Positions 1 through 64,000 of a stretch of 64,000 nt of DNA are shown here, piece after piece. Source of the stretch: Beijerinckiaceae bacterium. GTDB taxonomy: Bacteria; Pseudomonadota; Alphaproteobacteria; Rhizobiales; Beijerinckiaceae. Made by a program: the position numbers and the translations under genes. Position 1 is the first letter of the stretch. Each line of letters opens with the position of its first letter. The notes beneath the pieces were generated by a model. It had not been told where the DNA came from and did no database searches. It was given only the letters and a program-made list of their open reading frames with translations. Location: NCBI GenBank assembly GCA_027531565.1, contig JAPZSB010000005.1:186001-250000 (forward strand). The letters run 5' to 3'.

Positions 1-172
1 GGGCGGCGGTCTCCGCCGGCGAGAGTGCGGACAGGTGGGCGAGCAGCGGCAGCCACGGCGCGCGGATCCGGCCGTCCGGCCCGATCATCTCGTCCGGAAT
101 GCCGTCCAGCGGCCGATAACCCGCCACCAGCGGGGACAAACCGTCCGCCGTTTCGCGGGAAGCCGCACTCAT
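1..172 (-). CDS. Circularly permuted type 2 ATP-grasp protein, N-terminal fragment (runs off the window)
   Basis: On the minus strand an ATG at 172 opens a frame that stays open to the window edge (57 codons, starting [20 protein letters not shown]). The segment [20 protein letters not shown] followed by a PW..LL stretch resembles the N-terminus of the DUF404/DUF407 (CP_ATPgrasp) proteins, often fused to an alpha-E (DUF403) domain. These are usually encoded beside transglutaminase genes, as here. The start overlaps the stop of the upstream transglutaminase gene by four bases (ATGA), so the two are translationally coupled. Members are thought to be peptide-ligase-like enzymes with poorly known substrates. 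Only the N-terminus is visible, so the domains that follow are inferred. Confidence 0.75.
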
Positions 173-3100
173 GAGACAGATCCCGGAGGCATCCGGAGGT
201 CAAGGGTCATCGGGAATTCGGGATGCGGTTGCGTGCGGGCCGGAACATAGGAGCCGGCAGAATGGCCATAAGGCTCGAACCGGGCAAGACGCCGGGCCTG
301 CGCTTCGTTCGAATTGACGGGAAAGGTCTCGTAGTTCCGCCCGCCGGGATGCGCGACGTGGTAGACGCAGCCGCCGAGCGCGCGGCCGGAATGGGTATCG
401 AACACGTCGAAGGTGAGGGGCGTATCCACCGGCAGGACCGGGTGCAGCCCGTTCGGCGGCTGCCAGGCCTTGTAGCGCACGCCGCCGACGCCGATTCCGC
501 TCGACCCGATGCGCGTCAGCGGCACCAGCCGCCGGTTGCAGGCGACATGATAGCGCGACGGATCACCCGTCATCAGCTTGACCTGCAGCCGCTCCACCGA
601 GGAATCGACGAAGCGCACCGTGCCACCGATGGCGCCGGTCTCGCCCAGCACATGCCACGGCTCCAGCGCCTGCCGGACCTCCAGCTTCACGCCCTCGAAC
701 TCCACCTCTCCGCAGGTCGGGAAGCGGAACTCGAACTGCGCTTCATACCATTCCGGCAGCAGCGGGAAGCCATGGCGGCCGAGATCGTCCAGCACTTCGA
801 GGAAGTCGGCCCAGATCATGTGGGGCAGCATGAAACGGTCATGCAGTTGCGTGCCCCAGCGCGTGAGCGGGCCATCCAGTGGCGCCTGCCACAGCCGGGC
901 GATCAGCGCGCGGATCAGCACCTGCTGCGCCAGGCTCATCCGGGCATTGGGCGGCATCTCGAAGCCGCGGAATTCGACAAGGCCAAGCCGCCCCGTCGGG
1001 CCATCCGGCGAGAACAGCTTGTCGATGCAGATTTCGGCCCGGTGCGTGTTGCCGGTGACATCGACCAGCATGTTGCGGAGCAGCCGGTCGACCAGCCATG
1101 GCGGCGGGGCCTGCCCCTCGCCGGGGCGGGGGATCTGCCGCAGCGCGATTTCCAGCTCGTAGAGGCTGTCATGCCGGGCCTCGTCGATCCGCGGCGCCTG
1201 GCTGGTCGGGCCGATGAAGAGGCCGGAAAACAGGTAGGACAGGCTGGGATGGCGGTTCCAGTGCAGGATGAGGCTGCGCAGCAGGTCGGGCCGGCGCAGG
1301 AACGGGCTGTCGAGCGGCGTCGCCCCGCCGACAACTACGTGATTTCCGCCGCCGGTCCCGCAATGGCGGCCATCGATCATGAATTTGTCGGCGCCGAGCC
1401 GGCAGAGCCGTGCTTCCTCGTAGATCGCCTCGCTCGTGGCCACGCATTCGCCCCAGCTCGAGGCGGGATGGATGTTCACCTCGATGACGCCGGGATCGGG
1501 CGCGACGCGGATCACGTTGAGCCGCGGATCGTTCGGCGGGGAATAGCCCTCGATATGCACCGCGAGGCCCCGGCCGGCGACCTTCTCCTCGATGATCGCG
1601 AGCAGTTCGAGGTAATCCTCGGCCCGCTCCACGGGCGGCATGAAGATGCAGATCCGGCCATCACGCACTTCGATCGACATCGCCGTGCGAACGGCCGGCC
1701 CCTCGGAGACAAGCTGCTGCTCCGCCCGTTCCTGGCCCGGAGCAGCGCTCTCGACCGAAACGAAGGCCTGCCCGGCCGGGTCGGGCCGCTGGCGCGGCTC
1801 GAAAACCGGGAGATCACCGGAAATCGCGGTCGGATCGATCGGATAGGTATAGGGATAAGAGGCCGCCGGCACATGCGGCAGCGCCTTGAGCGGCAGGCGG
1901 AACCCGGCCGGGCTGTCGCCGGGAATGAGAGTCAGCTTGCCGCGCCGCGTCTGCCATTTCTCGCTCCGCCACGGACGATGCTGCGCCTGCGCCCGCTGCA
2001 CCGGCAGTACATAGGCCACGGGGTTGACGAGCCCGCGCTCGAACACCCGGGCGATGCGCGAACGCTCCTCGGGGTCGTCGAGCTTCGAATCTCCCGGGGT
2101 GACATTGGTCGGAAGGTTGGCCTCCTGCATGACCCAGACCGCCGGGTCTTCGTAAACCGGCTGGACGAAATCCGGTGCGATTCCGAGTTCCCCGGCGATG
2201 TCCGACAGAAGCGCGCCGGCATTCTCCACCGTCGCATCGGGGCGGGGGGTCTCGCCGGCGATCCGTGCCGCATCCTTCCAGACCGGCTGGCCATCCCGCC
2301 GCCAGTAAAGCGAGAAGGTCCAGCGCGGCAAGGTCTCGCCGGGATACCATTTGCCCTGGCCGTAATGCAGGAAGCCCGACGGAGCGAACCGGTCACGCAG
2401 GCGGCGGATCAGCTTGTCCGCGAGGTCGCGTTTGGTAGGGCCGACGGCATCGGTGTTCCATTCGCCGGACTGGAAATCGTCGATGGAAATGAAGGTCGGC
2501 TCGCCCCCCATGGTCAGGCGGACATCCTCGGCCTGGAGCACGGAATCGACTTTCCGGCCGAGTTGGTCGAGCGCGGCCCAGGCCTCGTCGGAGAAGGGTT
2601 TCGTGATTCTCGGCCGCTCGGCAAAGCGCGTCACCTTCATGTCGAACTCGAAATCGACATTCGCGAAGCTCGCCATGCCGGCAATCGGCGCGGCATTGCG
2701 GTAATGCGGCGTCGCGGCAAGCGGGATGTGGCTCTCGCCCGCCAGCAGGCCGGAGGTCGGGTCGAGCCCGACCCAGCCGGCACCCGGCAGGTAGACCTCG
2801 GCCCAGGCATGGAGATCGGTAAAGTCGACCTCGGTTCCCGCCGGACCGTCGAGCGCCTTGAGATCTGGCTTCAGCTGGATCAGGTAGCCGGAGACGAACC
2901 GGGCCGCAAAACCGAGATGCCGCAGCGCATTGACCAGCAGCCAGCTGGAATCGCGGCAGGAGCCGAGAGCGGCCTTCAGCGTCTCCTCCGGCGTCTGGAC
3001 ACCCGGCTCCATGCGGATCGTGTAGTTCACCTCGCGCGCGATCCGGGCATTGAGCGCCACGACGAAATCGACCGTCGAAGGTGCCTCGCGCGGGATATCC

Positions 3101-3495
3101 TTCAGAAAACCCGCCAGCAGGGGCCCGGCCGGTTCCACTGCACGATAGACGGCGAGATCGTCGCGGATATCGGCGGGGTAGTGGAACGGATAGCGGACGG
3201 CCTCTTCCTCGACGAAGAAGTCGAACGGATTGTAGACCGTCATGTCGGCGACGAGATCGACCTCGATCCGGAACTCCGTCACCGGCTCCGGAAAGACATA
3301 GCGCGCCTGCCAGTTGCCATAGACATCCTGCTGGTGGTTCACGAAATGCCCGCCGGGCGATACCTTGATCGAATGCGAGAGCACCCGCGTGCGGCTGTGC
3401 GGGGCAGGCCGTAGCCGGACGATCTGCGGGCCGAGCGTGACCGGGCGGTCATAGCGGTAATGGGTGAGGTGATGCAGGCCGGCAAGGATGGTCAT
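169..3495 (-). CDS. Transglutaminase-like cysteine hydrolase with C-terminal DUF2126
   Basis: A 1108-residue protein of the large bacterial transglutaminase family. Residues 1-85 look like the Bact_transglu_N domain. Residues 140-250 are the transglutaminase core, with a complete Cys-His-Asp triad: C180 in [11 protein letters not shown]229 in DLHAWAEV and D245 in GLDPTSG. The remaining 800 or so residues match DUF2126 (for example [20 protein letters not shown]). The start at 3495 ([18 protein letters not shown]) is chosen over an upstream ATG at 3558 because family members begin at this point. The family normally sits with alpha-E and circularly permuted ATP-grasp genes, as it does here, in a module suspected of making or trimming a peptide. 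No signal peptide is seen. The product of the module is unknown. Confidence 0.9.
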
Positions 3496-3636
3496 GGGCT
3501 TCCAGACTTCAGGACAGACGCCCATGTGGGCGCATGTTTCTCCATGAAGCAAGCACATTGCCGGTTTTTGGCGGGGAGGGCGCCCGCCCCACCGTTCCGT
3601 CCGCGGGTGCGGATGCCTGCCGCGCGGGCATTCTGG

Positions 3637-4320
3637 TCATCGCGTCAGCAAGGCCACCATCGCGGCATAGCCCCGGCTGCGGGCATGATCGAGCGGGGTC
3701 CGCCCCTCGCGGTCCGCAAGATCGCGCCGGGCTCCGGCCTCGACCAGCAGCCGTACCGTCTCGACATGGCGCGGCCCGCCATTGCCGAGAATCACGGCCT
3801 CGATCAGGGCCGTCCAGTGCAGGTTGTTCACATGGTCGAGCGGCGCGCCGGCCCCGATCAGCGTTTTCACCACGCCGTCATGGCCGAGATGCGCCGCCGC
3901 GATCAGCGCCGTGCCCTGATAGGGGCTCGTGATCTGGCGCGGATCGCCGCCGATGGCGATCGCGGTTTCCAGCGTCGGCACGTCATCGGCCACGGCGGCA
4001 ATCGTGATGCAATCGTAATTCTGGTTGTCGACCGCCTTCGGATCGGCCTTGCCCGCCACCAGCGCACGCATCGCCTCGCGCTGGCGGGCATGGCAGGCGA
4101 CATGCAGCGGCGTGCGCTGCCGGCTGTCCCGCCCATCCGGCGCGGCGCCGGAGGCCAGCAGCCTCCGGATTTCGGCCAAATCGCCGGAATGGGCAGCCCG
4201 GTGCAGCCCCTGATAGGCGGCGATTTCCTCCGGTCCCGGCGGAACCTGCGCCTGCGCGAGGCCTGCACGGCCGAGAATGGCCAGCGCGAAAACGTTCCGG
4301 AACAGGTCTCGACGGTGCAT
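3637..4320 (-). CDS. Exported ankyrin-repeat protein
   Basis: A 227-residue protein with an N-terminal signal sequence (about residues 1-24, RRDLF then a hydrophobic stretch ending GLAQAQ, probable cleavage after AQA). About five ankyrin repeats follow between residues 35 and 225, recognisable from GLHRAAHSGDLAEIRRLLASG, RTPLHVACHARQREAMRAL, TALIAAAHLGHDGVVKTL and RTPLDHARSRGYAAMVALL. It should bind a protein partner in the periplasm; no enzymatic domain is visible. The start at 4320 has a GGGAG ribosome-binding site eight bases upstream. It reads in the same direction as the transglutaminase gene but is separated from it by 141 bases, so co-transcription is uncertain. Confidence 0.85.
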   Translation of the reverse strand: MHRRDLFRNVFALAILGRAGLAQAQVPPGPEEIAAYQGLHRAAHSGDLAEIRRLLASGAAPDGRDSRQRTPLHVACHARQREAMRALVAGKADPKAVDNQNYDCITIAAVADDVPTLETAIAIGGDPRQITSPYQGTALIAAAHLGHDGVVKTLIGAGAPLDHVNNLHWTALIEAVILGNGGPRHVETVRLLVEAGARRDLADREGRTPLDHARSRGYAAMVALLTR

Positions 4321-4413
4321 GGCGTCATCTCCCGGTGGCCGGGCGGGTGGCTCCCGCCTCTTTGCAACGCCATCGGAGCGCAGAAAGCGCCCGCCGGCAA
4401 GGGCCGCACAACG

Positions 4414-4785
4414 TCAGGGCTGTTCCCACTGGGCGATGGGCCAGATCTCGATCGCGCCCTCGAACATGCCGCCGAGATGCGCACCGGGATGCATCCGCGC
4501 AATCTCAAGCGCCTCGTCCATGCTGCCGGCCTCGATCATGAAGAAGGCGCCGAGCGGCTCGCGCGTGGGTTCGTAGAGGCCTTCGCCCTCGGCAACGCCC
4601 GCTGCCGTCGCCTTGAGGTAGCGGGCCTCCTCCGGCAGGCCGAGCGAGCCGACGATCCGCACATGGCCGCTCGCCTTGAAGGCCTGGTCCAGCGGCGCGC
4701 ACATCTCGCCGATCCGGTCGAACTGTGCCGAATCCAGCCCGGCAAAGTCATCCGCATTGTATCGGCAGAGGCAGAGGAACAGCAT
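4414..4785 (-). CDS. YCII-domain (YciI-like) protein
   Basis: A 123-residue protein of the YCII/DGPF superfamily: MLFLCLCRYN start, a central GLGLPEEARYLKATA-type region and a C-terminal FFMIEAGSMDEALEIARMHP helix, typical of this dimeric ferredoxin-like fold. The start at 4785 is preferred over an ATG six bases upstream (4791). The GGGAG ribosome-binding site touches the 4791 codon but lies six bases before the 4785 codon. Members are small stand-alone proteins often found near ECF sigma factors; no such gene is visible here and the function is unknown. The 240 bases between it and the divergent TAXI gene must carry both promoters; I see no clear motif there. Confidence 0.8.
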   Translation of the reverse strand: MLFLCLCRYNADDFAGLDSAQFDRIGEMCAPLDQAFKASGHVRIVGSLGLPEEARYLKATAAGVAEGEGLYEPTREPLGAFFMIEAGSMDEALEIARMHPGAHLGGMFEGAIEIWPIAQWEQP

Positions 4786-5025
4786 CGTCATCTCCCGGAA
4801 CGGCAGGGGCCAACGGCAATCCACAGGCGGGCGCCCGGTCCATCCTGCAATGCCGGGGCGCCGCTTCCAACCCGCCAGGCGAGGTTTTTCACCCCCGACG
4901 TGCAGGCTGCCCGGACGCCGCGCCCGACATGGGGCCTTGCGCCTCGCGCCGGAGCTTGCAAACATCGCGTCCAGTCATGGCGGCACCGGTGCCGCCTGTC
5001 CTCGATCCAGAAACGGAGCTGTCCC

Positions 5026-5994
5026 ATGTTTCTTTCCCGTCGTGACGCCCTGAAGGGCGCTGCCGCCCTCGCGGCCCTGTCGACCGCCGGCGGTTCCGCC
5101 CTGGCGCAGGCCAAGTTCTTCCGCATCGGCACCGGCGGGACCGGTGGCACCTATTATCCGATCGGCGGCATCATCGCGAACGCCATCTCGGGCGACAAGC
5201 TCAACGCTTCGGCCGTGGCCTCGAACGGCTCGGTCGCCAATGTCAACGCGATCGTCGGCGGCGCTTCGGAATCCGGCTTCAGCCAGGCCGATGTGGCCAC
5301 CTGGGCCTATACGGGCACGGGCATCTACGAGGGCAAGCCCAAGGTCGAGGAACTGCGCGCCATCGCCAATCTCTATCCGGAGACGATCCATATCGTCGTC
5401 AAGAAGGGCTCGGGCGTGAAATCGCCGGCCGATATCAAGGGCAAGCGCTTCTCGGTCGACGAGCCGGGCTCGGGCTCGCTCGTCAATGCGCGCGCCATCC
5501 TTGCCGCCTATGGCGTGACGGACCGGGACTACAAGCCGGAATTCATCAAGCCGGGCCCGGCCATCGAGAAGATGAAGGACGGCTCGCTCGACGGCTTCTT
5601 CTTCACGGGCGGCTATCCGTTCGGTGCGCTGACCGAACTCGGCGCCACGCATGGCTTCGAGCTGGTGGCGGTCGATGGCCCGCAGGCCGCCGAGCTGAAG
5701 AAGAAGTTCACCTTCTTCGCCGACGACATCATCCCGGACAATGCCTACAAGGACACCAAGGGTGTGAAGTCGCTGGCTGTCGGCGCGCAATGGGTGACCA
5801 CCGCCAAGATCGACGCCGATACCGTGTACGAGGTCACCAAGGGCCTCTGGTCCGACAAGGCCCGCGCGGCGCTGGATGCCGGCCATGCGAAGGGCAAGGC
5901 CATCGTGAAGGCCAATGCGCTGGCCGGCCTCGGCATTCCGCTGCATCCCGGTGCCGAGCGCTTCTACAAGGAAGCCGGGCTGCTGAAGGGCTGA
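5026..5994 (+). CDS. TAXI-family TRAP transporter solute-binding protein
   Basis: A 322-residue periplasmic binding protein of the TAXI family. Residues 1-28 form a Tat-like export signal (SRRDALKGAAALAALS, cleavage near ALA-QA). The mature part opens with FFRIGTGGTGGTYYPIGG, the TAXI hallmark, and continues with a KGKRFSVDEPGSGS ligand-site segment. An ATG with a GGAG box seven bases upstream fixes the start. It is followed after 118 bases, across a strong hairpin, by its fused permease gene. TAXI-TRAP systems use ion gradients to import organic acids such as glutamate or 2-oxoglutarate; the substrate here is not evident. Confidence 0.93.
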   Translation: MFLSRRDALKGAAALAALSTAGGSALAQAKFFRIGTGGTGGTYYPIGGIIANAISGDKLNASAVASNGSVANVNAIVGGASESGFSQADVATWAYTGTGIYEGKPKVEELRAIANLYPETIHIVVKKGSGVKSPADIKGKRFSVDEPGSGSLVNARAILAAYGVTDRDYKPEFIKPGPAIEKMKDGSLDGFFFTGGYPFGALTELGATHGFELVAVDGPQAAELKKKFTFFADDIIPDNAYKDTKGVKSLAVGAQWVTTAKIDADTVYEVTKGLWSDKARAALDAGHAKGKAIVKANALAGLGIPLHPGAERFYKEAGLLKG

Positions 5995-6019
5995 TCCCGC
6001 AGGACAGCCAGCAGGTCTT

Positions 6020-6054
6020 GCCCGCGCGGCACGCGCTGCCGTGCGGGCTTTTCC
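6020..6054 (+). terminator. Rho-independent terminator or attenuator between TAXI binding protein and permease
   Basis: A 12-base arm at 6020-6031 (GCCCGCGCGGCA) pairs with 6037-6048 (TGCCGTGCGGGC) with one mismatch around a five-base loop, and is followed by TTTTCC. Its position between two genes of one transporter suggests partial termination or protection of the upstream message, so that binding protein exceeds permease. Confidence 0.8.
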
Positions 6055-6112
6055 ATTCGGATCAGGGAAGGGCCTGGCGGATGCCGGGCCCGTTCGGGCT
6101 TGGGGGGCACGA

Positions 6113-8311
6113 ATGTCGACAGCCGGTTCACCGATCGGGGATCTCGATCTCAGGAAGGCGCAGGAACTCGAGGAAAGCCTCGACCATGAAATCCGCTTCC
6201 GGCCCCTGCTGCCGCTGACCGGCTGGTTCGTTGCCGGCATGCTGCTCGCGCTCTCGCTGTTCCATTATTATACGGCGGGCTTCGGCCTGCTGCCGGAAGT
6301 CACGCATCGCGGCATCCATCTCGCCTTCGTCATCGGGCTGATCTTCCTCGTCTTCTCGGCCAACAAGGCGCGCAACAGCCGCCCGCCCTCGGCGTCGCTG
6401 TTCCGCCCGCTCGGCATCAACCTGATAGACTGGGCGCTGTTCGTCGCGGCAATTGTCTCGAGCCTTTACGTGCCGTGGATCTTCCACGACCTCGTGTTCC
6501 GCGTTGGCAACCCGATGCCGATCGACGTGTTCATGGGCTCCCTCGCCATCCTCGTGCTGATCGAGGCAACGCGCCGCGCCATCGGCTGGCCGCTGCCGAT
6601 CATCGCCGTCCTGCTGATGCTCTACGCCATGGCCGGGCCGTCGCTGCCGGGTATCTTCGCGCATCCCGGCAACAGCTGGAAAGCCATCGTCAACCACCTC
6701 TACCTGACCTCGCAGGGCATCTACGGCATCGCGCTCGGCGTCGTGGCCACCTATGTCTTCCACTATGTCCTGTTCGGGGTGCTGGCGACGCGGGTCGGCC
6801 TCGGCAAGCTCTTTATCGATCTTGCCATGGCCCTGGCAGGCCGCTTTTCCGGCGGGCCGGCCAAGGTCTCGATCTTCGCTTCCGGCCTGTTCGGCATGAT
6901 CTCGGGCTCCTCCATCGCCAACACGGTGACGGTGGGCTCGCTCACCATCCCGATGATGATCCGCACCGGCTATCCGCGCCATTTCGCCGGCGCGGTCGAA
7001 TCCACCGCGGCCACGGGCGGACAGATCACGCCGCCGATCATGGGCGCGGCGGCCTTCCTGATGGTCGAGTTCCTCAACCTGCCGTACCAGACGATCATCA
7101 TCGCGGCGATCGTGCCGGCGGCGATGCATTTCTTCGGCGTGTTCTGCCAAGTCCATTTCGAGGCGAAGAAGCTCGGCCTCAAGGGTGTGCCGAAGTCCGA
7201 TCTCCCGCGCGCGATGGATGTCCTCGCCGAGGGCTGGCCGTCCATCACGCCGCTGGTCGTGCTGCTGGCGGTGCTGCTCTCGGGCTACACGCCGTATCTC
7301 GCCGCCTTCTGGGGCATCACCGCCTGCATGGTCGTGGGGCTGACAGGGCGGAACAAGGTCATCTCGGTGGCATTGCTGCTGATCATGGTCGCGCTGATCG
7401 CCACCGGCGCGATCATCACAATCTGGGGTCTTGCCGTTGCCTTCGGCTTCTCCGCCATTGCCTCCATCGCCTTCGTCGCAAAGGACTGGGCGAAGGGCGG
7501 CATGGCCCGCGTGATCGACATCTCGGATGCCTTCGTCACCGGCGCGAAATACGCGATCGGGGTCGGGGCTGCCGCCGCCACGGTGGGCATCATCATCGGC
7601 ATTGTCACGCTCACGGGCGTCGGGTTCAAGCTGTCGGACATCGTCATCGGCTTCGCCCGCGACCTGACGACCCTCGTCACTGCCATTGTGCCTGCCGGCT
7701 GGCTGACGCCGTCCACGCTGACCCTGTTCTTCACGCTGGTGATGACGGGGATTGTCTGCATCCTGCTCGGTTGCGGAATTCCGACCACGGCGAGCTACAT
7801 CATCATGGTCACCATCGCCCAGCCAGCCCTCGGCAAGCTGGGTGTCGAGCCGATCGTCTCGCATTTCTTCGTCTTCTATTACGGGCTTCTGGCCGATATC
7901 ACGCCGCCGGTCGCATTGGCCGCCTATGCCGGGGCCAGCATGGCCGGGGCCGATCCGTTCAAGACCGGGAACACGGCCTTCCGCCTCGGCCTCGCCAAGG
8001 TGATGGTGCCTTTCGTTTTCGTCTTCTCGCCGGCCATGCTGATCGTGACCAAGGGCTTCACCTGGGGTGACTTCGCTTTCACCACCGGGGGCTGCATCAT
8101 CGGGATCGTCATGCTCGCCGCCGCCGTGACGGGCTATGGACTCGCGCCGATGCGCCGCTGGGAGCAACTGCTCCTGTTCATCGGCTCGGTTCTGGTCATT
8201 TCGCCCAATCTCACGGCGACCCTGATCGGCGTGGCCCTTGCCGTGCCGGTGCTGCTGCGGCAACTGGCGGCATCCCGGAACTCGCCCCGGCCTGAGACTG
8301 AAACCGCGTAG
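6113..8311 (+). CDS. TRAP transporter fused permease (small and large membrane subunits), TAXI type
   Basis: A 732-residue polytopic membrane protein. The first 250 residues or so correspond to the small (4-TM) subunit and the rest to the large DctM-type subunit. The latter shows the repeated GMISGSSIANTVTVGSLTIPMM and GCGIPTTASYIIMVTIAQPALG loops of TRAP large subunits and ATGGQITPPIMGAAAFLM. Fusion of the two subunits is normal for TAXI systems. The start at 6113 (MSTAGSPIGDLDL) has a G-rich stretch ten bases upstream; an in-frame ATG at 6041 lies inside the preceding hairpin and is unlikely. It works with the binding protein encoded upstream. Confidence 0.92.
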   Translation: MSTAGSPIGDLDLRKAQELEESLDHEIRFRPLLPLTGWFVAGMLLALSLFHYYTAGFGLLPEVTHRGIHLAFVIGLIFLVFSANKARNSRPPSASLFRPLGINLIDWALFVAAIVSSLYVPWIFHDLVFRVGNPMPIDVFMGSLAILVLIEATRRAIGWPLPIIAVLLMLYAMAGPSLPGIFAHPGNSWKAIVNHLYLTSQGIYGIALGVVATYVFHYVLFGVLATRVGLGKLFIDLAMALAGRFSGGPAKVSIFASGLFGMISGSSIANTVTVGSLTIPMMIRTGYPRHFAGAVESTAATGGQITPPIMGAAAFLMVEFLNLPYQTIIIAAIVPAAMHFFGVFCQVHFEAKKLGLKGVPKSDLPRAMDVLAEGWPSITPLVVLLAVLLSGYTPYLAAFWGITACMVVGLTGRNKVISVALLLIMVALIATGAIITIWGLAVAFGFSAIASIAFVAKDWAKGGMARVIDISDAFVTGAKYAIGVGAAAATVGIIIGIVTLTGVGFKLSDIVIGFARDLTTLVTAIVPAGWLTPSTLTLFFTLVMTGIVCILLGCGIPTTASYIIMVTIAQPALGKLGVEPIVSHFFVFYYGLLADITPPVALAAYAGASMAGADPFKTGNTAFRLGLAKVMVPFVFVFSPAMLIVTKGFTWGDFAFTTGGCIIGIVMLAAAVTGYGLAPMRRWEQLLLFIGSVLVISPNLTATLIGVALAVPVLLRQLAASRNSPRPETETA

Positions 8312-8343
8312 AGTCCCGTGGTTTCTCCGGGCAGGACGCGTGG

Positions 8344-8371
8344 CCCGGCGCCGGCCGGGGAGTTTTTGTTT
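8344..8371 (+). terminator. Rho-independent terminator after the TRAP permease
   Basis: Six-base arms CCCGGC (8344-8349) and GCCGGG (8354-8359) with a GCCG loop are followed by AGTTTTTGTTT. It separates the TAXI transporter from the phnD operon. Confidence 0.75.
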
Positions 8372-8450
8372 GGCTGGCGACCATTCGCCGGCTATCAATG
8401 AATCAACCCTGGCTGAACCATCAAACAGGTCGGGGATCTGGAGGAAACCC

Positions 8451-9518
8451 ATGTCCAATGCCCGCCCGCGCGGCCCGCTTTTTCCGTTGATCGCAGCCGG
8501 ATTCCTGGCGCTTCAGGCCGTTCCCGGCGCCCAGGCGCAGGATTCCTGCACCAACCGGGGCGAACTCGATACCCTCTATTGCGACGAGAACCGTGATCTC
8601 GTGGCCGATGTGCCGAAGGAAGCCTCGAAGCTGCGGGATCCTTCCACACTCGTCTGGGCCTATACGCCCGTCGAGGACCCGGCCGTCTATGCCAACATCT
8701 TCAAGCCCTTTACCGATCATCTCGAGAAATGCGTCGGCAAGCGGACCGTCTATTACCCGGTCCAGTCGAACGCGGCCGAGATCGAGGCCATGCGGTCGGG
8801 CCGCCTGCATTTCGCCGGGTTCTCGACCGGCCCGACCGGCTTTGCCGTCAACCTTGCCGGCGCGGTTCCCTTTGCCGCCAAGGGCCTCGGCAACGAGGTG
8901 CGCGGGTACAACCTGGTTGCCGTGGTCAAGGCGTCGAGCCCCTACAAGACCCTCGCCGATCTGAAGGGCAAGAAGGTTGCCCATACCTCGCCCTCGTCGA
9001 ATTCGGGCAATCTCGCGCCGCGCGTGCTGTTTCCGGATCAGGGCCTGACGCCGGACACGGATTACAAGCCGCTGATGTCCGGCGGGCATGACAAGAGCGT
9101 TCTCGGCGTGAATTCGGGCGATTACGACATGGCGGCGGTAGCCTCCGACGTCTTCGACCGCATGGTGACCCGCGGGACGGTCAAGGGTGAGGATTTCCGC
9201 ATCCTCTTTCGCAGCCCGGTCTTCCCGACCTCGTCCTTCGCCCATGCGCATGACCTGAAGCCCGAACTCGCGGCCAAGCTGCGTGAGTGCTTCTACTCGT
9301 TCCGCTTCACCCCGGCCATGACGAAGGAGTTCAACGGCGACGACCGCTTCCTCCCGATCACCTACCAGAAGGACTGGGCGGTGGTCCGCGATGTCGCGAA
9401 CAAGTCCGGCACGCCGTATAACCGCGCCGCCTATGACGCGGAATCGAAGCGTGAGGCGGCCGCCGCGGCCAAGCGCGCCGAGGAAGCCGCGAAGAAGCAG
9501 GCTGCCCCGAAGCAGTGA
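8451..9518 (+). CDS. phnD: Phosphate/phosphonate ABC transporter substrate-binding protein
   Basis: A 355-residue periplasmic protein of the PhnD family (signal peptide about residues 1-29, ending GAQAQ). Family features include FAGFSTGPTGFAVN, VVKASSPYKTLADLKGKK and the SNSGNLAPRVLF anion-binding segment with the following MSGGHDKSVLGVNSGDYDMA. The C-terminus ends in an Ala/Lys/Glu-rich helix (about residues 325-355), an addition to the usual fold. An ATG with GAGGA six bases upstream sets the start. It heads phnD-C-E-E. I see no Pho box in the 139 bases upstream, unlike ugpB. No C-P lyase genes are in the window, so phosphonate, phosphite and phosphate all remain possible ligands. Confidence 0.88.
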   Translation: MSNARPRGPLFPLIAAGFLALQAVPGAQAQDSCTNRGELDTLYCDENRDLVADVPKEASKLRDPSTLVWAYTPVEDPAVYANIFKPFTDHLEKCVGKRTVYYPVQSNAAEIEAMRSGRLHFAGFSTGPTGFAVNLAGAVPFAAKGLGNEVRGYNLVAVVKASSPYKTLADLKGKKVAHTSPSSNSGNLAPRVLFPDQGLTPDTDYKPLMSGGHDKSVLGVNSGDYDMAAVASDVFDRMVTRGTVKGEDFRILFRSPVFPTSSFAHAHDLKPELAAKLRECFYSFRFTPAMTKEFNGDDRFLPITYQKDWAVVRDVANKSGTPYNRAAYDAESKREAAAAAKRAEEAAKKQAAPKQ

Positions 9519-9530
9519 ATGCCATCCCGT

Positions 9531-9587
9531 CCGCAGGCGCCTCCCGGGTGCCTGCGGCCCTTGGCCGGTTCCGCCCCGGAAGGCGGA
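9531..9587 (+). other. Two hairpins between phnD and phnC
   Basis: Perfect eight-base arms CCGCAGGC (9531-9538) and GCCTGCGG (9550-9557) form a stem-loop 12 bases after the phnD stop. A second stem has six-base arms TCCGCC (9570-9575) and GGCGGA (9582-9587). No T-run follows either. They probably protect the phnD message or reduce read-through rather than terminate fully. Confidence 0.6.
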
Positions 9588-9605
9588 GCACCGCAGGATG
9601 ATCCC

Positions 9606-10391
9606 ATGAACGTGATGCACCCCGCCATTGCCGAGCCGGTCCTTTCGCTGCGCGGCCTGCGCAAGGAATACCGACCCGGCCAGCCGGTGCTGAAGGATAT
9701 CAGCCTCGATTTCGCCCCGCGGGGCGTGACCGCGATCATCGGGCCTTCGGGCACCGGCAAGTCGACGCTGATCCGGTGCATCAACCGCCTCGTCGATCCG
9801 ACGGCAGGGGATATCCTCCTGAAGGGCGAGAATCTCGCCCGCATCCAGGGCGCGGCCCTGCGCATGGCGCGGCGACGGATCGGCATGGTGTTCCAGGAAT
9901 ACAACCTCGTCGAGCGGCTCAGCGTGATGGAGAATGTCCTTTCCGGGCGCCTTGGCTATGTCAGCCCCTGGCGGGCCTTCCTGCGGAAATTCCCGGTGGA
10001 GGATGTCGAGCGCGCCTATGACCTGCTCGATGCGGTCGGCCTCGGGCAGGATTTCGCCAATCGCCGGGCGGACAAGCTCTCCGGCGGGCAGCGCCAGCGC
10101 GTCGGGATCGCCCGTGCGATCATGCAGGAACCGGCGCTTCTGCTGGCGGACGAGCCGACCTCCTCGCTTGATCCGAAGACCTCGGTCGAGATCATGGAGC
10201 TGATGGCCGAGATTTCCGGCACGCGCGGCATTCCGATCATCATCAACATCCACAATGTCGATCTCGCCCGTCGCTATGCCGCGCGGATCATCGGCATGAC
10301 CGGCGGCGACGTGGTCTTCGACGGCCCGCCCGAGGCGCTCGAGCGGAGTCACCTCGCCATGATCTATGGCGGCGAGGGCTGGCAGGAATGA
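9606..10391 (+). CDS. phnC: Phosphonate ABC transporter ATP-binding protein
   Basis: A 261-residue ABC ATPase: Walker [10 protein letters not shown] (about residues 46-54), Q-loop in [11 protein letters not shown], signature [15 protein letters not shown], Walker [13 protein letters not shown] and H-loop NIHNVDLA. The [15 protein letters not shown] segment after the Q-loop is typical of PhnC. Start at 9606 ([11 protein letters not shown]); a second ATG nine bases on is possible. The stop overlaps the start of the first permease by four bases (ATGA). Confidence 0.92.
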
Positions 10392-11179
10392 CGACCCGGT
10401 CCGCCCGCCCGGAGGCCTTCCCCGTCGACTGGCCGAAACGGCTCGCGTGGATCGCGCTGGCCGTCTATGTCGTCTATGCGCTCTCGACGCTGGATGTCAG
10501 CCTCGACCGTATCCTCCGCGGCTTCAGCCAGGCGGCCACCCTGTTCGGCCGGATGTTCCCGCCCAATGTCGCGCCGGACAAGGTCGAGCTGATCACGACG
10601 GGCATGCTCGAAAGCCTGCAGATCGCGGTGCTCGCGACCTTTTTCGGCGTGCTGCTGTCATTGCCCCTCGGCTTCGCGGCGGCCCGCAACCTCTCGCCCG
10701 TCTGGCTTGCGGGTGCCGCGCGCGGCATCATCGCCATCTGCCGGTCCTTTCACCCGGTCATCGTGGCCATCCTGTTCGTGAAGGCCGTGGGCTTCGGCGC
10801 ACTGGCCGGCATTCTCGCGCTGATTGTCGCGACAATGGGCTTCGTCTCGAAGCTCTTCGCCGAGGTGGTGGAGGAACTCAATGCCAAGCAGGTCGAGGCC
10901 GTTCGTGCCACCGGCGCCCCGTTCTTCAACGTCCTGATCATCGCCGTCATGCCGCAGGTCATGGCGCGCTTCGTCGGGCTGACGGTGTACCAGTTCGATT
11001 CCAACCTGCGGAACTCGACCATGGTCGGGATTGTCGGCGGCGGCGGCATCGGGGCGCCGCTCTTCACCGCCTACCAGCGCTTCGACTTCGACGTCGTCCT
11101 GACGATCCTGCTGGTTATCATTGCGCTGATCATGATGTTCGAAATGGTCTCGGCCCGCATCCGGAGGGTCTTCCAGTGA
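10388..11179 (+). CDS. phnE: Phosphonate ABC transporter permease, first PhnE
   Basis: A 263-residue inner-membrane protein with about six membrane segments and the PhnE-type EAA loop [20 protein letters not shown] followed by [10 protein letters not shown]. It starts within the phnC stop (ATGA) and ends within the start of the second PhnE (GTGA), so the three genes are translationally coupled. Tandem phnE genes, as here, imply a heterodimeric membrane channel. Confidence 0.9.
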
Positions 11180-11979
11180 CCGGCCCCGCCCATCCGCGCA
11201 TCTGGCAGCGTTTCACCCCGCAGGAACGGATCGCCCGCTCGATCCTCTACATTCTGACGATCATCGCGGTCGTCTGGTCGCTCCGGACGATCGATATCAT
11301 CCCCGAATTCCTCTATGACGCACCGGAACAGACGGCCGATCTCTTCAAGCGCATGTGGCCGTTTGACTGGGCGTTCTACCCCAAGGCGATCCATGCCGCG
11401 CTGATCGAGACCTTCCATATCGCCACATTGGGCACGATCCTCGCGATCCTGCTGGCCTTGCCGCTCTCTTTCATGGCTGCCCGGAATTTCACCCGGAACC
11501 CGGTCCTTCGCTGGCTGGCGCAGTTCATCTTCGTCTCCTCGCGCTCGGTCAATTCGCTGATCTGGGCACTGATTTTCGTCGCGATCTTCGGCCCCGGAGC
11601 ACTGGCCGGGGTGATGTCCATTGCCGTCCGCTCGATCGGCTTCGTCGGCAAGCTGTTCGGCGAGGCGCTCGAGGAGGCCCAGCGCGGCCCGCTCGAAGCC
11701 CTGACGGCCACCGGCGCGCCGCGTTCGATGATCCTCGTCAAGGGCTACTGGCCGCAGGTCGAGCCGGCCTTCTGGTCGATCGCGCTGTTGCGCTGGGATA
11801 TCAATATCCGCGAGAGCGCGGTGCTCGGCCTGGTCGGGGCAGGGGGGATCGGCGTCGCGCTCGATGCCGCGCTGAACAATCTCTACTGGGATCAGGTCGG
11901 GCTCATTCTCGCGGTGATATTCGCCGTGGTCATCGTGACCGAGATCGTGACATCCTTCCTCCGCAGCCGCATCCTCTGA
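11176..11979 (+). CDS. phnE: Phosphonate ABC transporter permease, second PhnE
   Basis: A 267-residue polytopic membrane protein paralogous to the preceding gene, with the loop GEALEEAQRGPLEALTATGA and GAGGIGVAL. The only start that fits is a GTG at 11176 overlapping the stop of the first phnE by four bases, with GGAGG about eight bases upstream. N-terminal residues are [20 protein letters not shown]. It completes the importer. Confidence 0.9.
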   Translation: MTGPAHPRIWQRFTPQERIARSILYILTIIAVVWSLRTIDIIPEFLYDAPEQTADLFKRMWPFDWAFYPKAIHAALIETFHIATLGTILAILLALPLSFMAARNFTRNPVLRWLAQFIFVSSRSVNSLIWALIFVAIFGPGALAGVMSIAVRSIGFVGKLFGEALEEAQRGPLEALTATGAPRSMILVKGYWPQVEPAFWSIALLRWDINIRESAVLGLVGAGGIGVALDAALNNLYWDQVGLILAVIFAVVIVTEIVTSFLRSRIL

Positions 11980-12136
11980 GAGCGGTCGCGCCATCCACAG
12001 GCATGTCTCGGCCCCTCGACGAATGCCGCCGGCCGACGCATGGCCAGAGAGTGACGGCCGGCACAGAAACCGGGCAGATTTGACCGCCTGACGACTGGAA
12101 ACACGCGTTCCGGCATGGCTGTGATTGCGTGCCGCC

Positions 12137-12165
12137 TTGTCGCGGCATTGTCACACACTTGTCAT
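12137..12165 (+). promoter_or_regulatory. Tandem Pho box (three PhoB-type half-sites) upstream of ugpB
   Basis: Three direct repeats, TTGTCGC (12137-12143), TTGTCAC (12148-12154) and TTGTCAT (12159-12165), are spaced exactly 11 bases apart. This matches the known Pho box layout (CTGTCAT repeats with four-base spacers, PhoB binding one face of the helix). It lies 97 bases before the ugpB ATG. It implies induction of ugpBAEC by phosphate limitation, as known for ugp in other bacteria. Confidence 0.8.
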
Positions 12166-12190
12166 CCGACGCTGATTAGCCTTTCATAAG

Positions 12191-12210
12191 CCATTCGAAA
12201 AATCGAATGG
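12191..12210. repeat. Perfect inverted repeat between the Pho box and ugpB
   Basis: Eight-base arms CCATTCGA and TCGAATGG flank AAAA. It is AT-rich compared with its surroundings, lies 26 bases after the Pho box and 51 bases before ugpB, and has no T-run. Either an operator for a second regulator or a structure in the ugpB leader. Confidence 0.6.
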
Positions 12211-12261
12211 AAGCCATCCTCATCCTGCTTCCCAACAAGAAGTTCGCCAGGGAGAATTCTC

Positions 12262-13584
12262 ATGAAATTCGATCGTCGTTCACTGCTCGGCGCCGCGGTG
12301 CTGGCTGCATCGCTCGGCGCTGCGCCCGCGCAGGCGCAGACCGAGATCCAGTGGTGGCATGCCATGACCGGCGCCAACAACGATGTCATCGTCCGGTTGG
12401 CCGAAGAGTTCAATGCCAGCCAGAAGGACTACAAGGTCGTTCCGGCCTACAAGGGCTCCTACGCGGACACGCTCAATGCCGGCATCGCGGCGTTCCGTGC
12501 CGGCAACGCGCCGCATATCCTGCAGGTCTTCGAGGTCGGCACCGCGACGATGATGGGCGCCCGAGGCGCCATCAAGCCGGTCCAGGACATGATGAAGGAA
12601 GCCGGCGAGACCTTCGATCCGAAGGCCTATCTCCCGGCCATCACCGGCTATTACTCGACCACCAAGGGCGAGATGCTGTCCTTCCCGTTCAACTCGTCCT
12701 CGGCGGTGATGTGGATCAACAAGGACAAGTTCCGGCAGGCCGGCCTGAACCCGGACCAGCCGCCGAAGACCTGGCCGGAAGTGTTCGAGGCCGCGAAGAA
12801 GCTGAAGGCCGTCAGCCCGACCTGCGGCTTCTCGACGGCCTGGATCACCTGGGTGAACATCGAGCAGCTCGGCGCCTGGCACAACACGCCGCTGGGCACC
12901 AAAGCCAACGGCATGGACGGTTTCGACACCCAGTTCCAGATCAACGCGCCGCTCTTCGTCCGCCATCTGCAGAACCTGATGGACCTCCAGAAGGACAGGA
13001 CCTTCGACTATTCCGGCCGCACCAATACCGGTGAAGGCCGCTTCACCAGCGGCGAATGCCCGATCTTCATGACCTCGTCGGCCTTCTTCGGCAATGTCCG
13101 CGCCAATGCCAAGTTCGACTGGGGCAACACCGTGCTGCCCTATTATCCGGATGTCGCCGGCGCGCCGCAGAACTCGATCATCGGCGGGGCCTCGCTCTGG
13201 GTGATGGGCGGCAAGAAGGCTGACGAATACAAGGGCGTCGCGAAATTCTTCACGTTCCTGTCGAATGTTGACCGCCAGGTGAAGCTGCACACGGAATCGG
13301 GCTATCTCCCGATCACCAAGGCCGCCTACGAGAAGGTGAAAGCCTCCGGCTTCTACACGCAGAACCCGCATCTCGAAACGCCGCTGCTCCAGCTCAACAA
13401 CAAGGAACCGACGGAAAATTCCCGCGGGCTCCGCTTCGGCAGCCTCGTCCAGATCCGCGATATCTGGGCCGAGGAATATGAAGCCGCGCTGACGGGCAAG
13501 AAGACGGCCAAGGAAGCGCTCGACGCTGCTGTCAGCCGCGGCAACGACATGCTGCGCCAGTTCGAGCGGACGGTCTCGCGCTGA
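12262..13584 (+). CDS. ugpB: sn-Glycerol-3-phosphate ABC transporter substrate-binding protein
   Basis: A 440-residue periplasmic binding protein (signal peptide residues 1-25, ending APAQAQ). UgpB signatures: TEIQWWHAMTGANNDVI at the mature N-terminus, APHILQVFEVGTATMM, FPFNSSSAVMWINKD, and TSSAFFGNVRANAKFDWG in the ligand pocket. The start at 12262 has AGGGAG seven bases upstream. It is the first gene of ugpB-A-E-C and is preceded by a triple Pho box. The system imports glycerol-3-phosphate and glycerophosphodiesters as phosphorus sources. No ugpQ phosphodiesterase gene is in the cluster. Confidence 0.95.
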   Translation: MKFDRRSLLGAAVLAASLGAAPAQAQTEIQWWHAMTGANNDVIVRLAEEFNASQKDYKVVPAYKGSYADTLNAGIAAFRAGNAPHILQVFEVGTATMMGARGAIKPVQDMMKEAGETFDPKAYLPAITGYYSTTKGEMLSFPFNSSSAVMWINKDKFRQAGLNPDQPPKTWPEVFEAAKKLKAVSPTCGFSTAWITWVNIEQLGAWHNTPLGTKANGMDGFDTQFQINAPLFVRHLQNLMDLQKDRTFDYSGRTNTGEGRFTSGECPIFMTSSAFFGNVRANAKFDWGNTVLPYYPDVAGAPQNSIIGGASLWVMGGKKADEYKGVAKFFTFLSNVDRQVKLHTESGYLPITKAAYEKVKASGFYTQNPHLETPLLQLNNKEPTENSRGLRFGSLVQIRDIWAEEYEAALTGKKTAKEALDAAVSRGNDMLRQFERTVSR

Positions 13585-13657
13585 CATCTCGGGAACCGCG
13601 ATCCCGCGTGGAAGGCCCGGCCGGGCGTTCCGCCGGGTGCGGCGAGGCACCAACGGT

Positions 13658-13713
13658 CGGCCTGACCTGAAGACGGGGCAGGCCGGCCCTTTCTGTTCCG
13701 CGCCACGCGGAAC
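13658..13713 (+). other. Hairpins between ugpB and ugpA
   Basis: A perfect stem with eight-base arms GTTCCGCG (13695-13702) and CGCGGAAC (13706-13713) and a three-base loop sits 20 bases before the ugpA start. A looser seven-base stem (CGGCCTG 13658-13664 with CAGGCCG 13679-13685) precedes it. Neither is followed by a T-run. Likely an mRNA-stabilising or attenuating structure in the 149-base gap. Confidence 0.6.
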
Positions 13714-13733
13714 CCGGGTGGGGGAAGGGGATC

Positions 13734-14615
13734 ATGGAGAAACGCGTCGTCTTCAACGGCAGGCTCCTGCCGTATCTGCTGCTGGCGCCGCAGCTCGTGA
13801 TCACGCTCGTCTTCTTCTACTGGCCGGCCGGGCAAGCCGTGCTGCAGAGCTTCCTCGTGCAGGATGCGTTCGGGCTCTCCACCGAGTTTGTCTGGTTCGA
13901 GAATTATCAGGTCCTGTTCTCGAAGCCGGAATACTACAAGTCGATGGTCACCACGGCGATCTTCTCGTCGCTGGTGGCGTTCTTCTCGCTCTCCATCGCG
14001 CTGCTTCTCGCGGTCCAGGCGGACCGGCACATCAAGTTCGCGGCCGGTTACAAGACCCTGCTGATCTGGCCCTATGCCGTCGCTCCGGCCGTGGCGGGGG
14101 TGCTCTGGCTCTTCATGTTCCAGCCTTCGCTCGGCCTCGTCAGCCAGGCGATCCGCGTGGCGGGTTTCGAATGGAACCCGCTGCTCCGGCAGGACCATGC
14201 GATGACGCTTGTTGTGATGTCGGCCACCTGGAAGCAGATTTCCTACAACTTCCTGTTCTTCCTCGCGGGGCTGCAGGCTATCCCGAAATCGGTGATCGAG
14301 GCGGCCGCAATCGACGGCGCCCGGCCGGCGCGGCGCTTCTGGACGATCATCTTCCCGCTGCTCTCGCCGACCACCTTCTTCCTGCTGGTCGTCAATGTCG
14401 TCTACGTGTTCTTCGATACATTCGGCATCATCGATGCCGCGACGCAGGGTGGCCCGGCCAAGGGCACCGAAACGATGGTCTACAAGGTCTATTCCGACGG
14501 CCGGTCCGGCGGCGATCTCGGCGGCTCCGCCGCGCAGAGCGTCGTGCTGATGGTCATCGTCATTGCCTTGACGGCCATCCAGTTCCGGTATGTCGAACGG
14601 AAGGTGCAGTACTGA
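13734..14615 (+). CDS. ugpA: sn-Glycerol-3-phosphate ABC transporter permease
   Basis: A 293-residue MalF-type permease with six predicted membrane segments and the EAA motif [21 protein letters not shown], which docks to the UgpC ATPase. Residues [20 protein letters not shown] at the N-terminus are typical of UgpA. The start has GGGGAAGGGG five bases upstream. Its stop overlaps the ugpE start by one base (TGATG). Confidence 0.93.
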
Positions 14616-15459
14616 TGGTCCAACGCCGCCGCCTGCTCGACTTCCTGCCGCACCTGATCCTTCTGATCGGTGTCGCGGTCGTGGCCTTCCCGGTCTATGT
14701 GGCCTTCATCGCCTCGACCTGGGATGCCGCCACCATTTCCAACGGCTCGATGCCGCTCCGGCCCGGCCCGCATTTCGCCGAGAACTACTACCGGACCATC
14801 TTCATCGGCACCTCGTCCTCGACGCGCGAACCGGTGGGCACGATGATGCTCAACTCGCTCATCATGGCGCTGACCATCGCCATCGGGAAAATCGCGATCT
14901 CGCTGATCTCGGCCTTCGCGGTTGTCTATTTCCGCTTTCCCTTCCGGATGACGGCGTTCTGGATCATCTTCGTCACGCTGATGCTGCCCGTCGAGGTCCG
15001 CATCTTCCCGACCTACAAGATCGTCGCCGATCTGAAGCTCCTCGACACCTTTGCCGGGCTGACCATCCCGCTGATCGCCTCGGCGACGGCGACATTGCTG
15101 TTCCGCCAGTTCTTCATGACAGTGCCGGATGAACTGGTCGAGGCCTCGAAGATCGACGGCGCCGGCCCGATGAAGTTCTTCGTCGATACGCTGCTGCCGC
15201 TCTCGATCACCTCGGTCGCGGCGATGTTCGTGATCCAGTTCATCTATGGCTGGAACCAGTATCTCTGGCCGTTGCTGATCACGACGAAGGACAACATGCA
15301 GACCATCGTCATCGCCATCAAGAAGATGATCGTCACCCAGGATGCCCTGACCGAATGGCAGCTCGCCATGGCCACGGCCATCCTCGCCATGTTGCCGCCG
15401 GTCTTCGTGGTGGTGGTCATGCAGAGATTGTTCGTGAAGGGCCTCGTGGAGACCGAGAA

Positions 15460-15463
<4 letters not shown>
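14615..15463 (+). CDS. ugpE: sn-Glycerol-3-phosphate ABC transporter permease
   Basis: A 282-residue MalG-type permease: N-terminal membrane segment [18 protein letters not shown], then six membrane spans and the EAA loop [18 protein letters not shown]. Residues [14 protein letters not shown] and [16 protein letters not shown] match UgpE. Its start overlaps the ugpA stop and its stop overlaps the ugpC start (ATGA). Confidence 0.93.
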
Positions 15464-16503
<1,040 letters not shown>

Positions 16504-16539
16504 GCCGACGGCAGGGCTGGCAGAGGGGAGCATGGGCGG

Positions 16540-18129
16540 GTGAAGGCCGCGCGGGATCGGACAGACTGGCGGGCATGGGCCGGGCGCATCGGGCCGAGCC
16601 TCGCCTATTTCGTGCTGTTCGTCCTGCTCGACAATTTCGCCTATCGTCGTGCCGGGATTGCCGACGAAACCGCGATCGTGTCGCTGAATTCCGGCCTCTC
16701 GTACATCCTCGTGCTGAATTTCGGCAAGATCTACCTGCCGGCGGTCGTCCTGGCGCCCGTGCTGGCCGAGTTTTTCCTTGACCAGTCGCGCCTGCCGTTG
16801 GTTGTGGAGCTTGTCCGCGATCTCGCCTTGGGCAGCACGACGGCTTTCGCCCTGCTGATCCTGACCAGCCGGCGCCTGCGGTTCGACCCCGCACTCGCCT
16901 CGCTCCGGGATCTCGCCACCCTGCTCGCCATCGCGGCACTGGAAGCAGCTGCCGCCACCGGGCTCGTCAGTCTCGCGCAGGCGGTCAGCGCAGAGCAGAG
17001 TGGCCCTGCAACCGTGCGGGATATTCTCGATCTCTGGGTCGCCCACTTCCTTGGCGTCGTGATGGTCGCGCCGCTCGGCATCGTGGCGATCCGGAACCGG
17101 TGGCATATCCTGCGTCTGCGGGACTGGCTGCTCCATCTCTCGGCCATTCTGGCGGTCTTTCTCACGCTGGCCTTTCTCGACAAGTCGCAGCCCTTCCAAT
17201 CGTTCTACGTCTTCTCGCTACCGATCATCTGGATGGCGGCGCGCGGCGGGATCGAGGCTGCGAGCGTCGGTCTCGCCGTCACGCAGGTCGGCCTGATCAT
17301 CGCTTCGCAGTCCCTGCCCAATGCCCGGGTCGATATCCCCGAATTGCAGGCACGCCTTCTCGTGCTCACGGTGACGGGGCTGGTCATCGGTGCGCTGGTC
17401 GTCGAGCGGTTGCGGTTCGAGCGCCAGCTGCGGCAGCATCAGGAGGCGGTGGAACGCATGGCGCGCATTGCCAGCATGGGCCAGCTGGCCTCCTCGATCG
17501 CCCACGAGATCAACCAGCCGCTGATGGCAGCCGGAACGTATTCCCGGCTGGTGACGAGCGCCCTCGCGGCCGAGTCGCTCAATGTCGATGATGCCCGGCG
17601 GGCGGCGGAGAAATCGAGCGGCCAGATCACGCGGGCGGGCGAAGTGGTGCGGCGGCTTCGGGCCCTGTTCAAGCTCGACAAGACGCTCCAGCGCCCGCAT
17701 GACCTCGCCGAGATCATCGGCAATGCCCGCGCGCTCTGCCTCGGTGATCTCACGACGCGGGGCATCACCTGCCGCGTTCGGCTGCCGAACCCGGCTCCGC
17801 AGGTCATGGCCGACCAGCTCCAGATCGAGCAGGTTTTCGTGAACCTGATCCAGAATGCGGCGCAGGCCATGGAATCCGGTGGGGAGATCGGCATCGAGGT
17901 GCTTCCGCCAAGGGATGGCCTCGTCGACACGATCGTGTCGGATAGCGGGCCCGGTCTTCCAGAAGAGCTGATCAACGGCGTGCCGATCCCGTTCTTCTCG
18001 ACAAAGGAGGCCGGAATCGGTGTCGGGCTTGCATTGAGCCGCACAATTGTCGAGGCTCACGACGGTTTGCTGCGACTCGGCAATGGCACGGCAGGCGCCC
18101 GGATCATCGTGTCCCTGCCAGCCGCATGA
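16540..18129 (+). CDS. Membrane sensor histidine kinase, MASE1-like input and FixL-type kinase core
   Basis: A 529-residue kinase. Residues 15-290 hold about eight membrane segments resembling the MASE1 input domain, so it should sense something in or near the membrane. The kinase core has the H-box MGQLASSIAHEINQPLMAAG with the phosphorylated His at residue 322, N-box VFVNLIQNAAQAM, G1 VSDSGPGLPEE and G2 GIGVGLALSRTIVEAH. AHEINQPL is typical of FixL-like kinases that pair with FixJ-like regulators. The start is a GTG at 16540 after GAGGGGAG. It begins 36 bases after ugpC and its stop lies just before the paired regulator, whose start at 18147 gives near-overlap. The signal sensed is unknown. 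Confidence 0.85.
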   Translation: MKAARDRTDWRAWAGRIGPSLAYFVLFVLLDNFAYRRAGIADETAIVSLNSGLSYILVLNFGKIYLPAVVLAPVLAEFFLDQSRLPLVVELVRDLALGSTTAFALLILTSRRLRFDPALASLRDLATLLAIAALEAAAATGLVSLAQAVSAEQSGPATVRDILDLWVAHFLGVVMVAPLGIVAIRNRWHILRLRDWLLHLSAILAVFLTLAFLDKSQPFQSFYVFSLPIIWMAARGGIEAASVGLAVTQVGLIIASQSLPNARVDIPELQARLLVLTVTGLVIGALVVERLRFERQLRQHQEAVERMARIASMGQLASSIAHEINQPLMAAGTYSRLVTSALAAESLNVDDARRAAEKSSGQITRAGEVVRRLRALFKLDKTLQRPHDLAEIIGNARALCLGDLTTRGITCRVRLPNPAPQVMADQLQIEQVFVNLIQNAAQAMESGGEIGIEVLPPRDGLVDTIVSDSGPGLPEELINGVPIPFFSTKEAGIGVGLALSRTIVEAHDGLLRLGNGTAGARIIVSLPAA

Positions 18130-18146
18130 CAAGAAGGAGAGTGAGC

Positions 18147-18758
18147 ATGGAAAAGGCACGCCTCGCCTTGCTGGATGATGATCCCGCCGTTCTGGATTCG
18201 CTGTCGATGTTCTTCGCGCAGGGCGGCATGGAAACCCTGTGCTTCGTCGATGCGGAGACGTTTCTTTACCGCTTCGACAAGGGACTCGAGCTGGATTGCA
18301 TCGTCACCGATGTCCGGATGCCGGGCCAGTCCGGCCTCGATGTGGTCCGGCATGTCACCGCCCGTCCGGCAGCCCCGCCGGTCATTGTCATCACCGGCCA
18401 TGGCGATGTGGCGATGGCGGTCTCGGCCCTGAAGCAGGGCGCCCATGATTTTCTCGAGAAGCCGTTCAACGAAGCGAGCCTTCTGGAATTGGTCCGTGAC
18501 GCAATCGCTGCTACGCAGGATCGCCGCGCGGGCGAACTGGCGCGTCTGGCCATGCGAGAGCAGTTCGAGGCCCTGCCGCCCCGGCAGCGCCAGGTCCTTG
18601 TTCTCGCGGCCGAGGGGTACAGCACGAAGGAAATCGCACTGAAGATCAACATCTCTCCGCGCACGGTCGAAGGGCATCGGGCCTGGGGCATGCAGAAGCT
18701 CAAGGCACGCAATCTTGCCGATGTCGTCCGTATCGTGCAGGGCTACGCCTTTTCCTGA
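18147..18758 (+). CDS. FixJ-like response regulator (receiver and LuxR helix-turn-helix)
   Basis: A 203-residue two-domain regulator. The receiver domain (1-120) has acidic residues LLDDDPAV, phospho-acceptor D55 in VTDVRMPG and K105 in FLEKPF. The C-terminal LuxR-type domain (about 135-200) reads LPPRQRQVLVLAAEGYSTKE and ISPRTVEGHRA. The start at 18147 is preferred over an ATG at 18126 because AAGGAG lies seven bases before 18147. It is the cognate partner of the upstream kinase; targets cannot be read from the sequence. Confidence 0.9.
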   Translation: MEKARLALLDDDPAVLDSLSMFFAQGGMETLCFVDAETFLYRFDKGLELDCIVTDVRMPGQSGLDVVRHVTARPAAPPVIVITGHGDVAMAVSALKQGAHDFLEKPFNEASLLELVRDAIAATQDRRAGELARLAMREQFEALPPRQRQVLVLAAEGYSTKEIALKINISPRTVEGHRAWGMQKLKARNLADVVRIVQGYAFS

Positions 18759-18776
18759 CCGGGTGCGGGGCCGGGT

Positions 18777-18797
18777 GGCACAGGCATTGCCTGTGCC
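18777..18797 (+). repeat. Perfect inverted repeat downstream of the response regulator
   Basis: Nine-base arms GGCACAGGC (18777-18785) and GCCTGTGCC (18789-18797) with an ATT loop lie 18 bases after the regulator stop and 28 bases before the next ATG. No T-run follows. Either a transcription barrier or an operator for the HpxZ-like gene. Confidence 0.55.
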
Positions 18798-18825
18798 TGC
18801 CTGACTGCTGGACGGGAAAGGACCC

Positions 18826-19212
18826 ATGGAAATCAACATCCCCGACGTGCTTGCCGAGGTCGAGGCCGTGTTCGCGCGGTATGAAACCGCGCTCGTCACG
18901 AATGATGTCGAGACGCTCGACGCGTTGTTCCTCGATCGGGACACGACGATCCGCTACGGCGCCACCGAGAACCTCTATGGCTATGCCGAGATCGCGGCCT
19001 TCCGGGCGGCGCGGCCCTCGGTCGGGCTGGCGCGGCGGCTGGACCGGACGGTGATCACCACCTATGGTCGCGACTGCGCGACGGCTTGGACGCTCTTCTA
19101 CCGCGACAGCCAGCCGGGGAAAGTCGGGCGGCAGAGCCAGGTCTGGATCCGTACGGCCGAAGGCTGGAAGGTCGCGGCGGCGCATGTCAGCGTCATCGCC
19201 GAGGCGCCCTGA
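18826..19212 (+). CDS. hpxZ: HpxZ/AtzH-like NTF2-fold protein (DUF3225)
   Basis: A 128-residue protein: EVEAVFARYETALVTNDVET, DALFLDRDTTIRYGATENLY and RQSQVWIRTAEGWKVAAAHVS match the DUF3225 family that includes HpxZ of oxalurate catabolism and AtzH of cyanuric acid breakdown. These small cone-shaped proteins assist or stabilise a partner amidase. It faces an operon that encodes an amidase, a dihydropyrimidinase and an allantoinase-like protein, which supports a role in ureide or carbamoyl-compound breakdown. The symbol reflects family membership only. Confidence 0.8.
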   Translation: MEINIPDVLAEVEAVFARYETALVTNDVETLDALFLDRDTTIRYGATENLYGYAEIAAFRAARPSVGLARRLDRTVITTYGRDCATAWTLFYRDSQPGKVGRQSQVWIRTAEGWKVAAAHVSVIAEAP

Positions 19213-19220
19213 CGCCTCGG
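19199..19220. terminator. Shared hairpin between convergent hpxZ and dihydropyrimidinase genes
   Basis: Perfect eight-base arms CCGAGGCG (19199-19206) and CGCCTCGG (19213-19220) enclose the hpxZ stop codon. It fills the nine-base gap between convergent genes, so it can serve both directions. There is no clear T-run, so it may need Rho. Confidence 0.5.
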
Positions 19221-19221
19221 T

Positions 19222-20637
19222 TCAGCCGCCGGCGCGGGCATAGGGCGAGATGTCGCGGCGGAGGAACCCGCCATCGCCCGGCCTGCCGAGCACCTTGCCG
19301 TCTTCCACGACGATCCGCCCGCCGGCGATCGTCATGACAGGCCATCCCGTCACGGCAAACCCTTCCCAGGGCGTATAATCCGAGCCGTGATGCAGGGCTT
19401 CCTGCCGGATCGTCTCCTTGCGCTTCGGGTCCCAGAGCACGAGATCGGCATCGGTCCCGACCGCGATCGTGCCCTTGCGCGGGTAAAGGCCGTAGATCTT
19501 CGCGTGGTTTGTCGCGGTCAGCGCGACGAACTCATTCGGCGAGATCCGGCCCTTGGCGACGCCTTCCGACCAGAGGATCATCATCCGCGTCTCGATGCCG
19601 GGGATGCCGTTCGGCACATAGCGGAAGGATTGCGCTGCTTTCGGATGCAGCTTGCCGGCCGTGCTGTCATAGAAGAACGGGCAATGATCCGACGAGAAGA
19701 CCTGGAAAGTTCCGTCCTTCAGCCCTTCCCAGATCGCGTTCCAGCTGTCCTGGTCGCGCGGCGGCGGCGAGCAGACATACTTGCCGCCCTCCAGTTTTTC
19801 GCCCTTGAGGTCATCCGCCGTCAGTGTGATGTATTGCGGGCATGTCTCGGCATAGACCTTGAGCCCGCGCTGCCGCGCCCAGCGGATCTGCTCCATCGGC
19901 TCGCGGCCCGAGACATGGACGATCATGACCGGCACGTCGATCAGTTCGGCATGGCTGATGGCCCGGTGTGTTGCCTCGCGCTCGATCAGTTGCGGCCGGG
20001 AAACGGCATGGAAATAGGGTGCGGTCCGCCCCTCGCTTTCCAGCTTCTCGGTCAGATACTTGATCGTGTCATAGCCCTCGGCATGCACCATCACCAGCGC
20101 CTGCTCGCGGCGGGCCACGGCAAAGACATCCAGCAATTGCCGGTCATTGAGCACGAGATCGTCATAGGTCATGAAAACCTTGAACGAAGTGCAGCCATCC
20201 CCGAACAGGGCCGGCAGTTCCTGATTGAGAACGCTCGGCGTCGGATCGGAAACGATCAGGTGGAAGCCGTAATCGATCAGCGCCTGGCCCTCGGCCTTCT
20301 GGTGATACGCCTCGACGCAGGCGCGCAGGGACGTGCCTTTCTCCTGCTTGGCGAAGGCGATCACGGTGGTTGTACCACCGGCGGCTGCGGCGCGCGTGCC
20401 GCTTTCGAACCCGTCGGCCATCCGGATTTCCGGGCCGGATTCCTGGTCGAGATGGACATGGCTGTCGATGCCGCCCGGCAGCACCATCAGCCCGGTCGCA
20501 TCGATCTCGCGCGCCGCGCCGGTAATCGCCTCGGACAGCTGGACGATGCGGCCGCCGCGCACCCCGATATCGCATCGGATCGTGTCGGAAGCAGTCACCA
20601 CGGTGCCATTGCGGATGGCTAGGTCGAAATCGGCCAT
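19222..20637 (-). CDS. hydA: Dihydropyrimidinase / hydantoinase
   Basis: A 471-residue amidohydrolase that opens the cyclic imide ring of dihydropyrimidines or hydantoins to N-carbamoyl amino acids. Metal ligands are all visible: H60 and H62 in GGIDSHVHLD, the lysine to be carbamylated K153 in CTSFKVFMTYDD, H185 in MVHAEG, H241 in MIVHVSGREP and D317 in SSDHCPF. AETCPQYITL is also typical. The start at 20637 has AGGAGG six bases upstream. It is the last gene of the minus-strand operon that begins at 27566, 18 bases after the racemase-like gene. Confidence 0.92.
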   Translation of the reverse strand: MADFDLAIRNGTVVTASDTIRCDIGVRGGRIVQLSEAITGAAREIDATGLMVLPGGIDSHVHLDQESGPEIRMADGFESGTRAAAAGGTTTVIAFAKQEKGTSLRACVEAYHQKAEGQALIDYGFHLIVSDPTPSVLNQELPALFGDGCTSFKVFMTYDDLVLNDRQLLDVFAVARREQALVMVHAEGYDTIKYLTEKLESEGRTAPYFHAVSRPQLIEREATHRAISHAELIDVPVMIVHVSGREPMEQIRWARQRGLKVYAETCPQYITLTADDLKGEKLEGGKYVCSPPPRDQDSWNAIWEGLKDGTFQVFSSDHCPFFYDSTAGKLHPKAAQSFRYVPNGIPGIETRMMILWSEGVAKGRISPNEFVALTATNHAKIYGLYPRKGTIAVGTDADLVLWDPKRKETIRQEALHHGSDYTPWEGFAVTGWPVMTIAGGRIVVEDGKVLGRPGDGGFLRRDISPYARAGG

Positions 20638-20655
20638 TCTTTCCTCCTCGGCCCG

Positions 20656-21399
20656 TCAGTCCCTGTGCTCGAAACGTGCGGCCAGTTCCGGCGCCAGCCC
20701 TGCCGCCGGCTTGGCCGGCGGGCGGCGAAACCCGCCGGTGCGGGCCTTCAGTGGCGCCAAGGCGGCCAGGGTCTCGGCCTGCCGGACGGCCGCCTGCACC
20801 TGATCGACCAGCGGCACGGGGATATGGGCGGCAACTTCCCGCGCCAGCCCGGCCAACGGCGCCCCGGCAAGGATGACCACATCCGCGCCCTGGGCCACCG
20901 CTTCGCCGGCCAGCGCGACCAGCGCCTCCTGTTTTTCCGCGGCAACATCGATGATGGAGGTGAAAGCCTCGCGGAGGCAGAAGATCCCCGCACAGCGCCC
21001 CATGAGCCCATGGCTCTCGACGCATTCCTCGTACCATGGCGCCATCTGGGCGGCGAAACTGACAATGCCGAATCTCTTGCCGAGCATGCAGGCGGTGAGC
21101 ATCGCCGCTTCCGACATGCCGATGACCGGCACATCGAACAATTCCCGCGCGCCGAAAAGGCCGGGATCGCCGAAGGCGGCGATGATCGCCGCATCATGCT
21201 GGCCCTGCCGTTCGGCCAGCATCTCGAGCGCGATGGCGCCCGCCACCTGCGCTTCCGCGCGGCTGGAAATGTAAGGGAAGCCGCGTGGGGCCGTCGCGGT
21301 CTGAAGCTGCGTTCCGGGCGAGAGAACGAGCCTCGCCGCGCCGGCCAGCCGCTCGGTCACCGCCTCGGTCATGTTGGGGTTGAGAAGCAGGATTTTCAT
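20656..21399 (-). CDS. Asp/Glu/hydantoin racemase family protein lacking both catalytic cysteines
   Basis: A 247-residue protein of the Asp/Glu racemase superfamily, closest to hydantoin/allantoin racemases: KILLLNPNMTEAVTERL at the N-terminus and FDVPVIGMSEAAMLTACMLG in the middle. The usual first catalytic cysteine (A-C-F-x-D-P-G) is alanine at residue 75 (IIAAFGDPGLF). The second (L-G-C-A-G) is glycine at residue 179 (VVILAGAPLAGLA). It therefore cannot use the two-cysteine racemisation mechanism known for the family. It may have another reaction or a binding role. The start overlaps the amidase stop (ATGA). Confidence 0.8.
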   Translation of the reverse strand: MKILLLNPNMTEAVTERLAGAARLVLSPGTQLQTATAPRGFPYISSRAEAQVAGAIALEMLAERQGQHDAAIIAAFGDPGLFGARELFDVPVIGMSEAAMLTACMLGKRFGIVSFAAQMAPWYEECVESHGLMGRCAGIFCLREAFTSIIDVAAEKQEALVALAGEAVAQGADVVILAGAPLAGLAREVAAHIPVPLVDQVQAAVRQAETLAALAPLKARTGGFRRPPAKPAAGLAPELAARFEHRD

Positions 21400-22781
21400 G
21401 GCAGGCCCGCCCAGAGCCCGGCCTCGGCGAGAATGCGCTCGGCTTCGGCGGCAAAGGCGAGCACGCGGTGATCTTCGCCCACAGCCCCCGCGATCTGCAG
21501 CCCGACAGGCAGGCCGTTACGCCCCCGGCCGCAGGGAATCGAGATGGCCGGGTTCTGGCCATGGTTGAAGAAGGGCGTGAACGCCGCATGGCCGCGCGCA
21601 TCGACTGGTTTGCCGCCGATTTCGGGCGGGCCCAGCTGGCTGTGCGGCCAGGCCACGCAGGGCGTGGTGGGGGAGAGCAGGAGGTCATGCTCGACGAAGA
21701 ACGCCCCGAGCGCGCGGCGGATCTGCTGGCTCGCCTCCAGCCCGAGCGCGACATCCGTGCCCTTCGCAGCAAAGCCCTGTTCGATCTGGATGGCGACATC
21801 CGGGTCGGTCAGTTCCGGCGCCCGGCGATAGGCCTCGCCATGCAAAGCCGCGAGGCCGGCAAACTGGATCGCGGCAAGGGAGGCACGTAGCGACGGCGCC
21901 GGCCAGCGAGGCGCCGCCACGGCAAGCTGCAAACCCGCATGCCGGAGGGCGGCGATGGCCCGCTCGCAGGCCTCCGCCACATCGGGGTCCACCGGCGCAT
22001 CGAGGCCGAGCGTCGGGTGCCAGGCAAGGCGGAGGCGCCCGACCGCGTCGTCGCGCGGCGGCTGGAGGATCCGGCTTTCCGGATCGCGGATATCCGGCCC
22101 GGCCATGACAGAGAAGAGCAGGGCGGCATCGGCGACATCCCGCGTGATCGGCGAAATGCAGGTGATCCACCAGAACGGCTCTGCAAAGCCGAACGGGTGC
22201 GGGATGGCGCCATAGCTCGGCTTGAAGCCGACAAGCCCGCAATGGGCAGGCGGCCGCCGGCTCGACCCGCCGCCATCGGTCCCGATCGACATCGGCACCG
22301 CGCCATCCGCCACGATGGCGACATTGCCGCCCGAGGAGCCCCCGGGCGTCAGGTCCGGATCCATCGGGTGATGCGTCACGCCATGGAGCGGGGAGCGCGT
22401 ATTGCCCTTGCAGGCGAATTCCGGGCAATGGCCGATGGCGACGACAACCGCACCGGCCTTCCGGACGCGCTCGACACAGAGCGCATCGCGCGGGGCGACA
22501 TGGTCGCGGAAGGCCATCGAACCTTGTGTGATCCGCCAGCCGCCGACCCAGATATTGTCCTTCACCACGATCGGCACGCCGGCCAGCGGCAGGGTTTCGC
22601 CTGCCGAAAGCCGCGCCGGGATCGCCGCGGCCTCGACTTCGGCCCGCGCGCCATCAATGACCGTGAGCGCATTGAGCCGGTCCTGGCTGGTCGAACAGGC
22701 GGCGACAGCCTCCCGCGCCAGTTTGACGGGGTCGAGCGAACCCCGCTGTACGGCGGCGGCAATATCACGTCCGGTCTTCAT
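21396..22781 (-). CDS. Amidase (amidase-signature family)
   Basis: A 461-residue amidase-signature enzyme. The Ser-cisSer-Lys triad is visible as K74 (VPIVVKDN), S149 (TPGGSSGGN) and S173 (GTDGGGSSRRPP). The start at 22781 is fixed by a four-base overlap with the stop of the upstream deacetylase gene; a longer frame to 22850 is not needed. In this operon it could hydrolyse the carbamoyl or amide product of ring opening, in the manner of HpxY/AtzE-type partners of HpxZ/AtzH proteins. Exact substrate unknown. Confidence 0.88.
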   Translation of the reverse strand: MKTGRDIAAAVQRGSLDPVKLAREAVAACSTSQDRLNALTVIDGARAEVEAAAIPARLSAGETLPLAGVPIVVKDNIWVGGWRITQGSMAFRDHVAPRDALCVERVRKAGAVVVAIGHCPEFACKGNTRSPLHGVTHHPMDPDLTPGGSSGGNVAIVADGAVPMSIGTDGGGSSRRPPAHCGLVGFKPSYGAIPHPFGFAEPFWWITCISPITRDVADAALLFSVMAGPDIRDPESRILQPPRDDAVGRLRLAWHPTLGLDAPVDPDVAEACERAIAALRHAGLQLAVAAPRWPAPSLRASLAAIQFAGLAALHGEAYRRAPELTDPDVAIQIEQGFAAKGTDVALGLEASQQIRRALGAFFVEHDLLLSPTTPCVAWPHSQLGPPEIGGKPVDARGHAAFTPFFNHGQNPAISIPCGRGRNGLPVGLQIAGAVGEDHRVLAFAAEAERILAEAGLWAGLP

Positions 22782-23743
22782 GGGCCGTCCTCGAAACCGG
22801 AAAGAGCCGGGCGCGGCGTCCAGGCGGGCAGGCCAAGCCCGGCCCGCCATGCCGTGGCGATCTCGTCACGCCGGGCGAACCAGACACCGGGCTTGCCGGC
22901 GATATGCGCCAGCAGGCGCTCCAGCCCGCCGATCCGGGCCGGGCGCCCGATGATCCGGAGATGAAGCCCGATCGAGAGCATGCGCGGCGCATCGGCGCCT
23001 TCCGCATACAGGCGGTCGAAGGCGGCGATGCAATAGGCCGCGAAATCGTCGGCCTGAACGAAGGCACCACCGGGCTGGAACCGCATGTCATTCGTGTCGA
23101 AAGCATAGGGCAGGATCACGAGATCGCGCCCGCCGATCTCCGCCATGTAGGGGCAATCATCGTTGTAGGCGTTGGAATCATACAGGAATCCGCCATGCTC
23201 GATCAGCAGGCGGCGGGTATTCGCCGAGGTGGCCGACCGCGTATGCCAGCCCCGGGGCGGGCTGCCCGCACTGGCCGATATCGCCGCGACCGTCCGGGCA
23301 ATGGCGCGGCGTTCCGTCGCCTCGTCCATATGGACATGGCGCTCCCAGCGCCAGCCATGGGCGGAAACCTCGTGCCCGTCGGCAATCGCCTCGGCGGCGA
23401 TCCACGGGGAATAGGCCAATGCCCGGCCGCAGGCATTGAGCGTGGCGCGCACGCCATGCGCCTTCATCGCCGCCCGGATCCGGGCCCAGCCCCGCCGCGT
23501 GCCGTATTCGTAATGGCTCTCCATGCAGAGGTCGCGCACGCCTTCCGTGCGCTCATGCGCCTCGTAGATCGCCTCGTTGGCCTCGTCCCCGGCGGAGATC
23601 GCCAGTTCTGCGCCTTCCTCGACATTGACGACCACGGAAACCGCGAGTTGCGCGCCGCTGGGCCAGCGGATCTCCGGTTCACCAAGCCGGTAGCCCGCAA
23701 AGTCGCGGTCGGTCGGCGCAAGCCAGGGCAAGGAAGGCGCCAT
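22778..23743 (-). CDS. Polysaccharide-deacetylase-family protein, PuuE (allantoinase)-like
   Basis: A 321-residue NodB-fold protein. Features include AVSVVVNVEEGAE, the ESHYEYGTRRGWARI segment shared with cofactor-independent allantoinase PuuE, GHEVSAHGWRWERH and GWHTRSATSANTRRLL. PuuE-type enzymes open the allantoin hydantoin ring. Given the operon, a similar amide-ring substrate is likely. The start lies three bases after the stop of the permease gene, and its stop overlaps the amidase start. Confidence 0.82.
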   Translation of the reverse strand: MAPSLPWLAPTDRDFAGYRLGEPEIRWPSGAQLAVSVVVNVEEGAELAISAGDEANEAIYEAHERTEGVRDLCMESHYEYGTRRGWARIRAAMKAHGVRATLNACGRALAYSPWIAAEAIADGHEVSAHGWRWERHVHMDEATERRAIARTVAAISASAGSPPRGWHTRSATSANTRRLLIEHGGFLYDSNAYNDDCPYMAEIGGRDLVILPYAFDTNDMRFQPGGAFVQADDFAAYCIAAFDRLYAEGADAPRMLSIGLHLRIIGRPARIGGLERLLAHIAGKPGVWFARRDEIATAWRAGLGLPAWTPRPALSGFEDGP

Positions 23744-23746
23744 CGA

Positions 23747-24547
23747 TCAGAAATCCGCGAGCCGCTTCAGCCCGACCAGACGGTCGCCGATGATCATGGC
23801 CAGGACGGCCAGCAGGATGAGCAGGGTCGAGACGGCGGCAATCATCGGATCGGGGCGTTCCTCCACCAGCTGCAGCATCTGGATTGGCAGGGTTTTTGTC
23901 CAGGCATCTGTAAAGAAGATCGAGATCGGATAATTGTCCATAGAGGCGAGGAAGGCGAACATGCCGGATGTGAGGAACGCCGGTGCGAGCGCTGGCACCA
24001 GCACCTTCCGGATCGCCTGCAGGTAGGAACAGCCGAGCGTGCGCGCGGCCTCGATGAGCGTGAAGTCGAACAGGCTCAACGCGGCCAGCACGGTGCGCAC
24101 CACATAGGGCATGGTGATGACGACATGCGCCACCAGCAGGCTGGTCCAGGTATCGCGCAGGCCGAAGGCGCGGAAGCCCTGCAGCATGGCAATCCCGACG
24201 ACGAGGCCCGGCAGCATCAGCGGCGAGATCAGGAAGGTGGTGATTGCCTCGCGCCCGGGAAACATGCCGCGAACCAGCGCAATCGCGCAGAGGGTGCCAA
24301 GGATCAGCGCCAGCAGGGTCGAGAGGGCCGCGATCTGCACCGATGTCCAGAGCGAGGCGGCGAGGCCGCGCGTGGCGGGCAGGCGTTCGTACCAGCGAAA
24401 CGACCAGCCCGGTGGAGGCAGCGAGAACACGGTGGAATCGCCGAAGGACACGGCCACCGTGATAACAAGCGGCGCCATGAGGAAGATCACCGCCAGGCTG
24501 GCGATCGTCCAGATCAGCACAGTGGCAAGCTTCTCGACCGCCGTCAT
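23747..24547 (-). CDS. ABC transporter permease, PotC type
   Basis: A 266-residue inner-membrane permease with six predicted spans and the EAA loop LIEAARTLGCSYLQAIRKV, typical of the second permease of spermidine/putrescine-type (PotABCD-like) importers. The start overlaps the stop of the first permease by four bases. The importer is encoded in one operon with ring-opening hydrolases, so the cargo is more likely a heterocycle, ureide or hydantoin than a polyamine. Confidence 0.9.
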   Translation of the reverse strand: MTAVEKLATVLIWTIASLAVIFLMAPLVITVAVSFGDSTVFSLPPPGWSFRWYERLPATRGLAASLWTSVQIAALSTLLALILGTLCAIALVRGMFPGREAITTFLISPLMLPGLVVGIAMLQGFRAFGLRDTWTSLLVAHVVITMPYVVRTVLAALSLFDFTLIEAARTLGCSYLQAIRKVLVPALAPAFLTSGMFAFLASMDNYPISIFFTDAWTKTLPIQMLQLVEERPDPMIAAVSTLLILLAVLAMIIGDRLVGLKRLADF

Positions 24548-25380
24548 GCCGCCCTCCCGATCCGGCGCGAGAGGATCGTCGAGCCAACCACGATGGAAAC
24601 CGCCAGCACCAGCAGCACCACGGCCGTGGCCGAACCCAGCGCCTCGTTGCGCATCAGCAGGAAAGAACGGCCGGTCAGCGTCGCCAATGTCTGGAACCGG
24701 TCCCCCATCAACAGGCTGGGAATGACGAACATCGAGACTGAGAGCGAGAAGACGAAAGCCATGCCGCTGATCAGCCCGGGCATGGTCAGCGGCAGGATGA
24801 TCTTGCGGAAGCGGTAGAACGGACTCGCTCCGAGTGTCGCGCCGGCTTCGGACAGGCGCGGATCGATGAGCTTCACCACCGAATAGATCGGCAGGATCAT
24901 GAAGGGCAGGAAGACATTGGCTGCCCCGATCACAAGGCCGGGCTCGGTGAAGAGGAGCCGCTGCGGCTCGTCCCAGATGCCGGTGGCCACCAGCAGCTGG
25001 GCAATGGCGCCATCGCGCCGCAGCACGATCTGCCACGCGAAGGCCTTGACGACGACGCCCACGGACAGCGGCAGGATGATCGCCGTCAGCAGCATGACCT
25101 GTGCCAGCCCCCGCGCGCGGGCCAGGGCCAGCGCCACCGGATAGCCGATGACGAGTGAGACCAGCGTGACCAGCAGGGCGATCCGCAACGTGTTGCCGAT
25201 CACGCGCCAATTGTAGTCGTCGGCGAAGAAATTCGCGAAGAGCGACAGGGTGGGTCCATTCGGGCCGATCACGCTGCGACCCAGAAGATAGACCAGCGGC
25301 ATCGCATAGAAGAATGCGAGATAGACCAAAGCCGGCGCGGCCAGCCAGATCATCCGGTCGCGGGGCAGCAGGCGTATCAT
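24544..25380 (-). CDS. ABC transporter permease, PotB type
   Basis: A 278-residue permease with N-terminal membrane segment MIWLAAPALVYLAFFYAMP, further spans, and the EAA loop RLSEAGATLGASPFYRFRKI. It partners the PotC-type permease encoded next. Its start overlaps the ATPase stop (ATGA). Confidence 0.9.
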   Translation of the reverse strand: MIRLLPRDRMIWLAAPALVYLAFFYAMPLVYLLGRSVIGPNGPTLSLFANFFADDYNWRVIGNTLRIALLVTLVSLVIGYPVALALARARGLAQVMLLTAIILPLSVGVVVKAFAWQIVLRRDGAIAQLLVATGIWDEPQRLLFTEPGLVIGAANVFLPFMILPIYSVVKLIDPRLSEAGATLGASPFYRFRKIILPLTMPGLISGMAFVFSLSVSMFVIPSLLMGDRFQTLATLTGRSFLLMRNEALGSATAVVLLVLAVSIVVGSTILSRRIGRAA

Positions 25381-26453
25381 GCGGCTGCCAGCGGGTAGGC
25401 GATCGTATCCTCGACCGCGAAGGAGATCGTGACCGGCGATCCCGCCGCCAGCCCGGCAGGCAGGGCGCCGGAGGTTTCGATCATTACCGGGCGATCATCC
25501 GGGCTGGCAAAATGCGCCTGGATCCGCGCGCCCTGGAACACGATATCCGCCAGAACCGGCGCGACGACATTCTCACCGCCCGCCGGGCCGAAGCGGATCC
25601 GCTCGGGCCGGATGCCCAGCAGGACCGGGCTCCCCACCTCGAACCGGCCCCGGCTGCGCAGGCGCCCGAGCGGCGTTTCGACCATGATTGTTCCCGCAGG
25701 GTCATACTCCGTGACCGTCCCGGCAATCCGCGTCGAGAGTCCGACAAATTCCAGCGCGAACGGCGTCGCCGGCCGGGCATAGATTGCCTCCGGCGTATCG
25801 AGCTGTTCGATCCGGCCGCGATTCATCACCGCGATCCGGTCCGACATGATCAGCGCCTCGTCCTGATCATGCGTCACGAAAATCGACGTGGTGCCCAGTT
25901 CGCGCAACAGCCGGCGAAGGTCGATCTGCATCGTCTCGCGCAGCTTCCGGTCGAGCGCCGAGAACGGTTCGTCGAGAAGCAGCAGCTTCGGCTTCGTGGC
26001 CAATGCGCGCGCCACCGCGACCCGCTGCTGCTGCCCGCCGGACAGCGCCTTCACCGAGCGGTCAGCAAAGGCGGTCATGTGGATGAGGGCAAGGAAGCGC
26101 TCGACCGTGGCGGAAATCTCCGCTGCCGGCGCGCCCTTGGCCCGAAGGCCGAACGCGATGTTTTCCGCTACCGTCAGATGCGGGAAGAGGGCGTAATTCT
26201 GGAACACCACGCCGACATCGCGCCGATGCGGGGGCAGGCGAGAGATGTCCTGCCCGTCGAGGGTCACGCTGCCGCCATCGGCCGAGGCAAGCCCGGCAAT
26301 GATCCGCAGGAGCGTGGTCTTCCCGCAGCCGGAGGGTCCGAGCAGCGAGATGAACTCGCCGCGCGTCACCGCGAGATCGACCCCGTCCAGAACAGGGCCG
26401 GCACCGAAATCCTTGCTCGCCTTCCGGATGTCGAGAAACGGGGCCGGGTTCAT
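25377..26453 (-). CDS. ABC transporter ATP-binding protein, PotA type
   Basis: A 358-residue ATPase: Walker A GPSGCGKTT, Q-loop VFQNYALFPHLTVAEN, signature LSGGQQQRVAVARAL, Walker B LLLLDEPFSALD, H-loop VTHDQDEAL, and a C-terminal TOBE domain with GIRPERIRFG. It follows the binding-protein gene by 45 bases. No hairpin is seen in this gap, unlike those after four other binding-protein genes in the window. Confidence 0.92.
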   Translation of the reverse strand: MNPAPFLDIRKASKDFGAGPVLDGVDLAVTRGEFISLLGPSGCGKTTLLRIIAGLASADGGSVTLDGQDISRLPPHRRDVGVVFQNYALFPHLTVAENIAFGLRAKGAPAAEISATVERFLALIHMTAFADRSVKALSGGQQQRVAVARALATKPKLLLLDEPFSALDRKLRETMQIDLRRLLRELGTTSIFVTHDQDEALIMSDRIAVMNRGRIEQLDTPEAIYARPATPFALEFVGLSTRIAGTVTEYDPAGTIMVETPLGRLRSRGRFEVGSPVLLGIRPERIRFGPAGGENVVAPVLADIVFQGARIQAHFASPDDRPVMIETSGALPAGLAAGSPVTISFAVEDTIAYPLAAA

Positions 26454-26498
26454 GCTCAGACCTGCAGGAGGGGGCGGGGAAGGGCGAAAGGGACGGCT

Positions 26499-27566
26499 TC
26501 AGCTCGCCATCTCGCGATCCCAGCGCTTCACCCATTCGTTCCGGTTCTCGGCCACGAAAGCCCAGTCGATCGTATGGATCTTCGCGTCGGTCGGCATGCC
26601 CGGCGGAACCGGCGCGTCGACGTTGGTGGGCAGGGCAAAGGTCGGCGGGGCGATCTTCGACTGCACTTCGGCTCCGAGCAGCTCGTTGATGTAGGCGAAG
26701 GCGAGATCCATGTTCGGCCCGCCCTTGACGACGGCGATGCCCGAGGGAACCGGGAAGATGCCTTCCTTCGGCGCGGCCATCGAGACCGGCGCCCCGTCGA
26801 GCCGGCGCTGCATGCCGAACGAGGAGAGGGCACCGAGGATCATGTGGGCCTCGCCCTGTTCCAGCAGCGAAAAGGCCTGCGGCATCTGGCTGTAGACCGT
26901 CAGCAGGTTCGGCTTCAGCTTCTTGAGTTCGCGGAAGGCGGCATCGATGTCCTTGTAGGCCTCGGCCATCGGCTTGCCCGTAGCGAGATGCGCGAACATG
27001 AAGAGGTTCGGCAGCCCCTCCGTGTTCTGCAGCGAGGGCACGATGATCCGCCCCTTGAATTTCGGATCGAGCGCCTCCGCCCAGGAGGCCGGCGGCGTCT
27101 TCAGCACGTTGGTGTTGTAGGCGACGCCCTGCCACGGCTGGAGATAGTTCGCCCACATCCCGTCCATATGCACCGTGCCGGGCTTGAGCTTCGCCATGTT
27201 CGGCACCTTGGCCGGGGTGATCGGCTCGAGCAGGCCTTCCTTGACGGCAAGGATCATCACCGGGTCGTCCATCTGCACGATGGAGAGATAGGGCTTGTCC
27301 TTGTTCTTCTGCATCTTCTCGAGGTTCACAAGGCTGCGCGTGCCCTCGAAGGTGATCCTCGCGTTGTACTTCTTCTCGAAGGCCGGCATCACATGGGTTT
27401 CGACCCACGGCTTGTGGCTGGCCGCGCCGCCGATGACGATCTCCCGTGCCTGCGCCCGAAGAATGCCCGGCATGGCGATCAAAGCGCCCGCGGCGGTTCC
27501 GGTCTGGAGAAGGCTCCGGCGTGTAAGGGTCAACCCGGCACTGTCGGTCGTCACATTCTTGCTCAT
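26499..27566 (-). CDS. ABC transporter substrate-binding protein, PotD/spermidine-putrescine type
   Basis: A 355-residue periplasmic protein with a Tat-type signal (TRRSLLQTGTAAGALIAMPG, cleavage near RAQA) and family features such as WQGVAYNTNVL, SWAEALDPKFKGRI, and LGALSSFGM near the ligand cleft. The start at 27566 has AGGAG eight bases upstream. It is the first gene of the operon reaching to 19222, so its ligand is probably the compound opened by the downstream hydrolases. Confidence 0.88.
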   Translation of the reverse strand: MSKNVTTDSAGLTLTRRSLLQTGTAAGALIAMPGILRAQAREIVIGGAASHKPWVETHVMPAFEKKYNARITFEGTRSLVNLEKMQKNKDKPYLSIVQMDDPVMILAVKEGLLEPITPAKVPNMAKLKPGTVHMDGMWANYLQPWQGVAYNTNVLKTPPASWAEALDPKFKGRIIVPSLQNTEGLPNLFMFAHLATGKPMAEAYKDIDAAFRELKKLKPNLLTVYSQMPQAFSLLEQGEAHMILGALSSFGMQRRLDGAPVSMAAPKEGIFPVPSGIAVVKGGPNMDLAFAYINELLGAEVQSKIAPPTFALPTNVDAPVPPGMPTDAKIHTIDWAFVAENRNEWVKRWDREMAS

Positions 27567-27687
27567 GTTCGGCTCTCCTGCTGCAGGTCCGGTTCGCAAG
27601 CGCGATCCGGCTTCTGCCGAAGGACTTAGCAAGGGACATGCCGGGCAATTCTGTATGCGGTTCGGGGCGGGATGCGGAGATTTGCCT

Positions 27688-27716
27688 AAAAAACAGGCAG
27701 GATGCCTCCATCCGGC
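27688..27716 (-). terminator. Rho-independent terminator of the polytopic membrane protein gene
   Basis: Read on the minus strand, an eight-base stem (GCCGGATG with CATCCTGC, one mismatch, loop GAGG, 27697-27716) is followed by CTG and six T residues (27688-27693). It closes the gene ending at 27768 and lies upstream of the promoter region of the PotD-type operon. Confidence 0.8.
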
Positions 27717-27767
27717 AGGAGCGCCTCAAGCTGCGTCGATTCCGGAGACCGGCATGTGCCGGGTCTG

Positions 27768-29153
27768 TCAGCCCTCGGCGTGGCTGCCCGGAGCGTCCTG
27801 CGGGTCCCTGCGCAGGCGCAACCCGGTCATCTCGGCACCGGAGAGCAGCACAAGCAGCAGCGGCAGCCAGGCGACCCTTCCCTGATAGCGGTGGTTGGGG
27901 TTCGAAAAGGCGCCACAGACAATGGCATTGCCGGCCAGGGCGAGGAAAACGAACAGCGCCGCCATGGCGGGCCAGCGGCTGCCTGAAAGCCACCGGCTGA
28001 TGGCGAAGAACAGCATGGCAAGAAGCGCGGTCCAGTAGAGGATCGTGTCGCGCGCGGCATAGCCCTGGAAGTCAATCGCATGTTGCTGGTGCGCGCCGAG
28101 GAAATCATCCACGAAGTCGAGATAGAGACGCCGGATCGACTTCTCGAGATGCCAGTGCATGGGCCGGATGCCATCGCCCGTTTCAACCAGCCCGAACTGA
28201 ACCACGGCCGCCTTGCCCAGGCGCAGGAAGGTCTCGCCCGGGTAACGGTTCAGGATTTCCCGGACAATGACCTTGGCTTCCTGCTTGTGCGGATCGCTCC
28301 GCCAGCCGCCCAGTTCATGGAACGGCCCGAACGTGTTCCAGAGATAGGCATTCGCGGTCGTCGGCATCCGGGTCCGGTAGGGGCAGAGCGGCGAGGCCTT
28401 CTCATTGCCGGGACAGACATCGTCGAGATAGCGCTGGACGAGGCCCGTTTCGACGAAGAGCGCGAGGCGCAGATTCGCCGGGTCCCGGAACAGGAAAACG
28501 CGGCCGGTTGCGGCATAGTTCGCGCTGACGGCGATGACGATGGAAAGGGCGATCGTTGCGGCCAGGTCTCCCAGCCGGAAAGGGAGGGGGCTTCGCATCC
28601 GGCGCAGGACAAGCCAGGCCAGCGCGCCCGTCACCAGCAGCCCGCAAACGACAGCGAGGTGGCTGAGATGGAAGGAGATTCCGACAGCCGTCAGCCCGAT
28701 CAGCACCCATCTCTGGAAAGGCGGCAATCTCTGCCCGCACAGCAGCGCGACCGCTGCCAGAAGGACCGCGCCCGTAACGGAATCCGCCATGATCTGGCTG
28801 ACATACCACGCCCAGCCGGTGACGGCGGCCAGCAGTCCCGCGCCGAACAGGAAGAGCCAGGGTGAAAGTCGCGGGACGAAGCTGCGCGCCGAGAGCCACA
28901 CCATCGTGGCGACCATCAGCGCCTGCAGGACAAGAGGTGCCCAAAGGCTGCCGGAAAACCGGGCAAACCACTGGAACCAGCCATAGGGCGCGGTCCGGAA
29001 GACCGGCAGGCGGCCTGTGAAGGGCATTTCGAGATAGTCGACGCTGTCATAGTAGAAGAGCGGAGCGCCGTTCCAGAGTGCCGGCCAGAGCAACAGCGCC
29101 GCTAACGCTGCAAGGATGAAACCGGTCGTCGCGTTGGCCTTCAGGGCGCTCAT
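27768..29153 (-). CDS. Polytopic membrane protein, possibly a glycosyltransferase-like enzyme
   Basis: A 461-residue protein with about ten hydrophobic segments. A first periplasmic loop with FYYDSVDYLEMP and later loops with HWHLEKSIRRLYLDF recall GT-C type membrane glycosyltransferases (acidic residues in the first loop), but I do not recognise a named family. The start at 29153 (MSALKANATTGF) is preferred to the in-frame codon at 29255, which lies at the predicted -35 element. The gene ends at a strong terminator and stands alone. Its neighbour downstream of a 196-base gap (29350-30648) is a secreted GH5 enzyme in the same direction. Confidence 0.65.
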   Translation of the reverse strand: MSALKANATTGFILAALAALLLWPALWNGAPLFYYDSVDYLEMPFTGRLPVFRTAPYGWFQWFARFSGSLWAPLVLQALMVATMVWLSARSFVPRLSPWLFLFGAGLLAAVTGWAWYVSQIMADSVTGAVLLAAVALLCGQRLPPFQRWVLIGLTAVGISFHLSHLAVVCGLLVTGALAWLVLRRMRSPLPFRLGDLAATIALSIVIAVSANYAATGRVFLFRDPANLRLALFVETGLVQRYLDDVCPGNEKASPLCPYRTRMPTTANAYLWNTFGPFHELGGWRSDPHKQEAKVIVREILNRYPGETFLRLGKAAVVQFGLVETGDGIRPMHWHLEKSIRRLYLDFVDDFLGAHQQHAIDFQGYAARDTILYWTALLAMLFFAISRWLSGSRWPAMAALFVFLALAGNAIVCGAFSNPNHRYQGRVAWLPLLLVLLSGAEMTGLRLRRDPQDAPGSHAEG

Positions 29154-29226
29154 CGTGTTCTTGTTCCGGGCGCGTTCCCGTTTGGAGGAGCTGGGTCGCG
29201 CAGGCGGAACCGGCCGACGGGGCAAG

Positions 29227-29255
29227 TAACAGCGTGCTACCCTTGAGAAAGTCAA
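29227..29255 (-). promoter_or_regulatory. Possible sigma70-type promoter of the polytopic membrane protein gene
   Basis: On the minus strand TTGACT (29250-29255) is followed after 17 bases by CTGTTA (29227-29232), about 75 bases before the ATG. The -35 element is good and the -10 is weak. Confidence 0.3.
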
Positions 29256-29349
29256 GCATTGTCACGGCCAAAACAGCCCCGGAACGCCTCTCCGGTGGCA
29301 AAACCGCGTAAAGATACGTGATTTTCTGTGCTTTTTGCCGGCGCTCCCT

Positions 29350-30648
29350 TTACTCGCCCCGGCCGGCAGCGCGCTCGGCCGCGCAGGCAGGTTCAAGCTC
29401 CGGCGACAGACCCAGCGAGCGCAGGTAGCACGGGCGGATCTCGACATTCCGGAACAGCATGGCGTCGAGATAGGCATCGAGGATGCGCCGGGCCTCGTCC
29501 CGCGTGAGGCCGGCCCGCGTGAGGTCCGGCACCGGCATCGAGCCGAGGGCCGCCATTTTCGACCAACCCTCGGGCTGCCGGATGCTGGCGATGGTCGAGC
29601 GGGAATCGAGGTTCTTGTAGGTCCAGTAGGACCAGCCGAAGCCGTGCCGCTCGTTGAGCAGGCGATAGGCCTCGTTCCAGCGGTTGTTGAACTCGCCCGC
29701 CTCGCCGAGAAAGACCGGCGCGTTGTTCTTCAGCGAGAAATGGATGTAATCCTCGATCGCATCCCGCCGTGTCGACGACCAGAACTGGTGATAGACATAG
29801 ACGAGGTTGGACGCGAAAGGCGGGCCGAAGATCTTGAGGTTCTGGTCCCATTGCGAGCCGGCGAGGATGATCACCCGGTCCGGGTCGATCTTCCGGATGG
29901 CCGCCACCGCTTCCTTGTAGAACGGCTCGAGCAGCCAGTTCAGGCGGTCCTCGTCATGATAGGTCGAGATCGGCTCGTTGAGCAGCTCGAAGCCGAGGAT
30001 GGTCGGATCGCCCTTGTAGCGCCGGGCGAATTCCTCCCACCAGGCAATGGTTCGCCGCCATTCCCGCGGGATGTAGAACATGAGCGGAAAACCGGTGCCG
30101 TCATCATGGTTGATCCCGGTCTGCCCGCCCGGCGCGGCATGGGCGTCGAGGATGACCTTGAGCCCGTATTTCCGGCACCAGCCGATGAACCGGTCCAGCA
30201 GGGCCCAGCCGGGCCCCTCGAAGACCAGCGGCTCGTTGCCCCGAACGCTCTGCGCTTCCGGCATGAAGAGCCGGTAATGCAGCGGCACGCGCAGGGTGTT
30301 GAACCCGGCCTTGGCGAGAAAGGCGACATCGTCCTCGGTGATGTAGTTCTCGCGGAACCGGGTCCAGAAGCGGGCGGCTTCGTCCTCGCCGATGGCAAGC
30401 GCGAACAGCCGCGCGATCTCGGTCGGCGAGCGCGCCTTCCTGAACTTGAACATGTAGCCTTCCGGGACCAGCCAGTTGCCAAGCCCGATCCCCCGGATCA
30501 GGAACACCTCGCCGGAGGGGCGGACAAGATGCCGGCCCCGGACCTCGATCCGGTCATTGTCTGGCACGGGCTGGCTCGCAGCGGGGAAAGCCAGCAGGCT
30601 CGCGAGCCCGGCAAGGACAAGGGCGACAGCACGCAACGGGAGAGGCAC
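29350..30648 (-). CDS. Secreted glycoside hydrolase family 5 (cellulase-like)
   Basis: A 432-residue enzyme with signal peptide (residues 1-26, PLPLRAVALVLAGLASLLAFP, cleavage near AAS). The GH5 TIM barrel runs from about 35 to 390. The acid/base E225 lies in GFELLNEP and the nucleophile E316 in VFLGEAGEF; RVPLHYRLF and VILDAHAAPGGQTG are also typical. The start is a GTG at 30648, because GGAGG lies five bases upstream and the leader follows at once. It should act on beta-linked glucan in the periplasm or outside. The beta-glucan synthesis genes at 57.8-62.6 kb are a possible functional link, but not an operon. Confidence 0.88.
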   Translation of the reverse strand: MPLPLRAVALVLAGLASLLAFPAASQPVPDNDRIEVRGRHLVRPSGEVFLIRGIGLGNWLVPEGYMFKFRKARSPTEIARLFALAIGEDEAARFWTRFRENYITEDDVAFLAKAGFNTLRVPLHYRLFMPEAQSVRGNEPLVFEGPGWALLDRFIGWCRKYGLKVILDAHAAPGGQTGINHDDGTGFPLMFYIPREWRRTIAWWEEFARRYKGDPTILGFELLNEPISTYHDEDRLNWLLEPFYKEAVAAIRKIDPDRVIILAGSQWDQNLKIFGPPFASNLVYVYHQFWSSTRRDAIEDYIHFSLKNNAPVFLGEAGEFNNRWNEAYRLLNERHGFGWSYWTYKNLDSRSTIASIRQPEGWSKMAALGSMPVPDLTRAGLTRDEARRILDAYLDAMLFRNVEIRPCYLRSLGLSPELEPACAAERAAGRGE

Positions 30649-30742
30649 GTCTTCCTCCGGGGGGCGGGATTTGCCGGAAGGGCTTCCGATCCGGCCGCCG
30701 GCAATGCTAAGGACGCCGGCAGACAAAGGATTAGACTCGCCC

Positions 30743-32047
30743 GTGGATGACGCCAAGTTCCTTCTTCTGTTCGCGCTCGTCGGTTTCACGGCCTTCCTGA
30801 GCTATCGGTACCGGGTCATTCCCTTTGTTGCGCTGGTGCTGGCGACCTGCCTGTTCTGCCTTGTCCTGCGGGTTGACCTGACCTGGGTCGCCCGCAGCTT
30901 CCATAACGGTTTCGGCCAGTCACTGGCTGCCGGTGGCCTGACCATCCTGGCAGGCGTCCTTGTGGCGTGGATCGGCGCCGCAACCGGTGCGATCGCCCGG
31001 CTTCGCTTGCTCATGCCGGAAAGCGGGCGGGCTCGCCTGCTCTGGCTGCTGGCCCTGCCGGCGGGGATTGGCGGCACGCCGCTCGCCGCCCTTGCAGTCC
31101 TGCACCCGCTGATCGCGCTGGTCGAGGCCGGCCGTACCCGCGCCGCTCTGGGCGCTGCCGCCATCGTCAATGCGTTCCAGGGGGCGCTCCTGCCCGCGCC
31201 GCTGCCGATCGCGGCCATGGCGGTCCTGCAGGCAGACTGGCGCCTCGTGCTGGCTTATGGTGCGCCCGTTGCCGTCGCGCAGGCCCTGTTCGGTCTCTGG
31301 CTGACGCGGGGCGCGCCCGAAATCCCGCCGGCTTCCCTGCCGGTCGCGTCGCCCGGGCCCGGCCGGGCCGTTATCGGTCTCGGGCTTGCCGTCCTCTGCC
31401 TGCTGGCGATGATCATCTTCAACGCGCTCGGCCAGATCCCCAGCGAGCCGCTGGGCAGCGGCAACACCCGCGAGCAGATGATCCGTCTCGGCCTGCCATT
31501 GATGCTGCTGGTCGTTGGCCTCGGACTGGCCCTGCTGCCGGCCGGCCCTTCCGCGATCCGCGAGGCGCTGGCCGGGGAAGGCACGATCGCCCGGGCCATC
31601 ACCGCCTCGGCTGGCCTGCTCCTCGCCATCGGTGCGGCGGGTGGGCTCCAGCTCGTTCTGCATCAGGACGGGTTCGCCAGCCTTGCCGTGGAATCCGTGG
31701 CGGAAGGTTCGGCCCTGCCGGGGCTGGCCCTGCCATTCCTGGTCGCGCTGGTCAGCCGCGTCCTGCAGGGTTCCGCCCTGACGGCGGCAATCACCGCCGC
31801 GGGCGTGATGATTCCGCTTCTTGCCCCGATGGGCCTCGATGACCCGGCGGGCCGGGCGCTGGCCGTGCTGGCAGTAACGACTGGCGCCATCGGCGCGCCC
31901 CATATCCAGGACGGCTATTTCTGGCTCGCCTCGCATCAGGCCGGGCTCCGCGCCGATCAGGGCCTGCGCTGGATCACGCTGACCGCGCTTCTCCAGGCTG
32001 CCCTCGGATTGATGCTCCTCCTGATCGTGCAACGCGTGATCGCCTAG
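30743..32047 (+). CDS. GntP-family (gluconate/organic acid:H+) permease
   Basis: A 434-residue membrane protein with about twelve hydrophobic segments and an ion-transporter-superfamily look: SFHNGFGQSLAAGGLTILAG, LALPAGIGGTPLAALAVLHP and GALLPAPLPIAAMAV resemble GntP/DsdX members. The start is a GTG at 30743 in a spot with only a weak ribosome-binding site (AAGGA about twelve bases upstream). It diverges from the GH5 gene across 94 bases, which must hold both promoters. Cargo unknown; gluconate-like acids are typical of the family. Confidence 0.75.
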   Translation: MDDAKFLLLFALVGFTAFLSYRYRVIPFVALVLATCLFCLVLRVDLTWVARSFHNGFGQSLAAGGLTILAGVLVAWIGAATGAIARLRLLMPESGRARLLWLLALPAGIGGTPLAALAVLHPLIALVEAGRTRAALGAAAIVNAFQGALLPAPLPIAAMAVLQADWRLVLAYGAPVAVAQALFGLWLTRGAPEIPPASLPVASPGPGRAVIGLGLAVLCLLAMIIFNALGQIPSEPLGSGNTREQMIRLGLPLMLLVVGLGLALLPAGPSAIREALAGEGTIARAITASAGLLLAIGAAGGLQLVLHQDGFASLAVESVAEGSALPGLALPFLVALVSRVLQGSALTAAITAAGVMIPLLAPMGLDDPAGRALAVLAVTTGAIGAPHIQDGYFWLASHQAGLRADQGLRWITLTALLQAALGLMLLLIVQRVIA

Positions 32048-32133
32048 TCCTGCGCCGGCCAGTGGCCACCCGCGCGGGACTTTGCTAGTCCTTGTATGGC
32101 AGGCTTCGTCTCGAGGCTGCGGGGGCGGAAACC

Positions 32134-32814
32134 ATGTCGGAACTGTCTGGAATCGTTCTGTTCCACGGGCTCGATGCCCCCGCGATCGCCGCGCTGGAAC
32201 AGGCCGTGATCGTGCGCCGTTACGCGGCAGGCAAGGCGATCATCAGCACCGACGAACCCAGTACGGACATCTTCTTCGTGCTGTCAGGGCGCGTCCAGGC
32301 GAAGCGCTTCGCGCCGGATGGTCATGAAGTCGTCTATCTCGACATCGCGGAAGGCTCCTATTTCGGGGAATTCTCGGCAATCGACGGCCAGCTTCGCTCG
32401 GCGGATGTGATTGCCATCGGCGAGGCACGGATTGCCCGGATGCGCGGCGAGCAATTCCACGAATTCATCCTTCGCTATCCGCGCATCGGCCTGAACCTGT
32501 CGCGCGAGCTGGTCCGCAAGTTGCGTGATCTCTCCGCGCGGGTGTTCGAGTTCACGGTCTACCCTGTCCCGATCCGGATCCGGAAGGCGATCCTCCGTCT
32601 GGCCGAACAGGCGAGGCGACCGGGCAGCGCCTGCACCATCAAGCCGGCGCCTACGCATTACGAAATCGCCGCCCTGACCGCGACGCATCGCGAGGCGGTG
32701 ACCCGGGAACTCGCCTTTCTGGCGGCACAGGGCGTCCTCCGCACCGGGCGGCAGACGATCGAGATCCTCGATCTGCCCCGGCTCCGCGACTTGTCCGACC
32801 CGGATTCCCGCTGA
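32134..32814 (+). CDS. Crp/Fnr-family transcription regulator with conserved cyclic-nucleotide pocket
   Basis: A 226-residue regulator. The cyclic-nucleotide-binding domain (1-120) keeps the phosphate-binding residues of CRP: E79 in YFGEFSAIDG, and R88 and S89 in QLRSADV. The C-terminal winged helix has THYEIAALTATHREAVTREL. No FNR-type N-terminal cysteines are present. The conserved pocket suggests it binds cAMP or cGMP. It converges on the operon that includes a class III nucleotide cyclase (36242-38038), which suggests but does not prove a local signalling pair. The start at 32134 is chosen over 32092 because it gives the standard length. Confidence 0.88.
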   Translation: MSELSGIVLFHGLDAPAIAALEQAVIVRRYAAGKAIISTDEPSTDIFFVLSGRVQAKRFAPDGHEVVYLDIAEGSYFGEFSAIDGQLRSADVIAIGEARIARMRGEQFHEFILRYPRIGLNLSRELVRKLRDLSARVFEFTVYPVPIRIRKAILRLAEQARRPGSACTIKPAPTHYEIAALTATHREAVTRELAFLAAQGVLRTGRQTIEILDLPRLRDLSDPDSR

Positions 32815-32868
32815 ACGCGCTTCGCGAACCAGCCGCTGCAAAACGCGCCCGGTGGATGAGGATGCCTT

Positions 32869-34959
32869 CTAGGGAACGAGCCGGCCGTTGCCCCGCCTCG
32901 GGTCTGGCGCCGGAACCGGCGGGTCGACCAGCATCCCCGCAAAGGCCGCCTTGGGCTTGCCGCGCCGGAACCGGTTGATCGAACGGGCGATTTCCCGCGT
33001 CGCCATCGCCGCGGCCATGCTGGTTCCGAACAGCCGGATCGAGCCCGCCGCCCGCATGCCGGAAGAAAGGCAGCCCCAGAGCAGGACGGAGTCATCGGCC
33101 GGCGCGAGGCCGTCGACGCCGTTCAGCCATTCCGGGCGCCCGCCGCCGGACGTGAGCGAAACCTCGACGGGAAAGGTCCGGCGTGCGGCGCATGTTCCGA
33201 TCACCAGGGTGCGTGGCCCGGTTGCGAGGGCGTTCAGGCTGCCGGGGCGCTGCACAGGGCTGGTCTCGCGGGAGCCGTCTCCCGGCTGGTCCGGAGGATC
33301 GAACGGGCGGTAATCCGCGTGGCGGAACCGCGACTGGCGGGATGGTCGCGTCGTGGCGACAGGCAGATCGTCGCGCTGGACCCAGGCCTCGATCGCCTCG
33401 TTCCGCAGCAATCCGGTAGCCTCGATCCGGATTTCCCACGCGCCGCTGGCCGAACGATTGGGTGCATCGGCCTGGGTCGGGCCCACCACAAGCTGGAACA
33501 TCCCGCGCGGACGCGAGGCCTGTGGCGCGCAATAGACCCCCATCGCCACGGGAATGCCGGAACGGCCCGGCAATTCGGCAATCGTGCCCTTCCTGTTGCC
33601 CAGCCGTACCGAGACCCCGGATGGCGAGACCAGCGTGACATGCGCCTTGCCGCGGAAGCTGCGCGGCAACCAGATCTGGACCGAATTGGCGCTGCCGTCA
33701 TCGGGCGGGATTTCCCATGTCACCCGGGCTTTTGCCGGATCGGCGAGGGCATGCCGGTCCCAATGGGCAAAGGTCTGGGATTGGTATCCGTTGCCCGCGG
33801 GCAGCACGATGACCAGCGGCGAACGGGGATGCGCACGGCTCCACAGCGCCTGTATCTCGAACAGCGCCTTCTCCAGAGGACCTTCGCCATCATGCGGTCC
33901 GGCATTGAACCCGTAGCTCAGGTTGACCACCACTGGCGGCACGGCAAGGGCCGCGGGGTCGGGGCGTTCGCCGGGCTGGCCCTCGTCCAGCACGAAAAGC
34001 GGCGCGGGCGAGGGATCGGCGGCATGTTCGGCTTCGGCAAGGATGAAGCGGAGTGCATCGAACGCATGGGCTGACAGGGCTGCACCGGAACTGTCATCCA
34101 CCGTCGTTTTCGGCAGGTGCACGGCGACGACCGGCTCGGAGCCGTCCATTGGTGCCGTTGGCTCAAGGGCCAGCCCGGAGACATGGGCACCATGGCTCGC
34201 CGAAAGCTGCGTCCAGTAGCTGTCCCGGTCCTGGCTCCGGAACAGGCCGGATGCGGCATAGAACCGGTCCTCGTCGCCCTGTACGCCGGCAAGATGCCGG
34301 ATCACCCCGCCGCCGGAGATCATCGCGCCGTAATCGAACCCTTCGGGTGAGGCGAGGCCCTGATCGGGATGGGCGGCAGCCGGCTTGCCATCCTGCACCC
34401 AGAGCGCGCGAAGCCGGGTGCTCCAGCCGGCCGGTGTGTCCGACCGGCGGGAAAACATCGGGCTGGCGACCGGAAATCCGTGGTCGATGATGCCGGTCAG
34501 CACCCGGATCGCACAGGGCGGCGTGACGGCCGCAGCGACAGCCAGGCTGCGCTGGCGGAGCGGCACGGGCGGCGTGTCGATCGCCTGGCAGAGCGTGATT
34601 TCGTCGAACAGGCTCTGGACCGCAGCCGAAGCAAGGAGCCAGTCGAAGAAAAGCGGCAGCGCGCGGGCGGTCAGATACCGCGCCTTGCTCCATGTGCTGC
34701 CGGCTGCAGCGGGAACATCCAGCGTCTGGAGCCATTGCCCGGTCGTGACGCCCCGGCCCTGATGGACGAAAAGGCGGTTGGGATCAGGCGCATTCCGGAA
34801 ATTGCGCAGCGCCGCAGGGTCGACGCCTTCCGCCAGGCGGATCAGGAGAAGGGTCCGGCTGTTCGGCGCCCGGACAATTTCAGGGCGGATCCAGTCCGCC
34901 AGCGGGTCCATGGCCAGCGGAAGTGACTGATAGGCGCAGGTGCCTGTCCGCCATGTCAT
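32869..34959 (-). CDS. Subtilisin-like (S8) serine protease with large insertion
   Basis: A 696-residue protein with a complete subtilase triad: D159 in LTGIIDHGF, H256 in SASHGAHVSG, S647 in LFGTSMAAAM, and the oxyanion Asn N390 in VLPAGNGYQ. The 250 residues between N390 and S647 are much longer than usual and contain a beta-rich, jelly-roll-like segment (about 425-530). Residues 1-150 form an N-terminal domain with no signal peptide, so export is not evident and the target may be cytoplasmic. It is the last gene of a three-gene operon, 31 bases after the NGL-repeat protein gene. Confidence 0.85.
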   Translation of the reverse strand: MTWRTGTCAYQSLPLAMDPLADWIRPEIVRAPNSRTLLLIRLAEGVDPAALRNFRNAPDPNRLFVHQGRGVTTGQWLQTLDVPAAAGSTWSKARYLTARALPLFFDWLLASAAVQSLFDEITLCQAIDTPPVPLRQRSLAVAAAVTPPCAIRVLTGIIDHGFPVASPMFSRRSDTPAGWSTRLRALWVQDGKPAAAHPDQGLASPEGFDYGAMISGGGVIRHLAGVQGDEDRFYAASGLFRSQDRDSYWTQLSASHGAHVSGLALEPTAPMDGSEPVVAVHLPKTTVDDSSGAALSAHAFDALRFILAEAEHAADPSPAPLFVLDEGQPGERPDPAALAVPPVVVNLSYGFNAGPHDGEGPLEKALFEIQALWSRAHPRSPLVIVLPAGNGYQSQTFAHWDRHALADPAKARVTWEIPPDDGSANSVQIWLPRSFRGKAHVTLVSPSGVSVRLGNRKGTIAELPGRSGIPVAMGVYCAPQASRPRGMFQLVVGPTQADAPNRSASGAWEIRIEATGLLRNEAIEAWVQRDDLPVATTRPSRQSRFRHADYRPFDPPDQPGDGSRETSPVQRPGSLNALATGPRTLVIGTCAARRTFPVEVSLTSGGGRPEWLNGVDGLAPADDSVLLWGCLSSGMRAAGSIRLFGTSMAAAMATREIARSINRFRRGKPKAAFAGMLVDPPVPAPDPRRGNGRLVP

Positions 34960-34990
34960 CGGCGCGTCCCTCCGGTTGTGATCCGCGTGG

Positions 34991-36226
34991 TCAGGCCCAT
35001 TCCGCGAGGGCCTGCTGCCAGAGCCAGCCGAGAACGCCCGAGGATCCGAGCGTCAGTCGGGCCTGGACCGAAAGGCCGGCCACGACGGCCGGCCCGCCGG
35101 CAGCCGACGGGTCGGCTGGCGGGCCATCGCCGGTATCCATCTGCCGGACCAGGGCGGCGTGATCGAAGAATCCGTCAGGCTCATCCTCGCAGAAGGTCGA
35201 GGCATCGAAATGCCAGGAATGGCACGAGGCCTCCGAGCCCTGGCAGCGCGCGGCGAGATAACGTGCAAGAGCGATCCCGAGGACGGCGCCCGCCGCATTG
35301 TCGACCGGGAAATGGACGCCGGCCACCGTCCGGTTGTAGGCGATCCGGTCTGCCAGCTTGAACAGACGCTCCCGCCAGGGCCGCCCGGCCTCGCGGGCAC
35401 CGGCCTTCTCGAGAAGCTCGACCAGCATCGCGACCATGGCGAAGGCTTCCGTGGCATGGCCGCTAGGCAGCGTTCCGTGCAGCGGCGTCGGAATGACCGG
35501 GTTGATCTGGGGTGAAAGCTGGTGGGGCCGGGGCAGGGAAAAGGCGTGCTTGAACGCCATCTCGACATAGACCGAGAGGCGGAAGACGGTTGCCAGCAAT
35601 TCGAGCGTCCAGCGCGTCCTTTCCTCCGAAAGCGGCACGAACATGCCGAGATAGGGCAGGGGCGCCGGGATCTGCCCGAGAATCTCGTGGATCCGGTCAC
35701 CCCGGAGGATCGCGGCATTCGCCACAAGCGCCAGTTGCCGGCCGCCAAGCTGGGCAAGGCTTGGCGGCGCCAGCGTGACGATCGGGTCATACTGGGCGGA
35801 GAGATGCGGGCCGCCCGGTTCTTTGGTCCAGCTCTGCTGGGCCGAATGGACAATGAAGCCGCGCGCATTCGCAGGGTCGGGCGAGAAGGCGAGCTGCGAG
35901 AACAGTTCCGCATCGAGGATCCGGGCGCGCACGTCGCTCGACCAGCGGGCAAGGCTGTCCTGTTCGGTTGCGGGCACAGGTCCGGGCAGGGAAGACGGTG
36001 GCGCATAAAGCCCGGCCAGAGCATCATGGATCGTCAGAACGCTGCCAGGCGCCCCGTTCCAGCTGCCGGAAAGTCCGTTCAGCCCGTTGAGCCCGTTGAG
36101 ACCATTCAGGCCGTTCAGCCCGTTGAGGCCGTTCAACCCGTTGAGGCCATTCAGGCCGTTCAGCCCATTGAGACCGTTGAGCCCGTTAAGGCCATTCAGC
36201 CCGTTCAATCCATTGGCAAACGACAT
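34991..36226 (-). CDS. Vanadium-haloperoxidase/PAP2-fold protein with N-terminal Asn-Gly-Leu repeats
   Basis: A 411-residue protein in two parts. Residues 5-52 are sixteen uninterrupted Asn-Gly-Leu tripeptides. Residues 60-400 carry the full vanadate/phosphate-binding signature: K226 and R233 in KHAFSLPRPH, S255-G256-H257 in LPSGHATEA, and R299, H305 and D309 in NRTVAGVHFPVD. This is the pocket shared by vanadium-dependent haloperoxidases and PAP2 acid phosphatases. There is no signal peptide and no obvious membrane span, which fits the soluble haloperoxidase-like class. The ATG at 36226 lies 15 bases after the cyclase stop, with AGGAG seven bases upstream. The role of the repeat is unknown. 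Confidence 0.85.
   Translation of the reverse strand: MSFANGLNGLNGLNGLNGLNGLNGLNGLNGLNGLNGLNGLNGLNGLNGLNGLSGSWNGAPGSVLTIHDALAGLYAPPSSLPGPVPATEQDSLARWSSDVRARILDAELFSQLAFSPDPANARGFIVHSAQQSWTKEPGGPHLSAQYDPIVTLAPPSLAQLGGRQLALVANAAILRGDRIHEILGQIPAPLPYLGMFVPLSEERTRWTLELLATVFRLSVYVEMAFKHAFSLPRPHQLSPQINPVIPTPLHGTLPSGHATEAFAMVAMLVELLEKAGAREAGRPWRERLFKLADRIAYNRTVAGVHFPVDNAAGAVLGIALARYLAARCQGSEASCHSWHFDASTFCEDEPDGFFDHAALVRQMDTGDGPPADPSAAGGPAVVAGLSVQARLTLGSSGVLGWLWQQALAEWA
36071..36214 (-). repeat. Sixteen tandem 9-bp units encoding Asn-Gly-Leu
   Basis: The 144-bp block is a 9-bp periodic array in frame with the gene. Every unit encodes Asn-Gly-Leu, but codons vary: Asn AAC or AAT; Gly GGC, GGG, GGT or GGA; Leu CTG, CTC, TTG or CTT. 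The DNA repeat is therefore imperfect while the peptide repeat is perfect, which points to selection on the peptide rather than recent slippage. Confidence 0.97.
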
Positions 36227-36241
36227 GCTGAACTCCTGCCC

Positions 36242-38038
36242 CTAGTTTTCCGGAATGCCTGCCGCGCGTAGTCCCGCCGCCATCCGGCTGCCGACATCGA
36301 AGCCGGCGGCCGGAGATTTGGCCAGCCACCGCGCGACCGTAAGGTTGGGTTCGATTTCGCGGAGTGTTTCCGCGGTTTTCAGGGCTTCGCCCTTGCGTCC
36401 GAGATGCCAGAGCGCCGCGGTCCGGACCCGGCTTCCGGAGGGATAGAGCCTGTTGGCGCGGATCGCCTCGTCGGCATGGGCGAGCGCGAGCTCGTAATCG
36501 CCCGCCGAAAACGCGGAGGAAGCGGCGATGGCCTCGAAATAGTAACGATGCGGATCAAAGGGCGAGAGTGTCATCGCCCGCCGGGCGATCGGATAGGCCT
36601 CGGCGCCGCGATCGGTGAATTGCAGCAGCGCGGCCTTGTGCAGGAGCGCATAGGTTTCGTTCGGGTTGAGGTCGCTTGCCCGGTCGAGCAGGCTTTCCGC
36701 ATCGTCAAAGCGCCGGGCGAAATTCGTCTCGATCAGGCCGGCAACGGCGAGGGCGAGCGGGTTGTCCGGGTCGAGATCCATCGCGCGCCGCGCAAGCGCG
36801 CTCGCTTCGTTCCCCTCGGCAGAGGGATCCTCGGAGAGCCCCTTCTGCACCTTGATCGTGTACCAGCAGGCGAGCCAGGCGCAGGGGAGTGCCTCGCGCG
36901 GATGGCGTTCCATCAGCGTGGACAGGATCTCGGCCGCATAGGGGAAATCCTGCCGGCCGGCCCGGTGCATCAGGCTCACGGCCCCCAGCAGCAGCGAATG
37001 GCTTTCGAGGCTGGGAAGGGTCTGCCTCCGGACGCGCTGGACCTCGTTCCGCAGCACGGCCCGAAGCAACCCGGCGATGAATCCGTCGAACCCGTGGAAT
37101 TCCGCCGTGATCAGTGCCTCCGCCGGCATGGCGAAGCGCTGTTCCAGCCGGACAAGCCCGGTTTTCCGTTCCGTCAGTTCAAGCGTGGCCCGAACCCTGT
37201 TCTGGAGGGCGGAATAGGTGCCAGACACGATGTAGTCGGCCTGCAGCGCTTCTGCCGCCAGCCCGGGGGGCAATCCGCGCTGCCGCGCCACCGACGCCGA
37301 CAGGCGCGAGATCACGTTGAGATAGGGCGAGCCCGACAGCGCCGAGATCAGCTCGTCGGCGATGATGTCGCCGAGAAGGTCCCGAGCGGGGCCGCCCTGG
37401 ATCGGCACCAGCGGAACCACAGCGATTGTGGGAACGAGCTGCGCATCCTTGCGGGCCGGCATCACCGGAAGCCGCCTTTTTCCGACGGGACGGAGAGCAT
37501 AGGCCCGGATGGGAGCCTCCAGATGCTTGAGAAAACAGGCACCGAGATCCTCGATCTCGGCATCCACGCCGTCGACGAGATCGGCGCGGAGATCTTCCGG
37601 CACGATAATGGCGCTCGGCATGCCGAGGCCGGAAAGGCGCGCTGCGAGATTGACAGCCTGGCCGTAGATATCCTGCCGGTCCGTCAGGAATTCGCCCCGC
37701 GCCATGCCGACGCGGATGGCGATCGGCAGCGGGCCGGCCAGATCGGTGTTGGAGCGCTCGACCAACGCCATCGCTTCGAAGAGCGAGGCGATCGCGGCTC
37801 TCGGCTCGGAGAACTGCCCGATGATGCCATCGCCGGTCGAGCGGATCACCCGGCCGTCACCGCGCGCGAAGAGATCCTCGATGGCCTGGCGCTGCTCGAT
37901 CCAGCGCGTGATGAAGAGCCCGCCGTCGCGGGCGGTCAGCCGGACGGATTCCATCACGTCGATGAAGACGATCACGCCGCTCGACCAGGCGAGTTCCCCT
38001 GTCGCGAACCGATGAAGCGCGGAACCCTCATCCGCCAT
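36242..38038 (-). CDS. Class III nucleotide cyclase-like protein with TolB-like and TPR regions
   Basis: A 598-residue protein. Residues 20-170 form a class III cyclase homology domain with both metal Asp residues (D27 in VIVFIDVMES, D70 in STGDGIIGQF) and the transition-state pair N130 and R134 (GQAVNLAARL). The usual adenine-specifying Lys is replaced by Arg (R66) and the usual Asp before VN by Gln (Q127), so ATP specificity is in doubt. Residues 210-330 resemble the TolB-N-like region of rhizobial cyclases (PTIAVVPL, YIVSGTYSALQNRV). From residue 350 on, alpha-helical TPR-like repeats follow (PDNPLALAVAGLIETNFARR). The start at 38038 has AGGGGG seven bases upstream. First gene of the cyclase, NGL-protein and protease operon. 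Confidence 0.82.
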   Translation of the reverse strand: MADEGSALHRFATGELAWSSGVIVFIDVMESVRLTARDGGLFITRWIEQRQAIEDLFARGDGRVIRSTGDGIIGQFSEPRAAIASLFEAMALVERSNTDLAGPLPIAIRVGMARGEFLTDRQDIYGQAVNLAARLSGLGMPSAIIVPEDLRADLVDGVDAEIEDLGACFLKHLEAPIRAYALRPVGKRRLPVMPARKDAQLVPTIAVVPLVPIQGGPARDLLGDIIADELISALSGSPYLNVISRLSASVARQRGLPPGLAAEALQADYIVSGTYSALQNRVRATLELTERKTGLVRLEQRFAMPAEALITAEFHGFDGFIAGLLRAVLRNEVQRVRRQTLPSLESHSLLLGAVSLMHRAGRQDFPYAAEILSTLMERHPREALPCAWLACWYTIKVQKGLSEDPSAEGNEASALARRAMDLDPDNPLALAVAGLIETNFARRFDDAESLLDRASDLNPNETYALLHKAALLQFTDRGAEAYPIARRAMTLSPFDPHRYYFEAIAASSAFSAGDYELALAHADEAIRANRLYPSGSRVRTAALWHLGRKGEALKTAETLREIEPNLTVARWLAKSPAAGFDVGSRMAAGLRAAGIPEN

Positions 38039-38426
38039 CGACACCCCCTGCCAATCGGATCGGGGGGTGAAGCTAGGCAGTTTCGGCAGTGATGTCACGC
38101 GAGGCCGGCCGGAAGGGCGCCCGGTCTTCGTGAAGGCGGGCCGGCGCTCGATCAGGCAGGGTGGCGTGGCGTCGGCCATGCAGCTCTCGGGAACTTCAGG
38201 AAGTCGGAATGCATACTTGCATCTCCGCGGCCCCGATCTGTGGGAATCCCCACAGGATCCGGCGATTGTCGCCGGGCCGGGTGCACATGATGCCCTCCCT
38301 CCTGGAAACGGGCATCAACAACGGATTGCCGGCGGGTTCTGGACAAAACGGCGTGGATGTCGCCCGATTCCCGGCGAATGGAACCGACGGGGTGAGTCGG
38401 CCAGGTCGCAGCGTGCGGGGGCATCC
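38039..38426. other. Divergent intergenic region with two palindromes
   Basis: This 388-base gap separates the cyclase operon (minus) from the TMEM43-family gene (plus) and must hold both promoters. Two inverted repeats stand out: ATGCA/TGCAT around TACT (38209-38222), and CTGTGGG/CCCACAG around AATC (38238-38255). No convincing open frame or RNA gene is visible. Confidence 0.5.
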
Positions 38427-39614
38427 ATGTCAGACAATGATCCGTTCCGGAGCGAGGAAACCTTTTCGGTGCCGGCAGGCGAGGATGTCCATGCCGCGCC
38501 GCAGGGCTTCCTCGAGCGGCTGTCGAACAGCTTCGGCGCCATCCTCATGGGGTTGCTGCTGGTTCCGCTGGCCTGCTGGGGCCTGTTCTGGAACGAGGGC
38601 CGCGCGGTGAAAACTGCCCGGGCACTGGAGGAGGGGCAGGGGCTGGTCCAGTCGATCGGCACCCAGCGGCGTGACGCGGCATTCGATGGCAAGCTGATCC
38701 ATGTCAGCGGCGAGGTCCGTTCGGCCAGCGGCGTGCAGGATGATCTGTTCGGCATCCGCGCGCGGGGGCTGAAGCTCTCCCGCAAGGTCGAGATGCTGCA
38801 ATGGGTCGAGAAGGAATCCGGCTCGGGCCAGGATCGCAAGTTCACCTATTCGCAGGAATGGAGCGAGCGCCCGGTCGATTCGAGCCGCTTCCGGGTCCCG
38901 CAGGGCCACCAGAACCCGCCGATGCGATGGTCATCGGAAACCTTCTTCGTGCGTGACGCGAAGATCGATTCCTATCCGGTTGGTAATGCAGTACAAAGAC
39001 TGTCTGGCGGTAGTGATTTCAGGCTGGATCCGGCAGTGGTCGAAACGGCCCGCCGCCGCACCGGTTCCGCTCTGGTCATGCGGGACGGGATGCTCTTCCT
39101 GGCTAACAGCCAGAACGGAACGCAGGTCGGCAGCCTGCGCGTCAGCTACCAGCTCGTGTCCGAGGGGACGGCAAGTTTCGTCGGCCGGCAGACAGCGGAT
39201 GGCATCGAGCCCTACAAGGCCCGCAACGGCCGTGACTTCCTTCTGGCCGCCAATGGCGCGCGCACAACCGACGAGATGTTCGAGACGGCCCAGCAGGACA
39301 ATGTCGTGCTGACCTGGATCCTCCGGGCGGTCGGGCTGCTGGTGATGTTCATCGGCTTCTCGTCGCTCTTCGCGCCGGTCACGCTTCTGGCGAGTTACGT
39401 GCCGCTGCTCGGCAGCCTTGTCAGCGGCGCGGTTGGCCTGGTGGCGGCTGCGGCGACGGCGCTGCTGGGGCCGGCCGTCATCGCGATCGCCTGGTTTGCC
39501 TACCGCCCGCTGGTCTCGATCATCGTGCTGGCCATCGGGATCGCGCTGGCCTTCGGCTTCCGGATGCTGCGGCAGCGCCGCCAGGCCGCGGCACCGCAAG
39601 GCGCCCCGGCCTGA
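38427..39614 (+). CDS. TMEM43-family membrane protein
   Basis: A 395-residue protein with a first membrane span after a short cytoplasmic N-terminus (FGAILMGLLLVPLACWGLFW then NEGRAVKTARALEEG), a large soluble domain (about residues 60-285) and three or four C-terminal hydrophobic segments. The NEGRAV..A..L.EG segment and the YSQEWSERPVDSSRF type region are hallmarks of the TMEM43/LUMA family. These proteins sit in membranes of pro- and eukaryotes with no defined bacterial role. It stands alone, with the next gene convergent nine bases downstream. Confidence 0.85.
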   Translation: MSDNDPFRSEETFSVPAGEDVHAAPQGFLERLSNSFGAILMGLLLVPLACWGLFWNEGRAVKTARALEEGQGLVQSIGTQRRDAAFDGKLIHVSGEVRSASGVQDDLFGIRARGLKLSRKVEMLQWVEKESGSGQDRKFTYSQEWSERPVDSSRFRVPQGHQNPPMRWSSETFFVRDAKIDSYPVGNAVQRLSGGSDFRLDPAVVETARRRTGSALVMRDGMLFLANSQNGTQVGSLRVSYQLVSEGTASFVGRQTADGIEPYKARNGRDFLLAANGARTTDEMFETAQQDNVVLTWILRAVGLLVMFIGFSSLFAPVTLLASYVPLLGSLVSGAVGLVAAAATALLGPAVIAIAWFAYRPLVSIIVLAIGIALAFGFRMLRQRRQAAAPQGAPA

Positions 39615-39623
39615 AGGCCTGGC

Positions 39624-40568
39624 TTACCGGGCCCAGCGCAGGGCCATCACGTCGAGGTCGCGCGCGAGTTCCAGCAATTGCGCCTCGGCTTCGGCCGAGG
39701 GGCGCCGCAGCGGGTGGCGGACATCGTCGCAGGCAATGATGCCACCGGCTTTCATGAGGATCTTGGCCGTGATCAGCCCGCATTGCCGGTTCTCGTGGTT
39801 GATGAGCGGCAGCCATTTCGCATAGGCGGCCCGGGTTGCCGCGCGGTCGCCCCGCGCCCAGGGGTCCATGATCTGGCGGATGCCGTCGGGATAGCCGCCG
39901 CCAGTCATCGCGCCGGTGCAGCCGGAATCGAGATCGGCCATCAGGGTGATCGCCTCCTCGCCGTCCCAAGGGCCTTCGATGGCCGCGCCGCCAAGCGCCA
40001 GCAGGTCACGCAGCTTGGTAGCGGCGCCGGCCGTCTCGATCTTGAAATAGGCGACCTGCTCGATCTCCTTCGCCAGTTTCGCCAGCAGGGCGGGAGGCAG
40101 CGGCGTGCCGGCGACAGGCGCATCCTGGATCATGATCGGAATCGAGATCGCGTCGGACACCACCTTGAAGAACTCGGCGATCTGCGCTTCGCCTACACGG
40201 AACGTGGCCCCGTGATAGGGCGGCATGATCATCACCATCGCCGCGCCCATGTCTTCGGCGGCCCGCGAGCGTTCGGCACAGACGCGCGAGGAGAAATGCG
40301 TTGTCGTCACGATCACCGGTACCCGGCCGGCCACAAGATCGAGGCAGAGCCTCGTGAGCACCTCGCGCTCGGCATCGGACAGCACGAATTGTTCCGAGAA
40401 ATTCGCGAGGATGCACAGCCCGTGCGAGCCGGCATCGATCATGAAGTCGAGGCAACGCTTCTGGCCTTCGAGGTCGAGGCCACCCTCCTTGTCGAAAATC
40501 GTGGGAACGACCGGAAACACGCCCTTGTAGGGGCGCTGGAACCCGTGCGGAGCCTTGGCCTGGACCAT
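39624..40568 (-). CDS. DapA/KDG-aldolase superfamily dehydratase or lyase
   Basis: A 314-residue class I aldolase-fold protein. The Schiff-base lysine is K176 in YFKIETAG. The usual TTGE phosphate or carboxylate loop is NFSEQ (ANFSEQFVLSD), and MPPYHG replaces the common LYN..P site. These features suggest a dehydratase such as 2-keto-3-deoxy-sugar-acid dehydratase rather than true dihydrodipicolinate synthase. Its promoter region contains operator copy 40593-40605, shared with the divergent amidohydrolase operon, so it probably belongs to the same catabolic regulon. Confidence 0.85.
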   Translation of the reverse strand: MVQAKAPHGFQRPYKGVFPVVPTIFDKEGGLDLEGQKRCLDFMIDAGSHGLCILANFSEQFVLSDAEREVLTRLCLDLVAGRVPVIVTTTHFSSRVCAERSRAAEDMGAAMVMIMPPYHGATFRVGEAQIAEFFKVVSDAISIPIMIQDAPVAGTPLPPALLAKLAKEIEQVAYFKIETAGAATKLRDLLALGGAAIEGPWDGEEAITLMADLDSGCTGAMTGGGYPDGIRQIMDPWARGDRAATRAAYAKWLPLINHENRQCGLITAKILMKAGGIIACDDVRHPLRRPSAEAEAQLLELARDLDVMALRWAR

Positions 40569-40592
40569 AGCGCTGAACCTTCCTGAAAAACT

Positions 40593-40605
40593 GTATGCAG
40601 CATAC
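40593..40605. promoter_or_regulatory. GntR-type operator, copy 1 (perfect palindrome)
   Basis: GTATGC-A-GCATAC is a perfect 6-1-6 palindrome, 25 bases before the DapA-like gene and 110 bases before the divergent amidohydrolase start. It is the consensus for the four copies in the window and the probable target of the FCD-GntR regulator at 47367-48065. Confidence 0.75.
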
Positions 40606-40715
40606 TTGCGACCCGGGAACCATTAGCTATAGTGGTCCCGCCGTCAATCGGGGAGGCACCGATTTCACACCAGCTCGGGGCAGGATCAGGCGACAGGAAC
40701 GCGGCGGGACGCGCC

Positions 40716-41606
40716 GTGATCGACGCGCATCACCATGTCTGGGACCCGGGCCGGAACTACTATCCCTGGCTTTCTGACGAGCCGCCGATCCGCTTCCGCT
40801 ATGGCGACTATTCCGCGATCCGCCGGCCCTACCTGCCGGAAGACTATCGCCGGGATGCCCGGCCGTACCGCCTGCTGGCCAGCGTCTATGTCGAGGCGGA
40901 ATGGGACCCGCGCGATCCTGTCGGCGAAATGGACTACATCGCCGCCCTGCGCGCGGAAACCGGTTTGCCCAGCGTGGCGGTGGCGCAGGCCTGGCTCGAC
41001 AGGGATGACTGCGCGGCAGTGCTGGAAAGCCATGCCGCGCGCGGCTTCGTCCGGTCGGTCCGGCACAAGCCGCGGGCCAATGCCTCGCCGGCGGATGGTG
41101 CTGCAGGCGGCATGACGGACCCGCGCTGGCGCGAGGGGTTCGCCCGGCTGGCACCGCTGGGGCTGCGTTTCGATCTGCAGACGCCCTGGTGGCATCTCGG
41201 CGAGGCGGCCCGTCTGGCTGCGGATTTCCCGGAAACCACCATCATCCTGAACCATACCGGCCTGCCGGCGGATCGCTCGCCCGAAGGGCTGGCCGGGTGG
41301 AACGCGGCGATGCAGCGCCTCGCGGCCTGTCCGAATGTCATGGTCAAGATTTCCGGGATCGGCATTCCGGGCCAGCGCTGGACGGCGGAAGCCAACCGGG
41401 AGGTCGTGCTGCGGACGATTGACGCGTTCGGTTCCGGGCGCTGCATGTTCGCCTCGAACTTCCCGGTCGACTCGCTCTGCGCCGGCTTTTCCGAGATCTT
41501 CGGCGGGTTCGAGGCCATCGTGGCCGGCTTCCCGCAGAAGGAACAAGAGGCGTTGTTCGTCGAAAACGCCCGACGCATCTATGCGACAGGAGAGGGACAT
41601 GCCTGA
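40716..41606 (+). CDS. Amidohydrolase family 2 (lactonase or decarboxylase-like)
   Basis: A 296-residue TIM-barrel hydrolase: VIDAHHHVWDPGRNYYPWL at the N-terminus provides the HxH metal site, H in TIILNHTGLP and the FASNFPVDS end of the barrel follow. ASNFPVD instead of SDWPV is seen in the lactonase-like branch of the family. A GTG at 40716 is the likely start (GGGA upstream, directly before the HxH strand); an upstream GTG at 40632 would add 28 residues without family resemblance. The stop overlaps the dehydrogenase start by eight bases. It heads the operon running to 47360. Confidence 0.82.
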   Translation: MIDAHHHVWDPGRNYYPWLSDEPPIRFRYGDYSAIRRPYLPEDYRRDARPYRLLASVYVEAEWDPRDPVGEMDYIAALRAETGLPSVAVAQAWLDRDDCAAVLESHAARGFVRSVRHKPRANASPADGAAGGMTDPRWREGFARLAPLGLRFDLQTPWWHLGEAARLAADFPETTIILNHTGLPADRSPEGLAGWNAAMQRLAACPNVMVKISGIGIPGQRWTAEANREVVLRTIDAFGSGRCMFASNFPVDSLCAGFSEIFGGFEAIVAGFPQKEQEALFVENARRIYATGEGHA

Positions 41607-42492
41607 AACAGAAATGGCAAAGCCGCGGCTCGGCTATCTTGGCGTGGGCCTGATGGGCCTGCCGATGGTCCGCCATCTGCTGCCGAAAGGCTTTGCCATC
41701 ACGGCCTATGACATCGCACCCGCCCGGTGCGAGGCTGCCGGCGAGGCCGGAGCCTGCATCGCCGCCACGCCTGCCGGCGTCGTCGAAGGCGCTGATCTGA
41801 TCGTGCTGAACCTGCCGACCCTGGATGCGGTCGAACAGGTGATGTTCGGCAGCGGCGGCGTCGCTGCGGCGATGAAGCCGGGCCAGATCCTCGTCGATTT
41901 CTCGACCATCCCGGTCGAGGCCTGCCGCCGCCTCGGCGCCCGCCTGCTGTCCGAGCGCGGCTGCGGCTGGGTCGATACGCCTGTCTCGGGCGGCCCGCCG
42001 GCTTCCGGCACGGGCACGCTGACCGTGATGGCCGGCGGCCGTGATCAGGATCTCGCCCGGATCGCCCCGCTGATGGCGGATGTCGCCGGGCGCTACACGA
42101 TCATGGGCGGCCCCGGTGCCGGCCTCGTCGCCAAGATGATCAACCAGATGATCGTCGGCTGCACCCATGCCGTGCTGGCCGAGGCGCTGATGGTGGCCGA
42201 GGCCGCGGGCATCGATGCGAAACGCATTCCGGAATGCCTGGCCGGCGGCCATGCCGACAGCAACCTGCTCCAGCGCAATTATCCGCGCATGGCCAACCGG
42301 GACTTCGCGCCGCAGGGCTATGCCCGGCAGATGCTGAAGGACCTCGAGATGGTCAATGTCTTCACCGCCGGGCTGAAGACGGCCACCCCGATGACGGCGG
42401 ATGCGCTCAATCTGTACCGGATGGCCGTGCATTTCGGCCATGCGGAACTCGATACGACCGCCTTGGTCAAGGTTTACGATCGGGAGGGCTGA
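41599..42492 (+). CDS. NAD(P)-dependent beta-hydroxyacid dehydrogenase (3-hydroxyisobutyrate dehydrogenase family)
   Basis: A 297-residue protein with Rossmann motif LGYLGVGLMGLPMVRHL, substrate signature WVDTPVSGGPPASGTGTLTV and catalytic lysine region GLVAKMINQMIVG. Members oxidise or reduce beta-hydroxyacids such as tartronate semialdehyde or 3-hydroxyisobutyrate. AGGAGAGGG precedes the ATG. Position inside the operon suggests it handles a hydroxyacid intermediate of the same pathway. Confidence 0.9.
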   Translation: MPETEMAKPRLGYLGVGLMGLPMVRHLLPKGFAITAYDIAPARCEAAGEAGACIAATPAGVVEGADLIVLNLPTLDAVEQVMFGSGGVAAAMKPGQILVDFSTIPVEACRRLGARLLSERGCGWVDTPVSGGPPASGTGTLTVMAGGRDQDLARIAPLMADVAGRYTIMGGPGAGLVAKMINQMIVGCTHAVLAEALMVAEAAGIDAKRIPECLAGGHADSNLLQRNYPRMANRDFAPQGYARQMLKDLEMVNVFTAGLKTATPMTADALNLYRMAVHFGHAELDTTALVKVYDREG

Positions 42493-42493
42493 T

Positions 42494-42521
42494 GCCCTTC
42501 GACAACCAGCGCCCGAAGGGC
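42494..42521 (+). other. Hairpin between dehydrogenase and dctP genes
   Basis: Eight-base arms GCCCTTCG (42494-42501) and CGAAGGGC (42514-42521) with a twelve-base loop lie just after the dehydrogenase stop and before the dctP ribosome-binding site. No T-run. Confidence 0.5.
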
Positions 42522-42541
42522 CGGAAAAGGGAGGAAGAACG

Positions 42542-43534
42542 ATGCTGAACTGGAAATGGCTGCTCGCGCCGGGGCTGGCGATCCTGCCGCTGATGACCGC
42601 ACCGGCCGATGCGCAGATCAAGCTTCGCTACGCGCATGTCGGCGTCGCGAATGCGCCGCAGACGCTCTATGCCGACGAGGTCGCCAAGCTCGTGAAGGAG
42701 CGCACGCAAGGTCGCGTCGAGATTCAGGTTTTCGCCAATTCGCAGCTCGGCGGCGTGGCGGAGATGGTCGACGGTGTGAAGTCCGGCGCGATTGCGATCG
42801 GCCATCATGACTTCGCCTCGCTCGGCCGCATCCTGCCGACGACGGCGGTCTTCAACACGCCCTTTGTCTACCGCGATGCCGAGCATTCGCTCCGCGCGAC
42901 GGATTCCCGCACATCGCCTGCTTTGCAGGCGATCAACAAGGAGCTCGTCGAAAAGGGCGGAATGCGGATTGTCGGTTCCTTCTTCCAGGGGACGCGGCAC
43001 CTGACCTCCAAGGAAAAAGTGCTCTCGCCCGCCGACATGAAGGGCAAGAAGTATCGCGGCGTGCCGGTGAAGCTCTGGTCCTCGATGCTGACCGGCATGG
43101 GCGCCATCGCCACGCCGGTGGAAGTCTCCGAACTCGCCACCGCCTTGGCGACCGGCCTCGTCGTCGGGCAGGAAAACCCGCTGCCGAATATCTTCACGCT
43201 GAAGCTGTTCGAAGTGCAGAAATTCGTGATGCTCACCGGCCACATGCAATCTGTCCTCTCGGTTTTCGTGAACGAGCGGGTCTGGCAGGGGATCCCCGCC
43301 GCGGACCGCAAGATCATCGAAGACACGATGGCCGAGGTCGGCCAGAAGACGCTGGCCTGGGACAAGGAAAGCTTCGACCGCTACCGCAAGGAACTCGAGG
43401 GCAAGGGCATGACCTTCATCGAGGAGAAGGACGGGCTTGATCTCGCCGCGTTCCGCAAGGCCGTGCTGGATCAGGTCGCAAAGGATTTCCCGGACTGGAA
43501 CAGCTACATCGCCCAGATCCAGGCCGTGAAGTGA
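42542..43534 (+). CDS. dctP: TRAP transporter solute-binding protein, DctP family
   Basis: A 330-residue periplasmic protein (signal peptide 1-24, ending APADAQ). DctP features include KLRYAHVGVANAPQTLYADE, FANSQLGGVAEMVDGVKSG and the conserved arginine region KGKKYRGVPVKLWSSML. The start has GGGAGG nine bases upstream. It delivers a carboxylate to the DctQM permease encoded next; the substrate is likely that of the regulon. Confidence 0.93.
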   Translation: MLNWKWLLAPGLAILPLMTAPADAQIKLRYAHVGVANAPQTLYADEVAKLVKERTQGRVEIQVFANSQLGGVAEMVDGVKSGAIAIGHHDFASLGRILPTTAVFNTPFVYRDAEHSLRATDSRTSPALQAINKELVEKGGMRIVGSFFQGTRHLTSKEKVLSPADMKGKKYRGVPVKLWSSMLTGMGAIATPVEVSELATALATGLVVGQENPLPNIFTLKLFEVQKFVMLTGHMQSVLSVFVNERVWQGIPAADRKIIEDTMAEVGQKTLAWDKESFDRYRKELEGKGMTFIEEKDGLDLAAFRKAVLDQVAKDFPDWNSYIAQIQAVK

Positions 43535-43543
43535 CGTGTTGCC

Positions 43544-43567
43544 GCGGCGGGCTCCAGGGCCCGCCGC
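43544..43567 (+). other. Hairpin between dctP and dctQ
   Basis: Perfect nine-base arms GCGGCGGGC (43544-43552) and GCCCGCCGC (43559-43567) with loop TCCAGG begin nine bases after the dctP stop. Same placement as hairpins after three other binding-protein genes. Confidence 0.65.
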
Positions 43568-43589
43568 TCCCACCCAGCCGGAAACCGTC

Positions 43590-44072
43590 ATGCGACTGCT
43601 CGCCCTCGCCCTCCGGGCCGTGTCCTGCCTGCTGCTCGCAGGCCTGATCCTGGCGCCCTTTACCCAGATCATCATGCGCGGGGTTTTCGACGTGCCGCTG
43701 GCCGGCGCCGAGGAAATCGCCCGCTACATGCTGATCTGCCTGACATTTCTGGCCGCAGCCCTCGTGTCGCTCGAAGGCGGGCAGATCCGGATGGAGGAAT
43801 TCCAGGGCATGCTGCCGGAACGGCCGCGCTGGCTCCTGCAACTGATCATCGAGGTCGCAGGCATTGTCTTCTTCTCGGTACTTTCGGGGGCCGCCTTCCT
43901 GACGATCAGCCGGAATTTCAGGAGCACCACGGCGACGCTGGAAATGCCTTTCCTGTTCTTCATGGGCCCCCTGGCGGTCGGCGCAGCCCTCCTCGCGATC
44001 GCCTGCGCCAGCCTGTTCTGGACCACCTTCTCGCGCGGCAAGCCCGACGAGAAGCAGACCACCCTGACCTGA
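43590..44072 (+). CDS. dctQ: TRAP transporter small permease, DctQ family
   Basis: A 160-residue protein with four hydrophobic segments and DctQ features: TQIIMRGVFDVPLAGAEEIARY, and SLEGGQIRMEEF in the second span region. The start at 43590 (MRLLALALRAVS) directly precedes the first span; an in-frame codon at 43536 would run through the hairpin and is rejected. Confidence 0.9.
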   Translation: MRLLALALRAVSCLLLAGLILAPFTQIIMRGVFDVPLAGAEEIARYMLICLTFLAAALVSLEGGQIRMEEFQGMLPERPRWLLQLIIEVAGIVFFSVLSGAAFLTISRNFRSTTATLEMPFLFFMGPLAVGAALLAIACASLFWTTFSRGKPDEKQTTLT

Positions 44073-44082
44073 GGTCCCGTTC

Positions 44083-45366
44083 ATGGCCGGCTTTCTTGTT
44101 GTTTTCGCCTTTGTCGGGCTTTTTGCCCTTGGCTTCCCCGTGGTGCTGGCGATCGGCATCCCGTGCCTGATCTATCTCGCCGCGAACGGCCTTCCGCTCG
44201 ACCTGCTTGCCCAGCGCACGCTCTATGCGATGGATTCCTTCCCGCTGGTCGCCGTGCCGGTCTTCCTGTTCGTCGGAAGCCTGATGAATTCCGCCGGCAT
44301 CTCGAAATACATCTACAAATTCGCCGATACACTGGTTGGACGGCTGCCGGGCGGCCTTGCGCAGGTGAACATCTTCGGCTCCCTCGTTTTTGCCGGCATG
44401 TCCGGTTCGGCGCTGGCCGATATCGGTGGGATCGGCCGCATCGAGATCGATGCGATGAAGGAAAAGGGCTATAACCGGGCCTTCGCGGCGGCGGTGACCT
44501 CGTCCTCGGCCATTGTCGGCCCCATCTTCCCGCCCAGTATCCCGCTGATCATCTACGGCACCGTCACGGGCGTGTCCGTGCTGCAGTTGCTGCTCGGCGG
44601 CATCCTGCCGGGGCTGCTCTGCGTCGCGGGCCTCATGCTGATGACGGCCTGGCTTGCCCGCAGGCGGAACTATCCGCGGGCGGATCGCTGGCCCACGTTG
44701 GTCGAAATCCTGCGGGATTTCTGGCCGGCTCTCCCGGCAATCCTCGCGCCGGTCCTTCTGATCGGCGGGATGCTTGCCGGCTTCTTCACGCCGACGGAAA
44801 TCGCCTCCGTCACCGTGATCTACACGATTGCCATCAGCGCGCTCTTCTACCGCGAGTTGACCTGGCGTGGCCTCTATGCCGCCGCGCTGGAGACGATCCG
44901 CTCCTCGGCGGCGATCCTGCTGATCGTGGCCGTGGCCGCGCTGTTCGGCTGGATCCTCTCGGTCGAGCGCGTGCCGCAGATCCTCGCGGGATGGATGCTG
45001 TCGATCTCGTCCGATCCGCTGGTCCTGCTGTTGCTCGTCAATATCCTGCTGCTGATCGTCGGCATGTTCCTCGATTCCACCACGGCGATCCTCGTCATCG
45101 CCCCGATCATCGCCAAGCCGCTGATGCTGGCCGGCGTCGACCCCGTCCATCTCGGCATGGTGGTGGTGTTCAACCTCATGGTCGGGCTGCTGACGCCGCC
45201 CATGGGGCTGGCGCTCTATCTCGTCGCTGATATCGCGCAGGTCCGGATGCGCGATGTCCTGCGGGAGATGATGCCGTTCTACATTCCGCTGGGCTTGACG
45301 CTGCTGGTGATCACCTATGTGCCATGGGTGACCACCTTCATCCCGCGTCTTGCTTTCGGAAACTGA
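44083..45366 (+). CDS. dctM: TRAP transporter large permease, DctM family
   Basis: A 427-residue membrane protein with about twelve spans. Signature loops are NIFGSLVFAGMSGSALADIG, SSSAIVGPIFPPSIPLIIYG and NLMVGLLTPPMGLALYLV. It forms the ion-coupled channel with DctQ. It is ten bases after dctQ and three bases before the CoA-transferase gene, in one operon. Confidence 0.95.
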   Translation: MAGFLVVFAFVGLFALGFPVVLAIGIPCLIYLAANGLPLDLLAQRTLYAMDSFPLVAVPVFLFVGSLMNSAGISKYIYKFADTLVGRLPGGLAQVNIFGSLVFAGMSGSALADIGGIGRIEIDAMKEKGYNRAFAAAVTSSSAIVGPIFPPSIPLIIYGTVTGVSVLQLLLGGILPGLLCVAGLMLMTAWLARRRNYPRADRWPTLVEILRDFWPALPAILAPVLLIGGMLAGFFTPTEIASVTVIYTIAISALFYRELTWRGLYAAALETIRSSAAILLIVAVAALFGWILSVERVPQILAGWMLSISSDPLVLLLLVNILLLIVGMFLDSTTAILVIAPIIAKPLMLAGVDPVHLGMVVVFNLMVGLLTPPMGLALYLVADIAQVRMRDVLREMMPFYIPLGLTLLVITYVPWVTTFIPRLAFGN

Positions 45367-45369
45367 ACC

Positions 45370-46578
45370 ATGCCCCGTCCCGCGCCCTCCACCGCGCTCC
45401 GTCCTCTCCGGGTCATCGACCTGTCGCGCGTGAGGGCGGGCCCGACCTGCGTCCGCATCTTTGCGGATTTCGGAGCGGACGTGATCAAGGTCGAGCCGCC
45501 CCCGGGCCTCGATCCCAACGAGAACATGAGCGGCCCCCGGCATGGCTATGACATGCAGAACCTGCACCGGAACAAGCGTTCGCTGACGCTCAACCTCAAG
45601 AAGCCGTCGGGCATGGCGGTCCTGCGGCGCCTGCTGGAGACGGCGGACCTGCTGATCGAGAATTTCCGCCCGGATGTGAAGGGCAAGCTCGGCCTCGATT
45701 TCGAGACGCTGCATGCGCTCAACCCCCGCCTGATCCTGGTCTCCCTGTCCGGCTTCGGCCAGTCCGGGCCCTATCGCAGCCGGTCAGGCTTTGACCAGAT
45801 CGCGCAGGGCATGGGCGGATTGATGTCGGTCACCGGGTTGCCGGGGCAGGGGCCCGTCCGGGCGGGCATCGCCGTGGCGGATTCCGCGGCCGGCCTCTAT
45901 GCCGCCATCGGCGCCCTCGTGGCCCTGCAGGAGCGGGCGGTATCCGGCCTCGGCCAATGGGTCCAGACCTCGCTGCTCGAGGCGCAGATCGGGATGATGG
46001 ATTTCCAGGCCGCCCGCTATCTCGTCGAGGGCAAGGTCCCGCCGCAATCCGGCAATGACCATCCGTATTCGACGCCGATGGGCGTTTACCGGACGCGCAA
46101 CGGCCACATCAACATTGCCGTCGGCGCCGAGGGGCATTGGCGTGCCTTCTGCGCCGCGATCGGCGAACCGGAATGGGCGGATGACCCGGATTACAGCTCG
46201 TTGGAAAAGCGCTTTGCCCGCCGGCCGGAACTGCGGGAACGGCTCGAGGCCATCCTCGCGAGGGAGGATTCCGCCTATTGGCTCGACCGGCTCGAGGAAG
46301 CCGCGGTTCCTGCCGGGCCGATCTATGCGGTGGACGAGATGTTCGAGGACCCGCAGGTCAGACATCTCGGCATCGCCCAGAGCGTGAACCATCCCGCGTT
46401 GGGCGAGATCCGGCTCGTCGGTGAACCGGTCACGCTGTCGCGCACCCCCGCCAGCCTCGCGACGCCGACGCCGGATGCCGGTGATCACAATGCGGAAATC
46501 CTCGCCGAACTCGGCTATTCCGGGGATGAAATCGATTCGCTGCTGGCCGAACACGGCCCGGGGGAGCCCAGACCATGA
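45370..46578 (+). CDS. Family III (CaiB/BaiF) CoA transferase
   Basis: A 402-residue enzyme: LRVIDLSRVRAGPTCVRIFADFG at the start, LHRNKRSLTLNLKKPSG, and a VADSAAGLYAAIGALVALQ segment near the expected catalytic Asp. The C-terminal half has PYSTPMGVYRTRNGHINIAVG. It moves CoA between carboxylates, activating an acid imported by the neighbouring TRAP system. Its stop overlaps the crotonase start (ATGA). Confidence 0.92.
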   Translation: MPRPAPSTALRPLRVIDLSRVRAGPTCVRIFADFGADVIKVEPPPGLDPNENMSGPRHGYDMQNLHRNKRSLTLNLKKPSGMAVLRRLLETADLLIENFRPDVKGKLGLDFETLHALNPRLILVSLSGFGQSGPYRSRSGFDQIAQGMGGLMSVTGLPGQGPVRAGIAVADSAAGLYAAIGALVALQERAVSGLGQWVQTSLLEAQIGMMDFQAARYLVEGKVPPQSGNDHPYSTPMGVYRTRNGHINIAVGAEGHWRAFCAAIGEPEWADDPDYSSLEKRFARRPELRERLEAILAREDSAYWLDRLEEAAVPAGPIYAVDEMFEDPQVRHLGIAQSVNHPALGEIRLVGEPVTLSRTPASLATPTPDAGDHNAEILAELGYSGDEIDSLLAEHGPGEPRP

Positions 46579-47360
46579 CCGAGGCCGCATCCGAGGTTCT
46601 TTTCTCCTGCGAAAGCGGGATCGGCATCATCACGTTGAACCGGCCGCAGGCGCGCAACGCGCTGACCTTCGCGATGTACGAGGAGATCGCCCGGATCGCG
46701 GCCGACCCGCAGGCCATGGGCGCCACGCGTGCGCTGATCCTGACCGGCGCAGGTGACAAGGCCTTCGCCGCCGGTACGGATATCGCCCAGTTCCGCGATT
46801 TCCACACCCCCGAGGATGCGCTCGCCTACGAGGACCGGATCGAGCGCGTGCTCGACACGCTGGAATCCTGCCCGGTCCCGACCATCGCCGCGATTGCCGG
46901 CGCGGTGACGGGGGGCGGCGCGGCGATTGCCGCCTGCTGCGACCTGCGGATCGCCACCGAATCCGCTCGGTTCGGCTTTCCGATTGCCCGGACGCTCGGC
47001 AATTGTCTCTCCATGCGCAATTATGCCCGGCTCAACGCCTTGCTCGGCCCGGCCCGCGTGAAGGACCTGATCTTCACCGCACGGCTCATCGAGGCGGAGG
47101 AGGGGCGCGCCATCGGCCTGTTCAGCGAGATCCTGCCTGACCATGCCGCCCTGACCGCGCGGATGATGAGCCTCGCTGCGCTGATCGCCGGGCACGCGCC
47201 GCTGACCTTGCGGGCGACGAAGGAATCCCTCCGCCGGATCGGGCAGGGCGCGGATCTCGATGACAGCGAGTGGGTGCTGAACTGCTATCTCAGCGGGGAT
47301 TTCAAGGAAGGCATGGAAGCCTTCCTCGCCAAACGCCCGCCGGACTGGAAGGGCCGCTGA
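46575..47360 (+). CDS. Enoyl-CoA hydratase/isomerase (crotonase) family protein without the catalytic Glu pair
   Basis: A 261-residue crotonase-fold protein with the two oxyanion segments (AFAAGTDIAQF and GAVTGGGAAIAA). The two glutamates of classical enoyl-CoA hydratase are absent: A117 in GGGAA and I137 in GFPIARTLG, where E and PE are usual. It is therefore probably not a simple hydratase; isomerase, hydrolase, lyase or decarboxylase chemistry is possible. It is translationally coupled to the CoA transferase, so it should act on that enzyme's CoA ester. Confidence 0.85.
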   Translation: MTEAASEVLFSCESGIGIITLNRPQARNALTFAMYEEIARIAADPQAMGATRALILTGAGDKAFAAGTDIAQFRDFHTPEDALAYEDRIERVLDTLESCPVPTIAAIAGAVTGGGAAIAACCDLRIATESARFGFPIARTLGNCLSMRNYARLNALLGPARVKDLIFTARLIEAEEGRAIGLFSEILPDHAALTARMMSLAALIAGHAPLTLRATKESLRRIGQGADLDDSEWVLNCYLSGDFKEGMEAFLAKRPPDWKGR

Positions 47361-47366
47361 ACACGC

Positions 47367-48065
47367 TCAGATCGCGTCGCGGACCCGGTCGAGCGTCTTG
47401 TCGAGATGCCGGCCGAGGACTTCCGACAGTTTCTCGCCATCCCGCGCCAGCAGCGCGAGGTTCATCTCCTCGTGCTCGGCCACGGCGCCAGCCCAGCGCT
47501 CGGGCAATTCATTCCCGATGAAGCGCACGCGCTTGATCCGCGCCTGGAGCTGCTCGTGAACCTGGGTCAAGGCGCTATTGCCGCTGGCCCGCACGATGGC
47601 GGCATGGATTTCCTGGTTCAGCTTGAAATAGGCCAGCCGGTTGCGATCGGCATAGAGCCTGAGCATCTGCTGGTGAAGGTCCGCGATCTCGGCGATCTCG
47701 GCGTCGCTCGCATGGGCGCAGGTCAGCCGGGCCGCCAGCTGCTCCAGCGTTTTCAGCACATCGAGAATGTCGCGGATATCCTTCTCCGAAAAGCGCCGGA
47801 CGATGGCGCCCTTTGCCGGCAGGATCTCGACGAGCCCCTCGCTGGCCAAGGTCTTGATGGCCTCCCGCAGAGGCGTGCGCGAAACGCCGAGCGAGGCCCC
47901 GACGGGACCCTCGTTGATGCGCGTGCCCGGAGCCAGCTTGCCTTCGATGATCATGTCGCGCAGCTGGTTGAGCACCGCGTCATGCAGCGTGACCCGCGTG
48001 ATCCGTTGCACGCCATCCATGGCCTCATCGGAGACCGCCCAGTTCTTCTTCCCGGAATCGGCCAC
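47367..48065 (-). CDS. GntR-family regulator, FadR/FCD type
   Basis: A 232-residue repressor-type regulator. The N-terminal winged helix reads LHDAVLNQLRDMIIEGKLAP and GASLGVSRTPLREAIKTLAS. The C-terminal all-helical FCD domain has metal or ligand-site residues in LNQEIHAAIVRASGN and VAEHEEM. The start is a GTG at 48065 with GAGGGG five bases upstream, giving the standard length. A copy of the 13-bp operator lies 164 bases upstream, implying autoregulation. The gene converges on the 40.7-47.4 kb operon with six bases between stops. Confidence 0.9.
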   Translation of the reverse strand: MADSGKKNWAVSDEAMDGVQRITRVTLHDAVLNQLRDMIIEGKLAPGTRINEGPVGASLGVSRTPLREAIKTLASEGLVEILPAKGAIVRRFSEKDIRDILDVLKTLEQLAARLTCAHASDAEIAEIADLHQQMLRLYADRNRLAYFKLNQEIHAAIVRASGNSALTQVHEQLQARIKRVRFIGNELPERWAGAVAEHEEMNLALLARDGEKLSEVLGRHLDKTLDRVRDAI

Positions 48066-48228
48066 GTTTCCCCTCGCGTCGCGCTTCCCTGTCGCGTTTC
48101 CTTGTTGCCAGAACCGGAATTCGATTTCTAGAACCCCGGCAACCCCTCGATCGCACAAATCCGGGATCGTGCCCGTCCGCCCCCCGGAATTTTCAACGGC
48201 GCATGCGCGACGAGCAATCAGGGTTGTG

Positions 48229-48241
48229 GTATGCAGAATAC
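48229..48241. promoter_or_regulatory. GntR-type operator, copy 2, upstream of the regulator gene
   Basis: GTATGCAGAATAC differs from the perfect palindrome by one base. It lies between the GntR gene and the stop of the SAF-domain oxidoreductase gene, fitting autoregulation. Confidence 0.65.
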
Positions 48242-48261
48242 AGTTTGCTCCCTGATCGTTG

Positions 48262-49653
48262 TCAAGCGCCGAGGAAGGCGGCATCCTGCTGGAGGCGAAG
48301 GTCGAGAAGGGTCGATTTCGGCTCGATCGCAAGGTCCGAGGGCCGGATCGCGGCTCCGGCAGGCAGGTCCCGTGCCAGCACGCGGTTGGCGACCAGATAA
48401 TAGGGCGTCGTGGCTTCGGCCGAGAGCGGCAGGGCAGGGCGCATCTCGGCGGTCACGCCGTCGATCGTGTGGTGATGCCCCTTGGCTTCGAGGATCGTCC
48501 CGGCTGCGAGGGGACCGGTGGTGACGGCGACAAGATCCTGCTTCGGCGCATAATCGGGCCCGTAGGGCGTTTCGCCGAGGGCCGCGAGATCGAACAGGCT
48601 CGTCGCAGCCTCCAGCCCCAGCAGGTGGCGCGGCAGATAGATCATCGCCGTTTCGCCATCCCGACTGACCGCATGGCCCTTCCCGGCCAGAACCTGCCAC
48701 GCGGTCCAGTCCTGGCAGCGCAAAGTGACGAAAACGCCGCCGGCAAAACTGGCTTCGTCCGCCAGCCGGACATGATGGAAGACATCCAGCCGCCTGCCGC
48801 CGGAAAGAAGGCCGGCCCTGTCCCGTGGCCGAAGCAGCTCGGCAATCTCCGGAATGCGGGCGACCGGGCAATGGAAGCCCGGCCTGTCAGGAGCGAGGCC
48901 CGTCGCATTCGCCACCAGCGTCATCTCGCACAGGTCCGGCACGGCCCGCAGCGGGAAATGCCGACCGAGCAGTGAAGCTCGGTCCGCCGCGCGGAAAGCC
49001 GCCGGCTGTGCGGCGTCGTTCCACGCCGCGCCGATCCCCTCGATCCGCGCCGGCACGCCGTTGCAGGTCACGCGATCGGTGCCGGGATCGACCACGAAGT
49101 CATATTCGCTGGATTTGCCGGCACAGAGAATGTCGAAGCCAAGCGTTTCCGCCCAGGTCACAAGGTCGATCAGCAGGCTCGGCTGGTCCCCGTCCACCGG
49201 CGCGATCCGGACACCGTTCTCCCGCGCCTTGCGGGCAAGAATGGGCCCGGCCACCGAATCCGCCTCCTTGCTGACCAGCAAGACATGCCGGTTGGCCTCG
49301 ATCGCCGCGAGGCTGTGCCGCGCCGCGGCCTCCGGATGCCCGGTCGCCTCGACGAGAATGTCAAAGGGCAGATCGAGCACGATGTCGAGGCTGCCGGCGG
49401 CGACGAGCCTGCCGGCCCGGAGGGCGACGTCGGCGTCGCGCGCCGTCAGGCACAGCGCCACGTCCTGCGGATCATGCCCGGCGGCGGTAAAGGCCCGGCC
49501 GGCTGCTTCCGCGGTCAGGTCCACCGCAATCCTCGGCGACAGGCGCGGGATATGGCGTGCCTGGGCGATCAGGCTTTGCCCGAACTGCCCGCTCCCGATC
49601 ACGCATAGACGGACGGGCGCGGCGAGGGCGGCATAACGATGGTGATAGTTCAT
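48262..49653 (-). CDS. NAD(P)-dependent oxidoreductase with C-terminal SAF domain (homoserine-dehydrogenase-like, COG4091 type)
   Basis: A 463-residue protein with a Rossmann start (VRLCVIGSGQFGQSLIAQAR), a central part with ILVEATGHPEAAARHSL and APVDGDQPSLLIDLVTWAE, and a C-terminal SAF-like segment (YYLVANRVLARDLPAGAAIR). This layout matches predicted homoserine-dehydrogenase-like proteins found in sugar-acid gene clusters. The start at 49653 is preferred because the alternative ATG at 49695 lies inside operator copy 3. It is divergent from tctCBA. Reaction unknown. Confidence 0.78.
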   Translation of the reverse strand: MNYHHRYAALAAPVRLCVIGSGQFGQSLIAQARHIPRLSPRIAVDLTAEAAGRAFTAAGHDPQDVALCLTARDADVALRAGRLVAAGSLDIVLDLPFDILVEATGHPEAAARHSLAAIEANRHVLLVSKEADSVAGPILARKARENGVRIAPVDGDQPSLLIDLVTWAETLGFDILCAGKSSEYDFVVDPGTDRVTCNGVPARIEGIGAAWNDAAQPAAFRAADRASLLGRHFPLRAVPDLCEMTLVANATGLAPDRPGFHCPVARIPEIAELLRPRDRAGLLSGGRRLDVFHHVRLADEASFAGGVFVTLRCQDWTAWQVLAGKGHAVSRDGETAMIYLPRHLLGLEAATSLFDLAALGETPYGPDYAPKQDLVAVTTGPLAAGTILEAKGHHHTIDGVTAEMRPALPLSAEATTPYYLVANRVLARDLPAGAAIRPSDLAIEPKSTLLDLRLQQDAAFLGA

Positions 49654-49691
49654 GACGGCGCATCCCGATCGGTGAGTGCAGGATGAATGTT

Positions 49692-49704
49692 GCATGCTGC
49701 ATAC
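49692..49704. promoter_or_regulatory. GntR-type operator, copy 3, between SAF oxidoreductase and tctCBA
   Basis: On the minus strand GTATGCAGCATGC, one mismatch to the perfect palindrome. It lies 39 bases before the SAF-oxidoreductase start and 71 bases before tctC, so it can control both. Confidence 0.7.
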
Positions 49705-49774
49705 AGATATGACAAGTTGTCACGAGGCAGGCCATCCAAGGGCCTGTGAGAAACCATGAGCAAGGGAGGAAAGA

Positions 49775-50767
49775 ATGGCTCGCAAATTCGGAATGGCCCT
49801 GGGTTTCCTGGCCGCCGGCATGGCCGGTGCCGCCGCGCAGGGCTGGCAGCCCACCAAGCCGATCGAATTCGTCGTGACGTCCAGCCCGGGCGGCGGCACC
49901 GACAATTTCACCCGGATGATCCAGTCGATCATTCTGAAATACAAGCTGATCGACCAGCCCATCGTGGTCAGCAACAAGGGCGGCGGTTCCGGCGCGGAAG
50001 GCTATCTCGTCTCCAAGACATCCGCGGGCGACCCCTACAAGGTCATTTTCGGCACCAATAACGCCTATCTGCTGCCCTACGTCGCCAAACTCGGCTATAA
50101 ATTCTCCGACCTCACGCCCGTGGCGGCGCTGGCGCTTGATGAGTTCCTGCTCTGGGTCAAGGCGGATGCGCCCTACAAGACCGCGAAAGACTATGTCGAG
50201 GCGGTCAAGGCCAAGCCCGAGACGTACAAGATGGGCGGCAGCCAGTCGAAGGATACCGACCAGACGCTGACCAGCATCCTCTCCACGGCGACCGGCGCGA
50301 AGTTCATCTATGTCCCGTTCCAGGGGGGCGGCGCTGTCGGCACGCAGCTCGCCGGTGGCCATATCAACTCGCACACCAACAATCCGAACGAGAGCATCGG
50401 CCAGTGGAAAGCCGGGCAGGTCCGTCCGCTCTGCGTGTTTTCGCCGACGCGGCTCCCGGCCGGTCCGAAGGTCACCGAAACGCAAGGCTGGGCGGATATC
50501 CCGACCTGCAAGGAATCCGGGATCCCGGTTGAACGCTTCCAGATGCCGCGGACCGTCTGGCTGCCGGCGGGCACCCCCGCCGGTGCCGTCCAGTTCTACG
50601 AGGGCATCCTGAAGAAGGTGTCGGAAACGCCGGAATGGCAGGAATACATCACCCGCACGGTGCAGACCGGGCAGTTCCTGTCGGGTGACAGCCTGAAGGC
50701 GTTCGTGGCCAATGACGACAAGCTCTCGCGCGAGGTGTTCGAGCGCGAAGGCTGGATCGTGAAGTAA
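49775..50767 (+). CDS. tctC: Tripartite tricarboxylate transporter substrate-binding protein
   Basis: A 330-residue periplasmic protein of the Bug/TctC family (signal 1-21, cleavage near AAAQ). It has the WQPTKPIEFVV start and VTSSPGGGTDNFTRM loop, VVSNKGGGSGAEGYL, and VPFQGGGAVGTQLAGGHIN. GGGAGG lies seven bases before the ATG. TctC proteins bind carboxylates such as citrate or other organic acids. Confidence 0.92.
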   Translation: MARKFGMALGFLAAGMAGAAAQGWQPTKPIEFVVTSSPGGGTDNFTRMIQSIILKYKLIDQPIVVSNKGGGSGAEGYLVSKTSAGDPYKVIFGTNNAYLLPYVAKLGYKFSDLTPVAALALDEFLLWVKADAPYKTAKDYVEAVKAKPETYKMGGSQSKDTDQTLTSILSTATGAKFIYVPFQGGGAVGTQLAGGHINSHTNNPNESIGQWKAGQVRPLCVFSPTRLPAGPKVTETQGWADIPTCKESGIPVERFQMPRTVWLPAGTPAGAVQFYEGILKKVSETPEWQEYITRTVQTGQFLSGDSLKAFVANDDKLSREVFEREGWIVK

Positions 50768-50780
50768 AGGCTGGCAGGCC

Positions 50781-51269
50781 ATGATCGCGCGCTGGCAGGC
50801 GGAACTCGGGATGGCGGCCTTTCTGGCCGTCATCGGCGTCATCACGATCATCGGCGCCCGGGAATACGGCGTCGGCTGGTCGCCCTCCGGGCCGGAGCCC
50901 GGCGCCTTCCCGTTCTACATGGGGATCATCGTCCTGCTGGCGAGCCTCGCCAATGCCTTGCGCGCGCTTGTCGCCGGCCTCCGTCCGGCCCTCTGGTCGG
51001 AACAGGCGTTCCTGAAGCCGGAGCAGATGCGGCTGGTTCTCGGCTTCACGCTGCCCATTCTCGGGCTGGTCGTGGCGAGCCTGATGCTTGGCCTCTATGT
51101 CGGGATGGCACTCTACCTGTTTGGCACATTGGTGCTGCAGAACCGTTATCCGGTGCTGAAGGCCAGCCTGATCGCGCTGGCGACACCTGTCCTCGCCTAT
51201 TTCCTGATCGAGCGGGTGTTCAAGGTCGCGATGCTGAAGGGCCCGCTCGAGGCCTGGCTGGGATTGTGA
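50781..51269 (+). CDS. tctB: Tripartite tricarboxylate transporter small membrane subunit
   Basis: A 162-residue protein with four hydrophobic segments, GPEPGAFPFYMGIIVLLASL between the first two. Typical TctB size and layout. It starts 13 bases after tctC and ends seven bases before tctA. Confidence 0.88.
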   Translation: MIARWQAELGMAAFLAVIGVITIIGAREYGVGWSPSGPEPGAFPFYMGIIVLLASLANALRALVAGLRPALWSEQAFLKPEQMRLVLGFTLPILGLVVASLMLGLYVGMALYLFGTLVLQNRYPVLKASLIALATPVLAYFLIERVFKVAMLKGPLEAWLGL

Positions 51270-51276
51270 GGCGGCG

Positions 51277-52776
51277 ATGGATGGGTTTTCCGGCCTCCTG
51301 CACGGGTTCGGCGTCGCGCTGACCTGGTACCATGTGATGCTGATGGTCATCGGCGTGCTGCTCGGCATCCTCGTCGGCGTATTGCCGGGGCTGGGCGCGC
51401 CGAACGGCGTGTCGCTGCTCCTGCCGCTCACCTTCACCATGGATCCGGTCTCGGCCATCATCCTGCTCACCAGCATGTACTGGGGCGCGCTGTTCGGCGG
51501 CTCGACCACGTCCATCCTTTTCAACATTCCAGGTGAGCCTTCTTCGGTCGCGACAACCTTCGACGGCTATCCGATGGCCCAGAATGGCCGGGCCACCGAA
51601 GCGCTCAGCTTCGCCTTCCTGTCGGCCGGCTTCGGCGCGATTGTCGGCGTGCTGTTGATCACCGCGCTCTCGGGCTGGGTGACGCAATTCGCACTCAAAT
51701 TCTCGTCGCCGGAATTCTTCGGCGTCTATTTCCTCGCCTTTGCCAGCTTTGTCGGCCTGTCGGGGGCGCCGCCGCTCAAGGCAGCGGTTTCGATCGCGCT
51801 CGGCTTCTCTCTGGCGGCAGTCGGGATGGATTCCGTTTCCGGCAGCCTGCGCCTGACCTTCGGCTATGATGTGCTGCTCGCCGGGATCAGCTTCCTCGTG
51901 GCGGTGATCGGGCTCTTCGGTATCGGCGAGCTGATCCTGACCATCGAGGACGGCCTCAAGCTTGACGGTATCCGCGCGAAGATCACCCCGCGTGACGTGC
52001 TGCGGACAGCGGCACAGATGCCGAAGCACTGGGCCACCTTGCTGCGTTCCTCCATCGTCGGCTGCTGGATGGGCATCACGCCGGGCGGCCCGACGGCGGC
52101 GTCCTTCATGTCCTATGGTCTCGCCAAGCGCTTCTCGGCCTATCGCGCCAATTTCGGCAAGGGTGAGCCGGATGGCGTGATCGCGCCGGAAACGGCCGAT
52201 CACTCCGCCGGAACCTCGGCCATGCTGCCGATGATGGCGCTCGGCCTGCCGGGTTCGGCCACGGCGGCTGTCATGCTCGGCGGGCTGATGATCTGGGGCC
52301 TCAATCCCGGACCGATGCTCTTCGTCGAGCGGCCGGACTTTGTCTGGGGTCTCATCGCGTCGATGTATCTGGGCAATGTCGTCGCCGTGGTGCTCGTGCT
52401 CGCCACCGTGCCGCTCTTCGCCTCGATCCTGCGCATCCCCTTCGCGATCATCGGGCCGCTCATCGTCGTTGTCTGCTTCATCGGTGCCTACACGATCGCC
52501 GGCCGGCCCTTCGATCTCTGGTTGGCCCTGGCCTTCGGCATTCTGGGCTATGTCTTCAAGAAGCTCGACTATCCGATCGCGCCGCTTATCCTCGCCATGG
52601 TCATCGGAGACAAGGCGGAAGATGCGTTCCGCCAGTCCATGATCATGTCGAAGGGCTCGCTCTCGATCTTCTGGTCCAACCCGCTGGTGACCAGCCTGAT
52701 GCTGCTCGGCCTCGTGCTGCTGTTCTGGCCTCTGCTCGGCGCCCTGCGCCAGCGACTGCGCGCGGCCCGCTCCTGA
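51277..52776 (+). CDS. tctA: Tripartite tricarboxylate transporter large membrane subunit
   Basis: A 499-residue protein with about eleven membrane spans. Signature regions: GVLPGLGAPNGVSLLLPLTF, YWGALFGGSTTSILFNIPGE, and GITPGGPTAASFMSYGLAKR with the following ETADHSAGTSAMLPMMALG. It is the transport channel of the TTT system and is followed by a strong terminator. Confidence 0.95.
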   Translation: MDGFSGLLHGFGVALTWYHVMLMVIGVLLGILVGVLPGLGAPNGVSLLLPLTFTMDPVSAIILLTSMYWGALFGGSTTSILFNIPGEPSSVATTFDGYPMAQNGRATEALSFAFLSAGFGAIVGVLLITALSGWVTQFALKFSSPEFFGVYFLAFASFVGLSGAPPLKAAVSIALGFSLAAVGMDSVSGSLRLTFGYDVLLAGISFLVAVIGLFGIGELILTIEDGLKLDGIRAKITPRDVLRTAAQMPKHWATLLRSSIVGCWMGITPGGPTAASFMSYGLAKRFSAYRANFGKGEPDGVIAPETADHSAGTSAMLPMMALGLPGSATAAVMLGGLMIWGLNPGPMLFVERPDFVWGLIASMYLGNVVAVVLVLATVPLFASILRIPFAIIGPLIVVVCFIGAYTIAGRPFDLWLALAFGILGYVFKKLDYPIAPLILAMVIGDKAEDAFRQSMIMSKGSLSIFWSNPLVTSLMLLGLVLLFWPLLGALRQRLRAARS

Positions 52777-52806
52777 CACCGTCGCCTGTCGCCCCGCATC
52801 ATGCAG

Positions 52807-52834
52807 AAACGCCGCCTCAGGGGCGGCGTTTTGT
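52807..52834. terminator. Strong rho-independent terminator after tctA, usable in both directions
   Basis: Ten-base arms AAACGCCGCC (52807-52816) and GGCGGCGTTT (52822-52831) with loop TCAGG; T residues follow on the plus strand (52829-52832), and the A-run of the left arm serves the minus strand. It separates convergent tctA and the PdxA-like gene. Confidence 0.85.
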
Positions 52835-52869
52835 CGTTCGGAAAAGCCGGAGGCGAGGCGCGAACGGCC

Positions 52870-53880
52870 TCAGGCCGCCTTGCGCCGGGCGGCAGCCATC
52901 CGCGTCGCGATCGTCATCGCGTTCCGCATGGCCCCGGGATTGGCAATGCCCTTGCCGGCAATGTCATAGGCCGAACCATGGGCCGCCGTGGCAATCGGGA
53001 ACGGGTAGCCGCCGAGAACGGTCACGCCCTGGTCGAAGCCGATCAGCTTCATCGCGATCTGGCCCTGGTCATGATACATCGTCAGCACCGCATCGAACTC
53101 GCCCTTCCGGGCCCGGACGAACACCGTGTCGGAGGGGAAGGGGCCCGCACAGGCAATGCCCTCGCGCTGGCCAGCCGCCACGACGGGCTCCAGGACGTCG
53201 ATCTCCTCGCGGCCGAAATTGCCGCCATCCCCGGCATGCGGGTTGAGCCCGGCCACAGCGATCCGTGGCCGCGACCATCCGGCAGCCCGCATCGCCTGGT
53301 CGGTCAGGCGCAGCGCGCGGGTCACATTCTCCGCCGTGATCAGCGACGCAACGCCGGAGATCGGCACATGCGAGGTGACGCGGGCATTCCAGAGATCCGG
53401 CAGGATGTTGAATTCGCTGGCGGTTCCCTTGAAATCGAGGAACTCGTTCATGAAGACGACCTCGTCCTCGTAGGCGGGATAGGACAGGCGCATCGAGGCC
53501 TTGTTGAAAGGCGAGAAGGTCACGCCATCCACCAGCCCGGCCTTGGCAAGGGCAAGACCCTTGCGGAAATTCGCCATGGCGGCATCGCCGGCCGGCTTCT
53601 GCAACTCGCCGGGACGGATCGTCGCCGGGTCGAGATGCGCCATGTCGATCAGTACGGGGCCGTTGCCGGCGGGGATCGGGTCGGTTTCGCGGATGGTCGG
53701 CAGCGACACGGTTACTCCCGCGGCCCGCGCACCGGCCGCGAGAACCCGGGCATCGCCGATCGCGATGATCCGCGCGGCGGCATTGATGTCGGCATCGGCA
53801 AGGATGCGGGCGGAAAGTTCGGGGCCGATACCCGCCGGGCAGCCGATCACATGGGCAAGGACAGGCCGGCTGGCATCCAT
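52870..53880 (-). CDS. PdxA-family 4-phospho-hydroxyacid dehydrogenase
   Basis: A 336-residue PdxA-fold enzyme: IGCPAGIGPELSARI at the start, the three metal-binding histidines in TSHVPISGV, GLNPHAGDGGNFG and TMYHDQGQIAMK, and YPFPIATAAHGSAYDIAGKG at the end. True PdxA works in vitamin B6 synthesis. Copies in catabolic clusters (PdxA2 type) oxidise 4-phospho-sugar acids such as threonate or erythronate 4-phosphate. The location in the operator-linked region favours the catabolic role, though no DUF1537-type kinase is in the window. The start at 53880 has AAGGAG eight bases upstream. Confidence 0.85.
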   Translation of the reverse strand: MDASRPVLAHVIGCPAGIGPELSARILADADINAAARIIAIGDARVLAAGARAAGVTVSLPTIRETDPIPAGNGPVLIDMAHLDPATIRPGELQKPAGDAAMANFRKGLALAKAGLVDGVTFSPFNKASMRLSYPAYEDEVVFMNEFLDFKGTASEFNILPDLWNARVTSHVPISGVASLITAENVTRALRLTDQAMRAAGWSRPRIAVAGLNPHAGDGGNFGREEIDVLEPVVAAGQREGIACAGPFPSDTVFVRARKGEFDAVLTMYHDQGQIAMKLIGFDQGVTVLGGYPFPIATAAHGSAYDIAGKGIANPGAMRNAMTIATRMAAARRKAA

Positions 53881-53961
53881 CGTCGAAACTCCTTCCGAAG
53901 GGCATTGGCGCAGGGGCGCCACTGTTCAGCCTAACGTAGAAACCTCGCCTTCATTGGTCAA

Positions 53962-53974
53962 GTATGCTGTATAC
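53962..53974. promoter_or_regulatory. GntR-type operator, copy 4, between PdxA-like and FAD oxidoreductase genes
   Basis: On the minus strand GTATACAGCATAC, one mismatch to the perfect palindrome. With copy 1 it shares CTGTAT-CAGCATACTTG, 17 of 18 positions. It sits 82 bases before the PdxA-like start and 113 bases before the FAD-oxidoreductase start. Confidence 0.7.
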
Positions 53975-54086
53975 AGCGTGCGCGATCTTTTATGCGAATC
54001 CGGCCTTTGTCGGCATCGCTTGGCCCGAGGCCGACAATCTGTATCCTCCGCCCGGTTGGATGGCGCGATTCCCGGGGGAGATGACC

Positions 54087-55532
54087 ATGCCGAGAATGAC
54101 ACGGCGTGCGGTGATGGCCGGGGCAGGTGCCGTCGCCATGGCCGCACTGCCGGCGGTTACCCGCGCGCAGACACGGCTGATCATGAACGATGCGAGCCGT
54201 TTGAACCCGACGCCGGTGGCGCGGCATTGGCATGTCCGCAATGCCGAAGCCGATCTGGTCGCCGCCCTCCGGCGCGAGCTGAAAATGGCGGAAGGCGAGG
54301 GACGTCCCGTCTGCGTCGGCGCCGCCCGCCATTCCATGGGCGGTCAGGCCCTTGTCCGCGATGGCGTCGCCATGACGCTCGACATCAACCAGACCGAACT
54401 GGACAAGGCCGGCAAGCAGTTCCGTGCAGCAGGCGGCACGCGCTGGCACGAAGTGATCGCGACGCTCGATCCTGCAGGCTTCTCGCCGGCGGTCATGCAA
54501 TCGAACAGCGATTTCGGCATTGCCGCGACATTCTCGGTCAATGCCCATGGCTGGCCGACCCCCTATGGTCCTTTCGGCGCCACTGTCCGCGCCTTCCGCA
54601 TGATGCTGGCCGACGGTACGGTCCTCCGGTGTTCGCGCGAAGAGAATTCAGAGCTGTTCGGCCTCGCCATGGGCGGATACGGCGCATTCGGCATCATCCT
54701 CGACCTCGATGTCGAGATGGTCGAGAACATGCTGCTCCGCCCGAAATTCGAAGCCATGCCGGCCGGGGATTTCGCCCCGCGCTTCATCGCCGCCGCGAAT
54801 GACCCTGCCGTGCCGATGATCTATGGCCGGCTGAATGTCGAACGCGGCAGCTTCTTCGAGGAGGCGCTTCTCGTCACCTATCGCCGCGAGCCGGTCCCGG
54901 CGGCCGGATTGCCGCCGGTCACCCGGGAAAGCGCCCTGAGCGGCTTCTCGCGCCGCGTCTACCGTGCGCAAGTGGAACGCGAATGGGGCAAAAGCCTGCG
55001 CTGGTTCATGGAGAAGACGGCCGGGCCGGCCTTGTCCTCCGGCATCAGCACGCGCAACAGCCTCATGAACGAGCCGGTGCTGAATCTCGCCAACCGGGAT
55101 TATCGCCGGACCGACATCCTGCATGAATACTTCGTTGCGCCCGATCAGTTCGGCGCCTTCATCGAGGGGTGCCGGCGCATCATTCCGAAAGCCTCGACCG
55201 AGTTCCTCAACGTCACGCTGCGCCATGTGAAGCGCGATGCGACCAGCCTTCTCTCCTATGCCACGACGGACCGGATCGCTGCCGTCATGTCTTTCTCGCA
55301 GAAGAACAATCCCAACGGCGAAACCGACATGATCGCCACCACCGAGGCGCTGATCGACATGGTCGGAAGCCTCGGGGGCAGCTATTATCTGCCCTATCGC
55401 CTGCATGCCCGCCCGGACCAGTTCCTCTCGATCTATCCCGGCGCGCGCCTGTTTGCCGCCCGCAAGCGCCAGTTCGATCCGAAACTGCTGTTCCGCAACA
55501 CCTTCTGGGATGCCTATCTTGACCGCCTGTAA
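54087..55532 (+). CDS. Exported FAD-linked oxidoreductase (FAD_binding_4 type)
   Basis: A 481-residue flavoprotein with a Tat signal (MTRRAVMAGAGAVAMAALPA, cleavage near TRAQ). The PCMH-type FAD domain covers about 40-230. H82 in GAARHSMGGQALV is at the position of covalent flavin attachment in sugar and lactone oxidases. SNSDFGIAATFSVNAHGWP and MGGYGAFGIILDLDVEM are typical. The C-terminus has FDPKLLFRNTFW. It should oxidise a sugar, polyol or lactone in the periplasm. The start at 54087 is chosen because GGGGGAG lies six bases before it and touches the earlier ATG (54081). It shares operator copy 4 with the PdxA-like gene. Confidence 0.85.
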   Translation: MPRMTRRAVMAGAGAVAMAALPAVTRAQTRLIMNDASRLNPTPVARHWHVRNAEADLVAALRRELKMAEGEGRPVCVGAARHSMGGQALVRDGVAMTLDINQTELDKAGKQFRAAGGTRWHEVIATLDPAGFSPAVMQSNSDFGIAATFSVNAHGWPTPYGPFGATVRAFRMMLADGTVLRCSREENSELFGLAMGGYGAFGIILDLDVEMVENMLLRPKFEAMPAGDFAPRFIAAANDPAVPMIYGRLNVERGSFFEEALLVTYRREPVPAAGLPPVTRESALSGFSRRVYRAQVEREWGKSLRWFMEKTAGPALSSGISTRNSLMNEPVLNLANRDYRRTDILHEYFVAPDQFGAFIEGCRRIIPKASTEFLNVTLRHVKRDATSLLSYATTDRIAAVMSFSQKNNPNGETDMIATTEALIDMVGSLGGSYYLPYRLHARPDQFLSIYPGARLFAARKRQFDPKLLFRNTFWDAYLDRL

Positions 55533-55541
55533 GGAGCGCCG

Positions 55542-55949
55542 ATGACCCCCCGCCATGTCTGCCTCGGCTATGCCCTCGCGCTGCTGGTTGCCGGCTTGCT
55601 CAATTACATTCCCGGCCTAACCGATGCACAGGGCCGCGCCTTCGGCATCTTCGCGCTCGATATCTATGACGATATGCTCCACTGGGCCTCGGCACTCTGG
55701 GCTGCAATCGCGGCCTTCCTTTCCCGGCACGCGGCGATAAATTTCCTCAAGGGCTTTGGCAGTCTCTATCTCGCCGATGGCGCGCTGGGCCTCGCCACAG
55801 GCTCCGGCTTCCTTGATCTCGGGATCCTGATCCATGGCGTGCAGGTGATGCCGTTCGGGTTCAAGATCCTCGCCAACCTGCCGCATCTGGCGCTTGGCGG
55901 TTTCGCCGTCCTTGCCGGCTTCGTGCTGTTCCGCCGGGAAACGGCCTGA
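55542..55949 (+). CDS. Small four-span membrane protein
   Basis: A 135-residue protein with four hydrophobic segments (GYALALLVAGLLNYIPGL near the N-terminus) and histidines in DDMLHWASALW and LIHGVQVM. I do not recognise the family. A ribosome-binding site AAGGAG overlaps the stop of the FAD-oxidoreductase gene, and the ATG is nine bases after it, so it is probably co-translated and may be membrane partner of that enzyme. Confidence 0.75.
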   Translation: MTPRHVCLGYALALLVAGLLNYIPGLTDAQGRAFGIFALDIYDDMLHWASALWAAIAAFLSRHAAINFLKGFGSLYLADGALGLATGSGFLDLGILIHGVQVMPFGFKILANLPHLALGGFAVLAGFVLFRRETA

Positions 55950-55952
55950 GCG

Positions 55953-57020
55953 ATGTCGCGAGTGTTCCGGTTTCTGCGTTTCCTCGGCCTCGCGGCTGCC
56001 ATTCTCGTTGCCGCCGCGGCGGCGCCGGTCCTTTATGTCGAGACGCAATGTTTCGCGCCGGCCCCGGCCACGCCGGCTTCGCGCGAGGCCATCCTGCCGC
56101 CGGAGCATCAAAGGGCGCTGGTTGACACGCTGCTGACCTACCCGGAATGGTCGATCGTCCATGCCTACGAGGATCTGGCCGTGGTATCCCGGCGGGACGG
56201 CGAGGGCGCCTTCGCCTATCGCGCCGCGATTGCCGGCTACTGGCGCAACCTCTGCACGCTCGCCCGGATGGCCTCGGGCAAGGGGCCGGTCTCCACCGAC
56301 ATGAAGGCGATGCTCTATGTGATCGGCGTCAGTTTCTCGGCCGAACTCGGGCTCAAGGGGCTTTATGAATCCACCCTCGGCGCGCTGTTCCGGCCGGCCG
56401 CAGCGCCGTTCCCGGCCGAAGACCAGCTCGCCTGGCAGATGGGCGATGCCTACGCGGCCTTCCTTCAGCAGACACCGTGGTATGCCTTTCCATTCGGTGA
56501 GTATCTCGGCAAGCTCTGGGCCTTGCCTCTCGACAGCGCCGCGCGGGCCCGCGCCATTGAAAGGCGGCTGGCCCTCTCGCTCGAATGGGGCGGCAAGGCG
56601 CTCTATGCCAAGGCGATGGCCGCTGCCGCCGGGTTGTCTCCGGCTGGCCTGAAGATCCGCAGCGTCCTGTCCGGCGTCGATCCGGTGGCCGATACGCGGA
56701 TTGTCGAGAGGCGACCGGACGGCAGCGTCGTTGTCGAGACGCCTCGCTATCGCGCCTTTACCGCCTTCCTGCTGCACCAGATCGCCGGCGGCCAACGCAT
56801 CCTCGAGATTGCCGGACAGACCGAGATCTTCGTCACCATGCTGGTTCCCGAGGGCTGGCAGGCGCCGTCGCCGCTTCCGCCGGCTTTGGTCGCGGTGCCG
56901 GTACAGGCCCGTCCGGGATGGCAGCGCCTCGGATTCCTTGTCCGGCTCGACATGTTGCCCGCTCTGAAGAGCGCGCTTGACGGGGCAGGGGCGCATTTCG
57001 AGCACGCCTATGATTACTGA
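55953..57020 (+). CDS. Membrane-anchored protein of unknown function
   Basis: A 355-residue protein with one N-terminal membrane anchor or signal (FLGLAAAILVAAAAAPVLYV) followed by a soluble, mostly periplasmic part. Notable segments: LTYPEWSIVHAYEDLAVVSR, AYRAAIAGYWRNLCTLARMA, SFSAELGLKGLYESTLG and RPDGSVVVETPRYRAFT. No known domain is recognised. It starts three bases after the previous gene and its stop lies within the next, so it belongs to the operon led by the FAD oxidoreductase. Confidence 0.75.
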   Translation: MSRVFRFLRFLGLAAAILVAAAAAPVLYVETQCFAPAPATPASREAILPPEHQRALVDTLLTYPEWSIVHAYEDLAVVSRRDGEGAFAYRAAIAGYWRNLCTLARMASGKGPVSTDMKAMLYVIGVSFSAELGLKGLYESTLGALFRPAAAPFPAEDQLAWQMGDAYAAFLQQTPWYAFPFGEYLGKLWALPLDSAARARAIERRLALSLEWGGKALYAKAMAAAAGLSPAGLKIRSVLSGVDPVADTRIVERRPDGSVVVETPRYRAFTAFLLHQIAGGQRILEIAGQTEIFVTMLVPEGWQAPSPLPPALVAVPVQARPGWQRLGFLVRLDMLPALKSALDGAGAHFEHAYDY

Positions 57021-57330
57021 GCGGCGCGTGCCCGGCTGGCTGGCCGGCGCCGGGTTCGCGCTCCTGGCATGGTGGGGCATCCTGCTGGCCCTCCCGTTCC
57101 TGCGGGGAGAGCCCGGCACCGTCACCGTCATCGCCCTGTCCGAATCCCGGCTTCTCGCAGCGATCGCCGCGGCGGATGTCGCCCTGCTTGAAGGAAGCGG
57201 CCGGGTGATGGTGCTGGCTGGCCGCAGCCCCGGTTTTGTGCGCCAGCTCTATGCAGCGGGCGGCGTCCTTGTTCTGGCGACGGATGGCCGGGGGTGCACC
57301 GGAACCCGCAATCCAGCCAGCGATCGGTGA
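57010..57330 (+). CDS. Small protein with one membrane span, function unknown
   Basis: A 106-residue protein: a hydrophobic segment WLAGAGFALLAWWGILLALP near the N-terminus, then a short domain (TVTVIALSESRLLAAIAAADV, GRVMVLAGRSPGFVRQLYAAG). The ATG at 57010 overlaps the previous stop by eleven bases. No family recognised. Last gene of the operon. Confidence 0.65.
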   Translation: MITERRVPGWLAGAGFALLAWWGILLALPFLRGEPGTVTVIALSESRLLAAIAAADVALLEGSGRVMVLAGRSPGFVRQLYAAGGVLVLATDGRGCTGTRNPASDR

Positions 57331-57791
57331 CCATCTGCGCCTGCTGCAGGGCTGGCATGCGGCTTTCCTGAACGGACGTTGCCGCTGGCGGCGCGCGATC
57401 CGGGCGGTTTCCCAGCCGGCATGGCGTGCCTGAAAATCAGGCATCGCGCTTCAGGCGCGGGCAGCCGGATTCCTGCCCGTGATCGAAAATCAGGCAGAAA
57501 TCGGCCTCTGAGCCGGGTTTCGGGCACCGGGGAGCGGCAATTCGCCCTGCGACGGCATGGCCTCTTGCCGGTGGCCAGCCGCGGAATGGCCTTGGTCCGG
57601 CCCTTGCTTGTTGCAACGCGAAATCTTTCGCAGTTTCGCGGCGGTTCACAGGACTCATTCATCTGGCATACAGCCAGCCATCGGCATAACCCGCTCGACA
57701 TCGAAGAGATTCCGCAAGCCGTCGAAACAGCGCGCAGAGCGCCGGAGAGAAGGTTTGCGCCAGCAACCCTAACCTTGGTCGAAGTCCTGCC
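57331..57791. other. Long intergenic region upstream of the ndvB-like gene, with palindromes
   Basis: A 461-base gap with no convincing gene. Inverted repeats: TGCCTGA/TCAGGCA around AAA (57427-57443), and GCGAAA/TTTCGC around TC (57618-57631). AAAATCAGGCA occurs twice as a direct repeat (57433-57443 and 57486-57496). The first palindrome could end the upstream operon. The second, 160 bases before the GTG, is a candidate operator for the glucan gene. Confidence 0.5.
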
Positions 57792-60623
57792 GTGAGTGCT
57801 CCCTCTTTCGTCCGGTTCCTGACCCGCCTGCCGGTTCTCGCCGCTCTCCTCGTCACCCTGCTGCATGCCGGCCTCTGGGCCTGGTACCAGGAGGAGCGAC
57901 AGGCGCCCGATCTTGTCGGGCGGCTCGCCAGCATGTCGTACACGGCGTTCGAGGGGCAGAAGCGCGAGCGCGGCGACGGCTATGTGCCGACCGCTGACCA
58001 GATCCGCAATGATTTCCGCGCCATCGCGCCCTACACCAAGGCAGTCCGTACCTATACCGTCACCGAGGGGACGGATCTGGTGCCGGGCGTGGCGGCGGAG
58101 TTCGGGATGCGCGCGACCATCGGCGCGTGGTTGGACAATGATCCGGAGCGCAACACCCGCGAACTGGAACGGGCGATCGAGCTCGCCAACACGCATTGGA
58201 ACGTCAACGGCATCTATGTCGGCAACGAACTGAACGTCCGCGGCGACGTGCCGATCCTGCGCGGCGAACAGCTGACCGACGAGGAAAAGCGCGCCATCGC
58301 CACCAAGGAGAAGGACGCCCTTGAACGCGCGACGGTCAACCGGCTCATCAAGCTGATGCGCCGCGTGAAGACCGAAACGGGTGGCCGTGTCCCGGTCTCC
58401 ACGGGTGAAATCTACACGGTCTGGCTGAAATATCCGGAACTGGCCGAGGCGGCGGACTTTATCGCCATCCACGTCCTGCCGTACTGGGAAGGCACGCCGG
58501 CCCATCAGGCTGTCGACAGCACGTTCGAGATCCTGTCGAAGGTGCAGGCCGCCTATCCGAACAAGAAAGTGAAGATCTCGGAATTCGGCTGGCCGAGCGC
58601 CGGCTATAACCGCCATGGCGCCGCCCCGGGCCGGCTGGAACAGGCCGTGATTCTCCGCGACTTCGCCGCGCGGGCCAACTGGCTGGGCGTCGATTACAAC
58701 ATCATCGAAGCCTATGACCAGCCCTGGAAGACCTTCGAAGGCGGCGTCGGCCCGTACTGGGGGGCTTTCTCGACCGATCGCAACACGAAGTTCCCCTGGA
58801 CAGGCCCGATCCATGATCGGGGCTATACCGACAAGGCGATTGTCGCTGTCGTCGCCGGCCTGCTGCTGAGCCTGCTGATCCTGTTCCTGCAGGGTCGCGG
58901 TCCGCTCCGCGTGACGACCAGCCAGGCGCTGGTGCTGACCGTGGCGGCCAATGCCGTCGGGGCCTGGGCTGCGCTGGCCTGGGGCCATTGGGCGCTGCAC
59001 TACTTCGTGCCGGGCGCTGCCTTCGCCTTCCTGCTCGGTATGGTGCTGCTTGTGCCGCTGGTGATCGTGGCGCTGAACCACATTGCCGAGATCGCGCAGT
59101 TCCTGTTCGGCCGGAAGCCGAGCCGCCTGCTCGCCGCCGGTCGTCTGGCGCAGGCCGCCCCGCTGCCGAAGGTTTCGATCCACATCCCGGCCTGCCGCGA
59201 GCCGGCGGAGATGCTGAAAGAGACGCTCGATTCGGTCGCCCGGCTCGACTACCCGGATTTCGAATGCATCGTGTTGATCAACAACACGCCCGACGAGGCG
59301 ATGGTCGCGCCGGTGGAAGAGCATTGCCGCCTGCTCGGCCCGCGCTTCAAGTTCGTCAATGCTGGCCGGGTGGATGGCTTCAAGGCCAAGGCGCTCCAGA
59401 TCGCGCTCGACCACACCGATCCTGCCGCCGAGATCATCGGCGTCATCGATGCCGACTATATCGTCGAGGCCAACTGGCTGCGCGATCTGGTCCCCGCCTT
59501 CGCCGATGCCCGCGTCGGCCTCGTCCAGGCGCCGCAGGATCACCGCGACGGCCGCCGCTCGCCGCTGCATCAGGCGATGAATGCCGAATATGCCGGCTTC
59601 TTCGATATCGGCATGGTGCTGCGGAACGAAGAGAACGCCATCATTACCCATGGCACGATGTGCCTTGTCCGGCGGGCTGCGCTTGAAAGCGCCGGCGGCT
59701 GGTCCGAGGACACGATCTGCGAGGATACCGATCTCGGCCTCTCGATCCTCGAAAAAGGCTGGCTGCAGCATTACACCAACCGCCGCTATGGCCGCGGGCT
59801 GCTGCCGAACACCTTCCGCGACTACAAGAAGCAGCGTCATCGCTGGGCGTCGGGCGGCATGCAGATCGTTTTCAAGCATGCCCGCGCCTTCCTGCCGGGG
59901 CGCAGCAAGCTGTCGTTGCCACAGCGGCGCACCTTCGCGGCGGGCTGGCTCTCCTGGCTGGCCAACGAGAGCCTCGGCGTGCTGATCGCGATCCTCAACA
60001 TCGTCTGGACGCCGGTCGTTGCCTTCCTCAGCATCGCCGTGCCGGACAAGATCCTGACTTTGCCGATCCTCTTCATGCTGGGCCTGTCGCTCCTGCATTT
60101 CGGCCTGCTCTACAAGCGCTGCGTCGACATGTCGGCCAAGGAAATGGCGCTGGCCCTGATGGCCCATATGTCCCTGCAATGGACGATGGCGCGCGCGGTC
60201 GGGAAGTCCCTGTTCGCGGACAAGCTCGTCTTCATCCGGACCGACAAGGGCGGCAAGGCGCAGAAGAGCGATGTCTTCCCGGCACGGGGAGAAGCGATCA
60301 TGGCCGGTCTGCTGCTGGCCTCGGCGACGATCGTCGTGATGACCAACTATACCGAGGTGCGCGAGCTCTATCTGTTTGCCGCAGTGATGGTGGTCCAGGC
60401 GATCCCGTTCCTCTTCGCCGTCCTGCTCGCCCTCATGGAGCGCATGCCGGAAACCGCCAAGACGCGCCTCGTCGAACTCGAACTGCCGAGCCTGGAGACC
60501 CTGCGCGGTCGCCTCGTCTCGGCATGGGGAAAGCCGGTGGCTGGAGACGGCATGGCCAAGGCGACCATCGGTTCGGTGCCCTACGCCGCCAATGATCAGG
60601 AACCGCAACGGAAGAGCGGCTGA
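57792..60623 (+). CDS. ndvB: Beta-glucan synthase, GH17-like domain fused to family 2 glycosyltransferase (NdvB-like)
   Basis: A 943-residue membrane protein. After an N-terminal span, residues 45-345 form a GH17-like domain with both glutamates (E146 in YVGNELNVRG, E264 in KISEFGWPSAG). After further spans (350-435), residues 455-690 are a processive GT2 domain: DAD (553-555) in VIDADYIVEANWL, ED..D in TICEDTDLGLSI and QRHRW (681-685). C-terminal membrane spans follow. GT2 plus GH17 is the layout of Bradyrhizobium-type NdvB, which makes cyclic beta-1,3/1,6-glucan. The ndvC-like gene lies nearby in opposite direction. The GTG at 57792 is the start; the ribosome-binding site is weak. Confidence 0.85.
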   Translation: MSAPSFVRFLTRLPVLAALLVTLLHAGLWAWYQEERQAPDLVGRLASMSYTAFEGQKRERGDGYVPTADQIRNDFRAIAPYTKAVRTYTVTEGTDLVPGVAAEFGMRATIGAWLDNDPERNTRELERAIELANTHWNVNGIYVGNELNVRGDVPILRGEQLTDEEKRAIATKEKDALERATVNRLIKLMRRVKTETGGRVPVSTGEIYTVWLKYPELAEAADFIAIHVLPYWEGTPAHQAVDSTFEILSKVQAAYPNKKVKISEFGWPSAGYNRHGAAPGRLEQAVILRDFAARANWLGVDYNIIEAYDQPWKTFEGGVGPYWGAFSTDRNTKFPWTGPIHDRGYTDKAIVAVVAGLLLSLLILFLQGRGPLRVTTSQALVLTVAANAVGAWAALAWGHWALHYFVPGAAFAFLLGMVLLVPLVIVALNHIAEIAQFLFGRKPSRLLAAGRLAQAAPLPKVSIHIPACREPAEMLKETLDSVARLDYPDFECIVLINNTPDEAMVAPVEEHCRLLGPRFKFVNAGRVDGFKAKALQIALDHTDPAAEIIGVIDADYIVEANWLRDLVPAFADARVGLVQAPQDHRDGRRSPLHQAMNAEYAGFFDIGMVLRNEENAIITHGTMCLVRRAALESAGGWSEDTICEDTDLGLSILEKGWLQHYTNRRYGRGLLPNTFRDYKKQRHRWASGGMQIVFKHARAFLPGRSKLSLPQRRTFAAGWLSWLANESLGVLIAILNIVWTPVVAFLSIAVPDKILTLPILFMLGLSLLHFGLLYKRCVDMSAKEMALALMAHMSLQWTMARAVGKSLFADKLVFIRTDKGGKAQKSDVFPARGEAIMAGLLLASATIVVMTNYTEVRELYLFAAVMVVQAIPFLFAVLLALMERMPETAKTRLVELELPSLETLRGRLVSAWGKPVAGDGMAKATIGSVPYAANDQEPQRKSG

Positions 60624-60625
60624 TC

Positions 60626-61012
60626 ATGGCGAAGCCGGATCCACGACACGCACTGGCCATTCTGGCCGGGGCCGGCCTTGCCGTCGGCCTCGGCTGGTGC
60701 CTTCGCCACCTGTTTCTCGATAACGATTCCGTGCGGACGCTCTGCGATGCCGATGCGAGTGCCTGGTTCTGCCGCCTCCGCGCCCAGCTCTCCCTGGTCC
60801 TCCGTCACCCGGCGGGAGGGTGGGTGCTGCTGGCCCTTGCAGCGCTGACGCTCTGGCGGCCGACACGGCTCCGCATGGCGGCGGCACTTGTCCTGTGCAG
60901 TGCCGGCCTCGTCCTGTATCAGGCGGATCTGGCGTCCGGCGCCGCAGCCCTATTGCTGTTGCACCTGGCCCTGCTTGGCCCCTCGCGCGACAGCCAGCGC
61001 CACGCCGGTTAG
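60626..61012 (+). CDS. Small membrane protein downstream of ndvB-like gene
   Basis: A 128-residue protein with about four hydrophobic segments (HALAILAGAGLAVGLGWCLR, WVLLALAALTLWRP, AAALVLCSAGLVLYQ, ALLLLHLALLGP) and a cysteine-containing loop (LCDADASAWFCRL). It starts two bases after the ndvB-like stop, so it is co-transcribed. Bradyrhizobium also has a small membrane protein gene (ndvD) with its glucan genes, but I cannot show homology. Its last 63 bases overlap the 3-prime end of the convergent ndvC-like gene. Confidence 0.75.
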   Translation: MAKPDPRHALAILAGAGLAVGLGWCLRHLFLDNDSVRTLCDADASAWFCRLRAQLSLVLRHPAGGWVLLALAALTLWRPTRLRMAAALVLCSAGLVLYQADLASGAAALLLLHLALLGPSRDSQRHAG

Positions 61013-62551
61013 GCTGGCGACGAACCACAACGCCTGCCAGTTCTGAAGGCCCTCGACGATCAGGATCCAGATCGCGGCGAAGACGAGCCCCAGCGCGAGC
61101 GGAAACCCGCCCGCGAGATCTGTCAGGTTCCTTTCCCGCCAGACGAGAAGGAGCAGCGGCAGCGCGCCCATCATCAGCGTCGGGGCCGGAAAATCGCGGT
61201 AGCGCGCATCCAGAGCCAGCCCGAGCGCGCTCTGGAGCGTGAAGAAGCCAAGCGCGAGGAACAGCAGGTCGAGCATCCGTGCCGGTTCACCCGGCTGGCC
61301 GGTCAGCCGGGCCACGGCACGGGAAAGGCGCGGAGCGGCCTCGTTGCCGGCGAGCGCCAGCGTCCCGAACACCACGATGGCCAGCATGGCGGCCAGCCGT
61401 GTGCCCGCGAAAAGCCAGTCCTTCCACGTGATGCTTTCCAGCACGAGTTTTTCGACGCTCAGGCCGGACAAGGCCCCGCCGGCGAGGGCGACGGCCGCCA
61501 CCTGCATCCAGAGCCGGGAGGCCAGCGCCTCAGGCTGCCGGCGAATGCGGCGGGAGGCAAGCCCGAACAGCAGCGCTGCGAAGGCCAGACCGCCGCCGAG
61601 CTGCCAGTGCCAGAACGGGTGATCCGAGACCGGTGCTCCGGGGAAGAATTTCGGCTGGTCAGCTCCGGCTTCGAACAGGCCCCAATAGCCGCCGACCGTG
61701 CCTTCCGAACGGCGCTTCCAGGGCTGGTCGATCACCTCGATCCAGTTGAACCTGTAGTTCCCCTTGCGCGCGATCTCCGTCATGTCGGCCAGCAGCTTGG
61801 CCTGGTTCGACAGCGAGGGCAGGGCACCTTCGCGCATCCGGCCCGCACTCGGCCAGCCGACCTCGCCGATCAGGATTTCCTTGCCCGGGAATGACTCACG
61901 TACTTCCTTCAGCGTGTGGTCGATATGGGCGGCGGCCTTGTCGATCCCGATCGGGATATCTTCCCAATAGGGCAGGGTATGGATGGTGATGAAGTCGACG
62001 AGATTGGCGAGTTCCCGGTTCTTGAGCCAGAATTCCCAGACATCGGCGTAGGTCACCGGCACCTGCGAGCGGCTCTTCACCTCGCGGATATAGGCGGCCA
62101 GTTCGGCCGGCGAACGGTCGCGGCGCAGCAGCACCTCGTTGCCGACGATGATCGCCCGCACGACATCGGGGTAGCGCGCGGCCAGTGCGATGGCAGCCTC
62201 GACCTGCACGCTGTTGCGCATGATGTCATCGCCGATCCAGATGCCGAGATAGACCTTCATGTTCAGCTTGCGCGCGATGCCCGGCACGTGCTGGCTGCCG
62301 AAATCGGTCGCGTAGGTCCGTACGCAATCCGTCAGGGCCCGGACGCGCTTCATATCCTCCTCGACCTGCTCTGCCTCGATCCGGGTCGAGAGGTCGAACG
62401 GGCTCTGATGCGAGCGGAACGGCGCGAAGGAGACGCAATAGATCGGCTCGCGCACGGTCGAGGACGAAACGACGACAGGGGCGCCCATCCACATCCAGAA
62501 CCCGGCGATCAGGGCGGCAACGGCGACCAGGAGAGCAACGGCGATGCGCAT
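60950..62551 (-). CDS. ndvC: Beta-glucan synthesis or modification protein with GH17-like domain (NdvC-like)
   Basis: A 533-residue protein: N-terminal membrane anchor (IAVALLVAVAALIAGFWMWM), a GH17-like domain (about 35-300) with E139 in IIVGNEVLLRR and E230 in ILIGEVGWPSAG, then about eight membrane spans. This matches NdvC, which is needed for beta-1,6 linkages in Bradyrhizobium cyclic glucans. The start at 62551 has GGGGA seven bases upstream. The gene converges on, and overlaps by 63 bases, the small gene after ndvB. Opposite orientation of ndvB and ndvC is a point of difference from a simple operon. Confidence 0.82.
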   Translation of the reverse strand: MRIAVALLVAVAALIAGFWMWMGAPVVVSSSTVREPIYCVSFAPFRSHQSPFDLSTRIEAEQVEEDMKRVRALTDCVRTYATDFGSQHVPGIARKLNMKVYLGIWIGDDIMRNSVQVEAAIALAARYPDVVRAIIVGNEVLLRRDRSPAELAAYIREVKSRSQVPVTYADVWEFWLKNRELANLVDFITIHTLPYWEDIPIGIDKAAAHIDHTLKEVRESFPGKEILIGEVGWPSAGRMREGALPSLSNQAKLLADMTEIARKGNYRFNWIEVIDQPWKRRSEGTVGGYWGLFEAGADQPKFFPGAPVSDHPFWHWQLGGGLAFAALLFGLASRRIRRQPEALASRLWMQVAAVALAGGALSGLSVEKLVLESITWKDWLFAGTRLAAMLAIVVFGTLALAGNEAAPRLSRAVARLTGQPGEPARMLDLLFLALGFFTLQSALGLALDARYRDFPAPTLMMGALPLLLLVWRERNLTDLAGGFPLALGLVFAAIWILIVEGLQNWQALWFVASLTGVALAVARGAKQGQVQQQ

Positions 62552-62716
62552 GGAATCCCCAAGAGTTCGGAGGTGCTGGACGGCTGGGCAACCGCGCGGC
62601 CGAAATGGCCGCAGCCGGGTGCTTGCTGATCCGATTAGGCAGGGATTGCGCGGCTGGCAACACTGCTCGTGACGGATGGCGGCCATGTGCCCCTGATTTT
62701 TCTCATGCAGACTAAC

Positions 62717-62732
62717 ATGTCAGTCTTGACAT
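62717..62732. promoter_or_regulatory. Perfect palindrome overlapping a -35-like element before the second DapA-like gene
   Basis: ATGTCA-GTCT-TGACAT, a 6-4-6 inverted repeat, 41 bases before the ATG at 62774. It contains TTGACA (62726-62731), a consensus -35 element. It is a good candidate for the operator of the GntR gene at 63684 and differs from the GTATGC operator of the first GntR. Confidence 0.6.
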
Positions 62733-62773
62733 CAGCATCAGGTCAGCGGAGTTTCGGTGCGAGTGAGGGATTC

Positions 62774-63682
62774 ATGACACCGAGATCGACTGCTGGCCGC
62801 ATCGGCCTGAACTGCGCGCTTTCCACCCCGTTCCGGCCGGATGGCCAGGTCTGCCTGACGCGGCTGGTCGAGCATGCCCGATGGGTGCTCGCCAATGGCT
62901 GCGACAGCTTCACCCTGTTCGGCACGACCGGCGAGGGCGCCTCGCTGGGTCATGCCGAGCGCAACCGAATGCTGGGCGCCGTCGGCGCGGCGGGGATCGA
63001 TCTGCGCAGCAAGGTGATCGTCGGCGTCTCGGCCGCCACGCTGGATGATGCGGTCGAACAGGCCCGCACCGGCTATGCCATGGGCTGCCGCGCGTTGCTT
63101 CTGGCGCCGCCCTTCTATTTCGGCAATGCCAGTGACGAGGGGCTGTTCAGCTTCTTTGCTGCAATGTTCGACCAGCTTGGTGGCCAGTTGCGGGACGTGA
63201 TCCTCTATCACATCCCGGGCATGACCCGGAACGGCATCTCGGTCGAGCTGACCCAGCGCCTCGCCAAGGCCTATCCCGGGGTGATCATCGGCGTGAAGGA
63301 TTCCAATGGCGACTGGAATGCCACAGAGCGCCGCCTCACCGAACTGCCGGGCCTGCAGATCCTCGTGGGTGATGAGCGCCAGCTCGCGCGCGCCGTGCGC
63401 TCCGGCGGCGCCGGCAGCATCTGCGGTCTCGCGAATATCGCGCCGGACCTGCTCCGCCCGCTCGCCAATGAGGGCAAGGATGATCCGCGCATCAATGCGA
63501 TGGTCGATGCCATCCTCAAGCATTCCTTCATGTCCGCCATCAAGGCGATGATTGCCGAGCGCAACGGCGATCCCGGCTGGCGGGTGATGCGGGCGCCGCT
63601 CGACCCGATGACGGAAGCGGCCGCACGCGAACTGGCGGCCACCCTCGCGGCCCTGCGCGCCGGCGCCAGCGCGGCGGCATGA
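62774..63682 (+). CDS. DapA/NanA superfamily aldolase or dehydratase
   Basis: A 302-residue class I aldolase-fold protein with the full family set: FGTTGEG loop (residues 49-55), Tyr145 in LYHIPGMTRNG and Schiff-base Lys175 in IGVKDSNGDW. It is close to the canonical pattern, unlike the DapA-like protein at 39.6 kb. With a GntR gene one base downstream it is probably catabolic rather than lysine-biosynthetic. The start at 62774 has GAGGGA four bases upstream. Confidence 0.88.
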   Translation: MTPRSTAGRIGLNCALSTPFRPDGQVCLTRLVEHARWVLANGCDSFTLFGTTGEGASLGHAERNRMLGAVGAAGIDLRSKVIVGVSAATLDDAVEQARTGYAMGCRALLLAPPFYFGNASDEGLFSFFAAMFDQLGGQLRDVILYHIPGMTRNGISVELTQRLAKAYPGVIIGVKDSNGDWNATERRLTELPGLQILVGDERQLARAVRSGGAGSICGLANIAPDLLRPLANEGKDDPRINAMVDAILKHSFMSAIKAMIAERNGDPGWRVMRAPLDPMTEAAARELAATLAALRAGASAAA

Positions 63683-63683
63683 C

Positions 63684-64000
63684 ATGAATACAGCCCCGGT
63701 CAAGCTTCGCGAACGGGCCTACGAAAGCTTCACGGAGCGGCTCCTCTCGCGCGAGATCCGGCCGGGGCAATTCATTTCCCAGCGGGAACTGGTCGAACTG
63801 ACCGGCCTGCCGCTGGGTGCGATCCGCGAGCTGATCCCCCGGCTCGAGGCCGAAGGGTTGATCACCACCGTGCCCCAGCGGGGAATGCAGGTTGCACATG
63901 TGGACCTCAGCCTGATCCGGAATGCCTACCAGTTCCGGCTCTTCCTCGAGACACAGGCCACCGCGCTCTTCGCCCATGCCCGGTCGGATGCGGCGGTCGA
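63684..64000 (+). CDS. GntR-family regulator, FCD type (N-terminal part, runs off the window)
   Basis: The first 105 codons are visible. A winged helix (KLRERAYESFTERLLSREIR, FISQRELVELTGLPLGAIRE, EAEGLITTVPQRGMQV) is followed by the beginning of an FCD domain (DLSLIRNAYQFRLFLETQA). The ATG lies one base after the DapA-like stop, so the two are co-transcribed. It probably regulates its own operon through the palindrome at 62717-62732. Confidence 0.88.
   Translation, partial: MNTAPVKLRERAYESFTERLLSREIRPGQFISQRELVELTGLPLGAIRELIPRLEAEGLITTVPQRGMQVAHVDLSLIRNAYQFRLFLETQATALFAHARSDAAV

What the first reader, a model, noticed from the sequence alone, without database searches (positions are those of the whole stretch)
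40593..53974. A four-site GntR regulon defined by a 13-bp palindrome
GTATGCAGCATAC occurs once as a perfect palindrome (40593-40605) and three times with one mismatch (48229-48241, 49692-49704, 53962-53974). Every copy is in a promoter region, and three of the four are between divergent genes. Together they cover the DapA-like gene, the amidohydrolase-to-crotonase operon with its TRAP transporter, the FCD-GntR gene itself, the SAF oxidoreductase, tctCBA, the PdxA-like gene and the FAD oxidoreductase operon. I noticed no other copy in the window. The simplest reading is one repressor controlling at least six transcription units for one substrate.
Basis: partly seen in the sequence, partly recalled or inferred. 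Interest (0 to 1): 0.85.

Follow-up and report, generated by a model that had tools for sequence, protein, structure and literature searches.

The report
Conserved sugar-acid gene control network
Four copies of a short DNA signal in this bacterium, probably a Rhabdaerophilum, very likely mark where one regulator protein of the GntR family switches a set of sugar-acid uptake and breakdown genes, and the same signal is found beside relatives of that regulator in other alphaproteobacteria.

Summary
GTATGCAGCATAC is at 40593, and with one mismatch at 48229, 49692 and 53962. Within one mismatch there is no other copy in the window and one more in the 3.67-Mb genome. All four sites recur in the four close relatives examined; site 1 survives in another genus while its flanks differ. 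The motif accompanies many, not all, relatives of this FCD-GntR in Hyphomicrobiales and, with two mismatches, on Sinorhizobium meliloti pSymB and in Roseomonas. It is missing from five loci with the SAF/DRL gene but an unrelated GntR. A matrix from 17 sites of other genera ranks the four window sites first.

Corrections: the 13-mer is probably part of a 20-bp element with half-sites 7 bp apart and a CTGYATRCAG core, close to FadR-subfamily operators (PMC4494728). Two weaker candidate sites lie elsewhere.

Site 1 abuts a -35 box and site 2 overlaps a likely -10, which fits repression. The DapA-like protein is a strong L-2-keto-3-deoxyarabonate dehydratase homologue, so a sugar-acid inducer is likely. 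Binding, sign and inducer are untested.

The parts
40586..40605 (-).
   Evidence: (score 36.2); AAACTGTATGCAGCATACTTGCGA identical in G166, G192, G153 and, in another genus, G025
40606..40633 (+). Promoter-like pair TTGCGA-16-TATAGT for the amidohydrolase operon, touching site 1
   Evidence: same pair and spacing read by eye in all five aligned sequences
48229..48248 (+). Operator site 2 (13-mer 48229-48241), between the SAF/DRL gene and gntR, both on the minus strand
   Evidence: (score 13.5)
48237..48265 (-). Likely gntR promoter TTGACA-17-TGTATT, with the -10 inside site 2
   Evidence: read by eye, same pair and spacing in all five aligned sequences; the scan found no promoter here under its own rules
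49685..49704 (.). Operator site 3 (13-mer 49692-49704) in the frame the matrix prefers; other frame 49692-49711 (+). Between SAF/DRL (-) and tctC (+)
   Evidence: scores 19.0 and 17.7 in this frame, 13.3 in the other
53962..53981 (+). Operator site 4 (13-mer 53962-53974) with an exact CTGTATACAG core, between pdxA-like (-) and FAD oxidoreductase (+)
   Evidence: (score 33.2)
47367..48065 (-). FCD-domain GntR regulator (P0001, 232 aa; GTG start at 48065 uncertain)
   Evidence: Pfam FCD 6.8e-24 and GntR 3.5e-16
39624..40568 (-). DapA-like protein, probable L-2-keto-3-deoxyarabonate dehydratase
   Evidence: Pfam DHDPS; PDB 3fkk and 7c0c, E about 2e-130 over residues 14-313
40632..41606 (+). Amidohydrolase_2 protein, perhaps a lactonase (start uncertain, probably further downstream)
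   Evidence: Pfam; L-fucono-1,5-lactonase model 80 bits, cut-off 400
41614..42492 (+). 3-hydroxyisobutyrate / tartronate-semialdehyde reductase family dehydrogenase
   Evidence: below equivalog cut-offs
42518..45366 (+). TRAP transporter dctP-dctQ-dctM (dctP start uncertain)
45370..47360 (+). Class III CoA-transferase and enoyl-CoA hydratase (crotonase) genes
48262..49653 (-). SAF/DRL oxidoreductase (463 aa)
   Evidence: Pfam DRL_cat, SAF, NAD_binding_3; PDB 3upl/3upy E 5e-30
49775..52776 (+). Tripartite tricarboxylate transporter tctC-tctB-tctA
52870..53880 (-). PdxA-family dehydrogenase
   Evidence: best solved match D-threonate 4-phosphate dehydrogenase 6e85, 4.5e-57; below the cut-offs of all models listed
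54087..55532 (+). FAD_binding_4 oxidoreductase with twin-arginine-like N-terminus (start 54081 or 54087)
   Evidence: nearest: sugar-1,4-lactone oxidases and dehydrogenases, weak

Best explanation
The four sites are operators of the FCD-GntR protein encoded at 47367-48065. Without ligand it most likely represses seven transcription units: dapA-like, the amidohydrolase-TRAP-crotonase operon, its own gene, SAF/DRL, tctCBA, pdxA-like and the FAD oxidoreductase. A sugar acid or its 2-keto-3-deoxy product entering through the TRAP or TCT transporter would bind the FCD domain and release it. Shown by computation: the sites, their conservation, their association with this GntR clade, and their position at promoters. 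Inferred: binding, repression, autoregulation, a shared pathway, the inducer class.
For: 4 of the genome's 5 places within 1 mismatch lie in 13.4 kb. All four sites are present in the four other cluster-bearing genus genomes: G166, G192, G153 and G582. Footprint: 24 bp identical around site 1 across two genera while flanks differ. Of 23 larger loci with a GntR of about 53-76% identity counted, 14 carry a site within 1 mismatch (15 sites); the 4 others of the main group of 18 have a 2-mismatch site (L049, L163, L165) or a matrix hit of 34 (L055). Over the 18, 142 control palindromes average 0.63 sites, but one control reaches 8. No site within 1 mismatch in 5 loci with the SAF/DRL gene and a GntR under 50%, nor in 15 loci with a GntR under 52%. 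A matrix from 17 sites of other genera puts its 11 best window placements at the four sites (scores 36 to 11; next 8.7); the reversed window tops at 8.5. Companion genes are reshuffled between genomes while the site stays upstream. The same site type lies between gntR and pdxA on S. meliloti pSymB (2 mismatches), Chelatococcus (1) and Roseomonas (2) plasmids. The core is close to the FadR-subfamily consensus with 2-nt GT-AC spacing (PMC4494728, passages).
Against: No binding or expression data. Not every related GntR has the site: the 5 loci set apart (L154-L157, L168; GntR about 65-71%) have none within 1 mismatch; with the matrix L154, L156, L157 top at 8.4, 3.1, 3.2, L155 at 14.2 and L168 at 12.7. 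L068 (GntR 70%), not in that count, has none either. I split those groups, so 14 of 18 is a favoured figure; 14 of 23, or of 24 with L068, is the fair one. Within 1.5 kb, 7 of 30 order-wide loci have a site within 1 mismatch, and 5 loci at 53-70% identity have none within 2. Window sites 2 and 3 score only 13.5 and 19.0, and a simulated genome of this size gives 11 hits at 14 or more. One DRL-only locus (L056) has a 13.0 matrix hit. The left GT of the FadR consensus is GC in most sites. Methylobacterium nodulans L174 has pdxA and an amidohydrolase but no site and no GntR in an incomplete gene table. SAF/DRL was not found in the fetched stretches of several motif-bearing clusters.
Confidence: 0.82

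Rival explanations
1. The sites are operators of a different regulator encoded elsewhere, and the FCD-GntR is merely a neighbour and target.
For: No binding data. Several close GntR relatives lack the site. Two further candidate sites lie far from gntR, one beside a TetR gene.
Against: This GntR clade is next to the site in loci of different families; I did not list other regulators systematically. Five loci with the SAF/DRL gene and another GntR lack the site within 1 mismatch. The core is close to the FadR-subfamily consensus.
Confidence: 0.1
2. The GntR binds the sites but activates, or does both depending on the promoter.
For: The element abuts the -35 box at site 1, and by eye a TTGACC at the pdxA side of site 4, a position from which a bound protein could contact RNA polymerase. 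Sites in divergent promoters can serve opposite signs.
Against: At site 2 the element covers the likely -10. Many described FCD regulators of catabolic operons are repressors (recalled).
Confidence: 0.2
3. The regulon serves two or more substrates with a common inducer rather than one pathway (TRAP operon for one, TCT-PdxA set for another).
For: In the fetched stretches of other genomes the sets separate: amidohydrolase-HIBDH-TRAP without tct in G578 (contig ends there), G435 and G353; pdxA-tct without TRAP in G163, G052 and S. meliloti. Two transporter types for one solute is unusual.
Against: Sets recombine in other loci (tct with dapA in G581 and G052; TRAP with pdxA in G435 and G353), which fits alternative import routes into one pathway.
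Confidence: 0.35
4. Chance cluster of a short palindrome.
For: At 3 mismatches the window shows only a weak excess.
Confidence: 0.01

Closest known systems
FadR-subfamily (FCD) GntR regulators with 2-nt GT-AC spacing (GntR, HpxS, HypR, MdcY, PrpR, UxuR groups in Suvorova et al. 2015, PMC4494728)
   Same: GntR wHTH plus FCD domain; core close to TGT-AT-ACA; single sites in divergons; carboxylic or sugar-acid type targets (passages)
   Different: The core is usually CTGCATACAG, one base off; a further half-site at 7-bp spacing is common here (14 of 24 sites). That paper reports weaker extra boxes 7-12 nt from the centre in 13 FadR-subfamily groups; whether this group is among them was not checked (supplements and RegPrecise not available)
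TIGR03338 phnR_burk (phosphonate-associated GntR)
   Same: Best NCBIfam match of P0001, 106 bits
   Different: Far below its cut-off of 271.5 bits; no phosphonate gene among the cluster genes
L-2-keto-3-deoxyarabonate dehydratase (PDB 3fkk, 7c0c)
   Same: DapA-like protein aligns over residues 14-313 at E about 2e-130
   Different: No sugar-acid dehydratase or sugar dehydrogenase of the arabinose route was seen among the cluster genes
DRL, DXR-like reductoisomerase (PDB 3upl; the name and role are recalled)
   Same: DRL_cat, SAF and NAD-binding domains
   Different: E 5e-30 only; it lies with sugar-acid genes, so I infer that an isoprenoid role is unlikely

Membership tests
FadR/FCD subfamily of GntR regulators | N-terminal GntR wHTH and C-terminal FCD domain | tested here: met
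   Pfam GntR 59 bits (cut-off 27), FCD 85.1 bits (cut-off 24.3)
FadR/FCD subfamily of GntR regulators | FCD metal-ligand histidines | tested here: inconclusive
   Three histidines align with histidines of solved relatives, and an aligned Asp is Asn in P0001 (by eye); which residues bind metal is recalled
FadR/FCD subfamily of GntR regulators | TKGT-N2/3-ACMA operator | tested here: inconclusive
   Of 25 hand-collected sites, 4 have CTGTATACAG exactly, 17 have one mismatch, 4 have two; this is close to, not equal to, the consensus of PMC4494728
Autoregulated multi-operon regulon | Site upstream of the regulator gene, kept in relatives | tested here: met
   Site 2 precedes gntR in the window, G166 and G192; in G153 and G025 it precedes a TRAP pair that precedes gntR
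Autoregulated multi-operon regulon | Regulator binds the sites and a ligand releases it | not testable with these tools
   needs protein
L-2-keto-3-deoxyarabonate dehydratase | Close full-length homology to the characterised enzyme | tested here: met
L-2-keto-3-deoxyarabonate dehydratase | Activity on L-2-keto-3-deoxyarabonate | not testable with these tools
   needs protein
PdxA / PdxA2 (tetronate pathway) | Equivalog score | tested here: not met
   pdxA model 241.5 bits, cut-off 290; D-threonate 4-phosphate dehydrogenase 198, cut-off 583; filed only as PdxA-like
DRL reductoisomerase of isoprenoid synthesis | DRL catalytic domain | tested here: met
   PF21135 3.3e-24
DRL reductoisomerase of isoprenoid synthesis | Replaces DXR in the genome | not tested
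   dxr was not searched in the own genome

The most novel reading that the evidence does not exclude
A regulon of alphaproteobacteria not described in the papers I could search, from Hyphomicrobiales to Rhodospirillales and carried also on megaplasmids, in which one FCD-GntR reads a directional three-half-site operator. It would control a modular pathway for a not yet identified sugar acid or its lactone, joining PdxA-like, DRL-like and L-2-keto-3-deoxyarabonate dehydratase enzymes with interchangeable TRAP or TCT transporters.
Probability: 0.45. Interest if true: 0.55.

Novelty: new member of a known kind. Interest (0 to 1): 0.45.

Why it matters
It ties seven transcription units, two transporters and three enzymes with unassigned roles (PdxA-like, DRL-like, FAD sugar oxidase-like) to one regulator and so probably to one class of substrate. 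A similar arrangement sits on Sinorhizobium meliloti pSymB, a genetically tractable organism, so inducer and pathway can be sought there. The comparison also suggests how a near-palindromic half-site repeated every 7 bp can make a 13-bp pseudo-palindrome look like the whole operator when the better dyad lies 3.5 bp away.

Tried and rejected
Chance cluster: rejected. Motif tracks the SAF/DRL gene rather than the GntR: rejected, 0 of 5 DRL loci with an unrelated GntR have a site within 1 mismatch, though one of them has a 13.0 matrix hit.

Over 25 sites it is well paired only inside the 13-mer (22 to 25 of 25 at four pairs, 14 and 10 at two; at most 7 beyond). The even dyad at position 10.5 has 19 to 25 of 25 at six pairs out to positions 3 and 18, but 5, 11, 6 and 8 at four others; sums over the inner ten pairs 136 against 168 of 250. 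Cautions: the sites were collected through the 13-mer and oriented by eye for the third half-site, so the first two half-sites are alike partly by construction and the count leans to the even dyad; window site 3 was entered there in its lower-scoring frame. An orientation-free test finds a third half-site within 1 mismatch in 14 of 24 sites (2 of the 4 window sites) against 2.2% of random positions; some registers were chosen by hand there too. Left out of the site sets as near-duplicates: sites of G011, G337, G364 and the other genus genomes; G353 is in the set only.

Other 2-mismatch places in the own genome looked at with the matrix (C3:188135, C10:64601, C12:462718; scores 6.4, 14.4, 13.6): not convincing. 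C8:25397 and C9:136513 (17.6, 17.8) are kept as candidates only: 7 chance hits of 16 or more came up in one simulated genome, and the flanks of the C8 site are conserved as well.

Papers: the motif strings gave 0 papers. Pathway terms gave listings only, nothing on point by title and abstract. S. meliloti locus tags guessed from memory gave 3 papers, listing only and not opened, and 0. Only PMC4494728 was opened (outline and passages). RegPrecise was not available. Two S. meliloti records had no annotation.
Full report
Observation. Nothing else in the window lies within one mismatch, and control palindromes of the same half-site composition average 0.08 such matches, maximum 2. In the genome in which the window lies (13 contigs, 3.67 Mb) five places are within one mismatch; four are these.

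Gene context. Pfam gives DHDPS (39624-40568, -); Amidohydro_2, HIBDH-type dehydrogenase, DctP, DctQ, DctM, class III CoA-transferase and enoyl-CoA hydratase (40632-47360, +); FCD-GntR (47367-48065, -); SAF/DRL oxidoreductase (48262-49653, -); TctC, TctB, TctA (49775-52776, +); PdxA (52870-53880, -); and FAD_binding_4 (54087-55532, +). Sites 1, 3 and 4 sit between divergent genes, site 2 between SAF/DRL and gntR.

Organism. Named relatives of the GntR at 97-98% are two MAGs labelled Beijerinckiaceae, one labelled Hyphomicrobiales, and Rhabdaerophilum sp. SD176. The window is therefore probably Rhabdaerophilum; the genome itself is unnamed.

Conservation in the genus. Of 17 genus genomes searched, five (own, G582, G166, G153, G192) hold a GntR of 97-100%, four others one of 65-75%, and eight none at E 1e-60. 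In G166, G192 and G153 all four sites stand at the same promoters. In G582 the four sites are seen on two contigs. Alignments show the sites as islands: site 1 with its neighbours (AAACTGTATGCAGCATACTTGCGA) is identical in the other-genus G025, whose flanks differ, and the TTGCGA-16-TATAGT promoter next to it is kept (one search reports it in the window; the relatives by eye). At site 2 TTGACA-17-TGTATT (my reading; the scan reports no promoter) is kept in all five sequences and the operator covers its -10. In G153 and G025 a second TRAP pair lies between site 2 and gntR; in the window it is missing, so site 2 stands directly before gntR.

Conservation outside the genus. Of 397 genomes of the order, 127 have a GntR match at E 1e-40. 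I examined the 30 loci returned, own included. Within about 1.5 kb of the gene seven have a site within one mismatch and three more within two (a level that 12 to 20 of 142 control palindromes also reach in those three); twenty have none. All ten have 53% identity or more; none of the 15 loci below 52% has one; five at 53-70% lack it (L072, L074, L076, L077, L085). With about 10 kb on each side (shorter where a contig ended) I counted 23 loci with a GntR of about 53-76%, 16 of the main 18 from other genera: 14 of 23 have a site within one mismatch. I had set the 5 loci without any site apart before the count, so the tool's line reads 14 of 18 and 0 of 5. L068 (70%) was left out of that count and has none. 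Of the other misses, L049, L163 and L165 have a site with two mismatches, and L055 one that the matrix finds (CAAGCATTCTGTATGCAGAATTT, score 34). The genes behind the site differ from genome to genome (pdxA-tct, amidohydrolase-HIBDH-TRAP, SAF/DRL-gntR) yet come from one pool. GntR and PdxA-like genes divergent with the site between them are also on S. meliloti pSymB (2 mismatches) and on Chelatococcus (1) and Roseomonas (2) plasmids, and Chelatococcus has a second site before a TRAP gene. Methylobacterium nodulans has pdxA without a site; its listed genes near by include no GntR, in a table that is incomplete. In a tree of 40 GntR proteins all rows with a site within two mismatches fall in one group of 36 (support 86/89, not firm), which also holds rows without one.

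Operator. Aligning 24 hand-collected sites from 18 genomes or records, oriented by eye, gives CAA-GTATGC-T-GYATAC-A-GNATNY. The AT of the first two half-sites is in 24 of 24, partly because sites were found through the 13-mer; outside the 13-mer A14 and G15 are each 23 of 24, and in the third half-site A and T are 18 and 21 of 24. Half-sites follow each other every 7 bp. Since GYATRC is nearly its own reverse complement, two dyads are possible. The even one at CTGYA|TRCAG spans the conserved block better (168 against 136 of 250 paired cells, 25 sites) and is close to the FadR-subfamily core with two bases between GT and AC (PMC4494728, outline and passages), though the left GT is more often GC. 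That paper also reports weaker extra boxes 7-12 nt from the centre. A matrix from 17 sites of other genera finds the four window sites and nothing else above 8.7. In distant relatives (L086-L089, GntR about 50%) AT-richer triplets with similar spacing score 15 to 19; this is suggestive only.

More targets. A site at G000:C8:25397 lies between a TRAP operon and a divergent TetR gene. It is in 5 of 5 genomes with the 97-100% GntR, and upstream of dctP in none of the 9 other genus genomes that have an orthologue (14 of 17 have one); 3 of those 9 (G581, G026, G576) do have a 65-73% GntR. The five are close kin and the flanks are conserved too, so this is weak support. A site before an FAD/DAO oxidoreductase (C9:136513) is in 4 of 4 close orthologues (92-100%), absent in 3 of 3 at 71% and in one at 41%. 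Both score about 17.7, where one simulated genome gave 7 hits at 16 or more.

Function. The DapA-like protein is a strong homologue of L-2-keto-3-deoxyarabonate dehydratase. The amidohydrolase resembles a sugar lactonase weakly, the FAD protein sugar-lactone oxidases weakly, and the PdxA-like protein D-threonate 4-phosphate dehydrogenase, below cut-offs. The S. meliloti cluster has a dihydroxyacetone-kinase family gene behind it. I infer a sugar-acid (pentonate-like or tetronate-like) pathway; the exact substrate is open.

Verdict. A real, conserved regulon of a known kind, with a refined operator and an unknown substrate. Binding and sign of control remain to be shown.

Noticed in passing
L048:8322-10544, L060:1649-3872, L064:137-2359: A second TRAP pair (DctM and DctP) lies between site 2 and gntR in G153 and G025 and before gntR in a named MAG; it is absent from the window, G166 and G192, as if lost.
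   Followed up: partly
L062:6313-11271 (G000:C8): TRAP operon with Gfo/Idh/MocA oxidoreductase, divergent TetR gene, and a motif copy between them: candidate fifth site.
   Followed up: partly
L063:9513-12020 (G000:C9): Two consecutive FAD/DAO oxidoreductase genes preceded by GCATACAGCATAC: candidate sixth site.
   Followed up: partly
window 54081-54130: The FAD oxidoreductase may begin MTMPRMTRRAVMA, a twin-arginine-like signal, suggesting a periplasmic sugar oxidase (read by eye).
   Followed up: no
L172:14265-15983: Dihydroxyacetone-kinase family gene (Dak1 + Dak2) behind pdxA-tct on S. meliloti pSymB, next to phn C-P lyase genes.
   Followed up: no
L087:1374, L088:2235, L089:1374, L086:2157: AT-richer triplets such as GTATAATGCATAATGAATGA beside GntR relatives of about 50% identity, perhaps a drifted form of the same operator.
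   Followed up: no
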